Shown piece after piece: positions 1 to 52,635 of a DNA stretch of 52,635 nt. The stretch covers positions 42,061-94,695 of the forward strand of contig NZ_JWID01000007.1 in NCBI RefSeq assembly GCF_001466305.1, in the 5' to 3' direction. How positions within the stretch are numbered: the stretch's first letter is position 1; every line of letters begins with the position of its first letter. The stretch is from Defluviitalea phaphyphila. GTDB taxonomy: Bacteria > Bacillota > Clostridia > Lachnospirales > Defluviitaleaceae. Position numbers and translations under genes: made by a program. The notes beneath the pieces are model-generated. The model saw nothing but the letters and a program-made list of their open reading frames with translations. It was not told the origin of the DNA and ran no database searches.

Positions 1-2
1 TT

Positions 3-425
3 TCTATTGAAAAAAATGCTGTAAAAATGTACGATAATATTATAAAAATAACAGATGATAAAAAAATTAAGGTTGTCTTACAAGTTTTAAAGAAAGAAGA
101 AATAAGGCATGTAAATTGGTATATAGACTTAAAAGAAAAAATTGAAAAAGAAGAGCAAGAAAATATTGATTTTTATTTTTATGATAAAATATTTAAACTT
201 ATTATGGAATTTAAACAAAAAATGTATATTCCTTCTGTTTCAAGTCCAAAGGAATTAATTAATGAAGCTATATATTTTGAAAAATCTCAAGAAGCTCTTT
301 TAATAGATATACAAGGAAGAATATTAACGTCAAATAATGATATATCAACTAAGTTTTATCAGTTACTAAATAAATTAATAAAAGAAGAAAGAAAACATTC
401 TGAAAATTTATCTAGATTTTTGTAG
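3..425 (+). CDS. ferritin-like / rubrerythrin-type diiron protein, 5' end cut by window edge
   Basis: The frame is open to the first bases of the window, so the protein begins upstream; the ATG at 27 lacks a ribosome binding site and is probably internal. The visible part has the spacing of a four-helix diiron carboxylate bundle: an E-x-x-H (EIRH) about 40 residues in, a glutamate in the helix EAIYFEKSQE, and a second E-x-x-H (ERKH) near the C-terminus, as in ferritin-like and rubrerythrin families. The first metal-binding helix would lie outside the window. No rubredoxin-like Cys pairs are present. The role is probably oxidative stress or iron handling, by family analogy only. It converges on aroC and shares a terminator with it. 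Confidence 0.6.
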   Translation, partial: SIEKNAVKMYDNIIKITDDKKIKVVLQVLKKEEIRHVNWYIDLKEKIEKEEQENIDFYFYDKIFKLIMEFKQKMYIPSVSSPKELINEAIYFEKSQEALLIDIQGRILTSNNDISTKFYQLLNKLIKEERKHSENLSRFL

Positions 426-435
426 TTTAATAAAT

Positions 436-481
436 AAAAACCATGCAAATAAAAAGAAAAATTCTTTTATGCATGGTTTTT
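436..481. terminator. bidirectional terminator between the ferritin-like gene and aroC
   Basis: The inverted repeat AAAAACCATGCA / TGCATGGTTTTT has A-runs on one side and T-runs on the other, so it can act as an intrinsic terminator in both directions between two convergent genes. Confidence 0.8.
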
Positions 482-516
482 ATTATAAAGTTATTTATAT
501 ATTTAAAATAACTTTT

Positions 517-1617
517 TTATAAAAGAGCCTTTTTAATTAAATCAATTCTAGAAAATATTCTTTGAAATAAATAATCTACTAATGTTAATGCAGTCATAGC
601 CTCTACTACAATAACAGCTCTAGGAACAATAATAGGGTCATGACGGCCTTCAATTTGAAGGTCTATATTTTCACCTTGTTTATTTACAGTATGTTGAAGT
701 TTATGGATTGATGGTGTAGGTTTTATAGCAGCTCTAAATATTATGGGGAAACCGTCACTAATTCCACCTATAATTCCTCCAGAGTTATTAGTCAATTTTA
801 TAAGATTTCCTTTTTCGTCATATTTAAAAAAGTCATTATTTTCCCAGCCACTTAATTTAGCAGCGTTAAAACCACTTCCAAATTCTACTCCTTTTACAGC
901 ACCTATAGAAAAAATTGCTTTTCCAAGCATTGCATCTAATTTTTCGAATACAGGTTCACCTACTCCAGCAGGGAGACCATTTACAACACATTCAATAATT
1001 CCACCAGCAGAATCTTCACTTTCTTTTTGTTTTTTTAAAAATTCAGCGGCTTTTAAAGCAGCTTCTTTATCTGGCATAGCTAAAAAATTATTTAATATTT
1101 CTTCTCTTTGAAATTTAGATTTATCAATAGATATGGGCCCAATAGATAAAGCATATGCCATTATATCTACACCGAATTCTTTTAGAATTTTTTTAGCAAT
1201 TGCTCCTGCTGCCACTCTTGCCGTAGTTTCTCTACCAGAAGAACGACCTCCACCACGATAATCTCTAAAACCATATTTTTTATCATAGGTAAAATCTGCA
1301 TGTCCAGGACGATAGGATTTTGCTATTTCAGAATAATCATAAGGTCGTTGATTTGTATTATATACTATTAAAGAAATAGGTGTTCCAGTAGTTTTACCCT
1401 CAAATACTCCAGATAAAATTTCTACTTTATCACTTTCTTTACGAGGAGTAGAAAAAGGAGATTGTCCAGGTTTTCTTCTATCAAGATCTTTTTGAATATC
1501 AGATTCAGAAAGAGGTATGCCTGCAGGACATCCGTCAATGACGACTCCTAATGCTTTTCCATGAGATTCGCCCCATGTAGAAATTTGAAAATGTTTTCCG
1601 AATATAGAACCAGCCAT
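517..1617 (-). CDS. aroC: chorismate synthase
   Basis: Converts 5-enolpyruvylshikimate-3-phosphate to chorismate with reduced FMN, the last common step to aromatic amino acids. The N-terminus FGKHFQISTWGESHGKALG is the family signature, followed by RRPGQ-like (RRKPGQS), the FRDYRGGGRSSGRETTARVA signature and a C-terminal GRHDP motif. The frame stays open to 1680, but the start chosen at 1617 (MAGSIFGK) follows AAAGGAG at 8 nt and gives 366 aa, the normal family length; the extra 21 residues of the longer frame are not conserved-looking. It stands alone, without other shikimate genes next to it, and is divergent from tgt. Confidence 0.95.
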   Translation of the reverse strand: MAGSIFGKHFQISTWGESHGKALGVVIDGCPAGIPLSESDIQKDLDRRKPGQSPFSTPRKESDKVEILSGVFEGKTTGTPISLIVYNTNQRPYDYSEIAKSYRPGHADFTYDKKYGFRDYRGGGRSSGRETTARVAAGAIAKKILKEFGVDIMAYALSIGPISIDKSKFQREEILNNFLAMPDKEAALKAAEFLKKQKESEDSAGGIIECVVNGLPAGVGEPVFEKLDAMLGKAIFSIGAVKGVEFGSGFNAAKLSGWENNDFFKYDEKGNLIKLTNNSGGIIGGISDGFPIIFRAAIKPTPSIHKLQHTVNKQGENIDLQIEGRHDPIIVPRAVIVVEAMTALTLVDYLFQRIFSRIDLIKKALL

Positions 1618-1696
1618 ATATAACTCCTTTCTTGGGAAATAATTTTTAGAAATTGTATCATTATTTAAAGTGTTTTGCAACTAAATATAATGAACC

Positions 1697-1721
1697 CCTT
1701 GAAAAAAAGTCATTTTCAAGG
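1697..1721. repeat. inverted repeat in the aroC-tgt divergent region
   Basis: A 9-bp perfect inverted repeat, CCTTGAAAA / TTTTCAAGG, separated by 7 nt, lies between the two divergent starts. It lacks a T-tract following the stem, so an operator or leader hairpin is more likely than a terminator. Function unknown. Confidence 0.45.
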
Positions 1722-1767
1722 TACACTGTTCTAGAACTCATAAATTAATACAAAAGGAAGAAGACTT

Positions 1768-2904
1768 ATGTACAAATTACTTAAAACTGAAGGAAGAGCT
1801 AAAAGAGGAGAATTTCATACCCCTCATGGAATTATACAAACCCCTGTTTTTATGAATGTTGCCACAGTAGCAGCAATAAAAGGGGCACTTTCTACTAAAG
1901 ATTTAAAAGATGTAAAATGCCAAGTTGCCCTTTCTAATACATATCATCTCCACCTTAGACCGGGAGATAAGATTATTAAAAAATTAGGGGGCCTACATAA
2001 GTTTATGGTATGGGATAGACCTATACTTACAGATTCTGGCGGGTTTCAAGTTTTTTCTTTAACATCTCTTAGAAAAATTAAAGAAGAAGGAGTTTATTTT
2101 TCTTCTCATATCGATGGAAGAAAAATATTTATGGGACCAGAAGAAAGTATGCAGATACAGTCTAATATAGGCTCAACTATTGCTATGGCTTTTGATGAAT
2201 GCTCTCCATATCCTGCTGAAAGAAAATATATGGAAGATTCTGTTGCTCGTACTACTAGATGGTTAGAGCGATGTAAAAAAGAACTTGACCGTTTAAATAA
2301 ATTAGATGATACAATTAATAAAAAACAAATGCTTTTTGGAATAAATCAAGGAGGAACATATGCGGATATTCGTATTGAGCATGCAAAAGTGATTTCGGAC
2401 ATGGATTTAGATGGGTATGCAGTTGGGGGATTAGCAGTAGGAGAGACCCATGAGGAAATGTATCGAATATTAGAAGAAGTAGTTCCTTATCTTCCGCAAA
2501 ATAAACCTACTTATTTGATGGGAGTTGGAACTCCAGAAAATATTTTAGAAGCAGTGGATAGAGGAATAGATTTTTTTGATTGTGTATTACCAGCAAGAAA
2601 TGGTCGTCACGGAAATGTTTATACTAACAGGGGGAAATTAAATTTATTTAATGCTAAATATGAGTTGGATGAAAGACCTATTGAGGAAGGATGTAAATGT
2701 CCTACGTGTACTACTTATAGTAGAGCTTATATACGGCATCTTTTAAAAGCTAAGGAAATGCTTGGAATGCGTCTTTGTGTTCTTCATAATTTGTATTTTT
2801 TTAATACTATGATGGAAGAAATAAGAGAAGCCTTAGATAAAGGAAGTTATGCCGTTTATAAAAAACAAAAATTAGAAGGATTTAAACAAAAAGAGGAGGA
2901 ATAG
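1768..2904 (+). CDS. tgt: tRNA-guanine transglycosylase (queuine/preQ1 insertion)
   Basis: Exchanges guanine 34 of GUN-anticodon tRNAs for preQ1 in queuosine synthesis. The 378-aa length is normal. Visible motifs are DSGGFQVFSL early in the barrel, FDECSPYPAERKY with an active-site aspartate region, the preQ1/tRNA loop GGLAVGET, DCVLPARNGRHG, and the C-terminal zinc site CKCPTC...Y..H (CPTCTTYSRAYIRHLL). The ATG follows AAGGAAGAAG. yajC follows after 2 nt, the usual clostridial tgt-yajC arrangement; queA is not in the window. tgt and yajC are probably one transcript ending at 3316. Confidence 0.96.
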   Translation: MYKLLKTEGRAKRGEFHTPHGIIQTPVFMNVATVAAIKGALSTKDLKDVKCQVALSNTYHLHLRPGDKIIKKLGGLHKFMVWDRPILTDSGGFQVFSLTSLRKIKEEGVYFSSHIDGRKIFMGPEESMQIQSNIGSTIAMAFDECSPYPAERKYMEDSVARTTRWLERCKKELDRLNKLDDTINKKQMLFGINQGGTYADIRIEHAKVISDMDLDGYAVGGLAVGETHEEMYRILEEVVPYLPQNKPTYLMGVGTPENILEAVDRGIDFFDCVLPARNGRHGNVYTNRGKLNLFNAKYELDERPIEEGCKCPTCTTYSRAYIRHLLKAKEMLGMRLCVLHNLYFFNTMMEEIREALDKGSYAVYKKQKLEGFKQKEEE

Positions 2905-2906
2905 GA

Positions 2907-3299
2907 ATGGAACAATTTTTAGTATTAGCAGAAACAGCTCAAACTACAGACCAATCTGTAGGAGTTGCAGGGGGAATAATTTCAACAATTGTATACATGG
3001 GGATTTTTATGATAATACTTTATTTATTTGTTGTACGTCCCCAAAGAAAAAGAGAAAAAGCCTTTAGAGATATGCAAGATAGTGTTAAAATAGGAGATAC
3101 TATTATGACTACAGGAGGTATCTTTGGTAAAGTAGTAGATATAGTAAATGACATATGTGTTGTAGAACTAGGGTTAAATAAAGGAGTAAAGGTTCCAGTT
3201 CAAAAAAATTATATAGCAGCTATAAAAGAACCTGATATGACTGTTAAAAAAGAGGAAGAAGAAACAGATAAAAAAGAAGAAAAACCATCCAAGAAATAA
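2907..3299 (+). CDS. yajC: preprotein translocase subunit YajC
   Basis: Small single-pass membrane partner of SecDF in the Sec holotranslocon. The 130-aa protein has one strong transmembrane helix at about residues 20-45, followed by the family motif VRPQRKREKAF and the conserved block VKIGDTIMTTGGIFGKV; the last 20 residues are a charged Lys/Glu tail. It starts 2 nt after the tgt stop with AGAGGAGG just upstream, so translation is probably coupled. secD and secF lie 3 kb downstream, separated by the SCIFF genes. Confidence 0.93.
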   Translation: MEQFLVLAETAQTTDQSVGVAGGIISTIVYMGIFMIILYLFVVRPQRKREKAFRDMQDSVKIGDTIMTTGGIFGKVVDIVNDICVVELGLNKGVKVPVQKNYIAAIKEPDMTVKKEEEETDKKEEKPSKK

Positions 3300-3316
3300 T
3301 CTTGGGTGGCTTTTAT
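3282..3316. terminator. terminator shared by tgt-yajC and the PHP gene
   Basis: CCATCCAAG aaataat CTTGGGTGG followed by CTTTTAT, with an A-run on the other flank. The stem overlaps the yajC stop codon and reaches the end of the convergent PHP gene. Confidence 0.75.
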
Positions 3317-4158
3317 ATACTTATTTTTCTTTTCATATTATCTAAAATTTCATAAGGAATTTTAAGATTTCCTTTCCCTACTCCCATGTCTATATTTTTC
3401 TTATTAGTACCATGAAAATCACTTCCACCAGTTATTAATAGATTAAATTTATTAGCTAAAGATTTAATATATTCTTCTTCTTCTTTAGAATAAAGGGAAT
3501 AAATAGCTTCTATACCATCTAAACCTTCTTTTTTTAAATTATTAATTAGTTTAACTAATTCTTCATTAGATAAGTTATACAAGGTAGGGTGAGCTAAAAC
3601 TGCCAATCCAGAAATTTGATGTATAAGATTAATACATTCTTGGGGGGAAAAGACTTTTCTTTGCACATAACCAGGTTTACCTGGATTTAAATATAATTTA
3701 AATGCATCTCCTAGACTATTAACATATCCCTTTTTAAGAAGTACTTTACCAAAATGAGCTCTTGTAATTAAATCTTTTTTGGCTATTTTTTTTAAATCTT
3801 CTAGGGTAATATCTATGCCTATATCATTTAATTTTTTTATCATGGACATATTTCTTATATTTCTTGCTTCTCTAATCCAGTTTAATTTTTTAATAAAATC
3901 TTTATTTTTATATTCTATAAAAAATCCTAAAATATGAATTTCACGATTTTTATATTCTGCTGCTAATTCTATGCCAGGAATAACTTCTATATTATATTTT
4001 ATTCCTTCTTTTATAGCTTCATCTATACCATCTACTATATCATGGTCTGTAAGAGCAAAAGCTTTAATTTTTTTTTCATTTGCATATGAAACTAATTCTG
4101 CAGGAGACATTGAGCCATCGGAAATATTAGAATGAACATGGAGATCAATATAATTCAT
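3313..4158 (-). CDS. PHP-domain phosphoesterase
   Basis: Polymerase-and-histidinol-phosphatase family metal-dependent phosphoesterase. The N-terminal motif DLHVHSNISDGSMSP, then LTDHDIVDG, EIHILGFF, RAHFG, LAHPT and GSDFHGTN supply the His/Asp metal ligands in the expected order. The family includes the 3',5'-nucleoside bisphosphate phosphatase/RNase AM (YciV), and the length of 281 aa fits that group; the substrate cannot be assigned from sequence. A GTG at 4170 is in frame, but the ATG at 4158 is preferred because AAAGGTGG sits 8 nt before it. It is a single gene, convergent with yajC. Confidence 0.85.
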   Translation of the reverse strand: MNYIDLHVHSNISDGSMSPAELVSYANEKKIKAFALTDHDIVDGIDEAIKEGIKYNIEVIPGIELAAEYKNREIHILGFFIEYKNKDFIKKLNWIREARNIRNMSMIKKLNDIGIDITLEDLKKIAKKDLITRAHFGKVLLKKGYVNSLGDAFKLYLNPGKPGYVQRKVFSPQECINLIHQISGLAVLAHPTLYNLSNEELVKLINNLKKEGLDGIEAIYSLYSKEEEEYIKSLANKFNLLITGGSDFHGTNKKNIDMGVGKGNLKIPYEILDNMKRKISI

Positions 4159-4258
4159 TTTATAAACCACCTTTCAAAAAACAATCTTATTATTATCATA
4201 AATGATTATTTTAAATCGTACAATAGTACAAAAGATGATTGTAAGAAGGGGGATTTAA

Positions 4259-4672
4259 GTGGCAAAAACAAATTATAAATCTACACCAATGGTATACCAA
4301 GATAATAAATTTAAATTTATTACTATATTAAAAGCAAATATAGTAGCTTATATGATTACTGCAATATTTTTGATTGGAACAACATTACTTTTAACTTATA
4401 CATCTTTATCTGAATCTAGTATACCATTAATATCAACTATTACTACTTTAATTGCAGTTTTAATAGCAGGATATGATACAGCTAAGGTTTCACAATCAAA
4501 GGGATGGTTTTGGGGGCTTATATCAGGAATTGTGTATGCCATAATTTTCACTATATTTTTCTATTTTATTGGAAAAGAAGAAATACAATTTAAAAGTATT
4601 ATAATTTTATTTTTGTTATCTAGTGGAGGTGGAAGTTTAGGAGGAATGATTGGAATTAATATGAAAAAATAA
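4259..4672 (+). CDS. four-helix membrane protein, TIGR04086-like
   Basis: A 137-aa integral membrane protein with about four hydrophobic helices and a Gly-rich last helix (SSGGGSLGGMIG). It starts at GTG 4259, with AAGAAGGGGG 7-8 nt upstream; no ATG in frame fits. It resembles the small membrane protein family TIGR04086, which is found in endospore-forming Firmicutes, often near yajC and the SCIFF genes. That matches its place here, 70 nt before the SCIFF peptide. Function unknown; a role linked to SCIFF export or to Sec is only suggested by position. Family assignment is from memory of its pattern. Confidence 0.65.
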   Translation: MAKTNYKSTPMVYQDNKFKFITILKANIVAYMITAIFLIGTTLLLTYTSLSESSIPLISTITTLIAVLIAGYDTAKVSQSKGWFWGLISGIVYAIIFTIFFYFIGKEEIQFKSIIILFLLSSGGGSLGGMIGINMKK

Positions 4673-4681
4673 TACATCCTC

Positions 4682-4710
4682 TTTTCAAGTATAATTAATT
4701 ATGTTATAAT
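4682..4710 (+). promoter_or_regulatory. sigma-A-type promoter of the SCIFF gene
   Basis: TTTTCA, 17 nt, TATAAT, located 32 nt before the SCIFF start codon. The -10 is consensus; the -35 is weak. Confidence 0.55.
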
Positions 4711-4741
4711 AGGGCGAGTTAATGCAAAGGAGGCATACATA

Positions 4742-4882
4742 ATGAAACATGTAAAAACTTTGAATACAGCTACATTAAAAAAGAGTATGGCAAAAAGTGG
4801 ATGCGGAGAATGCCAAACATCTTGTCAATCAGCTTGCAAAACATCTTGTACTGTTGCAAACCAATCTTGCGAAAATCATTAA
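4742..4882 (+). CDS. scfA: SCIFF ranthipeptide precursor (six cysteines in forty-five)
   Basis: A 46-aa RiPP precursor, MKHVKTLNTATLKKSMAKSG followed by a Cys-rich core. Its six cysteines are at residues 21, 24, 28, 32, 36 and 43 (CGECQTSCQSACKTSC then C43), the defining SCIFF pattern. The N-terminal half is the leader. The family is nearly universal in Clostridia and is modified by the adjacent radical SAM enzyme, which installs thioether bonds from Cys to non-alpha carbons of acceptor residues, often Thr. AAAGGAGG lies 7 nt before the ATG. A promoter precedes it and a terminator-like hairpin follows it. Published work suggests a link to quorum sensing or physiology; no role is visible here. 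Confidence 0.93.
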   Translation: MKHVKTLNTATLKKSMAKSGCGECQTSCQSACKTSCTVANQSCENH

Positions 4883-4887
4883 TTCTT

Positions 4888-4914
4888 AGCAGTGGCATGT
4901 GTCACTGCTTTTTA
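4888..4914 (+). terminator. terminator/attenuator between SCIFF and its maturase
   Basis: AGCAGTG gcatgtgt CACTGCT followed by a T5 run, located 6 nt after the SCIFF stop. Readthrough would be needed to express the maturase from the same promoter, which fits a small peptide made in excess over its modifying enzyme. Confidence 0.75.
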
Positions 4915-4949
4915 AATTGAAGATATAAATGGAAAATGGAGATGATAAA

Positions 4950-6302
4950 ATGATTCATAAGTTTTCTATGGATGGAATTAATATAGTTATGGATATCTAT
5001 AGTGGGGCTATTCATGTTGTAGATGATATTGTCTATGAATTAGTAGATTATTATAAAAAATATGATAAAGAAAAGTTAATAAATAAATTTAAAGGAAAAT
5101 ATAAAATTGAGCAAATAAAAGAAGCTTTAGAAGAAATAGAAGAATTAGAGAAAGAAGAATTACTTTTTACTAATGATTTATATGAAGAATATTTAGAACA
5201 ATTTGAAAAGAGAAATCCTATTGTTAAAGCTCTTTGTTTACATGTTACTCATGGATGCAATTTAAAATGTAAATATTGTTTTGCAGGAGAAGGTGAATAT
5301 GGTGGAAATCGTGCACTTATGAGTGCGGAAGTAGGTAAAAAAGCCATTGATTTTCTGATAAAATCTTCAGGAAATCGTCGAAATTTAGAGGTGGATTTTT
5401 TTGGTGGAGAGCCTCTTATGAATTTTGAAGTAGTAAAAGAAATAGTAGAATATGCAAGGTCTATTGAAAAAGATTATAATAAAAATTTCCGTTTTACTAT
5501 TACTACTAATGGTATTTTGTTGAATGATGAAATACAAGATTACATAAATAAAAATATGTATAATGTGGTTTTAAGTATTGATGGAAGAAAAGAAGTTAAT
5601 GATAAAATGCGTTATACAGCAAATCATAAGGGAAGTTATGATGTCATAGTTCCTAAATTTAAAAAACTTGCTGATAGTCGTAATCAAACAGATTATTATG
5701 TTAGGGGAACTTTTACAAGAGAAAATCTTGATTTTTCAGAAGATGTTTTACACTTAGCAGATTTAGGATTTAAACAAATATCAGTAGAACCAGTCGTAGC
5801 TCCTAAGGAAATGGATTATGCTTTAAAAGAGGAAGATCTGCCAATATTATATGAACAATATGAAAAATTAGCAAAAGAATTAATAAAACGTAAAAAAGAA
5901 GGAAAAGGATTTAATTTCTTTCATTTTATGATTGATTTAACCCAAGGTCCTTGTGTTGCAAAAAGATTAGCAGGGTGTGGGTCTGGTTCAGAATATTTAG
6001 CTGTTACTCCAGAAGGGGATTTATATCCTTGTCACCAATTTGTAGGGCTAGAAGAATTTAAAATGGGTTCAGTTTTTGAAGGAATAAAAAATAAGTCTAT
6101 GCAAAAACAATTTCAGTCTTGTAATGTTTATGCAAAAGAAGAATGTAGAAACTGCTGGGCAAAGTTTTACTGTAGTGGAGGATGTGCTGCTAATGCATAT
6201 CAATTTCATAAAGATATTAATGTGCCTTATAAAATTGGTTGTGAATTAGAAAAGAAGAGAATTGAATGTGCTATATATATAAAAGCTAAATTAGCAGAAT
6301 AA
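4950..6302 (+). CDS. scfB: SCIFF peptide maturase, radical SAM/SPASM thioether synthase
   Basis: Radical SAM enzyme that forms the thioether links of the SCIFF peptide. From the chosen start: residues 1-80 form a RiPP-recognition (PqqD-like) region; the [4Fe-4S]-SAM motif is at C103, C107 and C110 (CNLKCKYCF); FFGGEPLMNF and ITTNG follow. The C-terminal SPASM region has an ordered set of cysteines for two auxiliary clusters (CVAKRLAGCGSG, LYPCHQF, CRNCWAKFYCSGGC, C near the end). The first in-frame ATG is 4929, but 4950 has GGAG at 8 nt and is preferred (450 aa, normal length). It lies 67 nt after SCIFF, behind a hairpin. Confidence 0.93.
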   Translation: MIHKFSMDGINIVMDIYSGAIHVVDDIVYELVDYYKKYDKEKLINKFKGKYKIEQIKEALEEIEELEKEELLFTNDLYEEYLEQFEKRNPIVKALCLHVTHGCNLKCKYCFAGEGEYGGNRALMSAEVGKKAIDFLIKSSGNRRNLEVDFFGGEPLMNFEVVKEIVEYARSIEKDYNKNFRFTITTNGILLNDEIQDYINKNMYNVVLSIDGRKEVNDKMRYTANHKGSYDVIVPKFKKLADSRNQTDYYVRGTFTRENLDFSEDVLHLADLGFKQISVEPVVAPKEMDYALKEEDLPILYEQYEKLAKELIKRKKEGKGFNFFHFMIDLTQGPCVAKRLAGCGSGSEYLAVTPEGDLYPCHQFVGLEEFKMGSVFEGIKNKSMQKQFQSCNVYAKEECRNCWAKFYCSGGCAANAYQFHKDINVPYKIGCELEKKRIECAIYIKAKLAE

Positions 6303-6367
6303 AAATATAAATTTATTGTAAATATAGATTAAAAAATATGGTCAAAAAGCATAATAATTGAAAAATA

Positions 6368-6396
6368 TTGACGTTCTTTATAATAAAGAATATAAT
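6368..6396 (+). promoter_or_regulatory. sigma-A promoter of secD-secF
   Basis: TTGACG, 17 nt, TATAAT, 45 nt upstream of the secD start. This makes secDF an independent unit although it follows the SCIFF maturase by only 138 nt. Confidence 0.8.
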
Positions 6397-6440
6397 TAAA
6401 TTTGTGTATTTAGGTATTTCGTAGGAAGGGAGATAACACA

Positions 6441-7667
6441 ATGAAGCTTAAAAGTGGATTGATTTTATTTTTAGTTCTCATAATTATCGGAGCAGCGGCG
6501 GGAATATCCTATTTTGGTATAGGATCAACAAATTTTTTAGGAGTAGAGAATATAAGACAAGGATTAGACTTAAAAGGTGGAGTAAGTATCGTATATGAAG
6601 CTGATAAGGAAAATCCTACAGATGAAGAAATGAGTGCAGCAAAAGAATTAATTCAAGCGAGGTTAGACCGTAATAATTATACAGAAGGAGAAGTATCAAT
6701 AGAAGGAGAAAGAAGAATACGTGTAGATATTCCTGGGGTTGATGACCCTAATAAAGCGGTAGAAGATATTGGTGCAACAGCTCAACTTAAATTTATTAGT
6801 CCAGAAGGGGAAGTTATTTTAACTGGGAATGAAGTACAAGATGCGAGAAAAGAAATTATTAGTGATAATGGCATTACAAAAGCAGTAGTTGCCCTTGAAT
6901 TTAACTCCGAAGGGAAAAAGGCGTTTGCAGAAGCAACAGAAAAGTATTTAGGACAAGTTATAATGATTGCTTTAGATGACCAAATTATTAGTGCACCAAC
7001 AGTAAATTCTGTTATTACTAATGGAGAAGCTATTATAGAAGGAATAGGAACTGCAGATGAAGCAGAAGAATTAGCGGCTAGAATAAAAGCAGGTGCTTTG
7101 CCTTTTAAATTAACTCCTCTGCAAAGTAATGGAGTAGGAGCAAAATTAGGTGCAGATGCTTTAGAAAGCAGTATTAAGGCAGGAATTATAGGAACTATTA
7201 TTGTCTTATTATTTATGTTAGTTGTATATAGAGTTCCTGGAATCGCTGCTGATTTAGCATTAATCTTTTATGCTTCAGCTGTATTAATAATATTAAGTTT
7301 ACTTGAAGCAACTTTGACATTACCAGGGATTGCAGGAATTATTTTATCAGTTGGAATGGCAGTGGATGCAAATGTTATTATATTTTCGAGAATAAAAGAA
7401 GAGCTAAATTTGGGAAAAACCCTTAGAGCATCAGTGGATGCGGGATTTAATAAAGCATTTTCAGCTATTTTAGATGGAAATGTTACAACTCTTATTATAT
7501 CATTTGTGTTATATTGGCTTGGAACAGGCTTAATAAAAAGTTTCGCACAAACCCTAGCAATAGGTATTATTGTTTCTATGTTTACGACTTTAGTAGTAAC
7601 AAAAATAATAATTAAGCAGTTTATTAATTTAGGAATTAAAAATCCCAAATTATATGGTGCGAAATAA
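6441..7667 (+). CDS. secD: protein translocase subunit SecD
   Basis: Proton-motive-force-coupled half of the SecDF accessory complex that pulls substrates through SecYEG. The 408-aa protein has an N-terminal helix (residues 5-27), the D1 motif RQGLDLKGGVSIVYEA, a compact periplasmic-side domain and a C-terminal block of five helices with AVDANVIIFSRIKEE and LDGNVTTLI, both hallmarks of the family. The length is shorter than proteobacterial SecD, as is normal for Firmicutes with separate SecD and SecF. AGGAAGGGAG precedes the ATG. secF follows after 15 nt. Confidence 0.95.
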   Translation: MKLKSGLILFLVLIIIGAAAGISYFGIGSTNFLGVENIRQGLDLKGGVSIVYEADKENPTDEEMSAAKELIQARLDRNNYTEGEVSIEGERRIRVDIPGVDDPNKAVEDIGATAQLKFISPEGEVILTGNEVQDARKEIISDNGITKAVVALEFNSEGKKAFAEATEKYLGQVIMIALDDQIISAPTVNSVITNGEAIIEGIGTADEAEELAARIKAGALPFKLTPLQSNGVGAKLGADALESSIKAGIIGTIIVLLFMLVVYRVPGIAADLALIFYASAVLIILSLLEATLTLPGIAGIILSVGMAVDANVIIFSRIKEELNLGKTLRASVDAGFNKAFSAILDGNVTTLIISFVLYWLGTGLIKSFAQTLAIGIIVSMFTTLVVTKIIIKQFINLGIKNPKLYGAK

Positions 7668-7682
7668 AGGAGGCCTATAGAA

Positions 7683-8573
7683 ATGAATTTTAATATTGTA
7701 GAAAAAAGAAAAATATGGTTTACTATTTCATTACTTGTTATTATTGCAGGGTTATTAGCTATGCCTATTAATGCTTTAAGGGGAAAAGGAATTTTAAATT
7801 TTGATATAGAATTTATAGGCGGAACTTTAATGCATATCAATATAGGACAAGAATTTGATACAAAGGAAGATATTACTCCAATAGTAACTGAAATAACAGG
7901 AGATGATAGCCCCCAAGTTACGAAAGTAGTTGGGAAAAATGAAGTGATAATAAAAACAAAATCCATTGATACGGCAACAAGAACAGAGTTATATAATGCT
8001 TTAAAGGAAAAATATAATTTAGATGAAAATGAAGATTTACTAACTGTAGATGATGTAAGTCCAACTATTAGTACAGAAATGCAAGTAAAAGCTTTAAAAG
8101 CGTTATTTTTATCATCTATATTAATGCTTATATATATTAGCTTTAGATTTAAGGATTGGAAGTTTGGACTTAGTGCTGTAATGGCACTTTTACATGATGT
8201 ATTAATAGTTTTTTCAGTTTATTCTATAGCAAGAATTGCTATTAATAACTCATTTGTTGCAGCTATTTTAACTATAGTTGGATATTCAATAAATGATACC
8301 ATAGTTGTATTTGATAGAATTCGTGAAAACAGAAAAGTGGCAAGAAAAGGAGATAGAAAAGAATTAATAAATAGAAGTATAAGTCAAACAATTTCTCGTT
8401 CTATTAATACTTCTTTAACTACATTAGTTACTATTACTATTTTATATTTTCTTGGTGTTCCTTCCATAAAAGAATTTGCACTTCCTATAATGGTAGGAAT
8501 TATAACAGGAACATATTCTTCTATTTTTATTGCCAGTCCATTATGGTATGTGCTTAGAAAAAAAGAAGCGTAA
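7683..8573 (+). CDS. secF: protein translocase subunit SecF
   Basis: Partner of SecD in the translocation motor. A 296-aa protein with an N-terminal helix, the FDIEFIGGTLMHI motif (SecF equivalent of the D1 signature), a short extracytoplasmic domain and five C-terminal helices containing VGYSINDTIVVFDRIRENR, the family hallmark. GGAGG precedes the ATG, 15 nt after secD. The transcript ends at the strong hairpin at 8576-8606. Confidence 0.95.
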   Translation: MNFNIVEKRKIWFTISLLVIIAGLLAMPINALRGKGILNFDIEFIGGTLMHINIGQEFDTKEDITPIVTEITGDDSPQVTKVVGKNEVIIKTKSIDTATRTELYNALKEKYNLDENEDLLTVDDVSPTISTEMQVKALKALFLSSILMLIYISFRFKDWKFGLSAVMALLHDVLIVFSVYSIARIAINNSFVAAILTIVGYSINDTIVVFDRIRENRKVARKGDRKELINRSISQTISRSINTSLTTLVTITILYFLGVPSIKEFALPIMVGIITGTYSSIFIASPLWYVLRKKEA

Positions 8574-8575
8574 AT

Positions 8576-8606
8576 AAAAACCCTTCGGCATAGTCCGAAG
8601 GGTTTT
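8576..8606. terminator. strong bidirectional terminator after secF
   Basis: AAAACCCTTCGG catagt CCGAAGGGTTTT: a 12-bp perfect stem with A and T flanks, between secF and the convergent S1-domain gene. Confidence 0.9.
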
Positions 8607-8611
8607 AAATT

Positions 8612-8983
8612 TTAACGATTATTTCTTTTATTCAATGCTGCAAGACGTTCATTAGAATTTTTCATAAATTCTTTGATCATGTCTTCTAAACGATCTTTAT
8701 TAGAAGAAACTGGAGCATTGTTAACAGTTTTATTTTTTTTAGGAGCAGCATCTTTTATAGAAAGAGAAATTTTGCCTGTTTCAGAGTCAATAGAGATGAT
8801 TTTAACTTTAACTTTATCCCCCAAAGAAAGAGCTTCATTAATATCTTTCAAAAACCCATGGGTTACTTGAGATATATGAACCAATCCTTGAGTAGATTCA
8901 TCTAAAGTTATAAAAGCTCCAAATGATTTAATACTGTTTACAACACCCTCTACAATTTGACCAACTTGATATTTTTCTGACAT
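8612..8983 (-). CDS. S1 RNA-binding domain protein, general stress protein 13-like
   Basis: A 123-aa protein with one N-terminal S1 (OB-fold) domain at residues 3-72 (VGQIVEGVVNSIKSFGAFI, GLVHISQVT, GDKVKVKIISID, GKISLSIKD), a Lys/Asn-rich linker and a charged C-terminal helix. This matches the YugI/GSP13 type of ribosome- or RNA-associated protein. An in-frame GTG at 8989 is only 1 nt from the Shine-Dalgarno; the ATG at 8983 is 7 nt from GGAG and is chosen. It is a single gene divergent from recJ. Confidence 0.85.
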   Translation of the reverse strand: MSEKYQVGQIVEGVVNSIKSFGAFITLDESTQGLVHISQVTHGFLKDINEALSLGDKVKVKIISIDSETGKISLSIKDAAPKKNKTVNNAPVSSNKDRLEDMIKEFMKNSNERLAALNKRNNR

Positions 8984-9055
8984 ATTCACACTCCTATAAT
9001 TTATTGCAATATTATTATAGCATATACTATAGAATTTTGATACAAGAAAATTTCA

Positions 9056-9084
9056 TAGACTTTTTATTATAACTTGGTTATAAT
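9056..9084 (+). promoter_or_regulatory. probable sigma-A promoter of recJ
   Basis: TAGACT, 17 nt, TATAAT, 25 nt upstream of the recJ start. The -10 is perfect and the -35 matches 4 of 6. Confidence 0.5.
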
Positions 9085-9109
9085 AAAAGTTGTATTATGG
9101 AGGGATAAA

Positions 9110-11551
9110 ATGATTAAACCAAAAAATTTATGGATATATAAAGATAAAGAACAAATAGATTTTCATAACCCCCAAGATTTTTCGCTTTCTCCCATTACAA
9201 TGCAAATATTAACTAATAGAGGAATCAAAACTTACAAAGATATGATTTCTTTTTTATACCCTAATTATGATAATTTATATAATCCTTTTTTATTAAAAGA
9301 TATGGAAAAAGCAGTTGATAGAATTATTAAAGGTTTAAATGAAAATCAGAAAATTACCATTTATGGAGATTATGATGTAGATGGAATAACTAGCACCTCC
9401 ATTCTTTTTTTATTTTTAAAAGAAAATGGAGGAAATGTAGATTATTATGTGCCAGATAGAATAAAGGAAGGATATGGACTAAATATTGATGCAGTAAATA
9501 AAATAAAAGAAAGTGGCACGGATATAATTATCACAGTTGATACGGGAATTACTGCTGTGGAAGAAGCAAAATTAGCAAAAAAAATAGGGATTGACCTTAT
9601 TATTACAGATCATCATGAATGTCAAGAAGAAATTCCAGAAGCTTTTGCAGTCATTAATCCAAAACAAGAAGATTGTAACTATCCATTTAAATTATTAGCT
9701 GGAGTAGGAGTAACATTTAAATTAATTCATGGATTAGCTAAAAAACTAAAAGTAGAAGAAAAAATTTGGAAATATATAGATATTGTCTCCATAGGCACAG
9801 TAGCGGATATAGTCCCCTTAATATCAGAAAATAGAATTTTTGTAAAAAAAGGTTTCGAAACTATTCCAAATACTTGGAATATAGGGCTTAAATCTATTCT
9901 TGATGTATCAGGATATAAAGGAGGAAATATTACAACAGGACTTATAGGATTTGGAATAGGCCCTAGATTAAATGCAGCAGGAAGAATAGGAGATGCTAAA
10001 AGAGGGATAGAGTTATTTATAACTAATGATGAAGAAAAGGCTAAATTAATAGCAAAGGAATTAGATGAAGAAAATAGAAATAGACAAGATATGGAGCAGA
10101 AAATTCTAGAAGAAGCAATGGAAATTATTGAAAAAGAAATTGATATAGAAAACACTAAGGTAATAGTTGTTGCAGGAGAAAATTGGCATCATGGAGTAAT
10201 AGGAATAGTTGCTTCTAGGATTACTGAAAAATTTTATAGACCTACAATTTTGATGGCCATAGAAGAAGGAATTGCTAAAGGATCAGCTAGAAGTGTGGAA
10301 GGGTTTAATATATTTGAAGCTATTAGTAGTAGCAGTGCTTTTTTAACTAAATTTGGAGGGCATGAAATGGCAGCGGGACTATCCATGCCTGTGGAAAATA
10401 TCAAAGTTTTTAGAAAAGCTATTAATGAATATGCAGAAAAAAATATGAATGAAGAAACTTTAATTCCTAAATTATATTTAGAAGATAATGTTAATATACA
10501 TGACATAAATTTAGATGTGGTTTCAGAATTAGAAAAAATGGAGCCTTTTGGGCCAGGAAATCCTCAACCATTATTTTCTTTTGAAGGGAAAATTCAAAAT
10601 TTTAATCTTATAGGTAAAGAAAAAAATCATTTAAAAATTATTTTTAAAGAAGGCTATAAAGTAATTGATGCAGTTGGTTTTGGTTTGGGAGATTATTTTG
10701 CTAACTTAAATAGTGGCCAAAAAATATCCGTTGCTGTAAGTTTAGAAAAAAATGAATGGAATGGGATAATAAAACCTCAACTTTTTATAAAAGATTTAAA
10801 ACCCGTAGAGGAAGATGAAATAAATTATAAATATTATATATCTTTATATAATTTATTTAAAAAAACAGATATAATATCTAACCAAGAAAAACAACCAGAT
10901 TTATTGTTAGAAAATAAAATATCAATAGATGCCTTACCGGTTGAAGGGAATAATATAATTTTAGTAAATACAAAGTATAATTTTGACAAATTAAATAAAT
11001 GGCTTAAAAATAATGAAAGATTATTTACTAAGAGGCCAAAAGTTTGGTATACTAATATTTGTGGGTTAAGTAACGGGTATGATATTGTCATAAATCCTAT
11101 AATAAAAAAGCTTAATTTTGAAAATTATAATAAGATAATTTTATATGATCATTTTTGGAATTATTTAGATTATAATTTTCTTAAGAATAAGATAAATATA
11201 TTATATTGGATTGATAATAAGTATACTTACCATAAAGATGAAATAGAAAAACTTATTCCAAATAGAGATGATTTTGCAGCTTTATATAGGCAATTAAAAT
11301 TATTAGATAGCTTAAGTATTAATTCTATAGAATTAGATATTCTTATACGAGAATGTAACAAAAAAGTACTAACTAATCCATTTAAAATACTTTTATGTAT
11401 GGATGTATTTAAAGAATTGAATTTGGTTGAATATAAATTTCAAAAAGACATTGTATATTTTAAAACTCCTTCGAATACAAAAATATCTTTAGATTCATCT
11501 AAGATACTTCAAAAAGTAATTCGTTGGGGAAAGTATTTAAAAACCAAGTAG
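9110..11551 (+). CDS. recJ: single-stranded-DNA-specific exonuclease RecJ
   Basis: 5'-3' ssDNA exonuclease acting in recombination and mismatch repair. DHH phosphoesterase domain: YGDYDVDGITSTS near residue 85, VDTGITA, ITDHHECQEEIP and GTVADIVPL supply the Mn2+ ligands. DHHA1 domain: HHGVIGIVASRITEKF and KFGGHEMAAGLSM. An OB-fold follows to about residue 560, and then a 250-aa C-terminal domain of the type found in long Firmicute RecJ proteins. The start at 9110 follows TGGAGGG; an upstream in-frame GTG-like extension to 9074 has no ribosome site. apt follows by 13 nt, as in other Clostridia. Confidence 0.94.
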   Translation: MIKPKNLWIYKDKEQIDFHNPQDFSLSPITMQILTNRGIKTYKDMISFLYPNYDNLYNPFLLKDMEKAVDRIIKGLNENQKITIYGDYDVDGITSTSILFLFLKENGGNVDYYVPDRIKEGYGLNIDAVNKIKESGTDIIITVDTGITAVEEAKLAKKIGIDLIITDHHECQEEIPEAFAVINPKQEDCNYPFKLLAGVGVTFKLIHGLAKKLKVEEKIWKYIDIVSIGTVADIVPLISENRIFVKKGFETIPNTWNIGLKSILDVSGYKGGNITTGLIGFGIGPRLNAAGRIGDAKRGIELFITNDEEKAKLIAKELDEENRNRQDMEQKILEEAMEIIEKEIDIENTKVIVVAGENWHHGVIGIVASRITEKFYRPTILMAIEEGIAKGSARSVEGFNIFEAISSSSAFLTKFGGHEMAAGLSMPVENIKVFRKAINEYAEKNMNEETLIPKLYLEDNVNIHDINLDVVSELEKMEPFGPGNPQPLFSFEGKIQNFNLIGKEKNHLKIIFKEGYKVIDAVGFGLGDYFANLNSGQKISVAVSLEKNEWNGIIKPQLFIKDLKPVEEDEINYKYYISLYNLFKKTDIISNQEKQPDLLLENKISIDALPVEGNNIILVNTKYNFDKLNKWLKNNERLFTKRPKVWYTNICGLSNGYDIVINPIIKKLNFENYNKIILYDHFWNYLDYNFLKNKINILYWIDNKYTYHKDEIEKLIPNRDDFAALYRQLKLLDSLSINSIELDILIRECNKKVLTNPFKILLCMDVFKELNLVEYKFQKDIVYFKTPSNTKISLDSSKILQKVIRWGKYLKTK

Positions 11552-11564
11552 AGGGGGAAGTAAA

Positions 11565-12076
11565 ATGGATTTAAAATCAATGGTAAGAGATGTTTTAGAT
11601 TTTCCACAAGAAGGGATTGTGTTTAGGGACATCACACCAATTTTACAAAGTCCAGAAGGATTAAAAGAATCTATAAATCAGATGCAAGATAGATTAAAAG
11701 GATTAGATTTTGATTTAATTGTAGGGCCTGAATCTAGAGGATTTATCTTTGGGGTACCTTTAGCATATAATATGAATAAAGGATTTATTCCTATTAGAAA
11801 AAAGGTAAATTACCTTATAAAACTATTCAAACAGAATATAGCCTAGAATATGGTACATCTATTATAGAAATGCATGTAGATGCTGTTAAGCAGGGGCAAA
11901 AAGTAGTTGTTGTAGATGATTTACTAGCAACAGGTGGGACTTCAAAGGCTATTATAGATTTGATAGAAAAAGTAGGAGGAGAAGTAATAAAGCTTGTATA
12001 TCTTATCGAATTAGAGTTTTTAAAAGGACGAGATGTACTTAAAGGATATAATGTTGATTCGATTATAAAATATTAA
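11565..12076 (+). pseudogene. apt: adenine phosphoribosyltransferase, reading frame interrupted (-1)
   Basis: Apt salvages adenine to AMP with PRPP. The first frame (11565-11846) carries the N-terminal half (FPQEGIVFRDITP, VGPESRGFIFG, GFIPIRKK), then 13 foreign residues and a stop at 11844. The correct frame resumes right after the A6 run at 11798-11803 as GKLPYKTIQTEYSLEYG and continues through the PRPP loop VVVVDDLLATGGTSKA to 12076. Adding one A, or shifting -1 at A AAA AAG (11798-11804), restores an unbroken 170-aa Apt, the normal length. Everything else is conserved, so the break is recent, a base-call error, or recoding. AGAGGGGG precedes the ATG; it follows recJ by 13 nt. Confidence 0.88.
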
Positions 12077-12084
12077 AATTTTTT

Positions 12085-12115
12085 GGAACGCATATTATGC
12101 GTTCTATTATTTTTA
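12085..12115 (+). terminator. terminator after apt
   Basis: GAACGCATA / TATGCGTTC perfect palindrome (12086-12104) followed by TATTATTTTT. Confidence 0.75.
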
Positions 12116-12164
12116 AAAAAGAATTTTATATTTTAGAATCATTCTACAAGAAAAGGAGAACAAA

Positions 12165-12869
12165 ATGGATATAAATATAATATATGAAGATTCATATATA
12201 ATGGTGGTAGAAAAACCTCCTAAAATTCCTTCTCAAAGAGATAAAACAGGGAATATTGATATGCTTAGTTTGATTAAAAACTATTTAAAAGAAAAATATC
12301 CTAGAGCTAAAAATCCTTATATAGGGCTTATTCATAGATTAGATAGACCAGTAGGAGGGCTTATGGTATTTGCTAAAACTAAGCAAGCGAATGCAAAGCT
12401 ATCAAAACAGATACAAGACCGTGAATTTAAAAAAGAATATTTAGTTGTAATTTGTGGAAAACCTGAACAAGAAAAAGGAGAACTTGTAGATTATCTTATA
12501 AAAAATCAAAGAAGAAATATTTCAAAGGTAGTTTCCAAAGAAACAAAAGGAGCTAAAGAGGCTATATTAGAGTATGAATTAGTAGATAGTATGAATGTTG
12601 AAGAAGAAATTTTAAGTCTTATTAAGGTTAATTTAAAAACAGGAAGGCATCATCAGATAAGAGTTCAATTATCTAATGCAGGGTTACCAATATGGGGAGA
12701 TACTAAGTATAATGACTTTTTTAAAAATAAAAAAGGATGGTTTCAAATTGCTTTATGGGCGTTTAGGTTAGATTTTTTTCATCCCAAAACTAACAAACTT
12801 TGTAGTTTTAAATTAAATCCTAAGGGTTATCCATTTGAATTGTTTAATATAGAGAAATATTTTATTTAA
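12165..12869 (+). CDS. RluA-family pseudouridine synthase
   Basis: Isomerises uridine to pseudouridine in rRNA or tRNA. The catalytic-aspartate motif is HRLDRPVGGLMVFAKT (about residues 63-78), followed by the family blocks KEYLVVICG, LKTGRHHQIRVQLSNAG and WGDTKY. The 234-aa length shows no N-terminal S4 domain, so it is the short RluA/TruC-like form; the target base is not predictable. AAAAGGAGAA precedes the ATG. It sits between apt and rel with a terminator before it and a promoter after it, so it may be monocistronic. Confidence 0.88.
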   Translation: MDINIIYEDSYIMVVEKPPKIPSQRDKTGNIDMLSLIKNYLKEKYPRAKNPYIGLIHRLDRPVGGLMVFAKTKQANAKLSKQIQDREFKKEYLVVICGKPEQEKGELVDYLIKNQRRNISKVVSKETKGAKEAILEYELVDSMNVEEEILSLIKVNLKTGRHHQIRVQLSNAGLPIWGDTKYNDFFKNKKGWFQIALWAFRLDFFHPKTNKLCSFKLNPKGYPFELFNIEKYFI

Positions 12870-12891
12870 AAGGGTTATAATTATGAGAATC

Positions 12892-12920
12892 TTGCATTTA
12901 TAATTGAGAATGACTATAAT
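12892..12920 (+). promoter_or_regulatory. sigma-A promoter of rel
   Basis: TTGCAT, 17 nt, TATAAT, 39 nt upstream of the rel start codon. Likely the start of the rel-dtd-MBL-hemZ-hisS-aspS transcript. Confidence 0.75.
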
Positions 12921-12959
12921 AAAGAAAATATGTTTATATACAATGAATGGGGGAAGAGT

Positions 12960-15194
12960 ATGCCCGACCAAGAAATTTATAAAAAATTAATTTCTACAAT
13001 TAAATCTTACCATCCCTCTGATGATTTTTCTATGATTGAAAAGGCATATAATTTTGCCAAAGAAGCTCATAAGGGACAATTCCGTAAGTCAGGAGAGCCA
13101 TATATTATTCATCCATTAGAAGTAGGAGTTATTTTAGCTGAATTAGAATTAGATATAGAATCTATAACAGCAGGGATTCTTCACGATATCATAGAGGATA
13201 CAAAGTATACCTATGAGGATTTAGTAGAATTATTTAACGAAGAAATTGCGAGATTAGTTGAAGGAGTAACTAAATTAGGAAAAATTAATTTTGCGTCTAG
13301 TAATAAGGAAATGGAGAAAGAAGAAATTCAAGCAGAAAATTATCGTAAAATGTTTCTTGCTATGGCACAAGATATAAGAGTTATATTAATTAAATTAGCA
13401 GATAGACTTCATAATATGAGAACTCTTCGTTTTATGCCTCCAGAAAAACAAAAAGAAAAAGCTAATGAAACTTTGCATATATATGCTCCTTTAGCACATA
13501 GATTAGGGATTTCTAAAATAAAAGTTGAGTTAGATGATTTATCTCTTAGGTATACAGAACCAGAAGCCTATTATGATTTAGTTGAAAAAATTGCGAGAAG
13601 ACGAATTGAAAGGATTGAATATGTAGAAAGGATTATAAAAGAAGTAAAAAATAAGTTAGAAGAAGTAGGAATTAAAGCAGATGTTCAAGGTAGACCAAAG
13701 CATTTCTTTAGTATTTATAAAAAAATGGTGAGCCAAAATAAGACTTTAGACCAAATTTATGATTTATTTGCTATTAGAGCTATTGTTGATTCAGTAAAAG
13801 ACTGTTATGGAGTTTTAGGAGTAGTACATGAAATGTACAAACCTATACCTGGAAGGTTTAAAGACTATATTGCTATGCCAAAACCTAATATGTATCAATC
13901 TCTTCATACAAGTTTAATAGGGCCAGAAGGAGAACCTTTTGAAGTTCAGATTAGAACTTGGGAAATGCATCGTATAGCAGAATATGGAATAGCAGCTCAT
14001 TGGAAATATAAAGAAGGTAAAAAAGGAAGCAAATATAAACCTCAAGATAAAACTGAAGAAAAATTAGCTTGGTTAAGACAAATACTAGAATGGCAAAGAG
14101 AAATGTCAGATAACAAAGAATTTTTGGATGCCCTTAAATTCGATTTGGATGTATTTAATGATCAAGTATATGCTTTTACTCCTAAGGGGGATGTTATAAG
14201 TTTACCTTATGGGGCAACTCCTATTGATTTTGCTTATTCGATTCATAGTGCAGTGGGAAATAAAATGGTAGGAGCAAAAGTAAATGGTAAAATAGTAACA
14301 TTTGATTATCAAATAAAAAATGGAGATCGTATTGAAATTTTAACTTCTCAAAATTCTAGAGGACCTAGTAGAGATTGGTTAAAATTAGTTAAGAGTTCTC
14401 AAGCAAGAAGTAAAATTAATCAGTGGTTTAAAAAACAGTTTAAAGCTGAAAATATTGTTCGTGGGAAAGAACTTTTAGAAAAAGATGCTAAAAAAAGAGG
14501 ACTTAATTTAAATGATTTACTAAAACCTGAATGGATTGAAAAAGTTTTAAGAAAATATGGATTCCAAAATTGGGATGCGGTTTGTGCAGCTGTAGGACAT
14601 GGAGGAATTAAAGAAGGGCAAGTTATTCATAGATTATATGAAGAATATCAAAAAGAAAAGAAACAAGAATTTCAAAATGAGAATATTATATCTTCGTCAC
14701 AGGATGATTATAAAAAACCAATTAAAAAATCAAAAAGTGGCATAATAGTTAAAGGAGTAGGAGATGTTGCAGTAAGGTTTTCAAAATGTTGTAACCCAGT
14801 TCCTGGAGATGAGATAATAGGCTTTATTACTAGAGGTAGAGGAGTTTCTATCCATAGAACTGATTGTGTTAATATAATTCATATAAGTGATGAAGATAAA
14901 AATCGTTTAATTGAAGCGGAATGGTATGTAGCAGAAAAAGATGCAAAGGATAGAACCTATCAAACAGAAATAAAAATTATAGGTGAAGATAGGATGGGAA
15001 TGATAATAGATATTTCTAAAGTACTTACGGAAGAAAAGGTTCCTGTTAAAGCTTTAAATGCTAGGACTAATAAAAGACATGAAGCAATTTTTAATATAAT
15101 TTTAGAAATAAGGGGCGTACAACAATTAGAAATAGTTACTAAAAAAATAAGAAACATTGCTGGAGTAAGTGATGTTATAAGAGTAACTACTTAG
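12960..15194 (+). CDS. rel: bifunctional (p)ppGpp synthetase/hydrolase
   Basis: Makes and degrades the stringent-response alarmone. Domains in order: HD hydrolase (residues 20-200; HPLEVGVIL, GILHDIIEDT, LADRLHNMRTL), synthetase (240-360; YDLFAIRAIV, RFKDYIAMPKPN, EVQIRTWEMH), TGS (about 390-450; FTPKGDVISLP), zinc-finger-like region with FSKCCNPVPGDEI and HRTDC, and a C-terminal ACT domain. R-F-K-D in the synthetase is the RXKD signature of bifunctional Rel proteins, and the HD site is intact. The frame opens at 12930, but the ATG at 12960 follows GGGGGAAG and gives 744 aa, the usual length. Confidence 0.95.
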   Translation: MPDQEIYKKLISTIKSYHPSDDFSMIEKAYNFAKEAHKGQFRKSGEPYIIHPLEVGVILAELELDIESITAGILHDIIEDTKYTYEDLVELFNEEIARLVEGVTKLGKINFASSNKEMEKEEIQAENYRKMFLAMAQDIRVILIKLADRLHNMRTLRFMPPEKQKEKANETLHIYAPLAHRLGISKIKVELDDLSLRYTEPEAYYDLVEKIARRRIERIEYVERIIKEVKNKLEEVGIKADVQGRPKHFFSIYKKMVSQNKTLDQIYDLFAIRAIVDSVKDCYGVLGVVHEMYKPIPGRFKDYIAMPKPNMYQSLHTSLIGPEGEPFEVQIRTWEMHRIAEYGIAAHWKYKEGKKGSKYKPQDKTEEKLAWLRQILEWQREMSDNKEFLDALKFDLDVFNDQVYAFTPKGDVISLPYGATPIDFAYSIHSAVGNKMVGAKVNGKIVTFDYQIKNGDRIEILTSQNSRGPSRDWLKLVKSSQARSKINQWFKKQFKAENIVRGKELLEKDAKKRGLNLNDLLKPEWIEKVLRKYGFQNWDAVCAAVGHGGIKEGQVIHRLYEEYQKEKKQEFQNENIISSSQDDYKKPIKKSKSGIIVKGVGDVAVRFSKCCNPVPGDEIIGFITRGRGVSIHRTDCVNIIHISDEDKNRLIEAEWYVAEKDAKDRTYQTEIKIIGEDRMGMIIDISKVLTEEKVPVKALNARTNKRHEAIFNIILEIRGVQQLEIVTKKIRNIAGVSDVIRVTT

Positions 15195-15205
15195 GAGGAA
15201 TGAAA

Positions 15206-15655
15206 TTGAGAGGAGTAATACAAAAGGTATCTGAAGCAAAAGTAGAAGTAGATGGAGTAACCATAGGTCAAATAAATAAAGGATTAATGGTTCTTATAGG
15301 AATAAAAGAATCTGATGATGAAAAAGTTATGGATTATATGCTTGATAAAATTATTAATTTAAGAATTTTTGAAGATAACGAAGGAAAAATGAATTTATCT
15401 CTTAAAGATGTAGGAGGAGAATTACTTATTGTTCCTAATTTTACCCTTTATGGAGATGCAAGAAAAGGTAAAAGACCAAGTTATTCTAAGGGAGCATCTC
15501 CTAATGTAGCCGAAAAAATATATAATACTTTTATAGAAAAAGCAAAACAAATGGGAGTAAAAGTAGAACAAGGGAAATTTAGAGCTCATATGGAAGTGAG
15601 TTTAGTAAATGATGGACCTGTAACAATTTTATTAGATAGCGATAAAAACTTTTAA
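15206..15655 (+). CDS. dtd: D-aminoacyl-tRNA deacylase, TTG start
   Basis: Hydrolyses D-amino acids from mischarged tRNA. Family motifs are NFTLYGDARKGKRPSYS (equivalent of SQFTL...KGRRPSF) and the C-terminal NDGPVT (Gly-cisPro-type GPxT) motif. An ATG at 15200 is in frame but only 1 nt from AGGAGG; the TTG at 15206 is 7 nt from it and yields MRGVIQKV, the canonical Dtd N-terminus, and 149 aa. The gene follows rel by 11 nt and precedes the MBL hydrolase by 14 nt, an order seen in most Clostridia. Confidence 0.92.
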   Translation: MRGVIQKVSEAKVEVDGVTIGQINKGLMVLIGIKESDDEKVMDYMLDKIINLRIFEDNEGKMNLSLKDVGGELLIVPNFTLYGDARKGKRPSYSKGASPNVAEKIYNTFIEKAKQMGVKVEQGKFRAHMEVSLVNDGPVTILLDSDKNF

Positions 15656-15669
15656 GAAGGAGAGAAATT

Positions 15670-16314
15670 ATGATTATTAAGAAAGTCATTGTAGGAATGA
15701 TGGCCGTAAACTGTTATATAGTAGGAGATGAAAATACTAGAAAAGGGGTAGTTATAGATCCTGGAGCAGAAGCAAATAAAATAATAGAAGAAATAAAAAA
15801 AGAAAATTTAGACATTGAATATATTTTGTTAACCCATAGTCATTTTGACCATATAGGAGCTGTTGATAAAGTTAAAGAATTTACAAAGGCTAAAGTAGTT
15901 ATTCATAAAGAAGGACAAGAATATTTAAAAAATCCTAATCTAAATCTTTCTAAATCCTTTGCTAATAAAGAAATAAAGATAGATCCTGATAAATTAATTT
16001 CTGACGGAGAATTTATAAAATTTGGGAATTTAACATTTAGAGTTTTTTATACTCCAGGACATACTGTAGATGGAGTAAATTACTATGAAGAAAATAATAA
16101 AGTATTGTTTTCAGGAGACAATTTATTTAGAAATTCTATAGGAAGATCAGATCTTCCTGGAGGAGATCAAAATCTTTTAATTACTTCGCTTAAAAATAAG
16201 ATTATGACATTACCAGAAAATGTAAAAGTTTACCCAGGGCATGAAGCAGAAACAACTATTGGTTTTGAAAAAAATAATAATCCATATTTAATTGAAAATA
16301 GCTGGGATGAATAA
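15670..16314 (+). CDS. metallo-beta-lactamase-fold hydrolase, YqgX/glyoxalase II-like
   Basis: A 214-aa MBL-fold hydrolase. The binuclear metal motif is THSHFDHIGAV (HxHxDH), with further ligands in YTPGHTVDG, FSGDNLFRNSIGRSD and YPGHEAET. This set matches the short hydroxyacylglutathione-hydrolase-like proteins (YqgX group) found next to dtd in Firmicutes. The true substrate is not known; the C-terminal glutathione-binding domain of classical GloB is missing. AAGAAGGAG precedes the ATG; hemZ begins 1 nt after its stop. Confidence 0.88.
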   Translation: MIIKKVIVGMMAVNCYIVGDENTRKGVVIDPGAEANKIIEEIKKENLDIEYILLTHSHFDHIGAVDKVKEFTKAKVVIHKEGQEYLKNPNLNLSKSFANKEIKIDPDKLISDGEFIKFGNLTFRVFYTPGHTVDGVNYYEENNKVLFSGDNLFRNSIGRSDLPGGDQNLLITSLKNKIMTLPENVKVYPGHEAETTIGFEKNNNPYLIENSWDE

Positions 16315-16315
16315 A

Positions 16316-17716
16316 ATGATAAAATTTAAATTAATAAATCACAATTACAATTATGAAATAGAAAATATTATAAAGCCTTTTAAAAATTATGTTGAAAATA
16401 TTTATATAGAAAGTATACTTAAGAATAATTTATGTATTGCTAGAATTTATAAAGATGGAGAACTTCAAATATTTAAAGAAGAAAAAGCAAAAGATAATAA
16501 AAAAGAAATAAAGCAAAGATTAATTCGTACAGTATATCATAGTCTTTGTGAATTTACCAAAATAAAAATGCCTTGGGGATTTTTAACAGGAATTCGTCCT
16601 ACAAAAATAGTACACGATATGTTAGAAAATAATATAACTTATGAAGATATAAAATACCATTTGCTTAATTTTTATGATATAAGAGAAGATAAAGTAGAAT
16701 TAATGATAAAGGTTGCTAAGAAAGAAAAAATTATATTAGATAAAAATAAAGATAATGAAATAAGTATATATATAGGAATTCCTTTTTGTCCTACTAGATG
16801 TTTATACTGTTCTTTTACTTCTTATTCAATAAAAAATAAAGAAATTTTAGTAAAAGATTATCTTAATGCTTTAGAAAAAGAATTATCTTTTGCTAAAGAA
16901 TATGTAAAAGACAAAACTATTAGAAGTATTTATGTAGGGGGAGGAACTCCTACATCTCTAAATGAAAAACAAATAGAAAGACTTTTAGATTTAATAAATA
17001 AAAATTTTAACGTTGAAGATATAGAAGAATTTACAGTAGAAGCAGGGAGACCTGACACTATAAATAGAAAAAAATTAGAACTTTTAAAAGAGTATAATGT
17101 AGATAGAATATCTATAAATCCTCAAACAATGAATGATGACACTCTAATAAAAATTGGAAGAAATCATACTACACAAGATATAATAAGGACGTTTTATTTA
17201 GCAAGAGATATAGGGCATGATAGTATTAATATGGACCTTATAGTAGGATTACCAGGAGAAAATAAAAAAGATGTAGAAAATACTATTAACAGAATAAAGG
17301 AATTAAATCCAGATAGCATTACTGTTCATACTATGGCTATAAAGAGAGCTTCAAGGCTTAGAGAAGCTTTAGAAGAGTACAAGCTTACGACAGCTAATGA
17401 AATAGAAGAAATGATATCCGTAACAGCTAAAGGAGCTAAAGATATGGGAATGGAACCCTATTATCTTTATAGACAAAAAAATATGTTAGGAAATTTCGAA
17501 AATGTAGGATATTCAAAACCTAGTAAAGAATCAATTTATAATATAGAGATAATGGAAGAAAAAGAAACTATTCTAGCCCTAGGTGCTGGAGCTATTACAA
17601 AAGTAGTAGATAATAAGACAAATAAAATTGAGCGTATTCCTAATGTAAAAAATGTTGAAGAATATGTAAATAGAATAGATGAAATGATTGACAGAAAGAA
17701 AAAAGGACTTATTTAG
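16316..17716 (+). CDS. hemZ: HemZ-type radical SAM coproporphyrinogen dehydrogenase
   Basis: Radical SAM protein of the HemN/HemZ group. A 140-residue N-terminal region peculiar to HemZ (FLTGIRPTKIVHDML) precedes the cluster motif PFCPTRCLYCSF (CxxxCxxC), then VGGGTPTSL, EFTVEAGRPDT, SINPQTMND and GLPGENKKDV. The family is annotated as oxygen-independent coproporphyrinogen III dehydrogenase, but the in vivo substrate of HemZ is less sure than that of HemN, and no other haem genes lie nearby. Alternative starts TTG 16292 and ATG 16307 overlap the MBL gene; ATG 16316 is chosen for its start directly after the MBL stop (466 aa). The ribosome site is weak, suggesting coupled translation. Confidence 0.85.
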   Translation: MIKFKLINHNYNYEIENIIKPFKNYVENIYIESILKNNLCIARIYKDGELQIFKEEKAKDNKKEIKQRLIRTVYHSLCEFTKIKMPWGFLTGIRPTKIVHDMLENNITYEDIKYHLLNFYDIREDKVELMIKVAKKEKIILDKNKDNEISIYIGIPFCPTRCLYCSFTSYSIKNKEILVKDYLNALEKELSFAKEYVKDKTIRSIYVGGGTPTSLNEKQIERLLDLINKNFNVEDIEEFTVEAGRPDTINRKKLELLKEYNVDRISINPQTMNDDTLIKIGRNHTTQDIIRTFYLARDIGHDSINMDLIVGLPGENKKDVENTINRIKELNPDSITVHTMAIKRASRLREALEEYKLTTANEIEEMISVTAKGAKDMGMEPYYLYRQKNMLGNFENVGYSKPSKESIYNIEIMEEKETILALGAGAITKVVDNKTNKIERIPNVKNVEEYVNRIDEMIDRKKKGLI

Positions 17717-17737
17717 ATATATAAAAGGAGGAAAATC

Positions 17738-18997
17738 ATGCTTACAAAAGCCCCAAGAGGAACAAAGGATTTATTTGGAGATGAAATAAATGAATGGGTA
17801 GAGATGGAAAAGATTATAAGAAATCTATGTAGTGATTTTGGATATGGTGAAATTAGAACTCCTATATTTGAACATACAGAACTTTTTCAAAGAGGAGTAG
17901 GAGAAACAACAGATATAGTTCAAAAAGAAATGTATAGTTTTCAAGATAAAAAAGGTAGAAATATTACTCTTAAGCCTGAAGGAACAGCAGGAGCAGCTAG
18001 AGCTTATTTAGAACATAAAATGTATGCTAATCCTCAACCTACTAAATTATATTATATAACTCCTGCTTTTAGATATGAAAAACCTCAAGCAGGAAGAATG
18101 AGGCAATTTCACCAATTTGGGATAGAACTTTTTGGAGCAGAAAGTGCTACTGCAGATGTAGAAGTTATTACAGTTGCTGCAGAATTATTAAAACGAATGG
18201 GAATATCTAAGGTAAAGCTCCATATAAATAGTTTAGGAGGACCAGAATGTCGAAAAAAATATAATCAAAAATTAAAAGAATACCTAGGAAAAAATTTAGA
18301 TAATCTTTGTGAAACTTGTAAAGAAAGATTTGAAAAAAATCCCCTTAGAATTTTGGATTGCAAAAAAGAATCATGTGGAGATATAGTAGCTAATGCTCCT
18401 ACAGTTCTTGATACATTAGGAGATGAATGTAGAGATCATTTTGAGATGGTAAAAACTCTTCTTGATGAAATGGGGATAGAATATGTTGTAGACCCTGGAA
18501 TTGTAAGAGGATTAGATTATTATACAAGAACTGTATTTGAATTTATTTCAACAGATATTGGTGCTCAAGGGACCATATGTGGTGGAGGAAGATACAATAA
18601 CCTAGTAGAAGAATTAGGAGGACCATCTACTCCGGCTGTAGGTTTTGCAGTTGGCTTAGAACGACTTTTATTAGTTAGGGAAGCAGAAAAAGGTAAAAAA
18701 GAATATGCTCCTAGTAAAGATATTTTTATAGGTTATATTGGAGAAAAAGCCTTAGTTAAAGCTCATGGTTTAGTATATAAGCTTCGTCAAAAAGGAATAA
18801 AAGCGGAGTCAGACCATTTGAAAAAAAGTGTGAAAGCTCAAATGAAGTATGGTGATAAAATAGGTGCAAAATATTCCATGATACTTGGAGAAAATGAGAT
18901 AAATACTGGAAAAGCAATGATAAAGAATATGGAAACTAGGGAACAAATAGAAGTTGATTTATCTAACATAGTTGAAATTATAGGAGATTTAATTTAA
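17738..18997 (+). CDS. hisS: histidyl-tRNA synthetase
   Basis: Class II aminoacyl-tRNA synthetase of 419 aa. Motif 1 lies around IRTPIFEHTELFQRGVGE; motif 2 is FRYEKPQAGRMRQFHQFG; the histidine-specific blocks are GLDYYTRTVFE and GGGRYNNLVEELGG; motif 3 is VGFAVGLERLLL. The C-terminal 90 residues form the anticodon-binding domain. The middle holds a Cys-rich stretch (CETCKERFEKNPLRILDC) common in bacterial HisRS. AAAGGAGG precedes the ATG 21 nt after hemZ. No T-box is seen before it, so it is expressed from upstream. Confidence 0.96.
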   Translation: MLTKAPRGTKDLFGDEINEWVEMEKIIRNLCSDFGYGEIRTPIFEHTELFQRGVGETTDIVQKEMYSFQDKKGRNITLKPEGTAGAARAYLEHKMYANPQPTKLYYITPAFRYEKPQAGRMRQFHQFGIELFGAESATADVEVITVAAELLKRMGISKVKLHINSLGGPECRKKYNQKLKEYLGKNLDNLCETCKERFEKNPLRILDCKKESCGDIVANAPTVLDTLGDECRDHFEMVKTLLDEMGIEYVVDPGIVRGLDYYTRTVFEFISTDIGAQGTICGGGRYNNLVEELGGPSTPAVGFAVGLERLLLVREAEKGKKEYAPSKDIFIGYIGEKALVKAHGLVYKLRQKGIKAESDHLKKSVKAQMKYGDKIGAKYSMILGENEINTGKAMIKNMETREQIEVDLSNIVEIIGDLI

Positions 18998-19028
18998 AAA
19001 GGTTTGTAAATTTATAAGGAGGATAATT

Positions 19029-20813
19029 ATGGGAGAAACAATGTTAGGCTTAAAAAGAACTCATTATTGCATCAAAATAAAGGAAAATTTAATTGATGAA
19101 GAAGTAGTAGTAATGGGATGGGTGCAAAAAAGAAGAAATTTAGGAAGTTTAATATTTATTGATTTAAGAGATAGAAGTGGAATCGTTCAAGTAGTTTTTG
19201 ATGAAAAAGATATAGATGAAGAAGGATTTAAAAAAGCAGAAACTTTAAGAAGTGAATTTGTAATAGCAGTAAAAGGAATAGTAAGAAAAAGAGAAAGTGT
19301 TAATCCCAATATGGAAACAGGATATGTAGAAATTATTGCAAAAGAACTTCGCATACTTTCAGAATCAGAAACACCACCTTTTGCTATAGAAGAAAATAGT
19401 TCTGTAAAAGAAGATTTACGTCTTAAATATAGATATTTAGATCTTAGAAGACCTGATCTTCAAAGAAACTTAATGCTTCGTCATAGAGTTGCCCAATCTG
19501 TTAGAAATTTTTTAGATAATGAAGGATTTTTAGAAATAGAAACTCCAATGTTAGCTAAAAGTACTCCTGAAGGAGCTAGAGATTATCTTGTTCCTAGTCG
19601 TGTTCATCCAGGAAGCTTTTATGCTCTTCCTCAATCTCCACAAACTTTTAAACAATTATTAATGGTATCTGGATTTGACAGATATTTTCAAATTGTAAAA
19701 TGTTTTAGAGATGAAGATTTAAGAGCAGATAGACAACCAGAATTTACTCAAATAGATATGGAACTATCTTTTGTAGAAGTAGATGATGTTATAGATATAA
19801 ATGAAAGACTTTTACAAAAAGTATTTAAAGATGCTATAGGAATAGATATTCCTTTACCTATTCCAAGATTAACATATCAAGAAGCTATGGATAGATTTGG
19901 AAGTGACAAGCCAGATATCCGTTTTGGAATTGAACTTCAAGATATTTCTGATATAGTGAAAAATAGTGGATTTAGGGTATTTGAAGAAGCTATAGCTAAT
20001 GGTGGCAGTGTAAGAGGAATAAACGGAAAATCATGTGGAAATTTTTCAAGAAAACAAATTGATTCTTTAGTAGAAGTCGGAAAGACTTATGGAGCAAAAG
20101 GGATTGCATGGCTTGCAATCAAAGAAGATGGTAGTATAAAATCTAGTTTTACTAAATTTTTATCAGAAGAAATAGTAAACGAAATTATAAAAGCTATGGA
20201 TGGACAACCAGGAGATTTATTACTTTTTTGTGCAGATAAAAATTCTGTTGTATATGATGCTCTAGGAAATCTTAGATTAGAAATAGCAAAAAGATTAGAA
20301 TTAACTAAAAAAGATGATTATTCTTTCGTATGGATAACAGAATTTCCTCTTCTTGAGTGGAATGAAGAAGAAAAAAGATATGTAGCTAAACATCACCCTT
20401 TTACTATGCCCATGGATGAAGATATAGATCTTTTAGATACCGACCCAGGGAAGGTAAGAGCAAAAGCCTATGATATTTGTCTTAATGGAGTGGAAATTGG
20501 AGGAGGAAGTATTCGTATTCATCAACAAGATGTACAAGAAAAAATGTTTAATGCATTAGGATTTACTAAAGAAGAAGCATATGAAAATTTTGGATTTTTA
20601 CTTAATGCTTTTAAATATGGAGTTCCACCTCATGGAGGATTAGCTTATGGACTTGATAGAATGGTTATGATTATGGCTAGAGAAGATAGTATAAGAGATG
20701 TAATAGCTTTTCCTAAAGTAAAAGATGCCTCTTGCCCAATGACAGAAGCTCCAGGAAATGTGTCTGAAAAGCAGCTAGATGAATTAGGATTAAAAATAAA
20801 TATAAAAAAATAA
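19029..20813 (+). CDS. aspS: aspartyl-tRNA synthetase
   Basis: Bacterial-type class II AspRS of 594 aa. Domains: N-terminal OB-fold anticodon-binding (GWVQKRRNLGSLIFIDLRDR), catalytic core with motif 2 FRDEDLRADRQPEFTQID and QSPQTFKQLLMVSGFDR, the GAD insertion (residues 300-420), and motif 3 GLAYGLDRMVMIM. It follows hisS by 31 nt, with AAGGAGG before the ATG. Whether it is discriminating or also charges tRNA-Asn cannot be settled from this window. Usual partner of hisS in Firmicute operons. Confidence 0.96.
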   Translation: MGETMLGLKRTHYCIKIKENLIDEEVVVMGWVQKRRNLGSLIFIDLRDRSGIVQVVFDEKDIDEEGFKKAETLRSEFVIAVKGIVRKRESVNPNMETGYVEIIAKELRILSESETPPFAIEENSSVKEDLRLKYRYLDLRRPDLQRNLMLRHRVAQSVRNFLDNEGFLEIETPMLAKSTPEGARDYLVPSRVHPGSFYALPQSPQTFKQLLMVSGFDRYFQIVKCFRDEDLRADRQPEFTQIDMELSFVEVDDVIDINERLLQKVFKDAIGIDIPLPIPRLTYQEAMDRFGSDKPDIRFGIELQDISDIVKNSGFRVFEEAIANGGSVRGINGKSCGNFSRKQIDSLVEVGKTYGAKGIAWLAIKEDGSIKSSFTKFLSEEIVNEIIKAMDGQPGDLLLFCADKNSVVYDALGNLRLEIAKRLELTKKDDYSFVWITEFPLLEWNEEEKRYVAKHHPFTMPMDEDIDLLDTDPGKVRAKAYDICLNGVEIGGGSIRIHQQDVQEKMFNALGFTKEEAYENFGFLLNAFKYGVPPHGGLAYGLDRMVMIMAREDSIRDVIAFPKVKDASCPMTEAPGNVSEKQLDELGLKINIKK

Positions 20814-20870
20814 TAACTCCTCAGATTATATAAAAATATTGTCATATAATTCAAAAATATGTTAATATAT

Positions 20871-20899
20871 TCTATATAAGAAAAGAATTTTTATATAGA
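20871..20899. repeat. AT-rich inverted repeat after aspS
   Basis: TCTATATAA / TTATATAGA, 9 bp, with an 11-nt spacer, followed 5 nt later by CTTTTTTATTTTATTTT. It could be a weak terminator of the rel-aspS transcript or part of the promoter of the next gene. Confidence 0.4.
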
Positions 20900-20966
20900 T
20901 CAGACTTTTTTATTTTATTTTAGTATATTTAAGTGAGAGAATAGTTAGATGCAGGAGGAGTTATTT

Positions 20967-21605
20967 ATGAATAATAAAAAACTTAAGATATTAATCGGAT
21001 TTATTTTAGTATTTGCTGGTTTATATTCTTTAATGTATCAGTTTATTGAATTACCTATTATTAATATTGAAAATCTAACTATGTTGATACTATCAGGAGC
21101 TTTTTTAATTTTGTATTATAAGAAAAATAAAATATGGGCATTAATAATTGGAATAATACTTGGCTTTTTTAGTATTGTAAATCTTATTAAGGTAGACTAT
21201 CTATTTACTGTTTTTATGCCTTCTATAATTATAATAGCAGGATTAATTTTAATAAAAATATATTATTCAAAGAAAAATATTGAATATTTAATATTTGGTT
21301 CAATATTATTTTGGTTTGGTATATTTGTTACGTTAGTATTAAATAAAGTAATAAAAATGAATAACATTCCTGATGTATTTTTTGTAAGTATAGGAATGGT
21401 ATTTATTACAATGTACGTTTTAGGACGTCCTATAATAGAAAAATGGGCTTTATTGCTTGGAATAGTATTTATTATTTTAGGAGTTATACTATTTGTAGGT
21501 ATTTCCCTTGATTTTATATTTATTTATTTACCAATAATAATTCCTATTATTTTAGTATTAGTGGGTATATTTATAATTTTATATAATAGTCGTAAAGAAC
21601 AATGA
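20967..21605 (+). CDS. multi-pass membrane protein of unknown function
   Basis: A 212-aa protein made almost wholly of hydrophobic segments, about seven predicted helices, separated by short Lys-rich turns (YYKKNKIW, YYSKKNIE, NSRKEQ at the end). Its short two-helix units (ILIGFILVFAGLYSL; LLGIVFIILGVILF) resemble LiaI/LiaF-like small membrane domains, but no soluble LiaF domain is present. The ATG at 20967 has GGAGGAG at 6 nt and is preferred over an upstream in-frame ATG at 20949. It stands between aspS and tcdA. I do not recognise a function. Confidence 0.7.
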   Translation: MNNKKLKILIGFILVFAGLYSLMYQFIELPIINIENLTMLILSGAFLILYYKKNKIWALIIGIILGFFSIVNLIKVDYLFTVFMPSIIIIAGLILIKIYYSKKNIEYLIFGSILFWFGIFVTLVLNKVIKMNNIPDVFFVSIGMVFITMYVLGRPIIEKWALLLGIVFIILGVILFVGISLDFIFIYLPIIIPIILVLVGIFIILYNSRKEQ

Positions 21606-21613
21606 ATATATAT

Positions 21614-21642
21614 TTGACAGGTAAACTCGGAAATATTAAAAT
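21614..21642 (+). promoter_or_regulatory. sigma-A promoter of tcdA
   Basis: TTGACA, 17 nt, TAAAAT, 35 nt upstream of the tcdA start. Confidence 0.75.
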
Positions 21643-21677
21643 AACTGTAGCATTATAAATTAACAAGGAGAGAAATT

Positions 21678-22436
21678 ATGCTACATTCATTTTCGAGAAC
21701 AGAGCTTCTTTTAGGTAAAGAAGCTATGGAAAAATTGTACAAAAGTAAAGTTGCTGTATTTGGAGTAGGAGGAGTAGGAAGTTTTGTAGTAGAGGGATTA
21801 GTTCGCTCTGGAATAGGTAAATTTATTCTTATAGATGATGATTCAGTATGTTTAACGAATATAAATCGTCAACTTCATGCTACTAGAAAAACAGTTGGGA
21901 AACCTAAAGTGGAAGTAATGAAACAAAGGATTTTAGAAATAAATCCTAAGGCAGAAGTACAAATTCATCAAACATTTTTCTTACCAGAAAATTCTGATAA
22001 AATCATAGATGATGATTGTGATTATATAGTAGATGCTATTGATACAGTAACGGGAAAAATAGAGCTTGTTCTTCAAGCTAAGAAAAAAAATATTCCTATT
22101 ATAAGTTGTTTAGGAGCAGGAAATAAATTAGACCCTACAAAGTTTGAAGTAGATGATATTTATAATACATCTATATGTCCACTGGCTAAAGTAATGAGAA
22201 AAGAATTAAGAAAAAGAGGAATAGATTCTTTAAAAGTAGTTTATTCTAAAGAGATACCTATTAAACCAAGAGAAGAAGAAGTAACTACTTGTAAAGAAGG
22301 GTGTATTTGCACGAATAAAGATAGGACTTGTTTAGAAAAGAGACAAATTCCAGGAAGTGTTTCTTTTGTGCCTTCAGTTGCTGGTTTAATTATTGCAGGA
22401 GAAGTAATCAAAGATTTAATTTCATGGAGGCGATAA
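21678..22436 (+). CDS. tcdA: tRNA threonylcarbamoyladenosine dehydratase (ThiF/E1-like)
   Basis: ATP-dependent cyclisation of t6A37 to ct6A in ANN-decoding tRNAs. The 252-aa protein has the E1-like nucleotide motif GVGGVGSFVVEGLVRSGIG (residues 28-46), then DDDSVCLTNINRQLHA, the conserved VDAIDTVTGK, and PSVAGLIIAGEVI at the C-terminus, the layout of TcdA/YgdL rather than MoeB or ThiF. A Cys-rich stretch (CKEGCICTNKDRTC) near residue 215 is an addition seen in clostridial forms. The stop is followed after 1 nt by the RseC-like gene, so the two are probably cotranscribed. Confidence 0.87.
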   Translation: MLHSFSRTELLLGKEAMEKLYKSKVAVFGVGGVGSFVVEGLVRSGIGKFILIDDDSVCLTNINRQLHATRKTVGKPKVEVMKQRILEINPKAEVQIHQTFFLPENSDKIIDDDCDYIVDAIDTVTGKIELVLQAKKKNIPIISCLGAGNKLDPTKFEVDDIYNTSICPLAKVMRKELRKRGIDSLKVVYSKEIPIKPREEEVTTCKEGCICTNKDRTCLEKRQIPGSVSFVPSVAGLIIAGEVIKDLISWRR

Positions 22437-22437
22437 T

Positions 22438-22869
22438 ATGGAGGATAAAGAAACAGGAAGGGTAATAAGTATAAAAGATAGATATGCTATTGTTAGTATG
22501 GAAAGAAATGAAGCTTGCAAAAAATGTGGAGCTTGTAGCCATGGGCATAAAACAGAAGAAATGATTTTAGAAGTAGATAATATTTGTAATGCTAGTGTTG
22601 GAGATATAGTTAAAATTGATTTAGCTTATTCAGATTTTCTTAGGGCTGCGTTTATTATGTATGGAATACCTCTTATAATGTTATTTATAGGCTTTTTTGC
22701 CGGATATTATGGTTGTGTTATTTTAGAATATTCTAATATAAGAGAGCCTATGGGAATTCTTGGGGCATTCTTATTTATGACTATTAGTTTTTCTTGGATT
22801 CATTTTAAAGAATCAAAATGGAAAAAACAAAATTATCGTCCTGCAGCAGTAGAAATTATAGAAAAATAA
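22438..22869 (+). CDS. RseC/MucC-like membrane protein
   Basis: A 143-aa protein of the SoxR-reducing/RseC family. The N-terminal cytoplasmic domain holds a CxxCxxC motif (CKKCGAC, residues 24-30) and the pattern VKIDLAYSDFLRAAFIMYGIP, followed by two transmembrane helices (about 62-84 and 95-118) and a short basic tail. In proteobacteria relatives act with Rnf on SoxR or sigma-E; in Clostridia the family is often near rnf, but none is here. It begins 1 nt after tcdA with GGAGGCG inside the tcdA end. Confidence 0.8.
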   Translation: MEDKETGRVISIKDRYAIVSMERNEACKKCGACSHGHKTEEMILEVDNICNASVGDIVKIDLAYSDFLRAAFIMYGIPLIMLFIGFFAGYYGCVILEYSNIREPMGILGAFLFMTISFSWIHFKESKWKKQNYRPAAVEIIEK

Positions 22870-22881
22870 ATAATAAAGAAC

Positions 22882-22924
22882 AAACCTCCTATCACTTCAT
22901 ATAATAATGAAGGAAGGGGGTTTT
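22882..22924 (+). promoter_or_regulatory. hairpin that ends in the ribosome binding site of the next gene
   Basis: AAACCTCC ... CTTCAT ataata ATGAAG ... GGGGGTTTT can fold into a two-part stem with a small internal loop. Its 3' arm is the Shine-Dalgarno region GGAAGGGGG (22912-22920) of the gene starting at 22929, and it is followed by TTTT. It may end the tcdA-rseC transcript and also mask the ribosome site. Confidence 0.55.
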
Positions 22925-22928
22925 ATTT

Positions 22929-23309
22929 ATGAATAAAAAGGCAATTCATTATTATAATAAAGGATATAATTGTTCTCAATGTATTCTAAAAGCGGCAGAA
23001 GAATATTTTAATTTAAAAGTACCCAAAGAATGTTATGATTTATGTAAAGGAATAAATGTAGGATTAGGGATAGGAAGTACTTGTAGTGTTATAGAGGCTG
23101 CTACTATGATTTTTGGACTTATGTTTGATGAAAGAACAGTAAAAATACTTAGGATAAAATTTATTGATAAATTTCAAAAAGAATATGGAGTAGTTAATTG
23201 TAGTCAATTAAGAAAAATAAGAAATAAATATGGAAATTGCCGTATAATAATAGAAAAATCGGCTATAATTATAAAAGAATTGATAGAAAAAAATAAAAAG
23301 ATTTTTTAA
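22929..23309 (+). CDS. C_GCAxxG_C_C-type redox protein, divergent
   Basis: A 126-aa protein of the small Cys-rich C_GCAxxG_C_C family (DUF5714/TIGR01909-like). Visible are the N-terminal YYNKGYNCSQCILKA, which is the usual first Cys block, then GLGIGSTCSVIEAATMIFGL, which stands where the family normally has G-G-x-C-G-A-x-x-G, and later NCSQLR and NCRIII. The central signature is altered (CSVIEAA), so this is a divergent member. The family is thought to bind redox metal clusters; its role is unknown. The ribosome site lies inside a hairpin. Its last codons overlap the convergent gene by 4 bp. Confidence 0.7.
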   Translation: MNKKAIHYYNKGYNCSQCILKAAEEYFNLKVPKECYDLCKGINVGLGIGSTCSVIEAATMIFGLMFDERTVKILRIKFIDKFQKEYGVVNCSQLRKIRNKYGNCRIIIEKSAIIIKELIEKNKKIF

Positions 23310-24814
23310 TCAGTATTTTCTTCTTCAAAACTAAATAATCTTTTTAAAAGAGAAGATTTATTTTTCTTTGAAGTTGTATTTTTGGTATCTGTTGTAATAA
23401 TTAAGGGTGCTTTTCTAAGTTCTAATTCTTGTTTTAATATATTCATACCTTTTCTTTGAGCGGTAATTTTTTCTCCTAATATTTTTATTTCATTATTTTT
23501 TTGAGCAAGTTCTTTTTCTAGATTTTTATTTTTATTTTTTAAATTGGTGATTTCTTTTTGTAATTTTTCATTCATTTTTTTAAAATCATAAGTGATTTTT
23601 GATAAATCTTGTTTTTTTATTTTAAGAGTGTATTTTAGTTGAGATATTTGATTGTTTTTTTCTCTTAATTCTTTTTTACATAAATAAATTTCTTCATAAA
23701 CTTGTTTTATATGAGATTTTATTTCATTTAAATAATTATCTACTTTTTCTGTAGGAACAATAAAGTTTTCTTCTAAATTAATTGTATTTCCAGTAATAGC
23801 AGGGAATATGTCTGGTATAATTAAAAATTCTAAATTTTCACTAGAATTAATATATATTTCGTTAGTAAATAAATGTTTTTTTTCTTCAAGAACATTATTT
23901 TGATAATGAGCTTTAATAGGAATTAACGTGCGTTCGTTAATATATGCTGTAGGAGGAGAGAATGTATTTCCCGAATCTGTTGAATAACAGCTATATAATG
24001 TTCCATCACAAACCCAGGTAGCCCATAAATGATTATCAATGGTAAATAATGAACAAGAAGTTATATTGCTTTTTTCAAATAATTTTATAGGTTCTTCCCA
24101 TTTAGATGCAGTTTTTAATCTGTAAAACAATGTAGAATAATATTTTTCTTTTTTGATATATAGAGTTTGAAAATTTTTATTAATTATAAGAATAGATTTG
24201 TCTACAAATTTAGTTTTATTATGGTCAAAAGAAGAAAATTCACTCCATGTTTTTGTTGTTTCTAAGTACTTTTTATATCCTAATTGAAATGTGTCTTGAT
24301 ATTTTTGATAAAATAATAGTATGTTATTATTAGAAGTTTTATATACAGAAAAGGGATGATTTTCTAAAGGCTCAATATAGTCTATAAGAGAAGGAGTATT
24401 CCATTTAGTTCCTTTTATTGCTATCTGTTGAACTAAAGCATGACGATTAGTATGAGGGTCCTTTAAATTATAGAATAGAAAGAGGTCTTCGCCATTAATT
24501 ATAGCGTCAAAATGAAGAGAATCTAAAAAACCACTTTTACTATATAAAAGTATTTGAGAAGTCCATTTAGAAGATGAATATTGACATAATACGATATTTC
24601 CAGAAGTATCTTGACAAAATACATAGATTTTATCATTAGTGTCTAAATATACAGAAAAATTTTTAGCTCCATTCTTGTATATTATTTGTTTTTTAGACCA
24701 AGAGTCGTAGGTATAAGTCATACAGCATATACCATCTACAAAGTCATAGAAAAAAGCCCATAAAGTACCTTTGCTTTGTTTTATAATATAGTAATTTGAT
24801 CTTTCTTTTGTCAT
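23306..24814 (-). CDS. Asp-box beta-propeller-like protein with C-terminal coiled coil (paralogue A)
   Basis: A 502-aa protein without a signal peptide. Residues 1-330 are beta-rich with repeated short strands ending in aromatic residues, and contain one clear Asp-box, STDSGNTF (278-285), the S-x-D-x-G-x-T-F motif of sialidase-like propellers. Residues 357-467 form a long coiled coil rich in Lys/Glu/Asn, followed by a basic tail (SKKNKSSLLKRLF). No sialidase catalytic residues could be identified. It is paralogous to the gene at 24929-26248: LWATWVCDGTLY and STDSGNTFSPP line up with LWINWNENGTLK and SIDNGNTFSSP. Its place beside Cys-rich genes with sigma-K-like promoters suggests a spore-surface or assembly role (inference). 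Confidence 0.7.
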   Translation of the reverse strand: MTKERSNYYIIKQSKGTLWAFFYDFVDGICCMTYTYDSWSKKQIIYKNGAKNFSVYLDTNDKIYVFCQDTSGNIVLCQYSSSKWTSQILLYSKSGFLDSLHFDAIINGEDLFLFYNLKDPHTNRHALVQQIAIKGTKWNTPSLIDYIEPLENHPFSVYKTSNNNILLFYQKYQDTFQLGYKKYLETTKTWSEFSSFDHNKTKFVDKSILIINKNFQTLYIKKEKYYSTLFYRLKTASKWEEPIKLFEKSNITSCSLFTIDNHLWATWVCDGTLYSCYSTDSGNTFSPPTAYINERTLIPIKAHYQNNVLEEKKHLFTNEIYINSSENLEFLIIPDIFPAITGNTINLEENFIVPTEKVDNYLNEIKSHIKQVYEEIYLCKKELREKNNQISQLKYTLKIKKQDLSKITYDFKKMNEKLQKEITNLKNKNKNLEKELAQKNNEIKILGEKITAQRKGMNILKQELELRKAPLIITTDTKNTTSKKNKSSLLKRLFSFEEENTD

Positions 24815-24894
24815 AAATTTATCTTCCTCTCTATTTGTGGATGAGATGGGTACTCATGCATATTTTATATAAAATTATATTATTCATCTGTATA

Positions 24895-24924
24895 ATATAT
24901 ATGATGTATTAAATAAAAATAGTA
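24895..24924 (-). promoter_or_regulatory. possible sigma-K-like promoter for the gene at 23306-24814
   Basis: Read on the minus strand: TACT, 17 nt, CATATATAT, about 80 nt before the start codon. It matches the sigma-K form (ACx, 15-17 nt, CATAnnnTA) less well than the four promoters on the plus strand. Confidence 0.35.
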
Positions 24925-24928
24925 CAAC

Positions 24929-26248
24929 CTATTTTTTAGAAGATAAATTTTCTTTTTTAGTTTCCATAGATTTTTCTAATTGTTTTGCTCTTTTTTTATA
25001 GAATTCCACTTCAGTTTTTGCTTCTTTATATAGAGTTCTCCATTTTTTTCCTTCTTCTTGAATTTTTTTTGTAAGAGAAACAAGTTCATTATATTTATTA
25101 GTGATTTCAGTTTGTATTTCATTTAATTCCATAATATTATTTTTTAGTTTAGAATTTTCCTCTTCTAATTCTGATTTTGAAACAGAAAGTTTAAGTTGGT
25201 CTTTAATACTATTAATATATAGTTTTAATTCTACATTAGGGAGTAGGTCAGAATGAATACCATCAATATCTAAATTATGTAGTATAGAAAATTTAGGAGT
25301 GGGATGAGTTAAGCCATACAATTGATTACAAATGATAGGAATATTTATGTTTTTAGATAAACAATAAAAATGAATATCAACATTAGAATCTTGCATAGAA
25401 GTACGAATAGGAGATGAAAAGGTATTGCCATTATCAATTGATAAAATTGCTTTTAAAGTACCATTTTCATTCCAATTAATCCATAATGAATCATAATATA
25501 TAAAAATAATAGGTTTAATTTTATGACCACAGGAATACAGAAGATGCTCTTTTGACCATTTACCATTTGTTTTATTTTTATAAATTAATTGATATTGACC
25601 ATATTCTTCCTTAATGTATGACAAATGATATATTCCTTTTTCATCTATACATAATTTGCAGTGAGTAATTGGGAAAGATGAAAAAACAGGAGAAGAATCC
25701 TTTTCCCATTGAAAGGTATTAGAATTTAATAAATTGATATTAATAACATAATTATTTTTTTCTTTATTAATCATGGCGAGAAAGAGATTGTCATTATATT
25801 TAATACAATCATAATTTACATTAAAACTAGAAATGTTACCAAGAGGTTTAGGTATAGCAAAATTTTTATCTAATAGATTATAAATTAGTTGAGGATTTTT
25901 AGTAGCAGGATGATTAGCATAGTAAAATAGATGAATTTTATTATTGAGAGATATAGCATAAATATTGTTTATTTTAAATTCATTATTATAATCTTCTAAT
26001 ATAATATCTTTTGATATTTTATTAGAAGATTCTTTAAAATATACAATTTGGTTTTTAATATTTTTAGCTATAATATGAAAAGAATCATTTTCATCTAAAC
26101 AAGCAGTATATTCATCAGTTCCATTAGATAATAACAAACTAGGTCTATAAATTTGGGATTGTTTAAAAGTTTGATAATATAAGCCGTTTCTTTTAGTATA
26201 ATTTACCATTAAAAGACTTTTGTCTGAAAGTTGTAAAAAACAGGACAT
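24929..26248 (-). CDS. Asp-box beta-propeller-like protein with C-terminal coiled coil (paralogue B)
   Basis: A 439-aa protein with the same layout as its downstream neighbour: a beta-rich domain (1-330), an Asp-box SIDNGNTF (270-277), and a coiled coil at about 340-435 ending in a Lys/Ser-rich tail. No signal peptide, membrane segment or known catalytic motif is visible. GGAGGTAAATC precedes the ATG. A 114-nt gap separates it from paralogue A, and it is divergent from the Cys-rich gene at 26377. The pair probably arose by tandem duplication. Function unknown; a structural role in the spore coat or in binding glycans is only a suggestion from the fold and the neighbours. Confidence 0.7.
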   Translation of the reverse strand: MSCFLQLSDKSLLMVNYTKRNGLYYQTFKQSQIYRPSLLLSNGTDEYTACLDENDSFHIIAKNIKNQIVYFKESSNKISKDIILEDYNNEFKINNIYAISLNNKIHLFYYANHPATKNPQLIYNLLDKNFAIPKPLGNISSFNVNYDCIKYNDNLFLAMINKEKNNYVININLLNSNTFQWEKDSSPVFSSFPITHCKLCIDEKGIYHLSYIKEEYGQYQLIYKNKTNGKWSKEHLLYSCGHKIKPIIFIYYDSLWINWNENGTLKAILSIDNGNTFSSPIRTSMQDSNVDIHFYCLSKNINIPIICNQLYGLTHPTPKFSILHNLDIDGIHSDLLPNVELKLYINSIKDQLKLSVSKSELEEENSKLKNNIMELNEIQTEITNKYNELVSLTKKIQEEGKKWRTLYKEAKTEVEFYKKRAKQLEKSMETKKENLSSKK

Positions 26249-26313
26249 GATTTACCTCCTACAAAATTTTTATCATATTATATATATTCTTAAAATTATT
26301 ATTTATGTTTGGT

Positions 26314-26342
26314 AACAAAGTCGACATTTTTCACATAGTATA
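26314..26342 (+). promoter_or_regulatory. sigma-K-like promoter of the Cys-rich gene at 26377
   Basis: AACA, 16 nt, CATAGTATA: a full match to the mother-cell sigma-K consensus (ACx, 15-17 nt, CATAnnnTA). It lies 35 nt upstream of the start codon. Confidence 0.65.
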
Positions 26343-26376
26343 TAATGAAATTGAAATTTTTAAGGAGGTAAAAATT

Positions 26377-27324
26377 ATGTCAAATTGTGGCAACACTCAA
26401 TTTAGAGGGAAAATATTGCAAAGACCAACAGCAGGGGAATGTCCTGTATGTAATCCAGACGATATAAACCCAGCAGAAGACGCTTGTGTATGCCCACCAT
26501 TAGGAGAACCAAAATTATTAACAGTAGCAGCACCTGTTGTATTTGATGAATGTGGAATTAATCTTTGTAGAGTAGTTGATGATTTAAATTGTGTATTCCC
26601 AGATGTGGATTTTGAAGATGATGATGTAGCAGCAATAGAACTTAAAGTTATTGACATTGATTTTAATTTTGATAAGGACGATGGGTCGAAGGTAGAAACA
26701 TTAACAAGAAGACCAAATTGTGTAAGGGTTACTCTTGAAAATATTGATGTTACCTTTGCAGCTAAAGTATTAGATTCTGATTGTAAAGTTATTGATGAAG
26801 AATGTTTTACTATTAAATATTTACCTGGAGATGCAGACGATCCATATTTTGATGATGATACTAATCCTATTTCAGTTGCTGTAGATGTATATGCACCATA
26901 TGGAGTTTCCTATGAACTTAAGAGAGATTGTACTCCTATTATTAGTTTTTTAGGATTTGTTGAAGATGGCTGTAGAAAAGATAGTGGAAATAATTCAATT
27001 CGTCAAGGTATTGTTGCTCAAGCTTTAGCTAAAGTAGTAAATCTTGATGTTGATTCTCAAACAGCAGCTATAGGACTTACTATTTATCTCAAAGCTATTT
27101 ACTTTGTACAATATAGAATTCCTCATAAAGGACTTTGTGTTCCACCTAAATGTATTCCTGTGGATGTTGAAGCAGAAAACGCTTGTCTTGAATTTGTTGA
27201 AGGAGATTTACTTGAACAAAGTATTCAACCTTTAGAACTTTGCTGTAAACCAAAATCCTTTGAACATGGATGCCTGCCAGTACAAGACCCAACTCCTTCT
27301 GAAGACTGTGCAAGGAAAAGATAA
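26377..27324 (+). CDS. Cys-rich protein of unknown function, putative spore-surface protein (long form 1)
   Basis: A 315-aa acidic protein with 20 cysteines, no signal peptide and no membrane helix. It opens with MSNCGNTQFRGKI and a Cys-rich stretch (CPVCNPDD, CVCPP), then two beta-rich segments, and ends with KGLCVPPKCIPVDVEAENAC, CC and C-rich residues. The C-terminal third is alignable by eye with the next gene (KGFCIPNECVEISPVNPC). The start at 26377 has AAGGAGG at 8 nt; the frame is open upstream to 26305 but that part crosses the promoter. Own promoter and own terminator. I do not recognise the family; the promoter type and Cys content suggest a cross-linked spore coat or exosporium protein. 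Confidence 0.7.
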   Translation: MSNCGNTQFRGKILQRPTAGECPVCNPDDINPAEDACVCPPLGEPKLLTVAAPVVFDECGINLCRVVDDLNCVFPDVDFEDDDVAAIELKVIDIDFNFDKDDGSKVETLTRRPNCVRVTLENIDVTFAAKVLDSDCKVIDEECFTIKYLPGDADDPYFDDDTNPISVAVDVYAPYGVSYELKRDCTPIISFLGFVEDGCRKDSGNNSIRQGIVAQALAKVVNLDVDSQTAAIGLTIYLKAIYFVQYRIPHKGLCVPPKCIPVDVEAENACLEFVEGDLLEQSIQPLELCCKPKSFEHGCLPVQDPTPSEDCARKR

Positions 27325-27350
27325 GGAATGGTATCTACCATTCCTTTTTT
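27324..27350 (+). terminator. terminator after the gene at 26377
   Basis: AGGAATGGTA tc TACCATTCCT followed by TTTTTT. Confidence 0.85.
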
Positions 27351-27378
27351 ATATTTTTAAATTTTTTCTACATAATGT

Positions 27379-27406
27379 CACACAATTTTTACCATTACAT
27401 ATTATG
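27379..27406 (+). promoter_or_regulatory. sigma-K-like promoter of the Cys-rich gene at 27465
   Basis: CACA, 15 nt, CATATTATG. It matches the sigma-K form except for the last base of the -10. It lies 58 nt upstream of the start codon. Confidence 0.5.
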
Positions 27407-27464
27407 ATATTGAGATAAAAAATAGTTAATTATAATTTAAAGTTATATGGAAAGGAGAAGTAGT

Positions 27465-28280
27465 ATGGATGGGAAAATAAAAGATGAATGTATTATTGCC
27501 TTAAAGGTATACGATCATTGTAGACAACAAGATTGCCTAACGCCTGAAATGCTAGAAAAACCATTTTCATTAGAATGTACAGAATGTCAAACAGAAGGAG
27601 GACATATTATTGCTGCAGGGAAGGGATATCCTATTACTGTACCTAAAGAAGCAGTAGATATTACAATAGATGATTTTAGAATCAGTAAGATTGAAACAGA
27701 AAGAAAAAAGGACCCATTAAGAAAAAATTATTACAATGTATATGTAAAATTTATATTTGAATTTAAGTTAAAATTTGTAGATGCAACAGGAGAATTTATT
27801 GAAATTAATTGTGATGGCACAGAAAAAGAATATATTATGGCAGGAACATCCTTCAAAAAATCAGTTTTACTTTTTGGAAGTGAAGGGTCTGAAATTACTA
27901 TAGCAAGCAATTTATTTACGCCAGAATCCCATGTTTTAGAAGAAGCACCTTATGTATTAGTAGAAGCTAAAGCTATGCTCTTAGATGCACAATTAAATAA
28001 TATTTCAAATCCAATAGGATGTGATTGTGACTGCGAAATGCTAGATGACATTAATTTAACTGTAGGATTATTTACTATAATTAAATTATTTAGAATAGTT
28101 AATCTAATGGTTGAATCTAAAGGCTTCTGTATTCCTAATGAATGTGTTGAAATATCACCAGTTAATCCATGTGACATATTTGATAATATGGAATTTCCAT
28201 ATGATATTTTTAACCCTCCACAAAAAGATGAGGTTGTAGAAGAAGAAAAGATAATTTATAAAACTTGTAAAGAAGAATAA
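27465..28280 (+). CDS. Cys-rich protein of unknown function, putative spore-surface protein (long form 2)
   Basis: A 271-aa protein with 13 cysteines (ECTECQTEGG, GCDCDCEML, FCIPNEC) and no signal peptide. A beta-rich middle (VYVKFIFEFKLKFVDATGE) and the hydrophobic stretch LTVGLFTIIKLFRIVNLMV lead to KGFCIPNECVEISPVNPC, which parallels the C-terminal part of the gene at 26377. It ends with an acidic/basic tail (KDEVVEEEKIIYKTCKEE). The ATG at 27465 follows AAAGGAG at 7 nt; an in-frame ATG at 27447 has no ribosome site. Flanked by its own promoter and terminator. Not a family I can name. Confidence 0.7.
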   Translation: MDGKIKDECIIALKVYDHCRQQDCLTPEMLEKPFSLECTECQTEGGHIIAAGKGYPITVPKEAVDITIDDFRISKIETERKKDPLRKNYYNVYVKFIFEFKLKFVDATGEFIEINCDGTEKEYIMAGTSFKKSVLLFGSEGSEITIASNLFTPESHVLEEAPYVLVEAKAMLLDAQLNNISNPIGCDCDCEMLDDINLTVGLFTIIKLFRIVNLMVESKGFCIPNECVEISPVNPCDIFDNMEFPYDIFNPPQKDEVVEEEKIIYKTCKEE

Positions 28281-28290
28281 GAATTTTTAA

Positions 28291-28320
28291 ATTGCTCCTT
28301 AAAAGGAGTAATTTTTTTTT
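28291..28320 (+). terminator. terminator after the gene at 27465
   Basis: ATTGCTCCTT aa AAGGAGTAAT followed by T9. Confidence 0.85.
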
Positions 28321-28350
28321 CATATTATAAAAATTTATGTCGAATGTTGT

Positions 28351-28379
28351 AACAAAATATAAGATTGTCTCATAAGATA
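28351..28379 (+). promoter_or_regulatory. sigma-K-like promoter of the gene at 28413
   Basis: AACA, 16 nt, CATAAGATA: a full match to the sigma-K consensus, with the same box and spacing as the promoter at 26314. It lies 34 nt upstream of the start codon. Confidence 0.65.
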
Positions 28380-28412
28380 TAGTGAAACATTTTATAAAGG
28401 AGGGTTGTTATA

Positions 28413-28913
28413 ATGAGTTGCATGGATAAAAAGTTAATAGGAAAAGGAGTTGCATACCAATTAGAAACAATTGGAGAAATATTAAAAAATTGCTGCTGTG
28501 GGATTATGTGTAAATTAAAAAAGATAAGAGGGACTTGTATTTGTGAAACACAATCATCTGATAATTTAGAAAATGCAACTGAGCAAATTATAATTACTAT
28601 TGATAAAGAAGAAGTATTGATAACTAAGATATGCGCATCCTTTTTCAAATTTGTAGAGGGAACATCTACAGAAACTAGTATAGGAATTATTACAGTTAAA
28701 GATGCAGACAACAACATTGTTTTTGAAGATGCATTTGGAGATGATTTAACTAATACAGGAATAGAACATTATGAAACAACATTTATGCATCCATTATTAA
28801 TAAAAGGACCTGTAACAATAGAACTTTCTTTCTTATTACTTGGAGCTACCAATACGTCAGTAGCTAAACAAGGTACATTAAGTGTTGTATATAGCAAAGA
28901 ATCTGCTATGTAA
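28413..28913 (+). CDS. short beta-rich protein of unknown function, putative spore-surface protein (short form 1)
   Basis: A 166-aa protein. The N-terminal 55 residues carry most of the 8 cysteines, including a CCC run (ILKNCCCGIMCKLKKIRG, then CICET). Residues 65-165 look like one beta-sandwich of alternating strands (EEVLITKICASFFKF, ETSIGIITVKDADN, HPLLIKGPVTIEL, GTLSVVYS). This second part aligns by eye with the C-terminal domain of the next gene (AVKITAIYASYTG, YPLLVVPPPGQWVEV). No signal peptide. AAAGGAGGG precedes the ATG. No terminator is visible after it, but the next gene has its own promoter. Confidence 0.68.
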   Translation: MSCMDKKLIGKGVAYQLETIGEILKNCCCGIMCKLKKIRGTCICETQSSDNLENATEQIIITIDKEEVLITKICASFFKFVEGTSTETSIGIITVKDADNNIVFEDAFGDDLTNTGIEHYETTFMHPLLIKGPVTIELSFLLLGATNTSVAKQGTLSVVYSKESAM

Positions 28914-28950
28914 TTATTAAATATTTTTATCAATAATCAATATTCATAAA

Positions 28951-28978
28951 TACACTAATTTTGATAAGTTATAGTGTA
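28951..28978 (+). promoter_or_regulatory. sigma-K-like promoter of the gene at 29008
   Basis: TACA, 15 nt, TATAGTGTA. The -10 differs from CATAnnnTA only at the first base. It lies 29 nt upstream of the start codon. Confidence 0.45.
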
Positions 28979-29007
28979 AAATATTATTAAATGAAAGGAG
29001 AGTATTT

Positions 29008-29568
29008 ATGGGATATAAAGATAGAAAATCATTAAAATTATGTGCTGGGAAAGACAAAGATTGTGATTGGGAAGCTATACTAGAGGCTTTAGGAAATCCA
29101 GAAGATTGTACTGATCAATCCATTATACAATTATTGTGTGATATAGCACAAAATCTTCCAATAGATATTGATTTAACAGAAATAATAGATCTTTTAACTC
29201 AGATTCTAGATAGCCTAGGAGGAGGTATAAGTGATTCTACTGGTCAAACATCAGATACTGGAATTATAACATATTCCCCTGATGAAGCTGTTAAGATTAC
29301 TGCAATCTATGCTTCATATACAGGAGGAGGAGCACTAGCATCAGGAATTGAAGTAGACATTGTAACAACTGATGGAACAACCTCTACACCTATATGTAAA
29401 TTCAATGCAATAAATATCCCTACTGCTCAAGGAGGAAATTTTGCAACTAATTTAATTTATCCATTATTAGTTGTTCCTCCTCCAGGACAATGGGTTGAAG
29501 TTCATGCTAGTGTATCTAATGGAGATGGAAGTGAGAATGTTCTTCTTACTGTATTAAACGCTATATAA
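29008..29568 (+). CDS. short beta-rich protein of unknown function, putative spore-surface protein (short form 2)
   Basis: A 186-aa protein. Residues 1-70 are helical and acidic with 5 cysteines over the protein (CAGKDKDCDWEAIL, NPEDCTDQSIIQLLC), including an amphipathic repeat of Leu/Ile (IDLTEIIDLLTQILDSLGGG). Residues 85-186 form a beta-sandwich-like domain parallel to that of the previous gene (VKITAIYASYTGGG, GIEVDIVTTDGTT, LIYPLLVVPPPGQWVEVHA). No signal peptide. AAAGGAG lies 7 nt before the ATG. It is the last gene of the island, closed by a strong terminator. Function unknown. Confidence 0.68.
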   Translation: MGYKDRKSLKLCAGKDKDCDWEAILEALGNPEDCTDQSIIQLLCDIAQNLPIDIDLTEIIDLLTQILDSLGGGISDSTGQTSDTGIITYSPDEAVKITAIYASYTGGGALASGIEVDIVTTDGTTSTPICKFNAINIPTAQGGNFATNLIYPLLVVPPPGQWVEVHASVSNGDGSENVLLTVLNAI

Positions 29569-29575
29569 ATAACTT

Positions 29576-29612
29576 AACTTAAATAGGGGCGAATTGCTCC
29601 TATTTAAGTTTT
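29576..29612. terminator. strong bidirectional terminator closing the island
   Basis: AACTTAAATAGGGGC gaatt GCTCCTATTTAAGTT, a long stem with one mismatch, followed by TTATT and preceded by an A-rich flank. It serves the gene at 29008 and the convergent NlpC/P60 gene. Confidence 0.88.
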
Positions 29613-30340
29613 ATTATGGACACAGCAGTTACATAAGTTTTTTGATAATAAGTTTGGGATAAATTATCTATTTTAACTCCATTTGAAGTTGCGTGAATAA
29701 TCTTATTATCCCCTATATACAGAGCTACATGGGATATTTTTCCATTATTACTACCATAAGTATCAAAAAATACTAAATCTGCAGGTTTTAGATTTTCTTT
29801 TTTTATAGGAATACCATTTTTAATTTGGTCTTTAGAGCATCTATTTAATAAGATATTAAATTTTTTCATAACTGATTGGGTAAATCCTGAACAGTCAACA
29901 CCATGTTTTAAGTTGGTTCCACCATATCGATAGGGGGTTCCTAAAAACTGTTTAGCATAGTTTACAATTTCCCAACGTAGAATATTTTCCTTTGTTTTTT
30001 TGTCTACTTCAGGAATTAAATAAAGGGGATATGCATCTAAATACATATAGTAAATCCAAGCACTTTTATCTTTATATTTTACCTGATACCACTTATTATA
30101 TTTCCCTGTAACTATTAAATTAGTATATTTATCACATACTCCAAGAATTTTAGAATTTGGATAAGGATATTCTCTAATATTTATTCCATTTTCATTTACC
30201 ATTCCCCAAGTATATTTAAAGGATGTAGTATAAGTAGACGTAGAGTTATTTGTATTTCCATAAATCAAAGAGTTATTCGCAAATAATATTATTAAAGAAA
30301 AGATCATAATTTTGATTTTAAAAAAATTTAATTTTTTCAT
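29600..30340 (-). CDS. secreted SH3-NlpC/P60 peptidoglycan hydrolase
   Basis: A 246-aa exported endopeptidase. A basic N-terminus and hydrophobic segment (about residues 10-28) act as signal peptide. A bacterial SH3 domain follows (about 45-105; ENGINIREYPYPNSKILG, NKWYQVKYKDKSAWIYY), then the NlpC/P60 domain with catalytic Cys in GVDCSGFTQSVM, the His in SHVALYIGD and the polar third residue in IIHATSNG. It likely cuts the gamma-D-Glu-diamino acid bond in peptidoglycan. The start at 30340 is preferred over TTG 30352, since GGAGG lies 5 nt before it. It is convergent with the Cys-rich island; a role in spore cortex or germination is possible but not shown. Confidence 0.87.
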   Translation of the reverse strand: MKKLNFFKIKIMIFSLIILFANNSLIYGNTNNSTSTYTTSFKYTWGMVNENGINIREYPYPNSKILGVCDKYTNLIVTGKYNKWYQVKYKDKSAWIYYMYLDAYPLYLIPEVDKKTKENILRWEIVNYAKQFLGTPYRYGGTNLKHGVDCSGFTQSVMKKFNILLNRCSKDQIKNGIPIKKENLKPADLVFFDTYGSNNGKISHVALYIGDNKIIHATSNGVKIDNLSQTYYQKTYVTAVSIIKLK

Positions 30341-30487
30341 GTTGGCCTCCAATAAAACATTTTTTTATTTTGTTATTATGAGTAAAATGCTACCAAAATA
30401 TTCTCAAATATAATTATTTTATGTAGCATACATATAGATAAAGAATAGTATTATATTATAGAATTATTTATATAAGGAGGCTTTTTC

Positions 30488-30667
30488 TTGTATTTTAAAA
30501 GAATACCTTTTAGATTTAAAAAATACAAATCTAAGAAAAAAACAGAATTAAATAATACATCATTAGATAAAGAAAAAGAAGAAATAAACAAGGAAAATAT
30601 AACAGAAGATTCTACAGTAAAAGAATTAAATGAATATGTAGATGATGTAGAGGAAGATAAAGAATAA
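30488..30667 (+). CDS. 59-aa charged protein, TTG start
   Basis: Starts at TTG 30488, 7 nt after AAGGAGG, the best ribosome site in the area. The product begins MYFKRIPFRFKKYKSKKK, a very basic N-terminus, and turns acidic in the second half, ending YVDDVEEDKE. No membrane helix, no Cys. A terminator directly follows. Because the start is TTG and the frame is short it is easily missed. Not recognised; the strong ribosome site and own terminator support a real gene. Confidence 0.55.
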   Translation: MYFKRIPFRFKKYKSKKKTELNNTSLDKEKEEINKENITEDSTVKELNEYVDDVEEDKE

Positions 30668-30678
30668 TTTTTATTGTA

Positions 30679-30704
30679 GCCACCTATTTAGGTGGTTATT
30701 TTAT
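30679..30704 (+). terminator. terminator after the 59-aa gene
   Basis: GCCACCTA tt TAGGTGGT followed by TATTTTAT. Confidence 0.75.
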
Positions 30705-30842
30705 ATAAAAATTTATTTTAATCAAAAAATGTAGAAAATTATTGATTATATCTTTAATATAGTGATATTATATTAAAGTAAAGTGATAAAGCGATGATAT
30801 ATTTTTTACAAATAATTATTTAAGGGACCAAGATTTTCTTAA

Positions 30843-30872
30843 TTGTATTTATAAAAAAATATAAAATACAAA
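30843..30872. repeat. inverted repeat upstream of paaK
   Basis: TTGTATTT / AAATACAA, 8 bp, with a 14-nt AT spacer, 35 nt upstream of the paaK start. It could be an operator for the paaK-iorAB operon or a leader hairpin. The rest of the 239-nt gap from 30668 is AT-rich and shows no gene. Confidence 0.35.
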
Positions 30873-30906
30873 TTATTTTATAATTAATGAAAGAAGGAAG
30901 AAATAT

Positions 30907-32199
30907 ATGATTTGGTCTAAAGAAGAAACATTAGATAGGGAAGAAATTAGAAAAATTCAACTTAAAAGATTAAAAAGTACTATAAAAAGGGTATATGAAA
31001 AAGTGCCTTTTTATAGAAAAAGACTTGATGAAGCTGGAATTTCACCAGAAGATATTAATTCTTTAGATGATCTTAAGAAAATTCCTTTTACTGTAAAGGA
31101 TGATTTAAGAGAAAATTATCCCTTTGGATTATTTGCAGTAACAAAAAAGGAAGTAGTAAGGATACACGGTTCTTCTGGGACAACGGGAAAGCCAACTGTT
31201 GTTGGGTACACAAGAAATGATTTAAATACATGGACAGAGCTTACAGCTCGTATTGCAGCTATGGCAGGTGCTAGAGATGATGATATAGCTCAAATTGCTT
31301 TTGGATATGGATTATTTACAGGAGCTTTTGGACTTCATCAAGGACTTGAAAAAATAGGGGCTATGGTTGTTCCTATGTCGTCAGGAAATACTAAAAAACA
31401 AATTATGCTTATGAAAGATTTTGGGACGACCTTACTTATTAGTACTCCTTCTTATGCTCTTCATATGGCGGAAGTAGCAGAGGAGATGGGAATAAATCCA
31501 GCATCAGATTTAAAAGTGAGAATTGGATTGTTCGGAGGAGAAGGACATACAGAAGAATTTAGAAAAGAATTGGAAAATAAATGGGAAATGTTGGCTACTG
31601 AAAATTATGGTATGAGTGAATTAATTGGTCCTGGAGTTTCTGGAGAATGTCAATACAAATGTGGTATGCATATAGCAGAGGATCATTTTATAGCAGAAAT
31701 AATTGACCCTGATACGGGAGAAGTTCTTCCACCGGGTCAAAAAGGAGAACTTGTTGTAACTACTATTACAAAAGAAGCATTTCCTCTTCTTAGGTATAGA
31801 ACAAAGGATATAACATATTTAATAGAAGAACAATGTGAATGTGGAAGAACTTTGACTAGAATGGCAAAAGTACAAGGTAGAAGTGATGATATGTTAATAA
31901 TAAGAGGAGTAAATGTATTTCCATCACAAATTGAAAGTGTTTTAGTAGGGATGAAAGAAATAGGCCCTCATTATGAAATAATTGTAAAGAAGAAAGGTTA
32001 TTTAGATGTTTTAGAATTAAATGTAGAAGTTATAGATGGAAGTTTTTTAGAAAAATACAGCAAATTAGAAGCTTTAAAAGATAAAATTAGACGTAATTTA
32101 AGAACAGTTTTAGGTATTGATGCTAAAATAAATTTAGTAGAACCAAGAACTCTTAAAAGATTTGAAGGAAAGGCTAAAAGAGTTATAGATTTGCGATAG
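30907..32199 (+). CDS. paaK: phenylacetate-CoA ligase / aryl-acetate CoA ligase
   Basis: AMP-forming ligase, 430 aa. The adenylate motif is [16 protein letters not shown], then [19 protein letters not shown], the hinge region YRTKDITYL, a Cys pair set (CECGRT) and [19 protein letters not shown], all typical of PaaK. In anaerobic Clostridia and Archaea this ligase often accompanies indolepyruvate oxidoreductase; there it may work on aryl-acetates such as phenylacetate or indoleacetate, possibly in the direction of acid release with ATP or as a scavenger. iorA follows after 38 nt. GAAGGAAG precedes the ATG. Confidence 0.9.
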
Positions 32200-32237
32200 A
32201 TTTTATGTAATATTGACAATATATATGGAGGGATTAT

Positions 32238-33962
32238 ATGAAAAAGCTAATGTTAGGAAATGAAGCTGTAGCTAGGGGGGCTTATGAAGCTGGAGTTAAA
32301 GTTGCTACTGCTTATCCAGGAACACCTAGTACAGAAATTACGGAATTTGTTGCTAAATATGATGAAATTTATGCAGAATGGTCACCAAATGAAAAAGTTG
32401 CTATGGAAGTAGCCATAGGAGCTTCTATTGGGGGAGCTAGAGCTATGGTTACTATGAAACATGTGGGATTAAATGTTGCAGCCGACCCTCTTTTTACAGT
32501 TTCTTATACAGGAGTAAATGGAGGATTAGTAATCTTAGTGGCTGATGACCCTGGAATGCATAGTTCTCAAAATGAACAAGATAGTCGCTATTATGCTAGA
32601 TCTGCCCATATTCCCATGCTTGAGCCAGCTGATAGTCAAGAAGCTAAAGATTTTGTTAAATTTGGATTTAAACTTAGCGAAGAATATGATACACCTGTAT
32701 TAGTTCGCATGACAACTCGTATTTCTCATTCGCAAAGTATTGTAGAAATAAAAGAAAGAGAAAATATAGAATTAAAACCCTATAAAAAAGATATTGCTAA
32801 ATATGTTATGATGCCCGGTATGGCTATTAAAAGACATATTGTAGTTGAAGATAGAATGAATAAATTAGCTGAAAATGCAAATTCTTTAGAAATAAACAGA
32901 ATTGAGTGGGGAGATAAAAAAATTGGAATTATAACTAGTGGTATAGCTTATCAATATGTAAAAGAAGCTCTTCCAGAAGCTTCTGTATTAAAATTAGGTA
33001 TGGTTCATCCTTTACCTAAAAAAATGATTAAAAAATTTGCAAAAGAAGTAGAAACTTTATATATAGTAGAGGAATTAGAACCTGTGATAGAGGAACAAGT
33101 AAAGAGTATGGGTATAAAAGCTATAGGAAAAGAAATATTTTCAGTTCAAGGAGAATTATCTGTAAGAAAAGTTTTATCGGCAATTTCTAAGGAAGAGAAA
33201 AAGGTTATAAATAAAGAAATACTTCCTAATCGTCCTCCAGTATTATGTCCAGGATGTCCTCATAGAGGAATATATTATGTTATGAACAAATTAAAACTTC
33301 ATGCTACGGGAGATATAGGATGTTATACCTTAGGAGCTCTTCCACCTTTAGATGGAATAGATACTTGTGTCTGTATGGGGGCTAGTGTTGGTATGGCACA
33401 TGGTATAGAAAAAGCAAGGGGAAGAGATTTTTCTAAAAATTGGGTAGGAGTAATTGGAGATTCCACATTTATACATTCTGGTATTACAGGATTAATAGAT
33501 ATAATATATAATAAAGGAATATCAACAATAATTATTTTAGATAATTCAACAACAGGAATGACAGGACATCAAGATCATCCTGCTACAGGGAAAACTATAA
33601 AAGGAGAACCCGCACCTATATTAAATTTAGTAGAATTATCTAAAGCTGTAGGAGTAAAAAATGTAAGAGTGGTAGATCCTTTTGATTTAAAAGAAGTAGA
33701 AGTAGTTTTAAAAGAAGAGACAAGTAAAGATGAAGCATCAGTTATTATTGCTAGTAGACCTTGTGCATTGCTTTCAAAGAAAAAAGATCCTGTGTATAAA
33801 ATTACAGATTCCTGTGTAATGTGTGGTTTATGCTTAAAATTAGGATGTCCTGCTATTGAAAAACAAACTAATAAAGTAGTTATCAATGATGCTCTTTGTA
33901 ATGGCTGTGGACTTTGTACTAAGGTTTGTAAAAGCAATGCAATTGTAAGGGAAGGTGAGTAG
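32238..33962 (+). CDS. iorA: indolepyruvate:ferredoxin oxidoreductase, alpha subunit
   Basis: Oxidatively decarboxylates aryl-pyruvates from Trp, Phe and Tyr to aryl-acetyl-CoA, reducing ferredoxin. The 574-aa protein has the N-terminal pyruvate-oxidoreductase domain (YPGTPSTEI, EWSPNEKVAMEVAIGAS), the TPP-binding half with PVLCPGCPHRG, GDIGCYTLG and VIGDSTFIHSG, and a C-terminal pair of [4Fe-4S] motifs (CVMCGLCLKLGCPAIE; CNGCGLCTKVCKS). The second Cys set of the first cluster is slightly altered (C-L-K-L-G-C). GGAGGG precedes the ATG. iorB begins 1 nt after its stop. Confidence 0.95.
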   Translation: MKKLMLGNEAVARGAYEAGVKVATAYPGTPSTEITEFVAKYDEIYAEWSPNEKVAMEVAIGASIGGARAMVTMKHVGLNVAADPLFTVSYTGVNGGLVILVADDPGMHSSQNEQDSRYYARSAHIPMLEPADSQEAKDFVKFGFKLSEEYDTPVLVRMTTRISHSQSIVEIKERENIELKPYKKDIAKYVMMPGMAIKRHIVVEDRMNKLAENANSLEINRIEWGDKKIGIITSGIAYQYVKEALPEASVLKLGMVHPLPKKMIKKFAKEVETLYIVEELEPVIEEQVKSMGIKAIGKEIFSVQGELSVRKVLSAISKEEKKVINKEILPNRPPVLCPGCPHRGIYYVMNKLKLHATGDIGCYTLGALPPLDGIDTCVCMGASVGMAHGIEKARGRDFSKNWVGVIGDSTFIHSGITGLIDIIYNKGISTIIILDNSTTGMTGHQDHPATGKTIKGEPAPILNLVELSKAVGVKNVRVVDPFDLKEVEVVLKEETSKDEASVIIASRPCALLSKKKDPVYKITDSCVMCGLCLKLGCPAIEKQTNKVVINDALCNGCGLCTKVCKSNAIVREGE

Positions 33963-33963
33963 A

Positions 33964-34539
33964 ATGAATACAAAAAATATATTAATTGTAGGAGTTGGAG
34001 GACAAGGAACCTTATTAACTAGTAGAATAATAGGAGATGTAGTAATCAATAAAGGCTATGATGTTAAGATGTCAGAAGTTCATGGAATGGCACAAAGGGG
34101 AGGAAGTGTTGTTACCCATGTAAAATATGGGGATAAAGTATATTCGCCTTTAGTTGAAGAAAGAGGAGCAGATGTTCTTTTAGCATTTGAAAAATTAGAA
34201 GCTCTTAGATGGATACATTACCTAAAAGAAGATGGAATCGCTATAGTAAATGACCAAGAAATAAATCCTATGCCTGTTATTATAGGGGCTGAAGAATATC
34301 CAGAAGATATAATAGAAAAAATTAAAGAAAATTGTAAAAATACTTATATTGTAGATGCTCTTTCTATAGCTAAAAATTTAGGAAATATTAAAGTATTAAA
34401 TACTATATTACTTGGAATTTTAGCAAAATACTTAGGGCTTTCTGTAGATGAATGGAAAGATGCTATAGAAAGGGTTGTTCCTTCTAAGACGATAGAATTG
34501 AATAAAAAGGCATTTTTGACAGGATATAATTTAAAATAA
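33964..34539 (+). CDS. iorB: indolepyruvate:ferredoxin oxidoreductase, beta subunit
   Basis: Gamma-type 2-oxoacid oxidoreductase domain, 191 aa. Motifs are VGVGGQGTLLTSRIIGDV and KMSEVHGMAQRGGSVVTHVKYG, both hallmarks of the family, and ADVLLAFEKLEALRW. It forms the catalytic dimer with IorA. ATG 33964 has AAGGTGAG in the end of iorA; an in-frame GTG at 33955 overlaps iorA and is rejected. The operon ends at the terminator at 34543. Confidence 0.94.
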   Translation: MNTKNILIVGVGGQGTLLTSRIIGDVVINKGYDVKMSEVHGMAQRGGSVVTHVKYGDKVYSPLVEERGADVLLAFEKLEALRWIHYLKEDGIAIVNDQEINPMPVIIGAEEYPEDIIEKIKENCKNTYIVDALSIAKNLGNIKVLNTILLGILAKYLGLSVDEWKDAIERVVPSKTIELNKKAFLTGYNLK

Positions 34540-34542
34540 TTA

Positions 34543-34570
34543 GAAGGGGTTTTTATACCCCTTTGTTTTT
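34543..34570. terminator. bidirectional terminator between iorB and the ThrE pair
   Basis: AAGGGGT ttttat ACCCCTT followed by TGTTTTT, overlapping the end of the convergent gene. Confidence 0.8.
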
Positions 34571-34978
34571 TGAAATAAAAGGAAAAGATGATGTAAAAAT
34601 AATGGCAATGGCAATAACTCCTGCTATTTGAAGGGTCTGGATTCCATAAAAAGAGCTATCTTCAAAATTTTTTTCTAACATGGCATACATAGTTCTATAC
34701 ATTCCAGCTCCAGGTACAAGAGGTATAATTCCAGAGATTAAAAAAATAGTTACAGGTACTTTTCTAATTTTAGCAAAGATTCTAGATAAAATACTGACTC
34801 CAAGAGTTCCTAAAAAACTAGAGAAAACAATAGAATTAGTTAATGTTAAAAAGTTAAGATATATAAACCATCCAAATCCTCCAATAAACCCACAATATAA
34901 AAGTTCTTTTTTAGAAACATTAAAAAGAATTCCAAAGAAAAAACTAGCAAATAAAGCACCAATTATTTGAAGTATCAT
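34553..34978 (-). CDS. ThrE-type exporter, C-terminal half (YjjB-like)
   Basis: A 141-aa membrane protein with four predicted helices, of the DUF3815/YjjB group. Motifs: ASFFFGILFNVSKKEL, GFIGGFGWFIYL and IIPLVPGAGMYRTMYAML, the last being the family signature. It is the second half of a threonine/serine (or dicarboxylate) exporter that in other bacteria is one ThrE polypeptide. The ATG lies within the stop of the upstream partner gene (4-bp overlap), so the halves are translationally coupled. Substrate not determined. Confidence 0.83.
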   Translation of the reverse strand: MILQIIGALFASFFFGILFNVSKKELLYCGFIGGFGWFIYLNFLTLTNSIVFSSFLGTLGVSILSRIFAKIRKVPVTIFLISGIIPLVPGAGMYRTMYAMLEKNFEDSSFYGIQTLQIAGVIAIAIIFTSSFPFISKNKGV

Positions 34979-35748
34979 AAAAATCCTCCTTGTTTAAGCA
35001 TAAACCAAATTTTAAGAATTATTCCTACACCAGTTGCAATGGATACAGCAACAAAAAATGCTTCAACACCTTTAGAGATTCCTGAAAGTAAATCTCCTTC
35101 TATAGTATCCCTTACGGCATTGGTGATAGCTACTCCAGGAACTAAAGGCATAATACATCCTATAATAATTTGATCTAAATTAGCAGATGGAATAAAGTTA
35201 GTAAATAATATAGCTAAAAATCCAATTAATCCTCCACCAATTAAATCAATAAAAAATCTAGAAGTATTTGTTTTATTAAAAAAAGTTTGAACACTGCCAA
35301 GAGCGATACCAATAAATAAAGATATTATACAATCTTTAATATTTCCACCAAAAACAGCAGTGGAGAAAGTAGAAGCAAAGGCAGTTGCACCAATAAAAAT
35401 ATAAGAAGGATAAGGAGGAGTTTTATCAATTTCATCTAATTTTTTGATAGCATCTTTAAGAGAAATTTTGCCTGCTACAAATTGTCTTGATAAATCATTA
35501 ACTAAACTTACTTTATCTAAACGAATAGAACGATTTTTAATTCTTTTAGTAAAAGTTATCATTTCTATAGTTTCATCATCAATAGTAGCAAATATTCCAG
35601 TTGGGGTAACAAAAGCCTCTACAACATCTAAATTATATACAGATAAAATTCTTATAATAGTGTCTTCAACACGATAAGTTTCGGCACCACTTTTTAACAT
35701 AATTTCTCCTGCTTTAATAGCAAATTTTAATAACATTTTATGATTCAT
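34975..35748 (-). CDS. ThrE-type exporter, N-terminal half (YjjP-like)
   Basis: A 257-aa protein of the DUF1212/YjjP group: a soluble N-terminal domain (residues 1-115; LKSGAETYRVEDTI, VEAFVTPTGIFATI) followed by about five helices with LVPGVAITNAVRDTIEGDLLSG, the signature loop of the family. AAAGGAG lies 7 nt before the ATG. It forms a two-gene unit with the YjjB-like gene, convergent with iorB. Export of Thr/Ser is known for ThrE of Corynebacterium; a substrate such as succinate is reported for YjjPB; neither is proven here. Confidence 0.83.
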   Translation of the reverse strand: MNHKMLLKFAIKAGEIMLKSGAETYRVEDTIIRILSVYNLDVVEAFVTPTGIFATIDDETIEMITFTKRIKNRSIRLDKVSLVNDLSRQFVAGKISLKDAIKKLDEIDKTPPYPSYIFIGATAFASTFSTAVFGGNIKDCIISLFIGIALGSVQTFFNKTNTSRFFIDLIGGGLIGFLAILFTNFIPSANLDQIIIGCIMPLVPGVAITNAVRDTIEGDLLSGISKGVEAFFVAVSIATGVGIILKIWFMLKQGGFL

Positions 35749-36013
35749 TATGAAACTCCTTTATTATAATAAAAAATATTTAGAGATTTTTATTAAAAAA
35801 ATAATAATGGGAAAACACATAGAGTTATTAGCAACTAGTATTATATATTATTAATAGCATATTATAAATAGAAAACATTAGTTTTATAATTATATATAAA
35901 TTCAAAAATAATAGTAATATTATAAACTTTAATTTTTATGAATAAATATTTAATAATTATATAACTTATGATATAATGATATTTATCAGAAAATTCAGGA
36001 GGGAATGTATAAA
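35749..36013. other. AT-rich intergenic region between thrE pair and glyA
   Basis: No gene is visible. The stretch is very AT-rich. A TATAAT at 35972-35977 with a weak TTTAAT 17 nt upstream could be the glyA promoter. No riboswitch-like conserved blocks were found. Confidence 0.4.
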
Positions 36014-37246
36014 ATGTACTCATTTGAAGAAATAAAAAAAGTAGATTTAGAAACAGCAGAGGCTATAGAAAAAGAAATAGGTAGGCAAAATAATAAAATT
36101 GAACTTATTGCCTCAGAAAATTTTGTTTCAAAAGCGGTTATGGCAGCAATGGGGACTCCGCTTACGAATAAATATGCAGAAGGATATCCAGGAAAAAGAT
36201 ATTATGGTGGTTGTGAATATGTAGATATTGTAGAAAGCTTAGCAATAGAGAGAGCAAAAAAACTTTTCGGAGCGGACCATGCTAATGTTCAGCCACATTC
36301 AGGAACACAAGCTAATATGGCAGTATTTTTTGCAGTTTTAAACCCAGGAGATACGGTAATGGGAATGAATCTTTCCCATGGAGGACATTTAACCCATGGA
36401 AGTCCTGTAAATATGTCAGGAAAACATTACAATATTATTCCTTATGGGGTAAATGAAGAAGGATATATAGACTATGAAAATGTGATGGAAATCGCTAAAG
36501 AGCATAAACCAAAACTTATTATTGCTGGAGCTAGTGCATATTCTAGAATTATTGATTTTAAAAAATTTAGAGAAATTGCAGATACTGTGGGAGCTTATTT
36601 GATGGTAGATATGGCTCATATTGCAGGATTAGTTGCAGCAGGTCTTCATCCTAATCCAGTTCCTTATGCAGATTTTGTAACAACTACTACCCATAAAACT
36701 TTAAGAGGCCCTAGAGGAGGAATGATTCTTTGTAAAAAAGAATATGCTAAAATTATAGATAAGGCCATATTCCCAGGTATTCAGGGTGGTCCTTTAATGC
36801 ATGTTATTGCTGCTAAAGCAGTAAGTTTAAAAGAAGCATTAAGTGATGATTTTAAAGTTTATCAACAGCAAATTGTAAAGAATGCAAAGGCTCTAGCAGA
36901 GGGATTGATAGAAAAAGGATTAAAATTAGTATCTGGTGGAACAGATAATCATCTTATGATGGTAGATCTTAGAAATATGAATATAACAGGAAAAGAAGCA
37001 GAAAAAAGATTAGATGAAGTAGGAGTAACTTGTAATAAAAATACTATTCCTTTTGATCCTGAAAGTCCTTTTGTAACTAGTGGGATTAGATTAGGAACTC
37101 CTGCAGTGACAACAAGAGGAATGAAAGAAGAAGATATGAAAGTTATTGCAGATATTATTTATATGGTATTATCAGATTTTGAAAATAATAAAGAAAAGGC
37201 AAGAGAAAAGGTGAAAAAATTAGTTTCTAAATATCCATTATACTAA
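36014..37246 (+). CDS. glyA: serine hydroxymethyltransferase
   Basis: PLP enzyme that interconverts serine and glycine with tetrahydrofolate. The 410-aa product has [56 protein letters not shown] and the PLP-lysine motif [14 protein letters not shown], all canonical. ATG 36005 is only 1-2 nt from AGGAGGG, whereas ATG 36014 is 10-11 nt away and gives the usual MYSFEEIK-like start; 36014 is chosen but 36005 cannot be fully excluded. Single gene, ended by a perfect palindrome terminator. Confidence 0.95.
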
Positions 37247-37249
37247 AAT

Positions 37250-37269
37250 AAGGGCGCAATTGCGCCCTT
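37250..37269. terminator. terminator after glyA
   Basis: Perfect 20-bp palindrome AAGGGCGCAATTGCGCCCTT followed by TG and TAAATT; the GC-rich core stands out in this AT-rich sequence. It also faces the convergent LUD gene. Confidence 0.8.
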
Positions 37270-37275
37270 TGTAAA

Positions 37276-37911
37276 TTAAAAGCCTAATTCTTCTCCAACT
37301 AAAATTACTTTTATTCTATTAGGAATCTTAGACATGCGAGTGACTAAAATATTACAACAGACTGTATCAGGAGATAAACAGTCGTGACATCTTCCGGTAT
37401 TAGTACAAGGAGTTTGTATGTTAAAACGATTAGCATTAATAGGAGAAGCATAATTTCTAGCTCTTTTTAAGGCAGAGTCTTCATCAGGCATAACTTTGTT
37501 CATACCTGCAACGATGATAACATTTTTAGGGCCATGGATTAAAGCAGATATTCTATTACCACGTCCGTCTATATTTATTAATTTCCCATCCATAGTTATA
37601 GCATTAGAACTCATTAAATAATAGTCAGCAGTATAAGCCTTATAAAAAATTTCATTAAGTTCTTCAGGAGTTTTGGCAGTAGACCTATCTAAAAGTTTAT
37701 AATTACCTTTTTTTAATTCTTCTAAAAGTCCTATTTCATTTAAAGTCATAGACCCTCCCCAGGATACTACAGAGCCTTCTTTTATAAGTTCTAAAGCTTT
37801 GTTAAGAGCTTCTTCTTTAGTGTTACAATAATATGCTTCCATTTGTCTTTTTTTAAAAGCAGATATTAACTCTTTAGCTTGCATTTCAAAAACTTTTTGT
37901 TTAGGTGTCAT
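37276..37911 (-). CDS. LUD-domain protein (lactate-utilisation LutC/DUF162 type)
   Basis: A 211-aa member of the LUD (DUF162) family. The pattern includes EGSVVSWGGSMTLNEIGL, YYLMSSNAITMDGKLINIDG, GPKNVIIVAGMNKV, and a C-terminal Cys set CTNTGRCHDCLSP...CC typical of the stand-alone clostridial forms. Family relatives take part in lactate oxidation with iron-sulphur partners, but no lutA/lutB genes are adjacent, so the role is open. The frame stays open to 38061, but ATG 37911 has AAAGGAG at 8 nt and fits the family; the 50 extra residues would overlap the next gene's start. Confidence 0.85.
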   Translation of the reverse strand: MTPKQKVFEMQAKELISAFKKRQMEAYYCNTKEEALNKALELIKEGSVVSWGGSMTLNEIGLLEELKKGNYKLLDRSTAKTPEELNEIFYKAYTADYYLMSSNAITMDGKLINIDGRGNRISALIHGPKNVIIVAGMNKVMPDEDSALKRARNYASPINANRFNIQTPCTNTGRCHDCLSPDTVCCNILVTRMSKIPNRIKVILVGEELGF

Positions 37912-38011
37912 ATGTATAGCTCCTTTCTTTTTTATAATATTATAGCTTATAATACTTATAGTTTTCAAATTAATAATTTTAAAATTATTATATAATAAAA
38001 AAATTAGCAAA

Positions 38012-38029
38012 TACTTTATATATAAAGTA
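38012..38029. repeat. perfect 18-bp palindrome before the P-type ATPase
   Basis: TACTTTATATATAAAGTA, a perfect dyad, lies 16 nt upstream of the ATPase start codon and directly before its ribosome site AAAAGGGGAG. Position and symmetry fit an operator of a repressor, or a short leader hairpin. Confidence 0.45.
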
Positions 38030-38044
38030 AAAAGGGGAGAAATT

Positions 38045-40735
38045 ATGGAATCTTTTTTCAATAAAAGTGTAGAAGAAGTTGTAAAAAATTTAAAAACAAA
38101 TATTAAAAAAGGAATAAGTCAAGAAGAAGCCCTAAAACGACGTGAAAAATACGGAGAAAATAGGCTTAGAGAAAAAAAAGGAAGAGGAATATTTAGTGTA
38201 TTTTTAGACCAGTTTAAAGATTTTTTAGTTATTATTTTAATTATAGCTAGTATAGTATCTTTTTTAGTTAAAGAAGAAAAGGATGCTATAATTATTTTAA
38301 CTATAGTTATTTTAAATGCTCTATTAGGGGTTTTTCAAGAAAATCGTGCAGGAAATGCTTTGAAAGCTTTAAAGGATATGGCAGCTCCTAGGGCAAAGGT
38401 TATTAGAGATGGGAGTTTACAAAAAGTACTTTCTTCAGAACTAGTACTTGGTGATATAGTAGTTTTAGAAGCAGGAGATTATATCCCAGCAGACCTTAGA
38501 TTAATTGAAAGTGTTAATTTAAAGGTACAGGAATCAATTTTAACAGGAGAATCTATCTCCATAGAAAAAAATGCAGATAAAATAGTAGAAAAAGATGCAG
38601 GAATTGGAGATAGAATTAATTGTGTATTTATGGGAACTATAGTTACATATGGTAGAGGTAAAGGTGTAGTTATAGGAACAGGAATGAACACAGAAATAGG
38701 GAAAGTAGCTTCTATGTTAGAAGAAGTGGAAGAAGAGAAAACTCCTCTCCAAAAAAAATTATCACAATTAGGAAAGCTTTTAGGAAGTGTATGTTTAGGA
38801 ATTTGTATTATTATATTTATTTTAGGTATGTTAAGAGGAGAGGAATTTATAAAGATATTTATGACTGCTGTTAGTTTAGCAGTAGCAGCTATACCAGAGG
38901 GACTTCCAACAGTAGTAACAGTGGTATTAGCTTTAGGTATGCAAAAGATGATAAAACGTAATGCAATTATTAAAACTCTTGGAGGAGTGGAAACTTTAGG
39001 AAGCACAACAGTCATATGTACTGATAAAACAGGAACTTTAACTCAAAATAAAATGACAGTTATTAAAGTATTTGATGGAGAAAGCACATGGAATATATCA
39101 GGGAAAGGATATATTCCAAAAGGAGAAATTAAAAAAGAAGATAATTCTAGTGCAGAAATTTCTAAGACTTTAGAAAAACTTTTAATGGCAGGGGTTCTTT
39201 GTAATGATGCAGAGATTAAAAGAGAAGAAAATGATATTATAGGCGACCCTACAGAAGGGGCACTTGTAGTATTAGGTGCTAAAGGAGGATATATTAAAGA
39301 AAATCTTATTAAAGAAATGCCTAGGATAGGAGAAATTCCCTTTGATTCTGACAGAAAATTAATGAGTACTTTTCATAAATATAAAGAAAATATAGTTATG
39401 TATACAAAGGGAGCACCGGATGTTGTACTTAGCAGGTGCAAATATATTGATGTTAATGGGAAAATTGAAAAAATTACGGATAAACATAAAGAAATGATTA
39501 TAAATAAAAATAATTCTTTTGCTAATGAAGCACTTAGAGTTCTTGCTCTATCTTATAAGATTGTTAGTGTAGTAAAAGAAAATAAAGAAGAAGAGAAAGA
39601 TTTAGTATTTTTAGGACTTGTAGGAATGATGGACCCTCCAAGGGATGAAGCTAAAAAAGCAGTAGAAATTTGTAAAAAAGCAGGAATTCGTGTTGTAATG
39701 ATTACAGGAGACCATAAAACTACAGGTAGTGCTATAGGAAGAGCAATAGGGATAATAGATGATGATGCAGAAACTATGGATGGAAAAGAAATAGATGTTT
39801 TAAGTGATGAAGAATTGAAAGAAAAAGTTAAAAATATTAATGTATTTGCTAGGGTATCTCCAGAGCATAAAGTTAGAATTGTAAAAGCTATAAAAGCTAA
39901 TGGGGAAATTACAGCTATGACAGGAGATGGAGTAAATGATGCACCTTCTTTAAAACAAGCCAATATAGGAATTGCTATGGGAATTACAGGGACCGATGTT
40001 GCAAAAGAAGCGGCAGATATGATTTTAACAGATGATAATTTTTCTAGTATCGTAAATGCAGTGGAAGAAGGAAGAATTATATATAGTAATATAAGAAAGT
40101 TTGTAGGATTTTTACTTTCTTGTAATATAGGAGAGCTTTTACTAATATTTATGGCTATGTTAATCGGAACAGAAATACCTTTACTTCCTATACATTTATT
40201 ATGGATTAATTTAATAACTGATGCCTTTCCAGCATTTGCTCTTGGGTTAGAGCCTAAGGAAGAAGGAATAATGGAATTGCCGCCAAGAGATCCAGAAGAA
40301 GCTATTGTCAATAAAAAAATGGCTATTGCCATAGGAATTCAAAGTATAGGATTAGCTTTAGCTGCATTTATATCTTTTTGGTATGGTATGAATAATTTTA
40401 ATGGAGGAAATACTTTAATGGCAGCAAGAACATATTGCTTTGCAACATTAGTGATAGGAGAACTTTTAAGAGCATATTCAGCTCGTTCGGAAAAACAAAT
40501 GATATATAAGATGAAAATTTTTTCTAACAAATTATTAAATATAAGTGTTATAAGTTCTATATTACTACTTGTATCAGTAATATATATTCCTTACTTGCAG
40601 TACATTTTTAATACTGTAGCTTTACCATTTGTTGATTTAGGAATAACTATTCTTTTTGCAGTAATACCTACAATAACTGGAGAAATTGCAAAAAAAAATA
40701 AAATAGTGTTCACGAAGGATAAGTTAGACAAATAA
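38045..40735 (+). CDS. cation-translocating P-type ATPase, Ca2+ (SERCA/PMCA-like) type
   Basis: P2-type ATPase of 896 aa with ten membrane helices. N-terminal cation ATPase domain (GISQEEALKRREKYGENRL), actuator with LTGESISIEK, M4 motif AAIPEGLPTVVTVVLALG, the phosphorylated aspartate D327 in ICTDKTGTLTQNKM, the nucleotide domain with DPTEGALVVL, hinge MTGDGVNDAPSLKQA and the C-terminal domain LLWINLITDAFPAFALG. The PEGL and NLxTD motifs match Ca2+ pumps rather than Na+/K+ or heavy-metal types. A perfect palindrome upstream suggests regulation. Export of Ca2+ is inferred. Confidence 0.9.
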   Translation: MESFFNKSVEEVVKNLKTNIKKGISQEEALKRREKYGENRLREKKGRGIFSVFLDQFKDFLVIILIIASIVSFLVKEEKDAIIILTIVILNALLGVFQENRAGNALKALKDMAAPRAKVIRDGSLQKVLSSELVLGDIVVLEAGDYIPADLRLIESVNLKVQESILTGESISIEKNADKIVEKDAGIGDRINCVFMGTIVTYGRGKGVVIGTGMNTEIGKVASMLEEVEEEKTPLQKKLSQLGKLLGSVCLGICIIIFILGMLRGEEFIKIFMTAVSLAVAAIPEGLPTVVTVVLALGMQKMIKRNAIIKTLGGVETLGSTTVICTDKTGTLTQNKMTVIKVFDGESTWNISGKGYIPKGEIKKEDNSSAEISKTLEKLLMAGVLCNDAEIKREENDIIGDPTEGALVVLGAKGGYIKENLIKEMPRIGEIPFDSDRKLMSTFHKYKENIVMYTKGAPDVVLSRCKYIDVNGKIEKITDKHKEMIINKNNSFANEALRVLALSYKIVSVVKENKEEEKDLVFLGLVGMMDPPRDEAKKAVEICKKAGIRVVMITGDHKTTGSAIGRAIGIIDDDAETMDGKEIDVLSDEELKEKVKNINVFARVSPEHKVRIVKAIKANGEITAMTGDGVNDAPSLKQANIGIAMGITGTDVAKEAADMILTDDNFSSIVNAVEEGRIIYSNIRKFVGFLLSCNIGELLLIFMAMLIGTEIPLLPIHLLWINLITDAFPAFALGLEPKEEGIMELPPRDPEEAIVNKKMAIAIGIQSIGLALAAFISFWYGMNNFNGGNTLMAARTYCFATLVIGELLRAYSARSEKQMIYKMKIFSNKLLNISVISSILLLVSVIYIPYLQYIFNTVALPFVDLGITILFAVIPTITGEIAKKNKIVFTKDKLDK

Positions 40736-40789
40736 AATATAATATGATATAATATAATATCGTAATAATACGATAAAGGAGGGATTAAG

Positions 40790-41653
40790 ATGTTGGATAT
40801 TGCCATTATAGGGGCTGGACCAGCAGGACTTTCTGCAGCTATTAATGGAGTAATAAGAAATAAAAAAGTAATCGTATTTGGAAGAGAACCAAAAAGTAGT
40901 TATTTATATAAAGCAGAAAAAGTAGATAATTATTTAGGTATGCCAAATATAAGTGGTCCTAAAATGATTGAGGAGTTTTTGAACCACGCTAAAAAGTTAG
41001 GAGTAGAATTTCATGAAGGAAGAACATTAGAAGTTTTTCCTATGGGAAATTATTATACACTAAATGTAGAAAATGAGTTTTTTGAAGCTAAAACTGTTAT
41101 TATAGCAACAGGAATTCCTAAAGCAAATTATATTCCAGGAGAAAAAGAATTTTTAGGAAAAGGCGTTAGTTATTGTGGAACTTGTGATGGTCCTTTATAT
41201 AGAGGGAAAACAACAATGGTAATAGGGGAGATAGAAGAAGCAGAAGAGGATGTTAATTTTCTTCAGGAAATTTGTGATAAAGTTTATTTTCTTCCTACTT
41301 ATAAGGAAATAAAACATGTCAGTCCTAAAGTAGAAATTTTAAAAGGTAAACCGAAGGAAATTTTAGGAGATAATTTTGTATCAGGAATTCGTATAGATGA
41401 TAAGGAATTAAAAGTTGATGGAGTATTTTTAATAAAAGAAACTGTTCCTGTTACTCAGCTTATAAAAGGATTAGAGATGGAAGGAAAAACTATCAAAGTA
41501 AATCGCAGGCAAGAAACAAATTTTCCTGGAGTATTTGCTGCTGGAGATTGTACAGGAAGACCTTTTCAAGTAACAAAAGCGGTGGGTGAAGGAGCAGTAG
41601 CTGCTTTAGAAACAGTAAGTTATCTTCATAAAATGGATATAGAGAAAAAATAA
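40790..41653 (+). CDS. thioredoxin-reductase-like flavoprotein lacking an NADPH motif (FFTR-like)
   Basis: A 287-aa FAD enzyme of the thioredoxin reductase fold. FAD motif IIGAGPAGLSAAINGV at residue 5; redox-active CGTC at C129-C132 (YCGTCDGPLYRGK); C-terminal FAD motif FPGVFAAGDCTGRPFQVTKAVGEG. Where NADPH-type enzymes have GGGDSAxEEA and HRRxxFRA, this protein reads VIGEIEEAEEDVNFL and has no HRR-like motif; it is also about 25 residues shorter. This is the pattern of ferredoxin-dependent flavin thioredoxin reductases of Clostridia. GGAGGG precedes the ATG. An inverted repeat ATCGTA ataa TACGAT (40759-40774) and several TATAAT copies lie upstream. Confidence 0.82.
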   Translation: MLDIAIIGAGPAGLSAAINGVIRNKKVIVFGREPKSSYLYKAEKVDNYLGMPNISGPKMIEEFLNHAKKLGVEFHEGRTLEVFPMGNYYTLNVENEFFEAKTVIIATGIPKANYIPGEKEFLGKGVSYCGTCDGPLYRGKTTMVIGEIEEAEEDVNFLQEICDKVYFLPTYKEIKHVSPKVEILKGKPKEILGDNFVSGIRIDDKELKVDGVFLIKETVPVTQLIKGLEMEGKTIKVNRRQETNFPGVFAAGDCTGRPFQVTKAVGEGAVAALETVSYLHKMDIEKK

Positions 41654-41678
41654 GGGGCTTAAAAGTAAGTCCCTTTTT
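41652..41678 (+). terminator. terminator after the flavoprotein gene
   Basis: AAGGGGCTT aaaagt AAGTCCCTT with one mismatch, followed by TTT. Confidence 0.75.
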
Positions 41679-41747
41679 GCATGTATTAGAAAATAAATTG
41701 AAATAATAGTAATATAGTACTATAATATGGGTAGTGAGGTGAGTAAT

Positions 41748-42278
41748 ATGGAATTAGGGTTAATTCAAGTTTATTGTGGAGAGGGAAAAGGGAAAACAAC
41801 AGCTGCAATTGGACAAGGTATAAGAGCAATTGGACAAGGTATGAAAGTTATAATGATACAATTTTTAAAATCTTCTTTTACAGGAGAACTTGACACATTA
41901 AAAAAGTTAGAACCTGATTTTAAGGTATTTCGTTTTGAAAAGCCTAAAGATTTTTTTTGGAATTTAAATGATGAAGAAAAAAAAGAATTAAAAAATGAAA
42001 TTATGAATGCGATTAATTTTTCTAAAAAAGTTTTAGATACAAAAGAATGTGATATGCTTATTTTAGATGAAATATTAGGGGTTATACAAAATGGTTTGCT
42101 TAAGGAAAGTGAAGTTTGTGAACTTTTAGATAAAAAACCTTTGGGAATAGAAATAATATTAACGGGTAGATATTTAACAGATGAAATTAGAAAAAAAGCT
42201 AATTACATATCGAATATTCATGCTGAAAAACATCCTATGAATGAAGGGATTGGAGCAAGAAAGGGAATAGAATACTAA
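41748..42278 (+). CDS. cobO: cob(I)alamin adenosyltransferase, CobO/BtuR type
   Basis: Transfers the adenosyl group of ATP to Co(I)-corrinoids. The 176-aa protein starts LGLIQVYCGEGKGKTTAAIG with the P-loop at residues 9-16, followed by IQFLKSSFTGEL, the Walker-B-like DMLILDEILGV and ILTGRYLTDEI, as in CobO/BtuR. The start at 41748 has AGGTGAG 5-6 nt upstream; an in-frame ATG at 41727 has no ribosome site. No cobalamin operon is in the window; it stands alone between two terminators. Confidence 0.88.
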   Translation: MELGLIQVYCGEGKGKTTAAIGQGIRAIGQGMKVIMIQFLKSSFTGELDTLKKLEPDFKVFRFEKPKDFFWNLNDEEKKELKNEIMNAINFSKKVLDTKECDMLILDEILGVIQNGLLKESEVCELLDKKPLGIEIILTGRYLTDEIRKKANYISNIHAEKHPMNEGIGARKGIEY

Positions 42279-42301
42279 AAGACGCATTATTGCGTCTTTT
42301 T
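42277..42301. terminator. bidirectional terminator between cobO and dapB
   Basis: AAAAGACGCA ttat TGCGTCTTTT with T-run, in front of the convergent dapB end. Confidence 0.85.
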
Positions 42302-42304
42302 AAT

Positions 42305-43063
42305 TTATTCATTAATTAAGTTTTCCATATTATATAAACCAGGAGATTTATTTGCTAGAAATTTTGCAGCTTTTATAGCACCTACTGCAAATATTTCTTT
42401 AGACATTGCTGTATGTTTCAATTCTATAATTTCATCTTTGCCAGCAAAAAGTATTGAATGTTCTCCTACTATGGTTCCTCCTCTTACAGCATGAATACCT
42501 ATTTCTTTTTTACTTCTTTTTTGTCTTTCTTTATGTCTATCATACTTATATTTATAAGTATTATCTAAAGTTTCATTAATAGCATCTGCTAAAGCAAGAG
42601 CAGTGCCACTAGGAGCGTCTATTTTTTGATTATGATGTTTTTCTATGATTTCAATATCAAAGTTAGCATCTGATAATACTTCTGAGGCACGTTTTACTAA
42701 GTTTATTAATAAATTAACTCCAAGGGACATATTAGCAGAAAAAAATACAGGAATTTTTTCCGAAGCTTTTTTTACTAAGGTTAATAAATCATCTGATAAT
42801 CCAGTAGTACATACAACTACTGGTAGTTGTTTATTAAGGGCATATTCTATTAAAGGTTTTACTGCTGTTGCAGTGGAAAAATCTATAATAACATCACCAG
42901 TTATGTCACAGTCAGATATTTTACTAAAAACGGGATATGGATTAGATTTATTAACATTAGGGTCTATACCTGCAACAATAGTACAGTCATCACTATTTTC
43001 AACTAAATTAGAAATTACTTGCCCCATTTTTCCATTACATCCGTGCATAATAACTTTTATCAT
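42305..43063 (-). CDS. dapB: 4-hydroxy-tetrahydrodipicolinate reductase
   Basis: NAD(P)H-dependent reductase of lysine/diaminopimelate synthesis; 252 aa. The Rossmann motif is MHGCNGKMGQVISNLV, followed by VIIDFSTA, VVCTTGLSD, FSANMSLGVNLL and the substrate motif EKHHNQKIDAPSGTALALA with the catalytic His pair and Lys. The frame opens at 43108, but ATG 43063 has AAAGGAG at 8 nt and is typical. It is the third gene after asd and dapA but is separated from dapA by a terminator-like hairpin. Confidence 0.95.
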   Translation of the reverse strand: MIKVIMHGCNGKMGQVISNLVENSDDCTIVAGIDPNVNKSNPYPVFSKISDCDITGDVIIDFSTATAVKPLIEYALNKQLPVVVCTTGLSDDLLTLVKKASEKIPVFFSANMSLGVNLLINLVKRASEVLSDANFDIEIIEKHHNQKIDAPSGTALALADAINETLDNTYKYKYDRHKERQKRSKKEIGIHAVRGGTIVGEHSILFAGKDEIIELKHTAMSKEIFAVGAIKAAKFLANKSPGLYNMENLINE

Positions 43064-43081
43064 AATATAAACTCCTTTCGA

Positions 43082-43113
43082 AAAAAGTGCAGGGGAATAC
43101 CTCTGCACTTTTT
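43082..43113 (-). terminator. terminator/attenuator between dapA and dapB
   Basis: On the minus strand GTGCAGAGG tatt CCCCTGCAC followed by T6. It would reduce readthrough from dapA into dapB, or dapB may have its own weak promoter nearby. Confidence 0.75.
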
Positions 43114-43119
43114 AGTTTC

Positions 43120-44004
43120 TTATTTAAGTAAATTTAAGTTTTTCATTTCTTGTTTTAATAATTCAAGATGGGCATTTTCCATAGAAGTAAGAGGCATTCT
43201 ACAACGTCCTACAGTATATCCCATAAGATTTAAAGCTTCTTTAACAGGGATAGGATTTACTTCAGAAAATAGAGCCTTTATTAGAGGAAGCATTTTTAGT
43301 TGAAGTTTTCTACTTTCTTCTACGTCACCATTTAGATATTTATAAACGATATCATGGGTTTGTTTTGGAGCAACATTAGCAAGAACAGATATAACTCCTT
43401 TACCACCTAAAGAGAGAAGGGGTACTATTTGGTCATCATTTCCTGAATACAAATCCAATCTACCTTCACATAAATTCATTAATTCAGCAACTTGAGAAAT
43501 ATTACCACTAGCTTCTTTTATAGCAACAATAGTATCTATTTTAGATAATTCTGCAGCTGTTTGTGGAGCAATATTTAATCCGGTTCTTGAAGGAACATTA
43601 TATAATATAATAGGTATATCTACTTTTTTTGCAATATAAGTATAATGTTCGATTAATCCTTTTTGAGTAGTTTTATTATAATAAGGAGTAACTAAAAGAC
43701 ATGCATCAACTCCTAATTCTTTAGCTCTTTTTGTTAAAAATACTCCATGCTCTGTATCATTGCTTCCTGTTCCAGCTATAACAGGAACTCTTTTATTTAC
43801 TTTATCCACAGCAAATTTAATACATTCTAAATGATCATGATCATTTAGAGTAGATGCTTCCCCAGTAGTTCCACAAATAATAATACTATCTGTATTATTT
43901 TCAATTTGAAATTCAATAAGTTCTCCTAGAACTTCATAATTTATATCACCATTATCTTTAAAAGGAGTAACTATGGCTACTCCTGAGCCTCGAAAAATTT
44001 CCAT
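43120..44004 (-). CDS. dapA: 4-hydroxy-tetrahydrodipicolinate synthase
   Basis: Condenses pyruvate with aspartate semialdehyde; 294 aa. Visible: GTTGEASTL, VTPYYNKTTQKG, the tyrosine in LYNVPSRTG, and the Schiff-base lysine in IVAIKEASGN; the C-terminus VKEALNLMG. ATG 44013 is in frame but is directly abutting AAAGG; ATG 44004 (MEIFRGSGVAIVTPF) is 9 nt away and is chosen. It follows asd by 18 nt, in the riboswitch-controlled transcript. Confidence 0.96.
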   Translation of the reverse strand: MEIFRGSGVAIVTPFKDNGDINYEVLGELIEFQIENNTDSIIICGTTGEASTLNDHDHLECIKFAVDKVNKRVPVIAGTGSNDTEHGVFLTKRAKELGVDACLLVTPYYNKTTQKGLIEHYTYIAKKVDIPIILYNVPSRTGLNIAPQTAAELSKIDTIVAIKEASGNISQVAELMNLCEGRLDLYSGNDDQIVPLLSLGGKGVISVLANVAPKQTHDIVYKYLNGDVEESRKLQLKMLPLIKALFSEVNPIPVKEALNLMGYTVGRCRMPLTSMENAHLELLKQEMKNLNLLK

Positions 44005-44022
44005 AATACCCATCCTTTCTCA

Positions 44023-45015
44023 TTACATATCTTTAATTAAAAGTTCTGCAATTTGAACAGCATTAGATGCAGCACCTTTTCTAATATTATCAGCTACAAC
44101 CCAAAGATTAATTCCATTATCTACACTTTCATCTCTACGAATTCTTCCCACAAATACTTCATCATGTCCAGTAGCATTAGCAGCTAAAGGATATACATTA
44201 TTAGCTGGGTCATCTTCTACTATTATTCCAGGAGATTTTTTAAGCACTTCTACTAATTCATTTAATTCAAAAGGTTTTTCAAATTCTATATTTATAGATT
44301 CACTATGGCTATTAAATACAGGAACTCTTACAGTAGTTGCAGTAACTTTTAAATCTGGTTTGTGTAAAATTTTACGAGTTTCATTAATCATTTTTATTTC
44401 TTCTTTTGTATAACCGTTTTCAGTGAATACATCAATATGTGGTAAGCAATTATTTGCAATAGGATGAGGGAATTTTTTTGGTGGATTTCCTTTTAAACCT
44501 TCTTCGAGATCACGCCATCCTCCCATACCAGCACCAGAAACTGCTTGATATGTTGAATAAATGACACGTTTAATAGTATAATATTCATCTAGAGGTTTTA
44601 ATGCTACAACAGCTTGAATGGTAGAACAGTTTGGATTAGCAATAATTCCTTTGTTTAATTTGATATCTTCTGGATTCACTTCTGGTACTACAAGAGGAAC
44701 TTCAGGGTCCATTCTCCAAGCAGAACTGTTATCTACAACAATACAACCTTTACTAGCTGCAATAGGTGCAAATTTTAAACTAGTACTTCCACCAGCAGAA
44801 AATAATGCTATATCAATACCACGGTCAAAAGAAGTTTCCGTTAATTCTTCAACTACATATTCTTTTCCTTTAAAAGTTAATTTTGTTCCAGCAGACCTAG
44901 CAGAAGCAAAAAGATAAAAATTTTCAATAGGGAGATTCTTTTCTTCTAATACTTTTAAGAAAGTTCTTCCTACCATGCCAGTAGCTCCAACAACAGCTAA
45001 ATTAATTTTTTTCAT
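44023..45015 (-). CDS. asd: aspartate-semialdehyde dehydrogenase
   Basis: Reduces aspartyl phosphate to aspartate semialdehyde; 330 aa. NADP motif VVGATGMVGRTFLKVLEE; catalytic cysteine in NPNCSTIQ; SGAGMGGWRDL substrate loop; C-terminal FVGRIRRDES. AAAGGAGG precedes the ATG. It is the first gene after the lysine riboswitch, so the branch that makes lysine and DAP from aspartate is controlled by lysine. Confidence 0.96.
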   Translation of the reverse strand: MKKINLAVVGATGMVGRTFLKVLEEKNLPIENFYLFASARSAGTKLTFKGKEYVVEELTETSFDRGIDIALFSAGGSTSLKFAPIAASKGCIVVDNSSAWRMDPEVPLVVPEVNPEDIKLNKGIIANPNCSTIQAVVALKPLDEYYTIKRVIYSTYQAVSGAGMGGWRDLEEGLKGNPPKKFPHPIANNCLPHIDVFTENGYTKEEIKMINETRKILHKPDLKVTATTVRVPVFNSHSESINIEFEKPFELNELVEVLKKSPGIIVEDDPANNVYPLAANATGHDEVFVGRIRRDESVDNGINLWVVADNIRKGAASNAVQIAELLIKDM

Positions 45016-45076
45016 TTAAAATCCTCCTTTAATATTAGTTATTTTAATTATACTATTTATTAAGTTTTTTGATAAT

Positions 45077-45101
45077 AAAAAAGTTGGCATAAGCCAACTG
45101 T
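45077..45101 (-). terminator. riboswitch-controlled terminator
   Basis: On the minus strand CAGTTGGCTTATGCCAACTT followed by TTTTATTATC: the intrinsic terminator of the lysine riboswitch expression platform, 60 nt before asd. Confidence 0.88.
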
Positions 45102-45132
45102 AAACATGATTTCATACAATAAATCATTAAAC

Positions 45133-45298
45133 AGATAGCTCTCCATCAAAAATGATGACAGTCATACAGCTATTAACTGCACAATCAGGATAAAAAAATG
45201 TAGGTTTTTTTATCCTTCGGCATTTTTTCCTTTCTATATACTTCAACTGTGCCTACACACATCCGTATATATACTCTTAAAAAATGCACCTCTATCTT
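45133..45298 (-). promoter_or_regulatory. lysine riboswitch (L box) of asd-dapA-dapB
   Basis: Read on the minus strand the leader opens with AGATAGAGGTGC (45286-45297), closes with GGAGAGCTATCT (45133-45144), and has ACTGTCATC...GATGGAGAG just inside. AGATAG and CTATCT pair to form P1, and the ends are the conserved edges of the L-box aptamer. The downstream terminator gives an OFF switch with lysine. Confidence 0.92.
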
Positions 45299-45328
45299 GT
45301 AAGGGTAATTTAATATGAAGTTTTATAT

Positions 45329-45357
45329 ATAATATCATTCAATTAAAAGTATGTCAA
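45329..45357 (-). promoter_or_regulatory. sigma-A promoter of the lysine operon
   Basis: On the minus strand TTGACA, 17 nt, TATTAT; the start of transcription would lie about 25 nt before the L-box. Confidence 0.85.
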
Positions 45358-45397
45358 ATATATTATGAAATATAAAAAAAATATTTTGATAATGTAA

Positions 45398-45430
45398 TGT
45401 ATATTTTATTATTTTATAATACATACTTTA
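45398..45430 (+). promoter_or_regulatory. sigma-G-like promoter of the SASP gene
   Basis: TGTATA, 18 nt, CATACTTTA fits the forespore sigma-G consensus (GnATR, 17-18 nt, CATnnTA) and lies 18 nt before the start codon of the spore protein. Confidence 0.65.
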
Positions 45431-45448
45431 AATGTGAGGAGTGATAGA

Positions 45449-45655
45449 ATGAATAAGGAAGAAAAACAAAAGAAAAAAAATAAGCCGATGACAGAAGATG
45501 AAAAGCTGAAATATGAAATAGCTTCTGAACTTGGATTATTAGAAAAAGTAAAACAAGGTGGTTGGAAATCTTTAACTGCAAAGGAAACAGGTCGTATAGG
45601 GGGTCTTATGACTAAACGAAAAAAAGAAATAATGAAAAAGCAGGCTCAGAACTAA
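45449..45655 (+). CDS. small acid-soluble spore protein, alpha/beta-type, divergent
   Basis: DNA-binding protein of the dormant spore. The 68-aa product has KYEIASELGLLEKV, which is the K-x-E-I-A-x-E-L-G signature with the germination-protease region, followed by GGWKSLTAKETGRIGGLMTKR, which corresponds to the second helix G-G-x-x-T-K-R. The N-terminus is unusually Lys/Glu-rich (KEEKQKKKNKPM). GTG 45434 is in frame, but GAGGAG lies 7 nt before ATG 45449. Own promoter and own terminator. Compared with canonical SASPs the linker between the helices is altered, so it belongs to the divergent clostridial type. Confidence 0.82.
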   Translation: MNKEEKQKKKNKPMTEDEKLKYEIASELGLLEKVKQGGWKSLTAKETGRIGGLMTKRKKEIMKKQAQN

Positions 45656-45676
45656 TCTGAGCCTGTTGCATTTTTT
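45641..45676 (+). terminator. terminator of the SASP gene
   Basis: CAGGCTCAGA actaa TCTGAGCCTG followed by TTGCATTTTTT; its 5' arm encodes the last residues of the SASP. Confidence 0.88.
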
Positions 45677-45780
45677 AAAAAATATTTCTATAATGGATAC
45701 GACGGTTTATGTCGTTTATGTGATTATATTGTCAAGATATAAAGTTAAGTTTTTTTGTAGATAAAAAAGTAGGTGAGAAA

Positions 45781-46542
45781 TTGGAGTCTTATAAAAACTT
45801 CGCACAAGTATATGATTTATTTATGAAAGAAGTTCCTTATGAAGAATGGGTAAAATATATAGAAAAGATTTTGAAAAAATTTAACTGCAAGCCTAAGTTA
45901 ATGGTAGAACTTGGTTGTGGAACAGGAACAATTACAACGCTTTTTGCTAAAAAAGGAATTGAAATGATAGGAATTGATTCCTCAGAAAACATGTTAGCTA
46001 TAGCAAAAGAAAAAGCCATAAAAAATAATTTAGATATTTTGTATTTATTACAAGATATGAGAGAATTTGAGTTATATGGAACAGTGGATTGTATTATAAG
46101 TATATGTGATAGTTTAAATTATATATTAGAAGAAGAAGAAGTATTACAAACTTTTAAATGGGTAAATAATTATTTAAATCCTAAAGGTCTTTTTATTTTT
46201 GATTTAAATACTGAGTATAAATATAAATATATTTTAGGAGAAAATACTTTTGCTGAGAATACAAAAGAAGCTTCTTATATATGGGAAAATTTTTATAGTG
46301 AAGAAGAAAAAATAAATGAATATAGACTTACTTTGTTTATAAAAGATAAGGAAAAAAATTATTATAATAAATTTGAAGAACTTCATTATGAAAAAATGTA
46401 TTCTATAGAAACAATAACTAATTTATTAAAACAAGCGGGAATGGAAGTTTTAGCTGTATATGATGCATATTCTTTTGAAAAACCAAAAAAAGACAGTGAA
46501 AGAGTTTATTTTGTAGCTAGAGAAAAAGGTAAAAAATCTTAA
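45781..46542 (+). CDS. class I SAM-dependent methyltransferase, TTG start
   Basis: A 253-aa methyltransferase with motif I VELGCGTGTITTLFA, motif II IGIDSSENML, and DCIISICDSLNYI in place of motif IV. The N-terminal YKNFAQVYDLFMKEVPYEEWV is characteristic of a group of uncharacterised Firmicute methyltransferases (YqeM-like). The start TTG 45781 is preceded by AGGTGAG; no ATG fits. hslO follows by 14 nt, so the two are likely one operon. The substrate is unknown. Confidence 0.8.
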   Translation: MESYKNFAQVYDLFMKEVPYEEWVKYIEKILKKFNCKPKLMVELGCGTGTITTLFAKKGIEMIGIDSSENMLAIAKEKAIKNNLDILYLLQDMREFELYGTVDCIISICDSLNYILEEEEVLQTFKWVNNYLNPKGLFIFDLNTEYKYKYILGENTFAENTKEASYIWENFYSEEEKINEYRLTLFIKDKEKNYYNKFEELHYEKMYSIETITNLLKQAGMEVLAVYDAYSFEKPKKDSERVYFVAREKGKKS

Positions 46543-46556
46543 TTTAGGAGGAAATT

Positions 46557-47438
46557 ATGGAAGATTATATTGTTCGTATAACTGATAAAAAAAAACAAGT
46601 TAGAGCTTTTGGAGCTATAACTACTAATTTAGTAGAAGAGGCAAGAAAAATTCATAAAACTACTCCGGTTGTATCAGCAGCCTTAGGAAGACTTATGACT
46701 GCTTCTGGAATGATGGGACAAATGTTAAAAGGAGAAAATGACATTATAACTTTACAAATTAAAGGAAATGGACCATTAAAGGGAATGATAGTTACAGCCG
46801 ATATAAAAGGTAACATAAAAGGATATCCCTATAATCCCATAGTTGATATTCCTTTAAATAGTAAAGGAAAATTAGATGTTAAAGGAGCTATAGGAGAAGG
46901 GAAACTTATAGTTATTAAAGATTTAGGGCTTAAAGAACCTTATATAGGTCAAACAAATTTAATTTCAGGAGAGATTGCAGAAGATATTACTTATTATTTT
47001 GCTAATTCAGAACAAATTCCATCAGCTGTTGCACTTGGTGTTTTAGTGGATAGAGATTATTCCATAAAACAGGCAGGAGGATTTATTATACAAATTTTAC
47101 CAGAAGCAGAAGAAGAGACTATAAGCAAATTAGAAGAAAACCTTAAAAATATTACTTCAATTACTCATCTTTTAGAAGAAGGGAAAAAACCAGAAGATAT
47201 TCTCAAATTTTTGTTAGAAGATATAATAATATTAGATAAAGTACCTGTACATTTTAATTGTAATTGTTCAAGAGAAAGAGTAGAAAAAGCTCTAATTAGT
47301 ATTGGATTAAAAGATTTGAAGAAAATATTAGAAGAAGATAAAAAAGCTGAACTTAAATGCCATTTTTGTAATAAAAAATATATGTTTGATGAAGTAGACC
47401 TTAAAAAAATAATAAATAGATTGTCAGGGACAATGTAA
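46557..47438 (+). CDS. hslO: redox-regulated chaperone Hsp33
   Basis: ATP-independent holdase activated by disulfide formation. The 293-aa protein has GRLMTASGMMGQMLKG and the Gly-rich core typical of Hsp33, and the C-terminal zinc redox switch with CNCSRERV (CxC) and CHFCNKKYMF (CxxC). TTTAGGAGG precedes the ATG. It lies downstream of the methyltransferase, with a 14-nt gap. No terminator follows clearly. Confidence 0.95.
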   Translation: MEDYIVRITDKKKQVRAFGAITTNLVEEARKIHKTTPVVSAALGRLMTASGMMGQMLKGENDIITLQIKGNGPLKGMIVTADIKGNIKGYPYNPIVDIPLNSKGKLDVKGAIGEGKLIVIKDLGLKEPYIGQTNLISGEIAEDITYYFANSEQIPSAVALGVLVDRDYSIKQAGGFIIQILPEAEEETISKLEENLKNITSITHLLEEGKKPEDILKFLLEDIIILDKVPVHFNCNCSRERVEKALISIGLKDLKKILEEDKKAELKCHFCNKKYMFDEVDLKKIINRLSGTM

Positions 47439-47524
47439 CCATTTTTTAAAAATGCATATATTATAAATGATAGAGAATTTCTACTTAGGTGGGTAGTAAT
47501 TTATATGAAAGCGAGTGACTATAT

Positions 47525-48433
47525 ATGATAGTACTTACTATAGGAGCGATGAAAAATATAAAAAAAATTAAGGAATATATTGATTTAGAATTTCAAAAAA
47601 TAACACCTAAAATTTTAATTCCCACCTGTACTATTTCAAAAAGAGGGAATATTAGTTTTTTATATTATAAGATAAATGACGATATTTTAGCTAAAAACTA
47701 TAATTTTTTCTTTAGTGATGCATTTAAATTATATGCTAGTAGTGCTCTGGCAAATTTAATTTTAGAAATTACTCGTTTTGATATTATAAGAGATATATTA
47801 CAAAATAAATTTTCTAAATATTCATCTTCTGAACATAATAAATTAGTAAATACTATTAGAGAATTTTTCTATAGTAAAATTAATGATAATAATAAATCAT
47901 ATTTAAATTATTCTTATAGAAAAGAAATTTTAGATAGTTTAATGGATTTTTTTGAAGAGAGTAATGAATTTTTATTGGAAGGATTTATTCAATTTCGTTT
48001 AAAAGAATATAAAAAACATTTAGAAGAAGTGGTTTTATATATAGTTAAAGAATATGAAACTCAAAAAGAATATAAAGAATTTATAAATCTTTTAAAATAT
48101 TTTGTAGATGAACAAGAAGTAAAAGAAGAAATAATTCATATTATAGGAACAAAAGATGGGAATTTTAAAATATATAACAAAGATAAAAAAGATATAACCG
48201 AGAAATGCAAAGAAGAGTTTATACAAGATTTTAATATTAAAGATATAAATTACGATGATTTATTAGTTAGTACTCTTATTACTACTACTCCTAAACAAAT
48301 AGTTATTCATAATTATAATTTGATAAAAAACAAAGCACTTATAGAAACTATTAGTAATATTTTTCAAGATAGAGTAAAACTTTGTTCGGAATGTGAATTT
48401 TGTTTATATTTTAATAGTATTATTGACAAGTAA
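47525..48433 (+). CDS. ytxC: YtxC-like sporulation protein
   Basis: A 302-aa protein with the features of the putative sporulation protein YtxC: ITRFDIIRDIL, DFFEESNEFLLEGFIQFRLKEYK, and the C-terminal LITTTPKQIVIHN followed by a Cys motif (CSECEFC). It is found upstream of thrS in many spore-formers, as here. The ribosome site is weak (AAAGCGAGTG). The thrS promoter -35 overlaps its stop codon. Role unknown beyond the link to sporulation. Confidence 0.8.
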   Translation: MIVLTIGAMKNIKKIKEYIDLEFQKITPKILIPTCTISKRGNISFLYYKINDDILAKNYNFFFSDAFKLYASSALANLILEITRFDIIRDILQNKFSKYSSSEHNKLVNTIREFFYSKINDNNKSYLNYSYRKEILDSLMDFFEESNEFLLEGFIQFRLKEYKKHLEEVVLYIVKEYETQKEYKEFINLLKYFVDEQEVKEEIIHIIGTKDGNFKIYNKDKKDITEKCKEEFIQDFNIKDINYDDLLVSTLITTTPKQIVIHNYNLIKNKALIETISNIFQDRVKLCSECEFCLYFNSIIDK

Positions 48434-48450
48434 TAATAAAATGATATAAT
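48423..48450 (+). promoter_or_regulatory. sigma-A promoter of thrS
   Basis: TTGACA, 16 nt, TATAAT, overlapping the end of ytxC and about 20 nt before the T-box leader. Confidence 0.8.
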
Positions 48451-48469
48451 GTTATAAATTAGTATAGGA

Positions 48470-48702
48470 TGCTTAAAACGATGAAGAGAAGAGTAGTCAA
48501 ACAGAAGTTTACAGAGAGAAGATACAAAGCTGAGAGTATCTTTAAATGGAGTTTGATGAAGACCACCTCTAAGTGACCTTAATAGGGTTCGGTGATTCCG
48601 TTATAATCATTTAAAGTGGTTTCCGATGAAACAATAAGGGTGGAACCGCGGGAGAATTATGCTCTCGTCCCTTTTCTGAATGAAAGAGGCGAGAGTTTTT
48701 TG
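48470..48702 (+). ncRNA. T-box leader of thrS
   Basis: The leader contains the T-box core AAGGGTGGAACCGCGG (48636-48651), upstream AGAGAG and GCTGAGAG motifs of stem I, and a downstream terminator (CTCTCGTCC... GGCGAGAG followed by T6). The threonine codon ACC in GATGAAGACCACC (about 48561) is in the right place for the specifier. Uncharged tRNA-Thr would prevent termination and raise thrS expression. Confidence 0.92.
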
Positions 48703-48749
48703 TATGTATAATTAAATCTTATATTATTATAAATGAAAGGAGAAAAGAA

Positions 48750-50657
48750 ATGGTAAAAATTAAATTAAAAGATGGGTCTATAAAAGAATATGAATCAGGA
48801 ATATCTGTAATTGATGTTGCAAAAGATTTAAGTGAAGGTTTAGCAAGGGTAGCTTGTGCAGGATTAATTAATGGAGAAGTAGTTGATATTAGAACTCCTA
48901 TTAAGGAAGATTGTGAATTAAGTATTTTAACATTTAATGATGAAAAGGGGAAAGAAGCTTTTCGCCATACAACATCCCATATACTAGCACAAGCTGTAAA
49001 AAGGTTGTTTCCTAATGTAAAATTAGCTATAGGACCTGCTATACAAGATGGATTTTATTATGATTTTGACACAGAACAAGCTTTTACTCCAGAAGATTTA
49101 GAAAAAATAGAAAAAGAAATGAAGAAAATTGTAAAAGAAAATTTAAAAATAGAAAGATTTGAACTTCCAAGAAGTGAAGCTATTAAATTGATGGAAGAAA
49201 AAGGAGAAGATTATAAAGTAGAGTTAATAAAAGATCTTCCGGAGGATGCTACAATTTCTTTTTATAAGCAGGGAGAATTTGTTGATTTATGTGCAGGTCC
49301 TCATCTTATGTCTACAAAACCTGTAAAAGCTTTTAAACTTTTGTCAGTAGCAGGGGCTTATTGGAGAGGAAATGAGAATAATAAAATGCTTTCTAGAATT
49401 TATGGAACTTCTTTTACAAAGAAAGCAGACCTTGATGAATATCTTAATAAATTAGAAGAAGCAAAGAAAAGGGATCATAGAAAATTAGGAAAGGAATTAG
49501 AACTTTTCGCATTAATGGAAGAAGGTCCAGGATTTCCGTTTTTCTTACCAAAAGGAATGGAACTTAGAAATACATTAATAGATTATTGGAGAGAAAAACA
49601 TAAAAAAGCCGGATATCAAGAAATTAGCACTCCTATTATTTTAAATCAAGATTTATGGCATAGATCTGGACATTGGGATCATTATAAAGATAATATGTAC
49701 GTAACAAAGATTGATGGATTGGATTTTGCTGTAAAACCAATGAATTGTCCAGGAGGAATGTTAGTTTATAAAACTAAGATGCATTCCTATAGAGATTTAC
49801 CTATAAGAATGGCAGAACTTGGATTAGTACACCGTCATGAGTTATCTGGAGCACTGCATGGGCTTATGAGAGTGCGTAATTTTACTCAGGATGATGCTCA
49901 TATATTTATGCTTCCAGAGCAAATTAAGGATGAAATAAAGAGAGTAATAGATCTTATAGATGAATTTTATACAGTATTTGGTTTTAAATATCATGTAGAA
50001 CTTTCAACAAGACCTGAAGATAGTATGGGAAGTGATGAAGATTGGGAAAGAGCAACTAATGCTTTAAGAGAAGTATTAGAAGAGAAGGGATATGATTATA
50101 TAGTTAATGAAGGAGATGGAGCATTTTACGGTCCTAAAATAGATTTTCATTTAGAAGATTGTTTAGGAAGAACATGGCAATGTGGAACTATTCAATTAGA
50201 TTTTCAGATGCCAGAACGTTTTGATTTAGTTTATATTGGACAAGATGGAGAAAAACATCGTCCAGTTATGATTCATAGGGTAGTATTTGGAAGTATTGAA
50301 AGATTTATAGGAATATTAATAGAACATTTTGCAGGAGCTTTTCCAACATGGCTATCCCCGGTACAAGTAAAAGTTCTGCCTATTTCAGAAAAATATCATG
50401 ATTATTCTCAAAAAGTAGTAAATAAATTAAAAGAAGAAGGAATAAAAGTTGAAGTGGACTATAGATCTGAAAAAATAGGTTATAAAATTCGTGAAGCAAG
50501 GCTTCAGCGAATACCATATATGCTTATAATAGGACAAAAAGAAGAAGAAGAAAATAAAGTATCTGTTAGGAGCCGAAAAGGAGATGAAGGAGCAAAAGAT
50601 CTATCAGAATTTATTAAAAGAATAAAAGAAGAAATTTTATTGAAAAAAAAGGATTAA
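48750..50657 (+). CDS. thrS: threonyl-tRNA synthetase
   Basis: Class II synthetase of 635 aa. N-terminal TGS domain (residues 1-60), second editing domain with HTTSHILAQAVKRLFP (HxxxH), and the catalytic core with MNCPGGMLVYK (zinc Cys), RMAELGLVHRHELSG, and QCGTIQLDFQMPERFDL; the C-terminal 100 aa form the anticodon-binding domain. AAAGGAG precedes the ATG. It is preceded by a T-box and closed before the infC promoter by a short AT gap without a clear hairpin. Confidence 0.96.
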   Translation: MVKIKLKDGSIKEYESGISVIDVAKDLSEGLARVACAGLINGEVVDIRTPIKEDCELSILTFNDEKGKEAFRHTTSHILAQAVKRLFPNVKLAIGPAIQDGFYYDFDTEQAFTPEDLEKIEKEMKKIVKENLKIERFELPRSEAIKLMEEKGEDYKVELIKDLPEDATISFYKQGEFVDLCAGPHLMSTKPVKAFKLLSVAGAYWRGNENNKMLSRIYGTSFTKKADLDEYLNKLEEAKKRDHRKLGKELELFALMEEGPGFPFFLPKGMELRNTLIDYWREKHKKAGYQEISTPIILNQDLWHRSGHWDHYKDNMYVTKIDGLDFAVKPMNCPGGMLVYKTKMHSYRDLPIRMAELGLVHRHELSGALHGLMRVRNFTQDDAHIFMLPEQIKDEIKRVIDLIDEFYTVFGFKYHVELSTRPEDSMGSDEDWERATNALREVLEEKGYDYIVNEGDGAFYGPKIDFHLEDCLGRTWQCGTIQLDFQMPERFDLVYIGQDGEKHRPVMIHRVVFGSIERFIGILIEHFAGAFPTWLSPVQVKVLPISEKYHDYSQKVVNKLKEEGIKVEVDYRSEKIGYKIREARLQRIPYMLIIGQKEEEENKVSVRSRKGDEGAKDLSEFIKRIKEEILLKKKD

Positions 50658-50670
50658 TATTAATAAAGTA

Positions 50671-50699
50671 TTGACAAATAAAAAAAACAATGCTATATT
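50671..50699 (+). promoter_or_regulatory. sigma-A promoter of infC-rpmI-rplT
   Basis: TTGACA, 17 nt, TATATT; the transcript would start near 50706 and carry a 200-nt leader. Confidence 0.85.
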
Positions 50700-50719
50700 T
50701 ATATAAGTTAATTAGTAAT

Positions 50720-50860
50720 AGTTTGTCAGTAAGAAGAAACATCCGTTTCTCACCTTGCGCAGTAGTGTCGACAAGGTTAATACATGTTTATTAGGAGCAG
50801 TATTAAGGGTCATTTATGCTCTTTTCCTATGTATTGAAGCGGATAGATTCTATCCGCTTT
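50720..50860 (+). promoter_or_regulatory. structured infC leader, probable ribosomal protein L20 leader
   Basis: The leader folds into ACCTTG...CAAGGT, AATACAT...ATGTATT, and an inner AGGAGCA...TGCTC stem, and ends in a terminator AAGCGGATAGA ttc TATCCGCTTT followed by ATTT (50837-50860). A segment ATCCGTTTC (50741-50749) can pair with GAAGCGGAT (50836-50844), the 5' arm of the terminator, giving an antiterminator. The operon content (infC-rpmI-rplT) fits autoregulation by L20 as in other Firmicutes. The Rfam assignment is from memory. Confidence 0.7.
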
Positions 50861-50909
50861 ATTTAATTCAAATAATTAATATTTTAATATTATTAGGAGG
50901 TGCTCGGTT

Positions 50910-51419
50910 ATTAACGAGTTAATGATTAATGAGCAAATTAGGGACAAAGAAATAAGACTTATTGATGTGGATGGGAGTCAAATAGGAATTGTTTCTGCGA
51001 AAGAAGCCCAAAAGTTAGCTAATGAAAGGAATCTTGATTTAGTTAAAATTGCACCTAAGGCTAATCCACCGGTTTGTAGAATTATGGATTATGGAAAGTA
51101 CAAATTTGATTTAGCTAAGAAAGAAAAGGAAGCACGTAAAAAGCAAAAGGTTATAAATGTAAAAGAAGTACGTTTATCCCCTAATATTGAGAAACATGAT
51201 TTAGAAGTTAAGATAAAAAATGCTATTAAATTTTTAAAAGCTGGAAATAAGGTAAAGGTATCTGTAAGATTTAGAGGAAGAGAAATGGCTCATACACAAA
51301 AAGGAAATGAGATTTTAGAAAATTTCGCAAAAGCAGTTTCAGAATTTGGGGATATTGAAAAGAAACCTAAAATGGAAGGTAAAAGCATGATAATAACCGT
51401 TACACCAAAAAAAATGTAA
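50910..51419 (+). CDS. infC: translation initiation factor IF-3, AUU start
   Basis: IF-3 is 169 aa here. The N-domain has [21 protein letters not shown], and the C-domain [18 protein letters not shown] and [13 protein letters not shown], both hallmarks. The first ATG, 50922, lies 21 nt from AGGAGG, too far. ATT 50910 is in frame, 9 nt from AGGAGG, and adds the residues INEL. AUU starts are known for infC in E. coli and in Geobacillus and serve self-control by IF-3, so the start is set at 50910. First gene of the operon, with rpmI 43 nt after it. Confidence 0.92.
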
Positions 51420-51462
51420 CGTATATTATATACAAACATTAATAAAGGAGGAACTATTAACA

Positions 51463-51660
51463 ATGCCTAAGTTAAAAACACATAAAGGAGCAGCAAAACG
51501 CTTTAAAGTTACAGGAACAGGAAAATTAAAAAGATCAAAAGCTTATAAAAGTCATATTTTAACTAAAAAGACTGCAAAAAGAAAAAGAAATCTTAGACAA
51601 GCAGGTTTAGTTGATAATACAAATGAAAAACAAATCAAAAAATTATTACCATATTTATAA
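51463..51660 (+). CDS. rpmI: 50S ribosomal protein L35
   Basis: A 65-aa basic protein with the family pattern [20 protein letters not shown], then [24 protein letters not shown] precedes the ATG. It sits between infC and rplT, the constant bacterial order. Confidence 0.97.
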
Positions 51661-51693
51661 TAAAGATTACTGAAAGAATAGGAGGTTTAAGAT

Positions 51694-52050
51694 ATGGCAA
51701 GAGTTAAAGGTGGAGTCAATACTAAAAAAAGACATAAAAGAATTTTAAAATTAGCTAAAGGATATAGAGGGGCAAAATCTAAACAATTTAGAACTGCTAA
51801 ACAAGCAGTTATGAAATCTCTAAATTATGCTTATATTGGTAGAAAACAAAGAAAAAGAGATTTTCGCAAACTTTGGATTACAAGAATTAATGCTGCAGCT
51901 AGAATGAATGGACTTTCTTACAGTAAATTTATGAATGGATTGAAAGTAGCTGGAGTTAATATTAATAGAAAAATTTTAGCAGATATGGCTGTTAATGATG
52001 AAAAAGGATTTGCTCAATTAGTTGAAATGGCAAAAGCTAATTTAAAATAA
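51694..52050 (+). CDS. rplT: 50S ribosomal protein L20
   Basis: A 118-aa basic protein with the signature MARVKGGV...[19 protein letters not shown] and [19 protein letters not shown]. It binds 23S rRNA early in assembly and is the likely repressor acting on the infC leader. AGGAGG precedes the ATG. The operon ends at the terminator 52053-52086. Confidence 0.97.
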
Positions 52051-52052
52051 AT

Positions 52053-52086
52053 AAAACCAAGCTCAATATTATGAGCTTGGTTTTAT
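52053..52086. terminator. terminator after rplT
   Basis: AAAACCAAGCTCA atatta TGAGCTTGGTTTT with A and T flanks; serves rplT and the convergent small gene. Confidence 0.9.
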
Positions 52087-52100
52087 TTTATAGTTAATGT

Positions 52101-52370
52101 TTATATAATAGGATGATGCCAAAGAGCTAAAAAAATTGATATTATAATAGATACTAAAGCATACCATAATAATGTATTTTTTTTATTAATCAAACTATAT
52201 ATCATTAGAGAAACGGTAATTGCTAAAAATAGAATAGATAAAGTATTAGCATAAGGAAATAAAATATTAATAAATATATACAAAAAAAATCCTATTAAAG
52301 ATAGAACTGTTATTAAATTGATTTGGCTTTTATTTAATTCCTTTTTAAAAGAAGGAATTTTTTTATACAT
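52101..52370 (-). CDS. small three-helix membrane protein of unknown function
   Basis: An 89-aa protein with a basic N-terminus (MYKKIPSFKKELNK) and three hydrophobic helices (about 18-38, 42-62 and 67-86), ending in WHHPII. GGAG lies 7 nt before the ATG. I do not recognise the family. It is convergent with rplT. Confidence 0.65.
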   Translation of the reverse strand: MYKKIPSFKKELNKSQINLITVLSLIGFFLYIFINILFPYANTLSILFLAITVSLMIYSLINKKNTLLWYALVSIIISIFLALWHHPII

Positions 52371-52635
52371 AAAATCACTCCAAGGGCATATCTTATTTTA
52401 TATCTATGATGTATATATTTAATTTATTCGAACTAATAAAAAATATATATTTATAACTCATTAAAAATTAAATAGAAAAAATATATATTTGTTTATAAAT
52501 AAATGTATAAAAGATATTTTTTTGGATATAATAAAAAGGCATTGAAAAAATTGGTTCGTTGTAAAATTAAATGCAACAGATAAAAAAATATAAAAAAAAT
52601 AATTGACAACCATAGTGAGAAATCATGTATGATTT
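52371..52635. other. AT-rich intergenic region at the window edge
   Basis: No gene is visible. It carries two copies of an AAAATATATATTT-like stretch (around 52438 and 52478). At 52603-52608 there is TTGACA, followed at 17-19 nt by TGTATG/TATGAT, possibly the promoter of a + strand gene beyond the edge. Confidence 0.4.

Follow-up and report, generated by a model that had tools for sequence, protein, structure and literature searches.

In the literature consulted, the proteins that make up the outer spore layer of clostridia are described for few species. CsxA, a protein of 299 aa with 25 Cys (UniProt G9F2G0; PMC4942563), makes up the crystalline layer of the Clostridium sporogenes exosporium and is described as the structural component of its basal layer (PMC7333573). 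The csxA locus is reported to include a U32 peptidase, a glycosyltransferase and zapA, a divergent neighbour given as a highly conserved ORF (PMC7333573), and another small Cys-rich gene close by (PMC7333573, PMC4942563). The Cys-rich ExsY/CotY of Bacillus and CdeC of C. difficile are also proposed to self-assemble into resistant layers (PMC7333573, PMC7677010); ExsY/CotY are described there as analogous, not homologous, to CsxA, and we set them beside the proteins studied here by description only.

We analysed 52,635 nucleotides of Defluviitalea phaphyphila (hereafter, the window), which carry an island of six genes whose most likely role is to build part of the spore's protein shell. We read the island as a BpA1/CysB2 module and a BpA2/CysB1 module interleaved with each other, together with two small proteins of restricted lineage, SandC1 and SandC2, and give a probability of about 0.72 to its being a CsxA-type module in doubled form that belongs to the exosporium, the outer layer of the spore.

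Layout of the island

All six ORFs proposed by a first-pass annotation were found at the same coordinates, and BLAST or profile matches within pairs confirmed that they form three paralogous pairs. BpA1 (23306..24814) and BpA2 (24929..26248) lie on the minus strand; CysB1 (26377..27324), CysB2 (27465..28280), SandC1 (28413..28913) and SandC2 (29008..29568) follow on the plus strand. Between the divergently oriented genes BpA2 and CysB1, the intergenic region (26249..26376, unstranded) contains blocks conserved in the f1 relatives. As the annotation had proposed for three plus-strand genes, terminator-like hairpins were found on that strand 3' of CysB1 (27323..27346), CysB2 (28289..28314) and SandC2 (29576..29610); there were 4 such sites against 1.4 expected, counting both strands. 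In a crude hydropathy scan the N-termini lacked a hydrophobic stretch comparable to that of the neighbouring NlpC/P60 gene, in line with the suggested absence of signal peptides. Strong matches to phage or pilus families, named beforehand as contrary evidence, did not appear: none of the Pfam and NCBIfam models scored above cut-off for these proteins, and PHROGs returned weak matches only (best E 0.007).

CysB2 and probably CysB1 are related to CsxA-like proteins

CysB1 (315 aa, 20 Cys) and CysB2 (271 aa, 13 Cys) are both Cys-rich and of CsxA-like size. In a pairwise search they matched directly over 38 aa only (E 3e-4), and the KG-x-C-x-P-x-x-C block reported for the pair was present in both. 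We compared them with 33 CsxA-like Clostridiaceae proteins that were picked by motif, one of which (L260_11) has the primer-encoded N-terminus of CsxA. The CysB2 profile (A5, built from the window and 68 of the 80 loci obtained by contig profile search) aligned with this set by hhalign at 97.7% (E 1.3e-12, 248 columns), while reversed and 40 column-shuffled profiles reached ≤1.1%. CysB1 alone gave 44.3% (E 2.3e-4; shuffles up to 4.9%), rising to 91.2% (E 1e-6; reversed control 0.1%) against a merged profile of CysB2 and the CsxA-like proteins, and the CysB1 model gave no match to L260_11. On these profile comparisons we take CysB2 to be a distant relative of the CsxA-like proteins, and CysB1 probably to represent a diverged branch within the CsxA superfamily, its membership being weaker than that of CysB2.

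The link to CsxA itself would rest on the ten N-terminal residues of L260_11 (MAINSKDFIP), which equal those encoded by the published csxA forward primer, together with the protein class and the locus. The primer had no match with ≤3 mismatches in 206 Clostridiaceae genomes, a sample that possibly leaves out the source species, and the link was then made through a protein search. The genomic surroundings resemble those reported for csxA: in C. guangxiense and C. hydrogenum the gene for the CysB2 relative is immediately followed by one for a U32 peptidase, glycosyltransferase-like genes are found in the vicinity, and the C. hydrogenum locus also has zapA.

The island shares with the csxA locus, as described (PMC7333573, PMC4942563), a Cys-rich protein of similar size, profile-related via the CsxA-like proteins, a divergent neighbour that would correspond to the propeller gene described below, and another small Cys-rich gene. 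It differs in that CysB1 and CysB2 are remote relatives, that two modules are interleaved, that it is not at zapA-U32, and that no collagen-like or glycosyltransferase gene was recognised by eye among the ORFs at 20500-32500. The earlier view of the locus as undescribed, with no recognisable family, is not supported, since CsxA and its unnamed divergent neighbour had already been described (PMC7333573) and CysB2 is profile-related to CsxA-like proteins.

The CysB2 model was fair and all-beta (pLDDT 81.5, pTM 0.75); Foldseek returned nothing at E ≤0.001 (best 0.035) and the best VIA row had a Z of 2.6, a blank that is no evidence for a new fold in the predicted model. Neither CysB1 nor CysB2 had a match in a sequence search of solved structures. 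SipL/SPOCS was considered as an identity because some protein-search matches fell in reading frames as long as SipL (518-532 aa), and was rejected: one such protein, L252_9, consists instead of an N-terminal propeller-like region and a CsxA-like C-terminal part, and PF12673 was absent from CysB1 and CysB2 in a Pfam scan to E 5; the PF12673 model does match elsewhere in the same genome.

BpA1 and BpA2 are predicted to combine a propeller with a coiled coil

The two minus-strand proteins align at 22% identity over 472 columns (E 8e-16). The first-pass annotation had seen in each a beta-rich domain with one Asp-box and a coiled coil, and this description stands: each has a C-terminal coiled coil and a single stretch (STDSGNTF in BpA1, SIDNGNTF in BpA2) resembling what we take to be the Asp-box motif. 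An AlphaFold2 model of BpA1 built from 13 sequences (pLDDT 79.7, pTM 0.64) is all-beta to about residue 331, which places the propeller domain at about residues 1-335, and has a helix of 111 residues at 356-466. Its best match in the PDB was a PLL lectin (Z 24.3, rmsd 3.2, 302 residues aligned), VIA rows 1-18 were all PLL/PHL lectins (Z 23.3-24.3), and the Foldseek E was 5e-10. The N-terminal domain of BpA1 is thus predicted to adopt a PLL-like beta-propeller fold, as in the PLL/PHL lectins of Photorhabdus (PDB 8q7u, 8q82, 5mxf and others), from which it differs by its 13% identity and by the fusion of the propeller to a long helix. BpA2 matched only coiled coils when solved structures were searched by sequence. 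We found no named family for BpA-type proteins, and recognised no account of a propeller partner in the portions of the literature consulted on CsxA, propellers and spore layers, and DUF4489 with spores.

Propeller genes recur head-to-head with Cys-rich genes

In loci around Cys genes, 58/89 propeller genes stand head-to-head with a gene of the CsxA superfamily. A divergent Cys gene is the immediate 5' neighbour of the propeller gene in 27/49 cases in Clostridiaceae loci, 14/15 in those of the class, 16/23 in those of the order and 1/2 in the window. Loci found by contig profile search, which are the best 80 of 114 relatives, gave 5/11; they repeat several loci of the other groups, and hence the groups must not be summed with them. 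Counted from the Cys genes, the pairing falls to 27/54, 14/36 and 16/43 in the first three groups and to 5/81 in the contig-profile-search loci, which hold mostly CysB2 genes from the wider order to which the window belongs. Because loci were collected around Cys or propeller matches, these adjacency counts are not a random sample. Head-to-head pairing is recurrent and, seen from the Cys genes, far from universal, with many CysB2 genes of the wider order lacking an adjoining propeller gene.

Five loci whose coordinates were not centred on the matches (L303, L307, L308, L310 and L312) were excluded from the pairing and promoter counts and from the tree; L311, which repeats L244, and L048, which nearly repeats L047, were kept in the counts and left out of the tree. 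Alignment A1 omits L035 and L048, and the ORF caller gave no CysB2 ORF in L089, L130 and L139 of the contig-profile-search loci.

Propellers group in the tree according to which type of Cys gene partners them: among 85 propellers, partner type changes 2 times, the minimum possible, against 25.8 in shuffles. BpA2 falls in the CysB1-partner clade (100/98), matching its head-to-head position with CysB1. BpA1 belongs to a set of 30 rows (98/96), of which the 7 with a partner are all paired with CysB2-type genes, and we infer from this that CysB2 is its partner; BpA1 is not adjacent to CysB2 in the f1 relatives, and one genome (G002, 98% complete) keeps BpA1 with no CysB2 match. What recurs elsewhere is the propeller and Cys module; the three paralogous pairs, real in the window, do not recur as such. 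The idea that Cys-rich and propeller/coiled-coil proteins belong together in one spore-surface module is supported by the relation of CysB2 to an exosporium lattice family and by the sigK-type enrichment and SpoIVA co-occurrence given below, and is amended in that CysB2 has a known relative.

SigK-type promoter-like sites and the possible role and place of the module

We searched for promoters with consensus patterns that we assume to represent sigK and sigE sites; SigK itself scored over cut-off in the same genome. Of the own sigma-K-type promoters claimed for all four plus-strand genes, two were found in strict form (AC-N17-CATANNNTA), upstream of CysB1 (26315..26342, plus strand, AC-N17-CATAGTATA) and SandC1 (28352..28379, plus strand, AC-N17-CATAAGATA). 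CysB2 is preceded by an imperfect -10 with one mismatch (CATATTATG, 27398..27406, plus strand), identical in 6 aligned rows, and SandC2 of the window had no strict match; three SandC2 orthologues do have the strict pattern, at -126, -65 and -63. The pattern occurs 10 times in the 52.6 kb of the window against 6.5 expected, so that a lone site means little by itself. Across loci the enrichment was clear: sigK-type sites precede 67/133 Cys genes and 66/836 controls (Fisher 1e-29) in a first count that demanded a 60-nt gap of the controls only, and 61/124 against 59/836 when the gap rule was applied to all.

Propeller genes behave differently. No sigK-type site was found at BpA1 or BpA2, nor at any of 89 propeller genes. 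A strict sigE-like pattern occurred at 0/77 of them and a loose one at 17/77, against 53/836 controls, a mild enrichment that gives a hint of sigE-type control. This bears on the alternative that survives best, in which the propellers would be assembly or glycan-recognition factors (lectins or chaperones under another sigma factor) for the Cys-rich protein and not structural tethers. Such a role would suit these promoter counts, the predicted fold, whose closest neighbours are PLL lectins and carbohydrate-active propellers, and the glycosyltransferase-like genes at the two Clostridium loci. The failure of the strict sigE-like pattern, the ORFs adjoining the island, among which no glycosyltransferase was recognised by eye, and the long helix, which suggests a structural role, weigh against it, and we consider it possible but doubtful.

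A second alternative places the module in the spore coat, an inner layer, where the Cys-rich proteins would cross-link coat layers and the propellers would serve as scaffolds. The promoter type fits coat and exosporium alike, the exosporium of the carriers studied here is something we infer, and genes for SpoIVA lie close to CysB2 homologues in two genomes (G018 and G031; same-contig distances, 47 in all, were hand-picked among the matches listed and are descriptive only). The role of the characterised relative CsxA in the exosporium basal layer, as reported (PMC7333573), argues for the outer layer, and we regard a coat location as unlikely.

SandC proteins

SandC1 (166 aa, 8 Cys) has an N-terminal Cys cluster and SandC2 (186 aa, 5 Cys) is its paralogue. 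Their pairing was upheld only indirectly: BLAST gave no direct support (E 0.10), and two relatives, L050_9 and L051_4, matched both members by profile comparison (96.3% and 92.6%). The Cys-containing N-terminus described earlier is there, and the remainder appears beta-rich by eye. In the sequence search of solved structures SandC2 had no match, and SandC gave one at chance level (E 0.78). DUF4489 proteins (PF14879) are reminiscent of SandC, being small, Cys-rich and located beside the CsxA-like gene in Clostridiaceae loci; a relationship was rejected, as hhalign gave ≤0.5%, Pfam gave no hit and no homology was detectable. We read SandC1 and SandC2 as lineage-restricted, Cys-tailed proteins, on a search narrower than the class.

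That they could be subunits of ENA-kind spore appendage fibres, whose beta domain would bear Cys connectors at its N-terminus, is suggested by a similar layout, in which a short N-terminus with Cys precedes a part that looks beta-rich; the ENA design is described in PMC12921279 and PMC11952670. DUF3992 and DUF4183 were absent from the window proteins (Pfam to E 5) and from two relatives (to E 1), which makes this quite improbable.

Both families track a sporulation marker

With SpoIVA as a stand-in for sporulation, we sampled 393 genomes of the window's class. The CysB2 profile matched in 170/393; SpoIVA was present in 165/170 of these and in 135/139 genomes with a propeller, counts in which shared descent is not corrected for. 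The CysB2 and propeller families thus track SpoIVA within the class, with no CysB2-profile match in 35/139 propeller genomes and CysB2 absent from 123/288 SpoIVA genomes. Homologues common in non-sporulators, which would have spoken against a spore locus, were not seen in the class. A general cell-surface or stress module is very improbable, given these counts, the sigK-type enrichment and the CsxA-like relation of the Cys-rich protein. The few carriers lacking a SpoIVA match (5/170 and 4/139) would speak for it; they are draft assemblies, in which gaps may explain some cases.

A proposed doubled exosporium module

Under the reading we favour, a doubled CsxA-type exosporium module, the mother cell would produce CysB1 and CysB2 at a late stage of sporulation, with a sigK-type promoter driving at least CysB1; by analogy with CsxA, the two would form protein sheets, linked by disulfides, that surround the forespore. 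Each of them would have its propeller partner, BpA2 read head-to-head from CysB1 and BpA1, judged by its family, serving CysB2. In this partner a lectin-like propeller would be carried by a long coiled coil, the propeller putatively binding the sheet or its sugars and the coiled coil forming an oligomeric stalk that either ties the sheet to the coat or to an adjacent sheet or sets its distance from them. SandC1 and SandC2 may decorate or cross-link the sheet. As a bolder and tentative proposal, with the odds against it, the propeller/coiled-coil protein may supply the partner that the exosporium lattice of clostridia has so far lacked, acting as a lectin-like tether that is in many cases encoded head-to-head with its own type-matched CsxA-type protein, and genomes with two modules would build two distinct sheets joined by stalks.

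The distribution suggests that a CsxA-type protein has relatives in 170 of the 393 class genomes sampled, where it often travels with a propeller/stalk partner outside any named family that we found. This gives a short list of candidate genes for how the outer layer is attached.

Composition of the island

The six adjacent genes do form three pairs, as ORFs and pairwise and profile comparisons bore out: the propeller/coiled-coil genes BpA1 (23306-24814, minus strand) and BpA2 (24929-26248, minus), the Cys-rich CysB1 (26377-27324, plus) and CysB2 (27465-28280, plus), and the small SandC1 (28413-28913, plus) and SandC2 (29008-29568, plus). The modules are interleaved, with both BpA genes on one strand and both CysB genes on the other, and the three clear terminators described among the plus-strand genes were seen 3' of CysB1, CysB2 and SandC2. 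None of the six proteins matched a Pfam or NCBIfam model at cut-off; the strongest propeller lead was BNR_2 (17.9 bits; cut-off 31.4), and PHROGs gave weak matches, none better than E 0.007. In L046-L049, loci of one genus, a gene that we take from its sequence to be citrate-synthase-like separates BpA1 and BpA2 on the opposite strand. At the island edge, an SH3 + NlpC/P60 gene (29600-30352) is present in 7/7 fetched loci of the window's family, f1; one report lists an NlpC/P60 protein in gel bands from the exosporium of C. sporogenes (PMC4942563). Elsewhere in the window, DapB, DapA and aspartate-semialdehyde dehydrogenase are encoded by consecutive minus-strand genes (42305-45015).

By eye, SandC1 and SandC2 have Cys clusters at the N-terminus, and the rest of each protein looks beta-rich; neither had a family match, and among loci scanned their profile matched f1 only. 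SandC genes lie downstream of the CysB genes, and DUF4489-type genes adjoin CsxA-like genes in Clostridiaceae: placement is similar, but kinship is not detectable. Two loci carry three tandem, related-looking proteins of 155-169 aa adjoining a SandC gene (L047:12851-14375, L050:10221-11713), possibly further spore-surface proteins; the four scanned gave no match at Pfam cut-off. In genome G001, a 279-aa protein with a single SPOCS (SipL) domain is encoded a few kb away from the island (L050:15199-16038).

CysB2 and, probably, CysB1 are related to CsxA-like proteins

The first-pass annotation recognised none of the families, a view that CysB2 overturns. A CsxA-like profile, made from 33 proteins of fetched Clostridiaceae regions chosen by the motif K-V/I-F-D/G-Q-C-L-I-K-R/K-C-L and not from deposited CsxA, gave a 97.7% match to CysB2 and a 44.3% match to CysB1, against at most 4.9% for reversed and shuffled controls. 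Among 3200 neighbourhood ORFs it recovered the window's CysB2 (E 3.6e-9) and CysB1 (E 2.2e-4); direct CysB2-CysB1 profile comparison was weak (15.5% and 6.5%).

In C. guangxiense (L103) and C. hydrogenum (L110), a U32 peptidase gene directly follows the CysB2 relative and glycosyltransferase-like genes lie upstream, with zapA visible in L110 only; some of these product names are our presumption from sequence. The C. hydrogenum protein, used as query, had matches, many weak, in 72/200 Clostridiaceae genomes, and regions from 40 of these were fetched. Three loci (L256, L257, L258) hold zapA, DUF4489-type, CsxA-like, divergent propeller and U32 genes in a single stretch. The published csxA is flanked by zapA and a U32 peptidase gene; glycosyltransferase and collagen-like genes belong to the same locus, and a highly conserved ORF runs divergently from csxA (PMC7333573). 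One of the 33 profile proteins, ORF 11 of locus L260 (272 aa, 20 Cys), begins with MAINSKDFIP, the exact product of the published csxA forward primer; the propeller match beside this CsxA-like gene is broken into two short ORFs (L260:10562-11808).

Two proteins of 514 and 528 aa (L252:9185-10729, L266:9996-11582) match the CsxA-like profile, and each gene has a BpA-type propeller gene as its head-to-head neighbour. Judging from L252_9, whose N-terminal part was read (propeller-like, with Pfam matches sub-cut-off only, then the CsxA-like part), they are putative natural propeller-CsxA fusions.

Propellers group by partner type

An iterated propeller search converged on 100/3200 ORFs, matching mostly within the first 370 residues. 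BpA1 is predicted to be a propeller followed by a helix (356-466); the closest solved folds to its model are PLL/PHL lectins (Z 23.3-24.3), with BP39L (Z 22.1) and polysaccharide lyases behind. This predicted lectin-type fold does not by itself establish sugar binding.

In loci fetched around matches, hence no random sample, a divergent Cys gene (CsxA-, CysB1- or CysB2-type) lies immediately 5' of 58/89 propeller genes (Clostridiaceae 27/49, class 14/15, order 16/23, window 1/2), and of 5/11 in the overlapping genome-contig search (best 80 of 114 relatives). Counted from the Cys genes, the figures are 27/54, 14/36, 16/43 and 1/2, and 5/81 in that search (again best 80 of 114); a propeller lies directly downstream of three Cys genes. 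In eight loci outside f1 (L055-L062), CysB1 is head-to-head with a BpA2-type gene; in genome G013, CysB2 is head-to-head with a BpA1-type gene. The majority of the remaining CysB2 loci in the order have no propeller adjacent to the gene. Genome G002 keeps BpA1, BpA2 and CysB1 and has no CysB2 match, which disfavours a strict BpA1-CysB2 bond.

In a tree of 85 propellers, partly unsure with several long branches, grouping follows partner type (2 changes in total vs 25.8 in shuffles): CsxA-type and CysB1-type each form one clade, and CysB2-type accounts for 2 changes. BpA2 falls in the CysB1-partner clade, and BpA1 in a 30-row set (98/96) where 7/7 partnered rows have CysB2-type genes and 23 have no counted partner. 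In four loci (L236, L237, L245, L246) the propeller gene is closely preceded, on its own strand, by a gene for 383-421 aa; the copy scanned, that of L236, had no Pfam match to E 0.1.

Distribution and promoters

Among 57 genomes (own included), CysB2 was found in 29, BpA-type in 22, CysB1 in 19, SandC2 in 5 (all f1) and SpoIVA, our stand-in for sporulation, in 46. Class-wide (393 genomes; raw counts, kinship ignored), CysB2 matched 170, the propeller 139 and SpoIVA 288. The proposed co-occurrence with spore-formers was recovered: SpoIVA was present in 165/170 CysB2 and 135/139 propeller genomes, and 5/105 genomes lacking a SpoIVA match carried CysB2. SpoIVA genomes had both families in 102 cases, CysB2 alone in 63, propeller alone in 33 and neither in 90 (Fisher 4e-9, kinship ignored). 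Two CysB2 homologues, L031:9154-10020 (G018) and L039:5741-6664 (G031), lie within ~0.5 and ~2 kb of spoIVA.

The sigK-type pattern AC-N16-18-CATANNNTA (<=200 nt upstream) preceded 67/133 Cys-superfamily genes vs 66/836 others, and 0/89 propeller genes; when one gap rule applied to all genes and the search stayed within each gene's own intergenic space, the counts were 61/124, 59/836 and 0/77. A promoter was claimed for each plus-strand gene; in the window the strict pattern lies ahead of CysB1 and SandC1, and CysB2 and SandC2 have no exact match to it. The own genome encodes SigK above family cut-off. Propeller genes seem, from these upstream regions, to be under control other than that of Cys genes, and show a weak sigE-like hint.

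The spore-surface module suggested by the first-pass annotation holds as to its computed parts, namely homology, pairing, co-occurrence and promoter class, and we infer its spore location. We consider it probable (roughly 70%) that the island is a doubled CsxA-type exosporium module with lineage-restricted additions, whose Cys-rich proteins would form sheets in the spore and whose propeller proteins may act as tethers.
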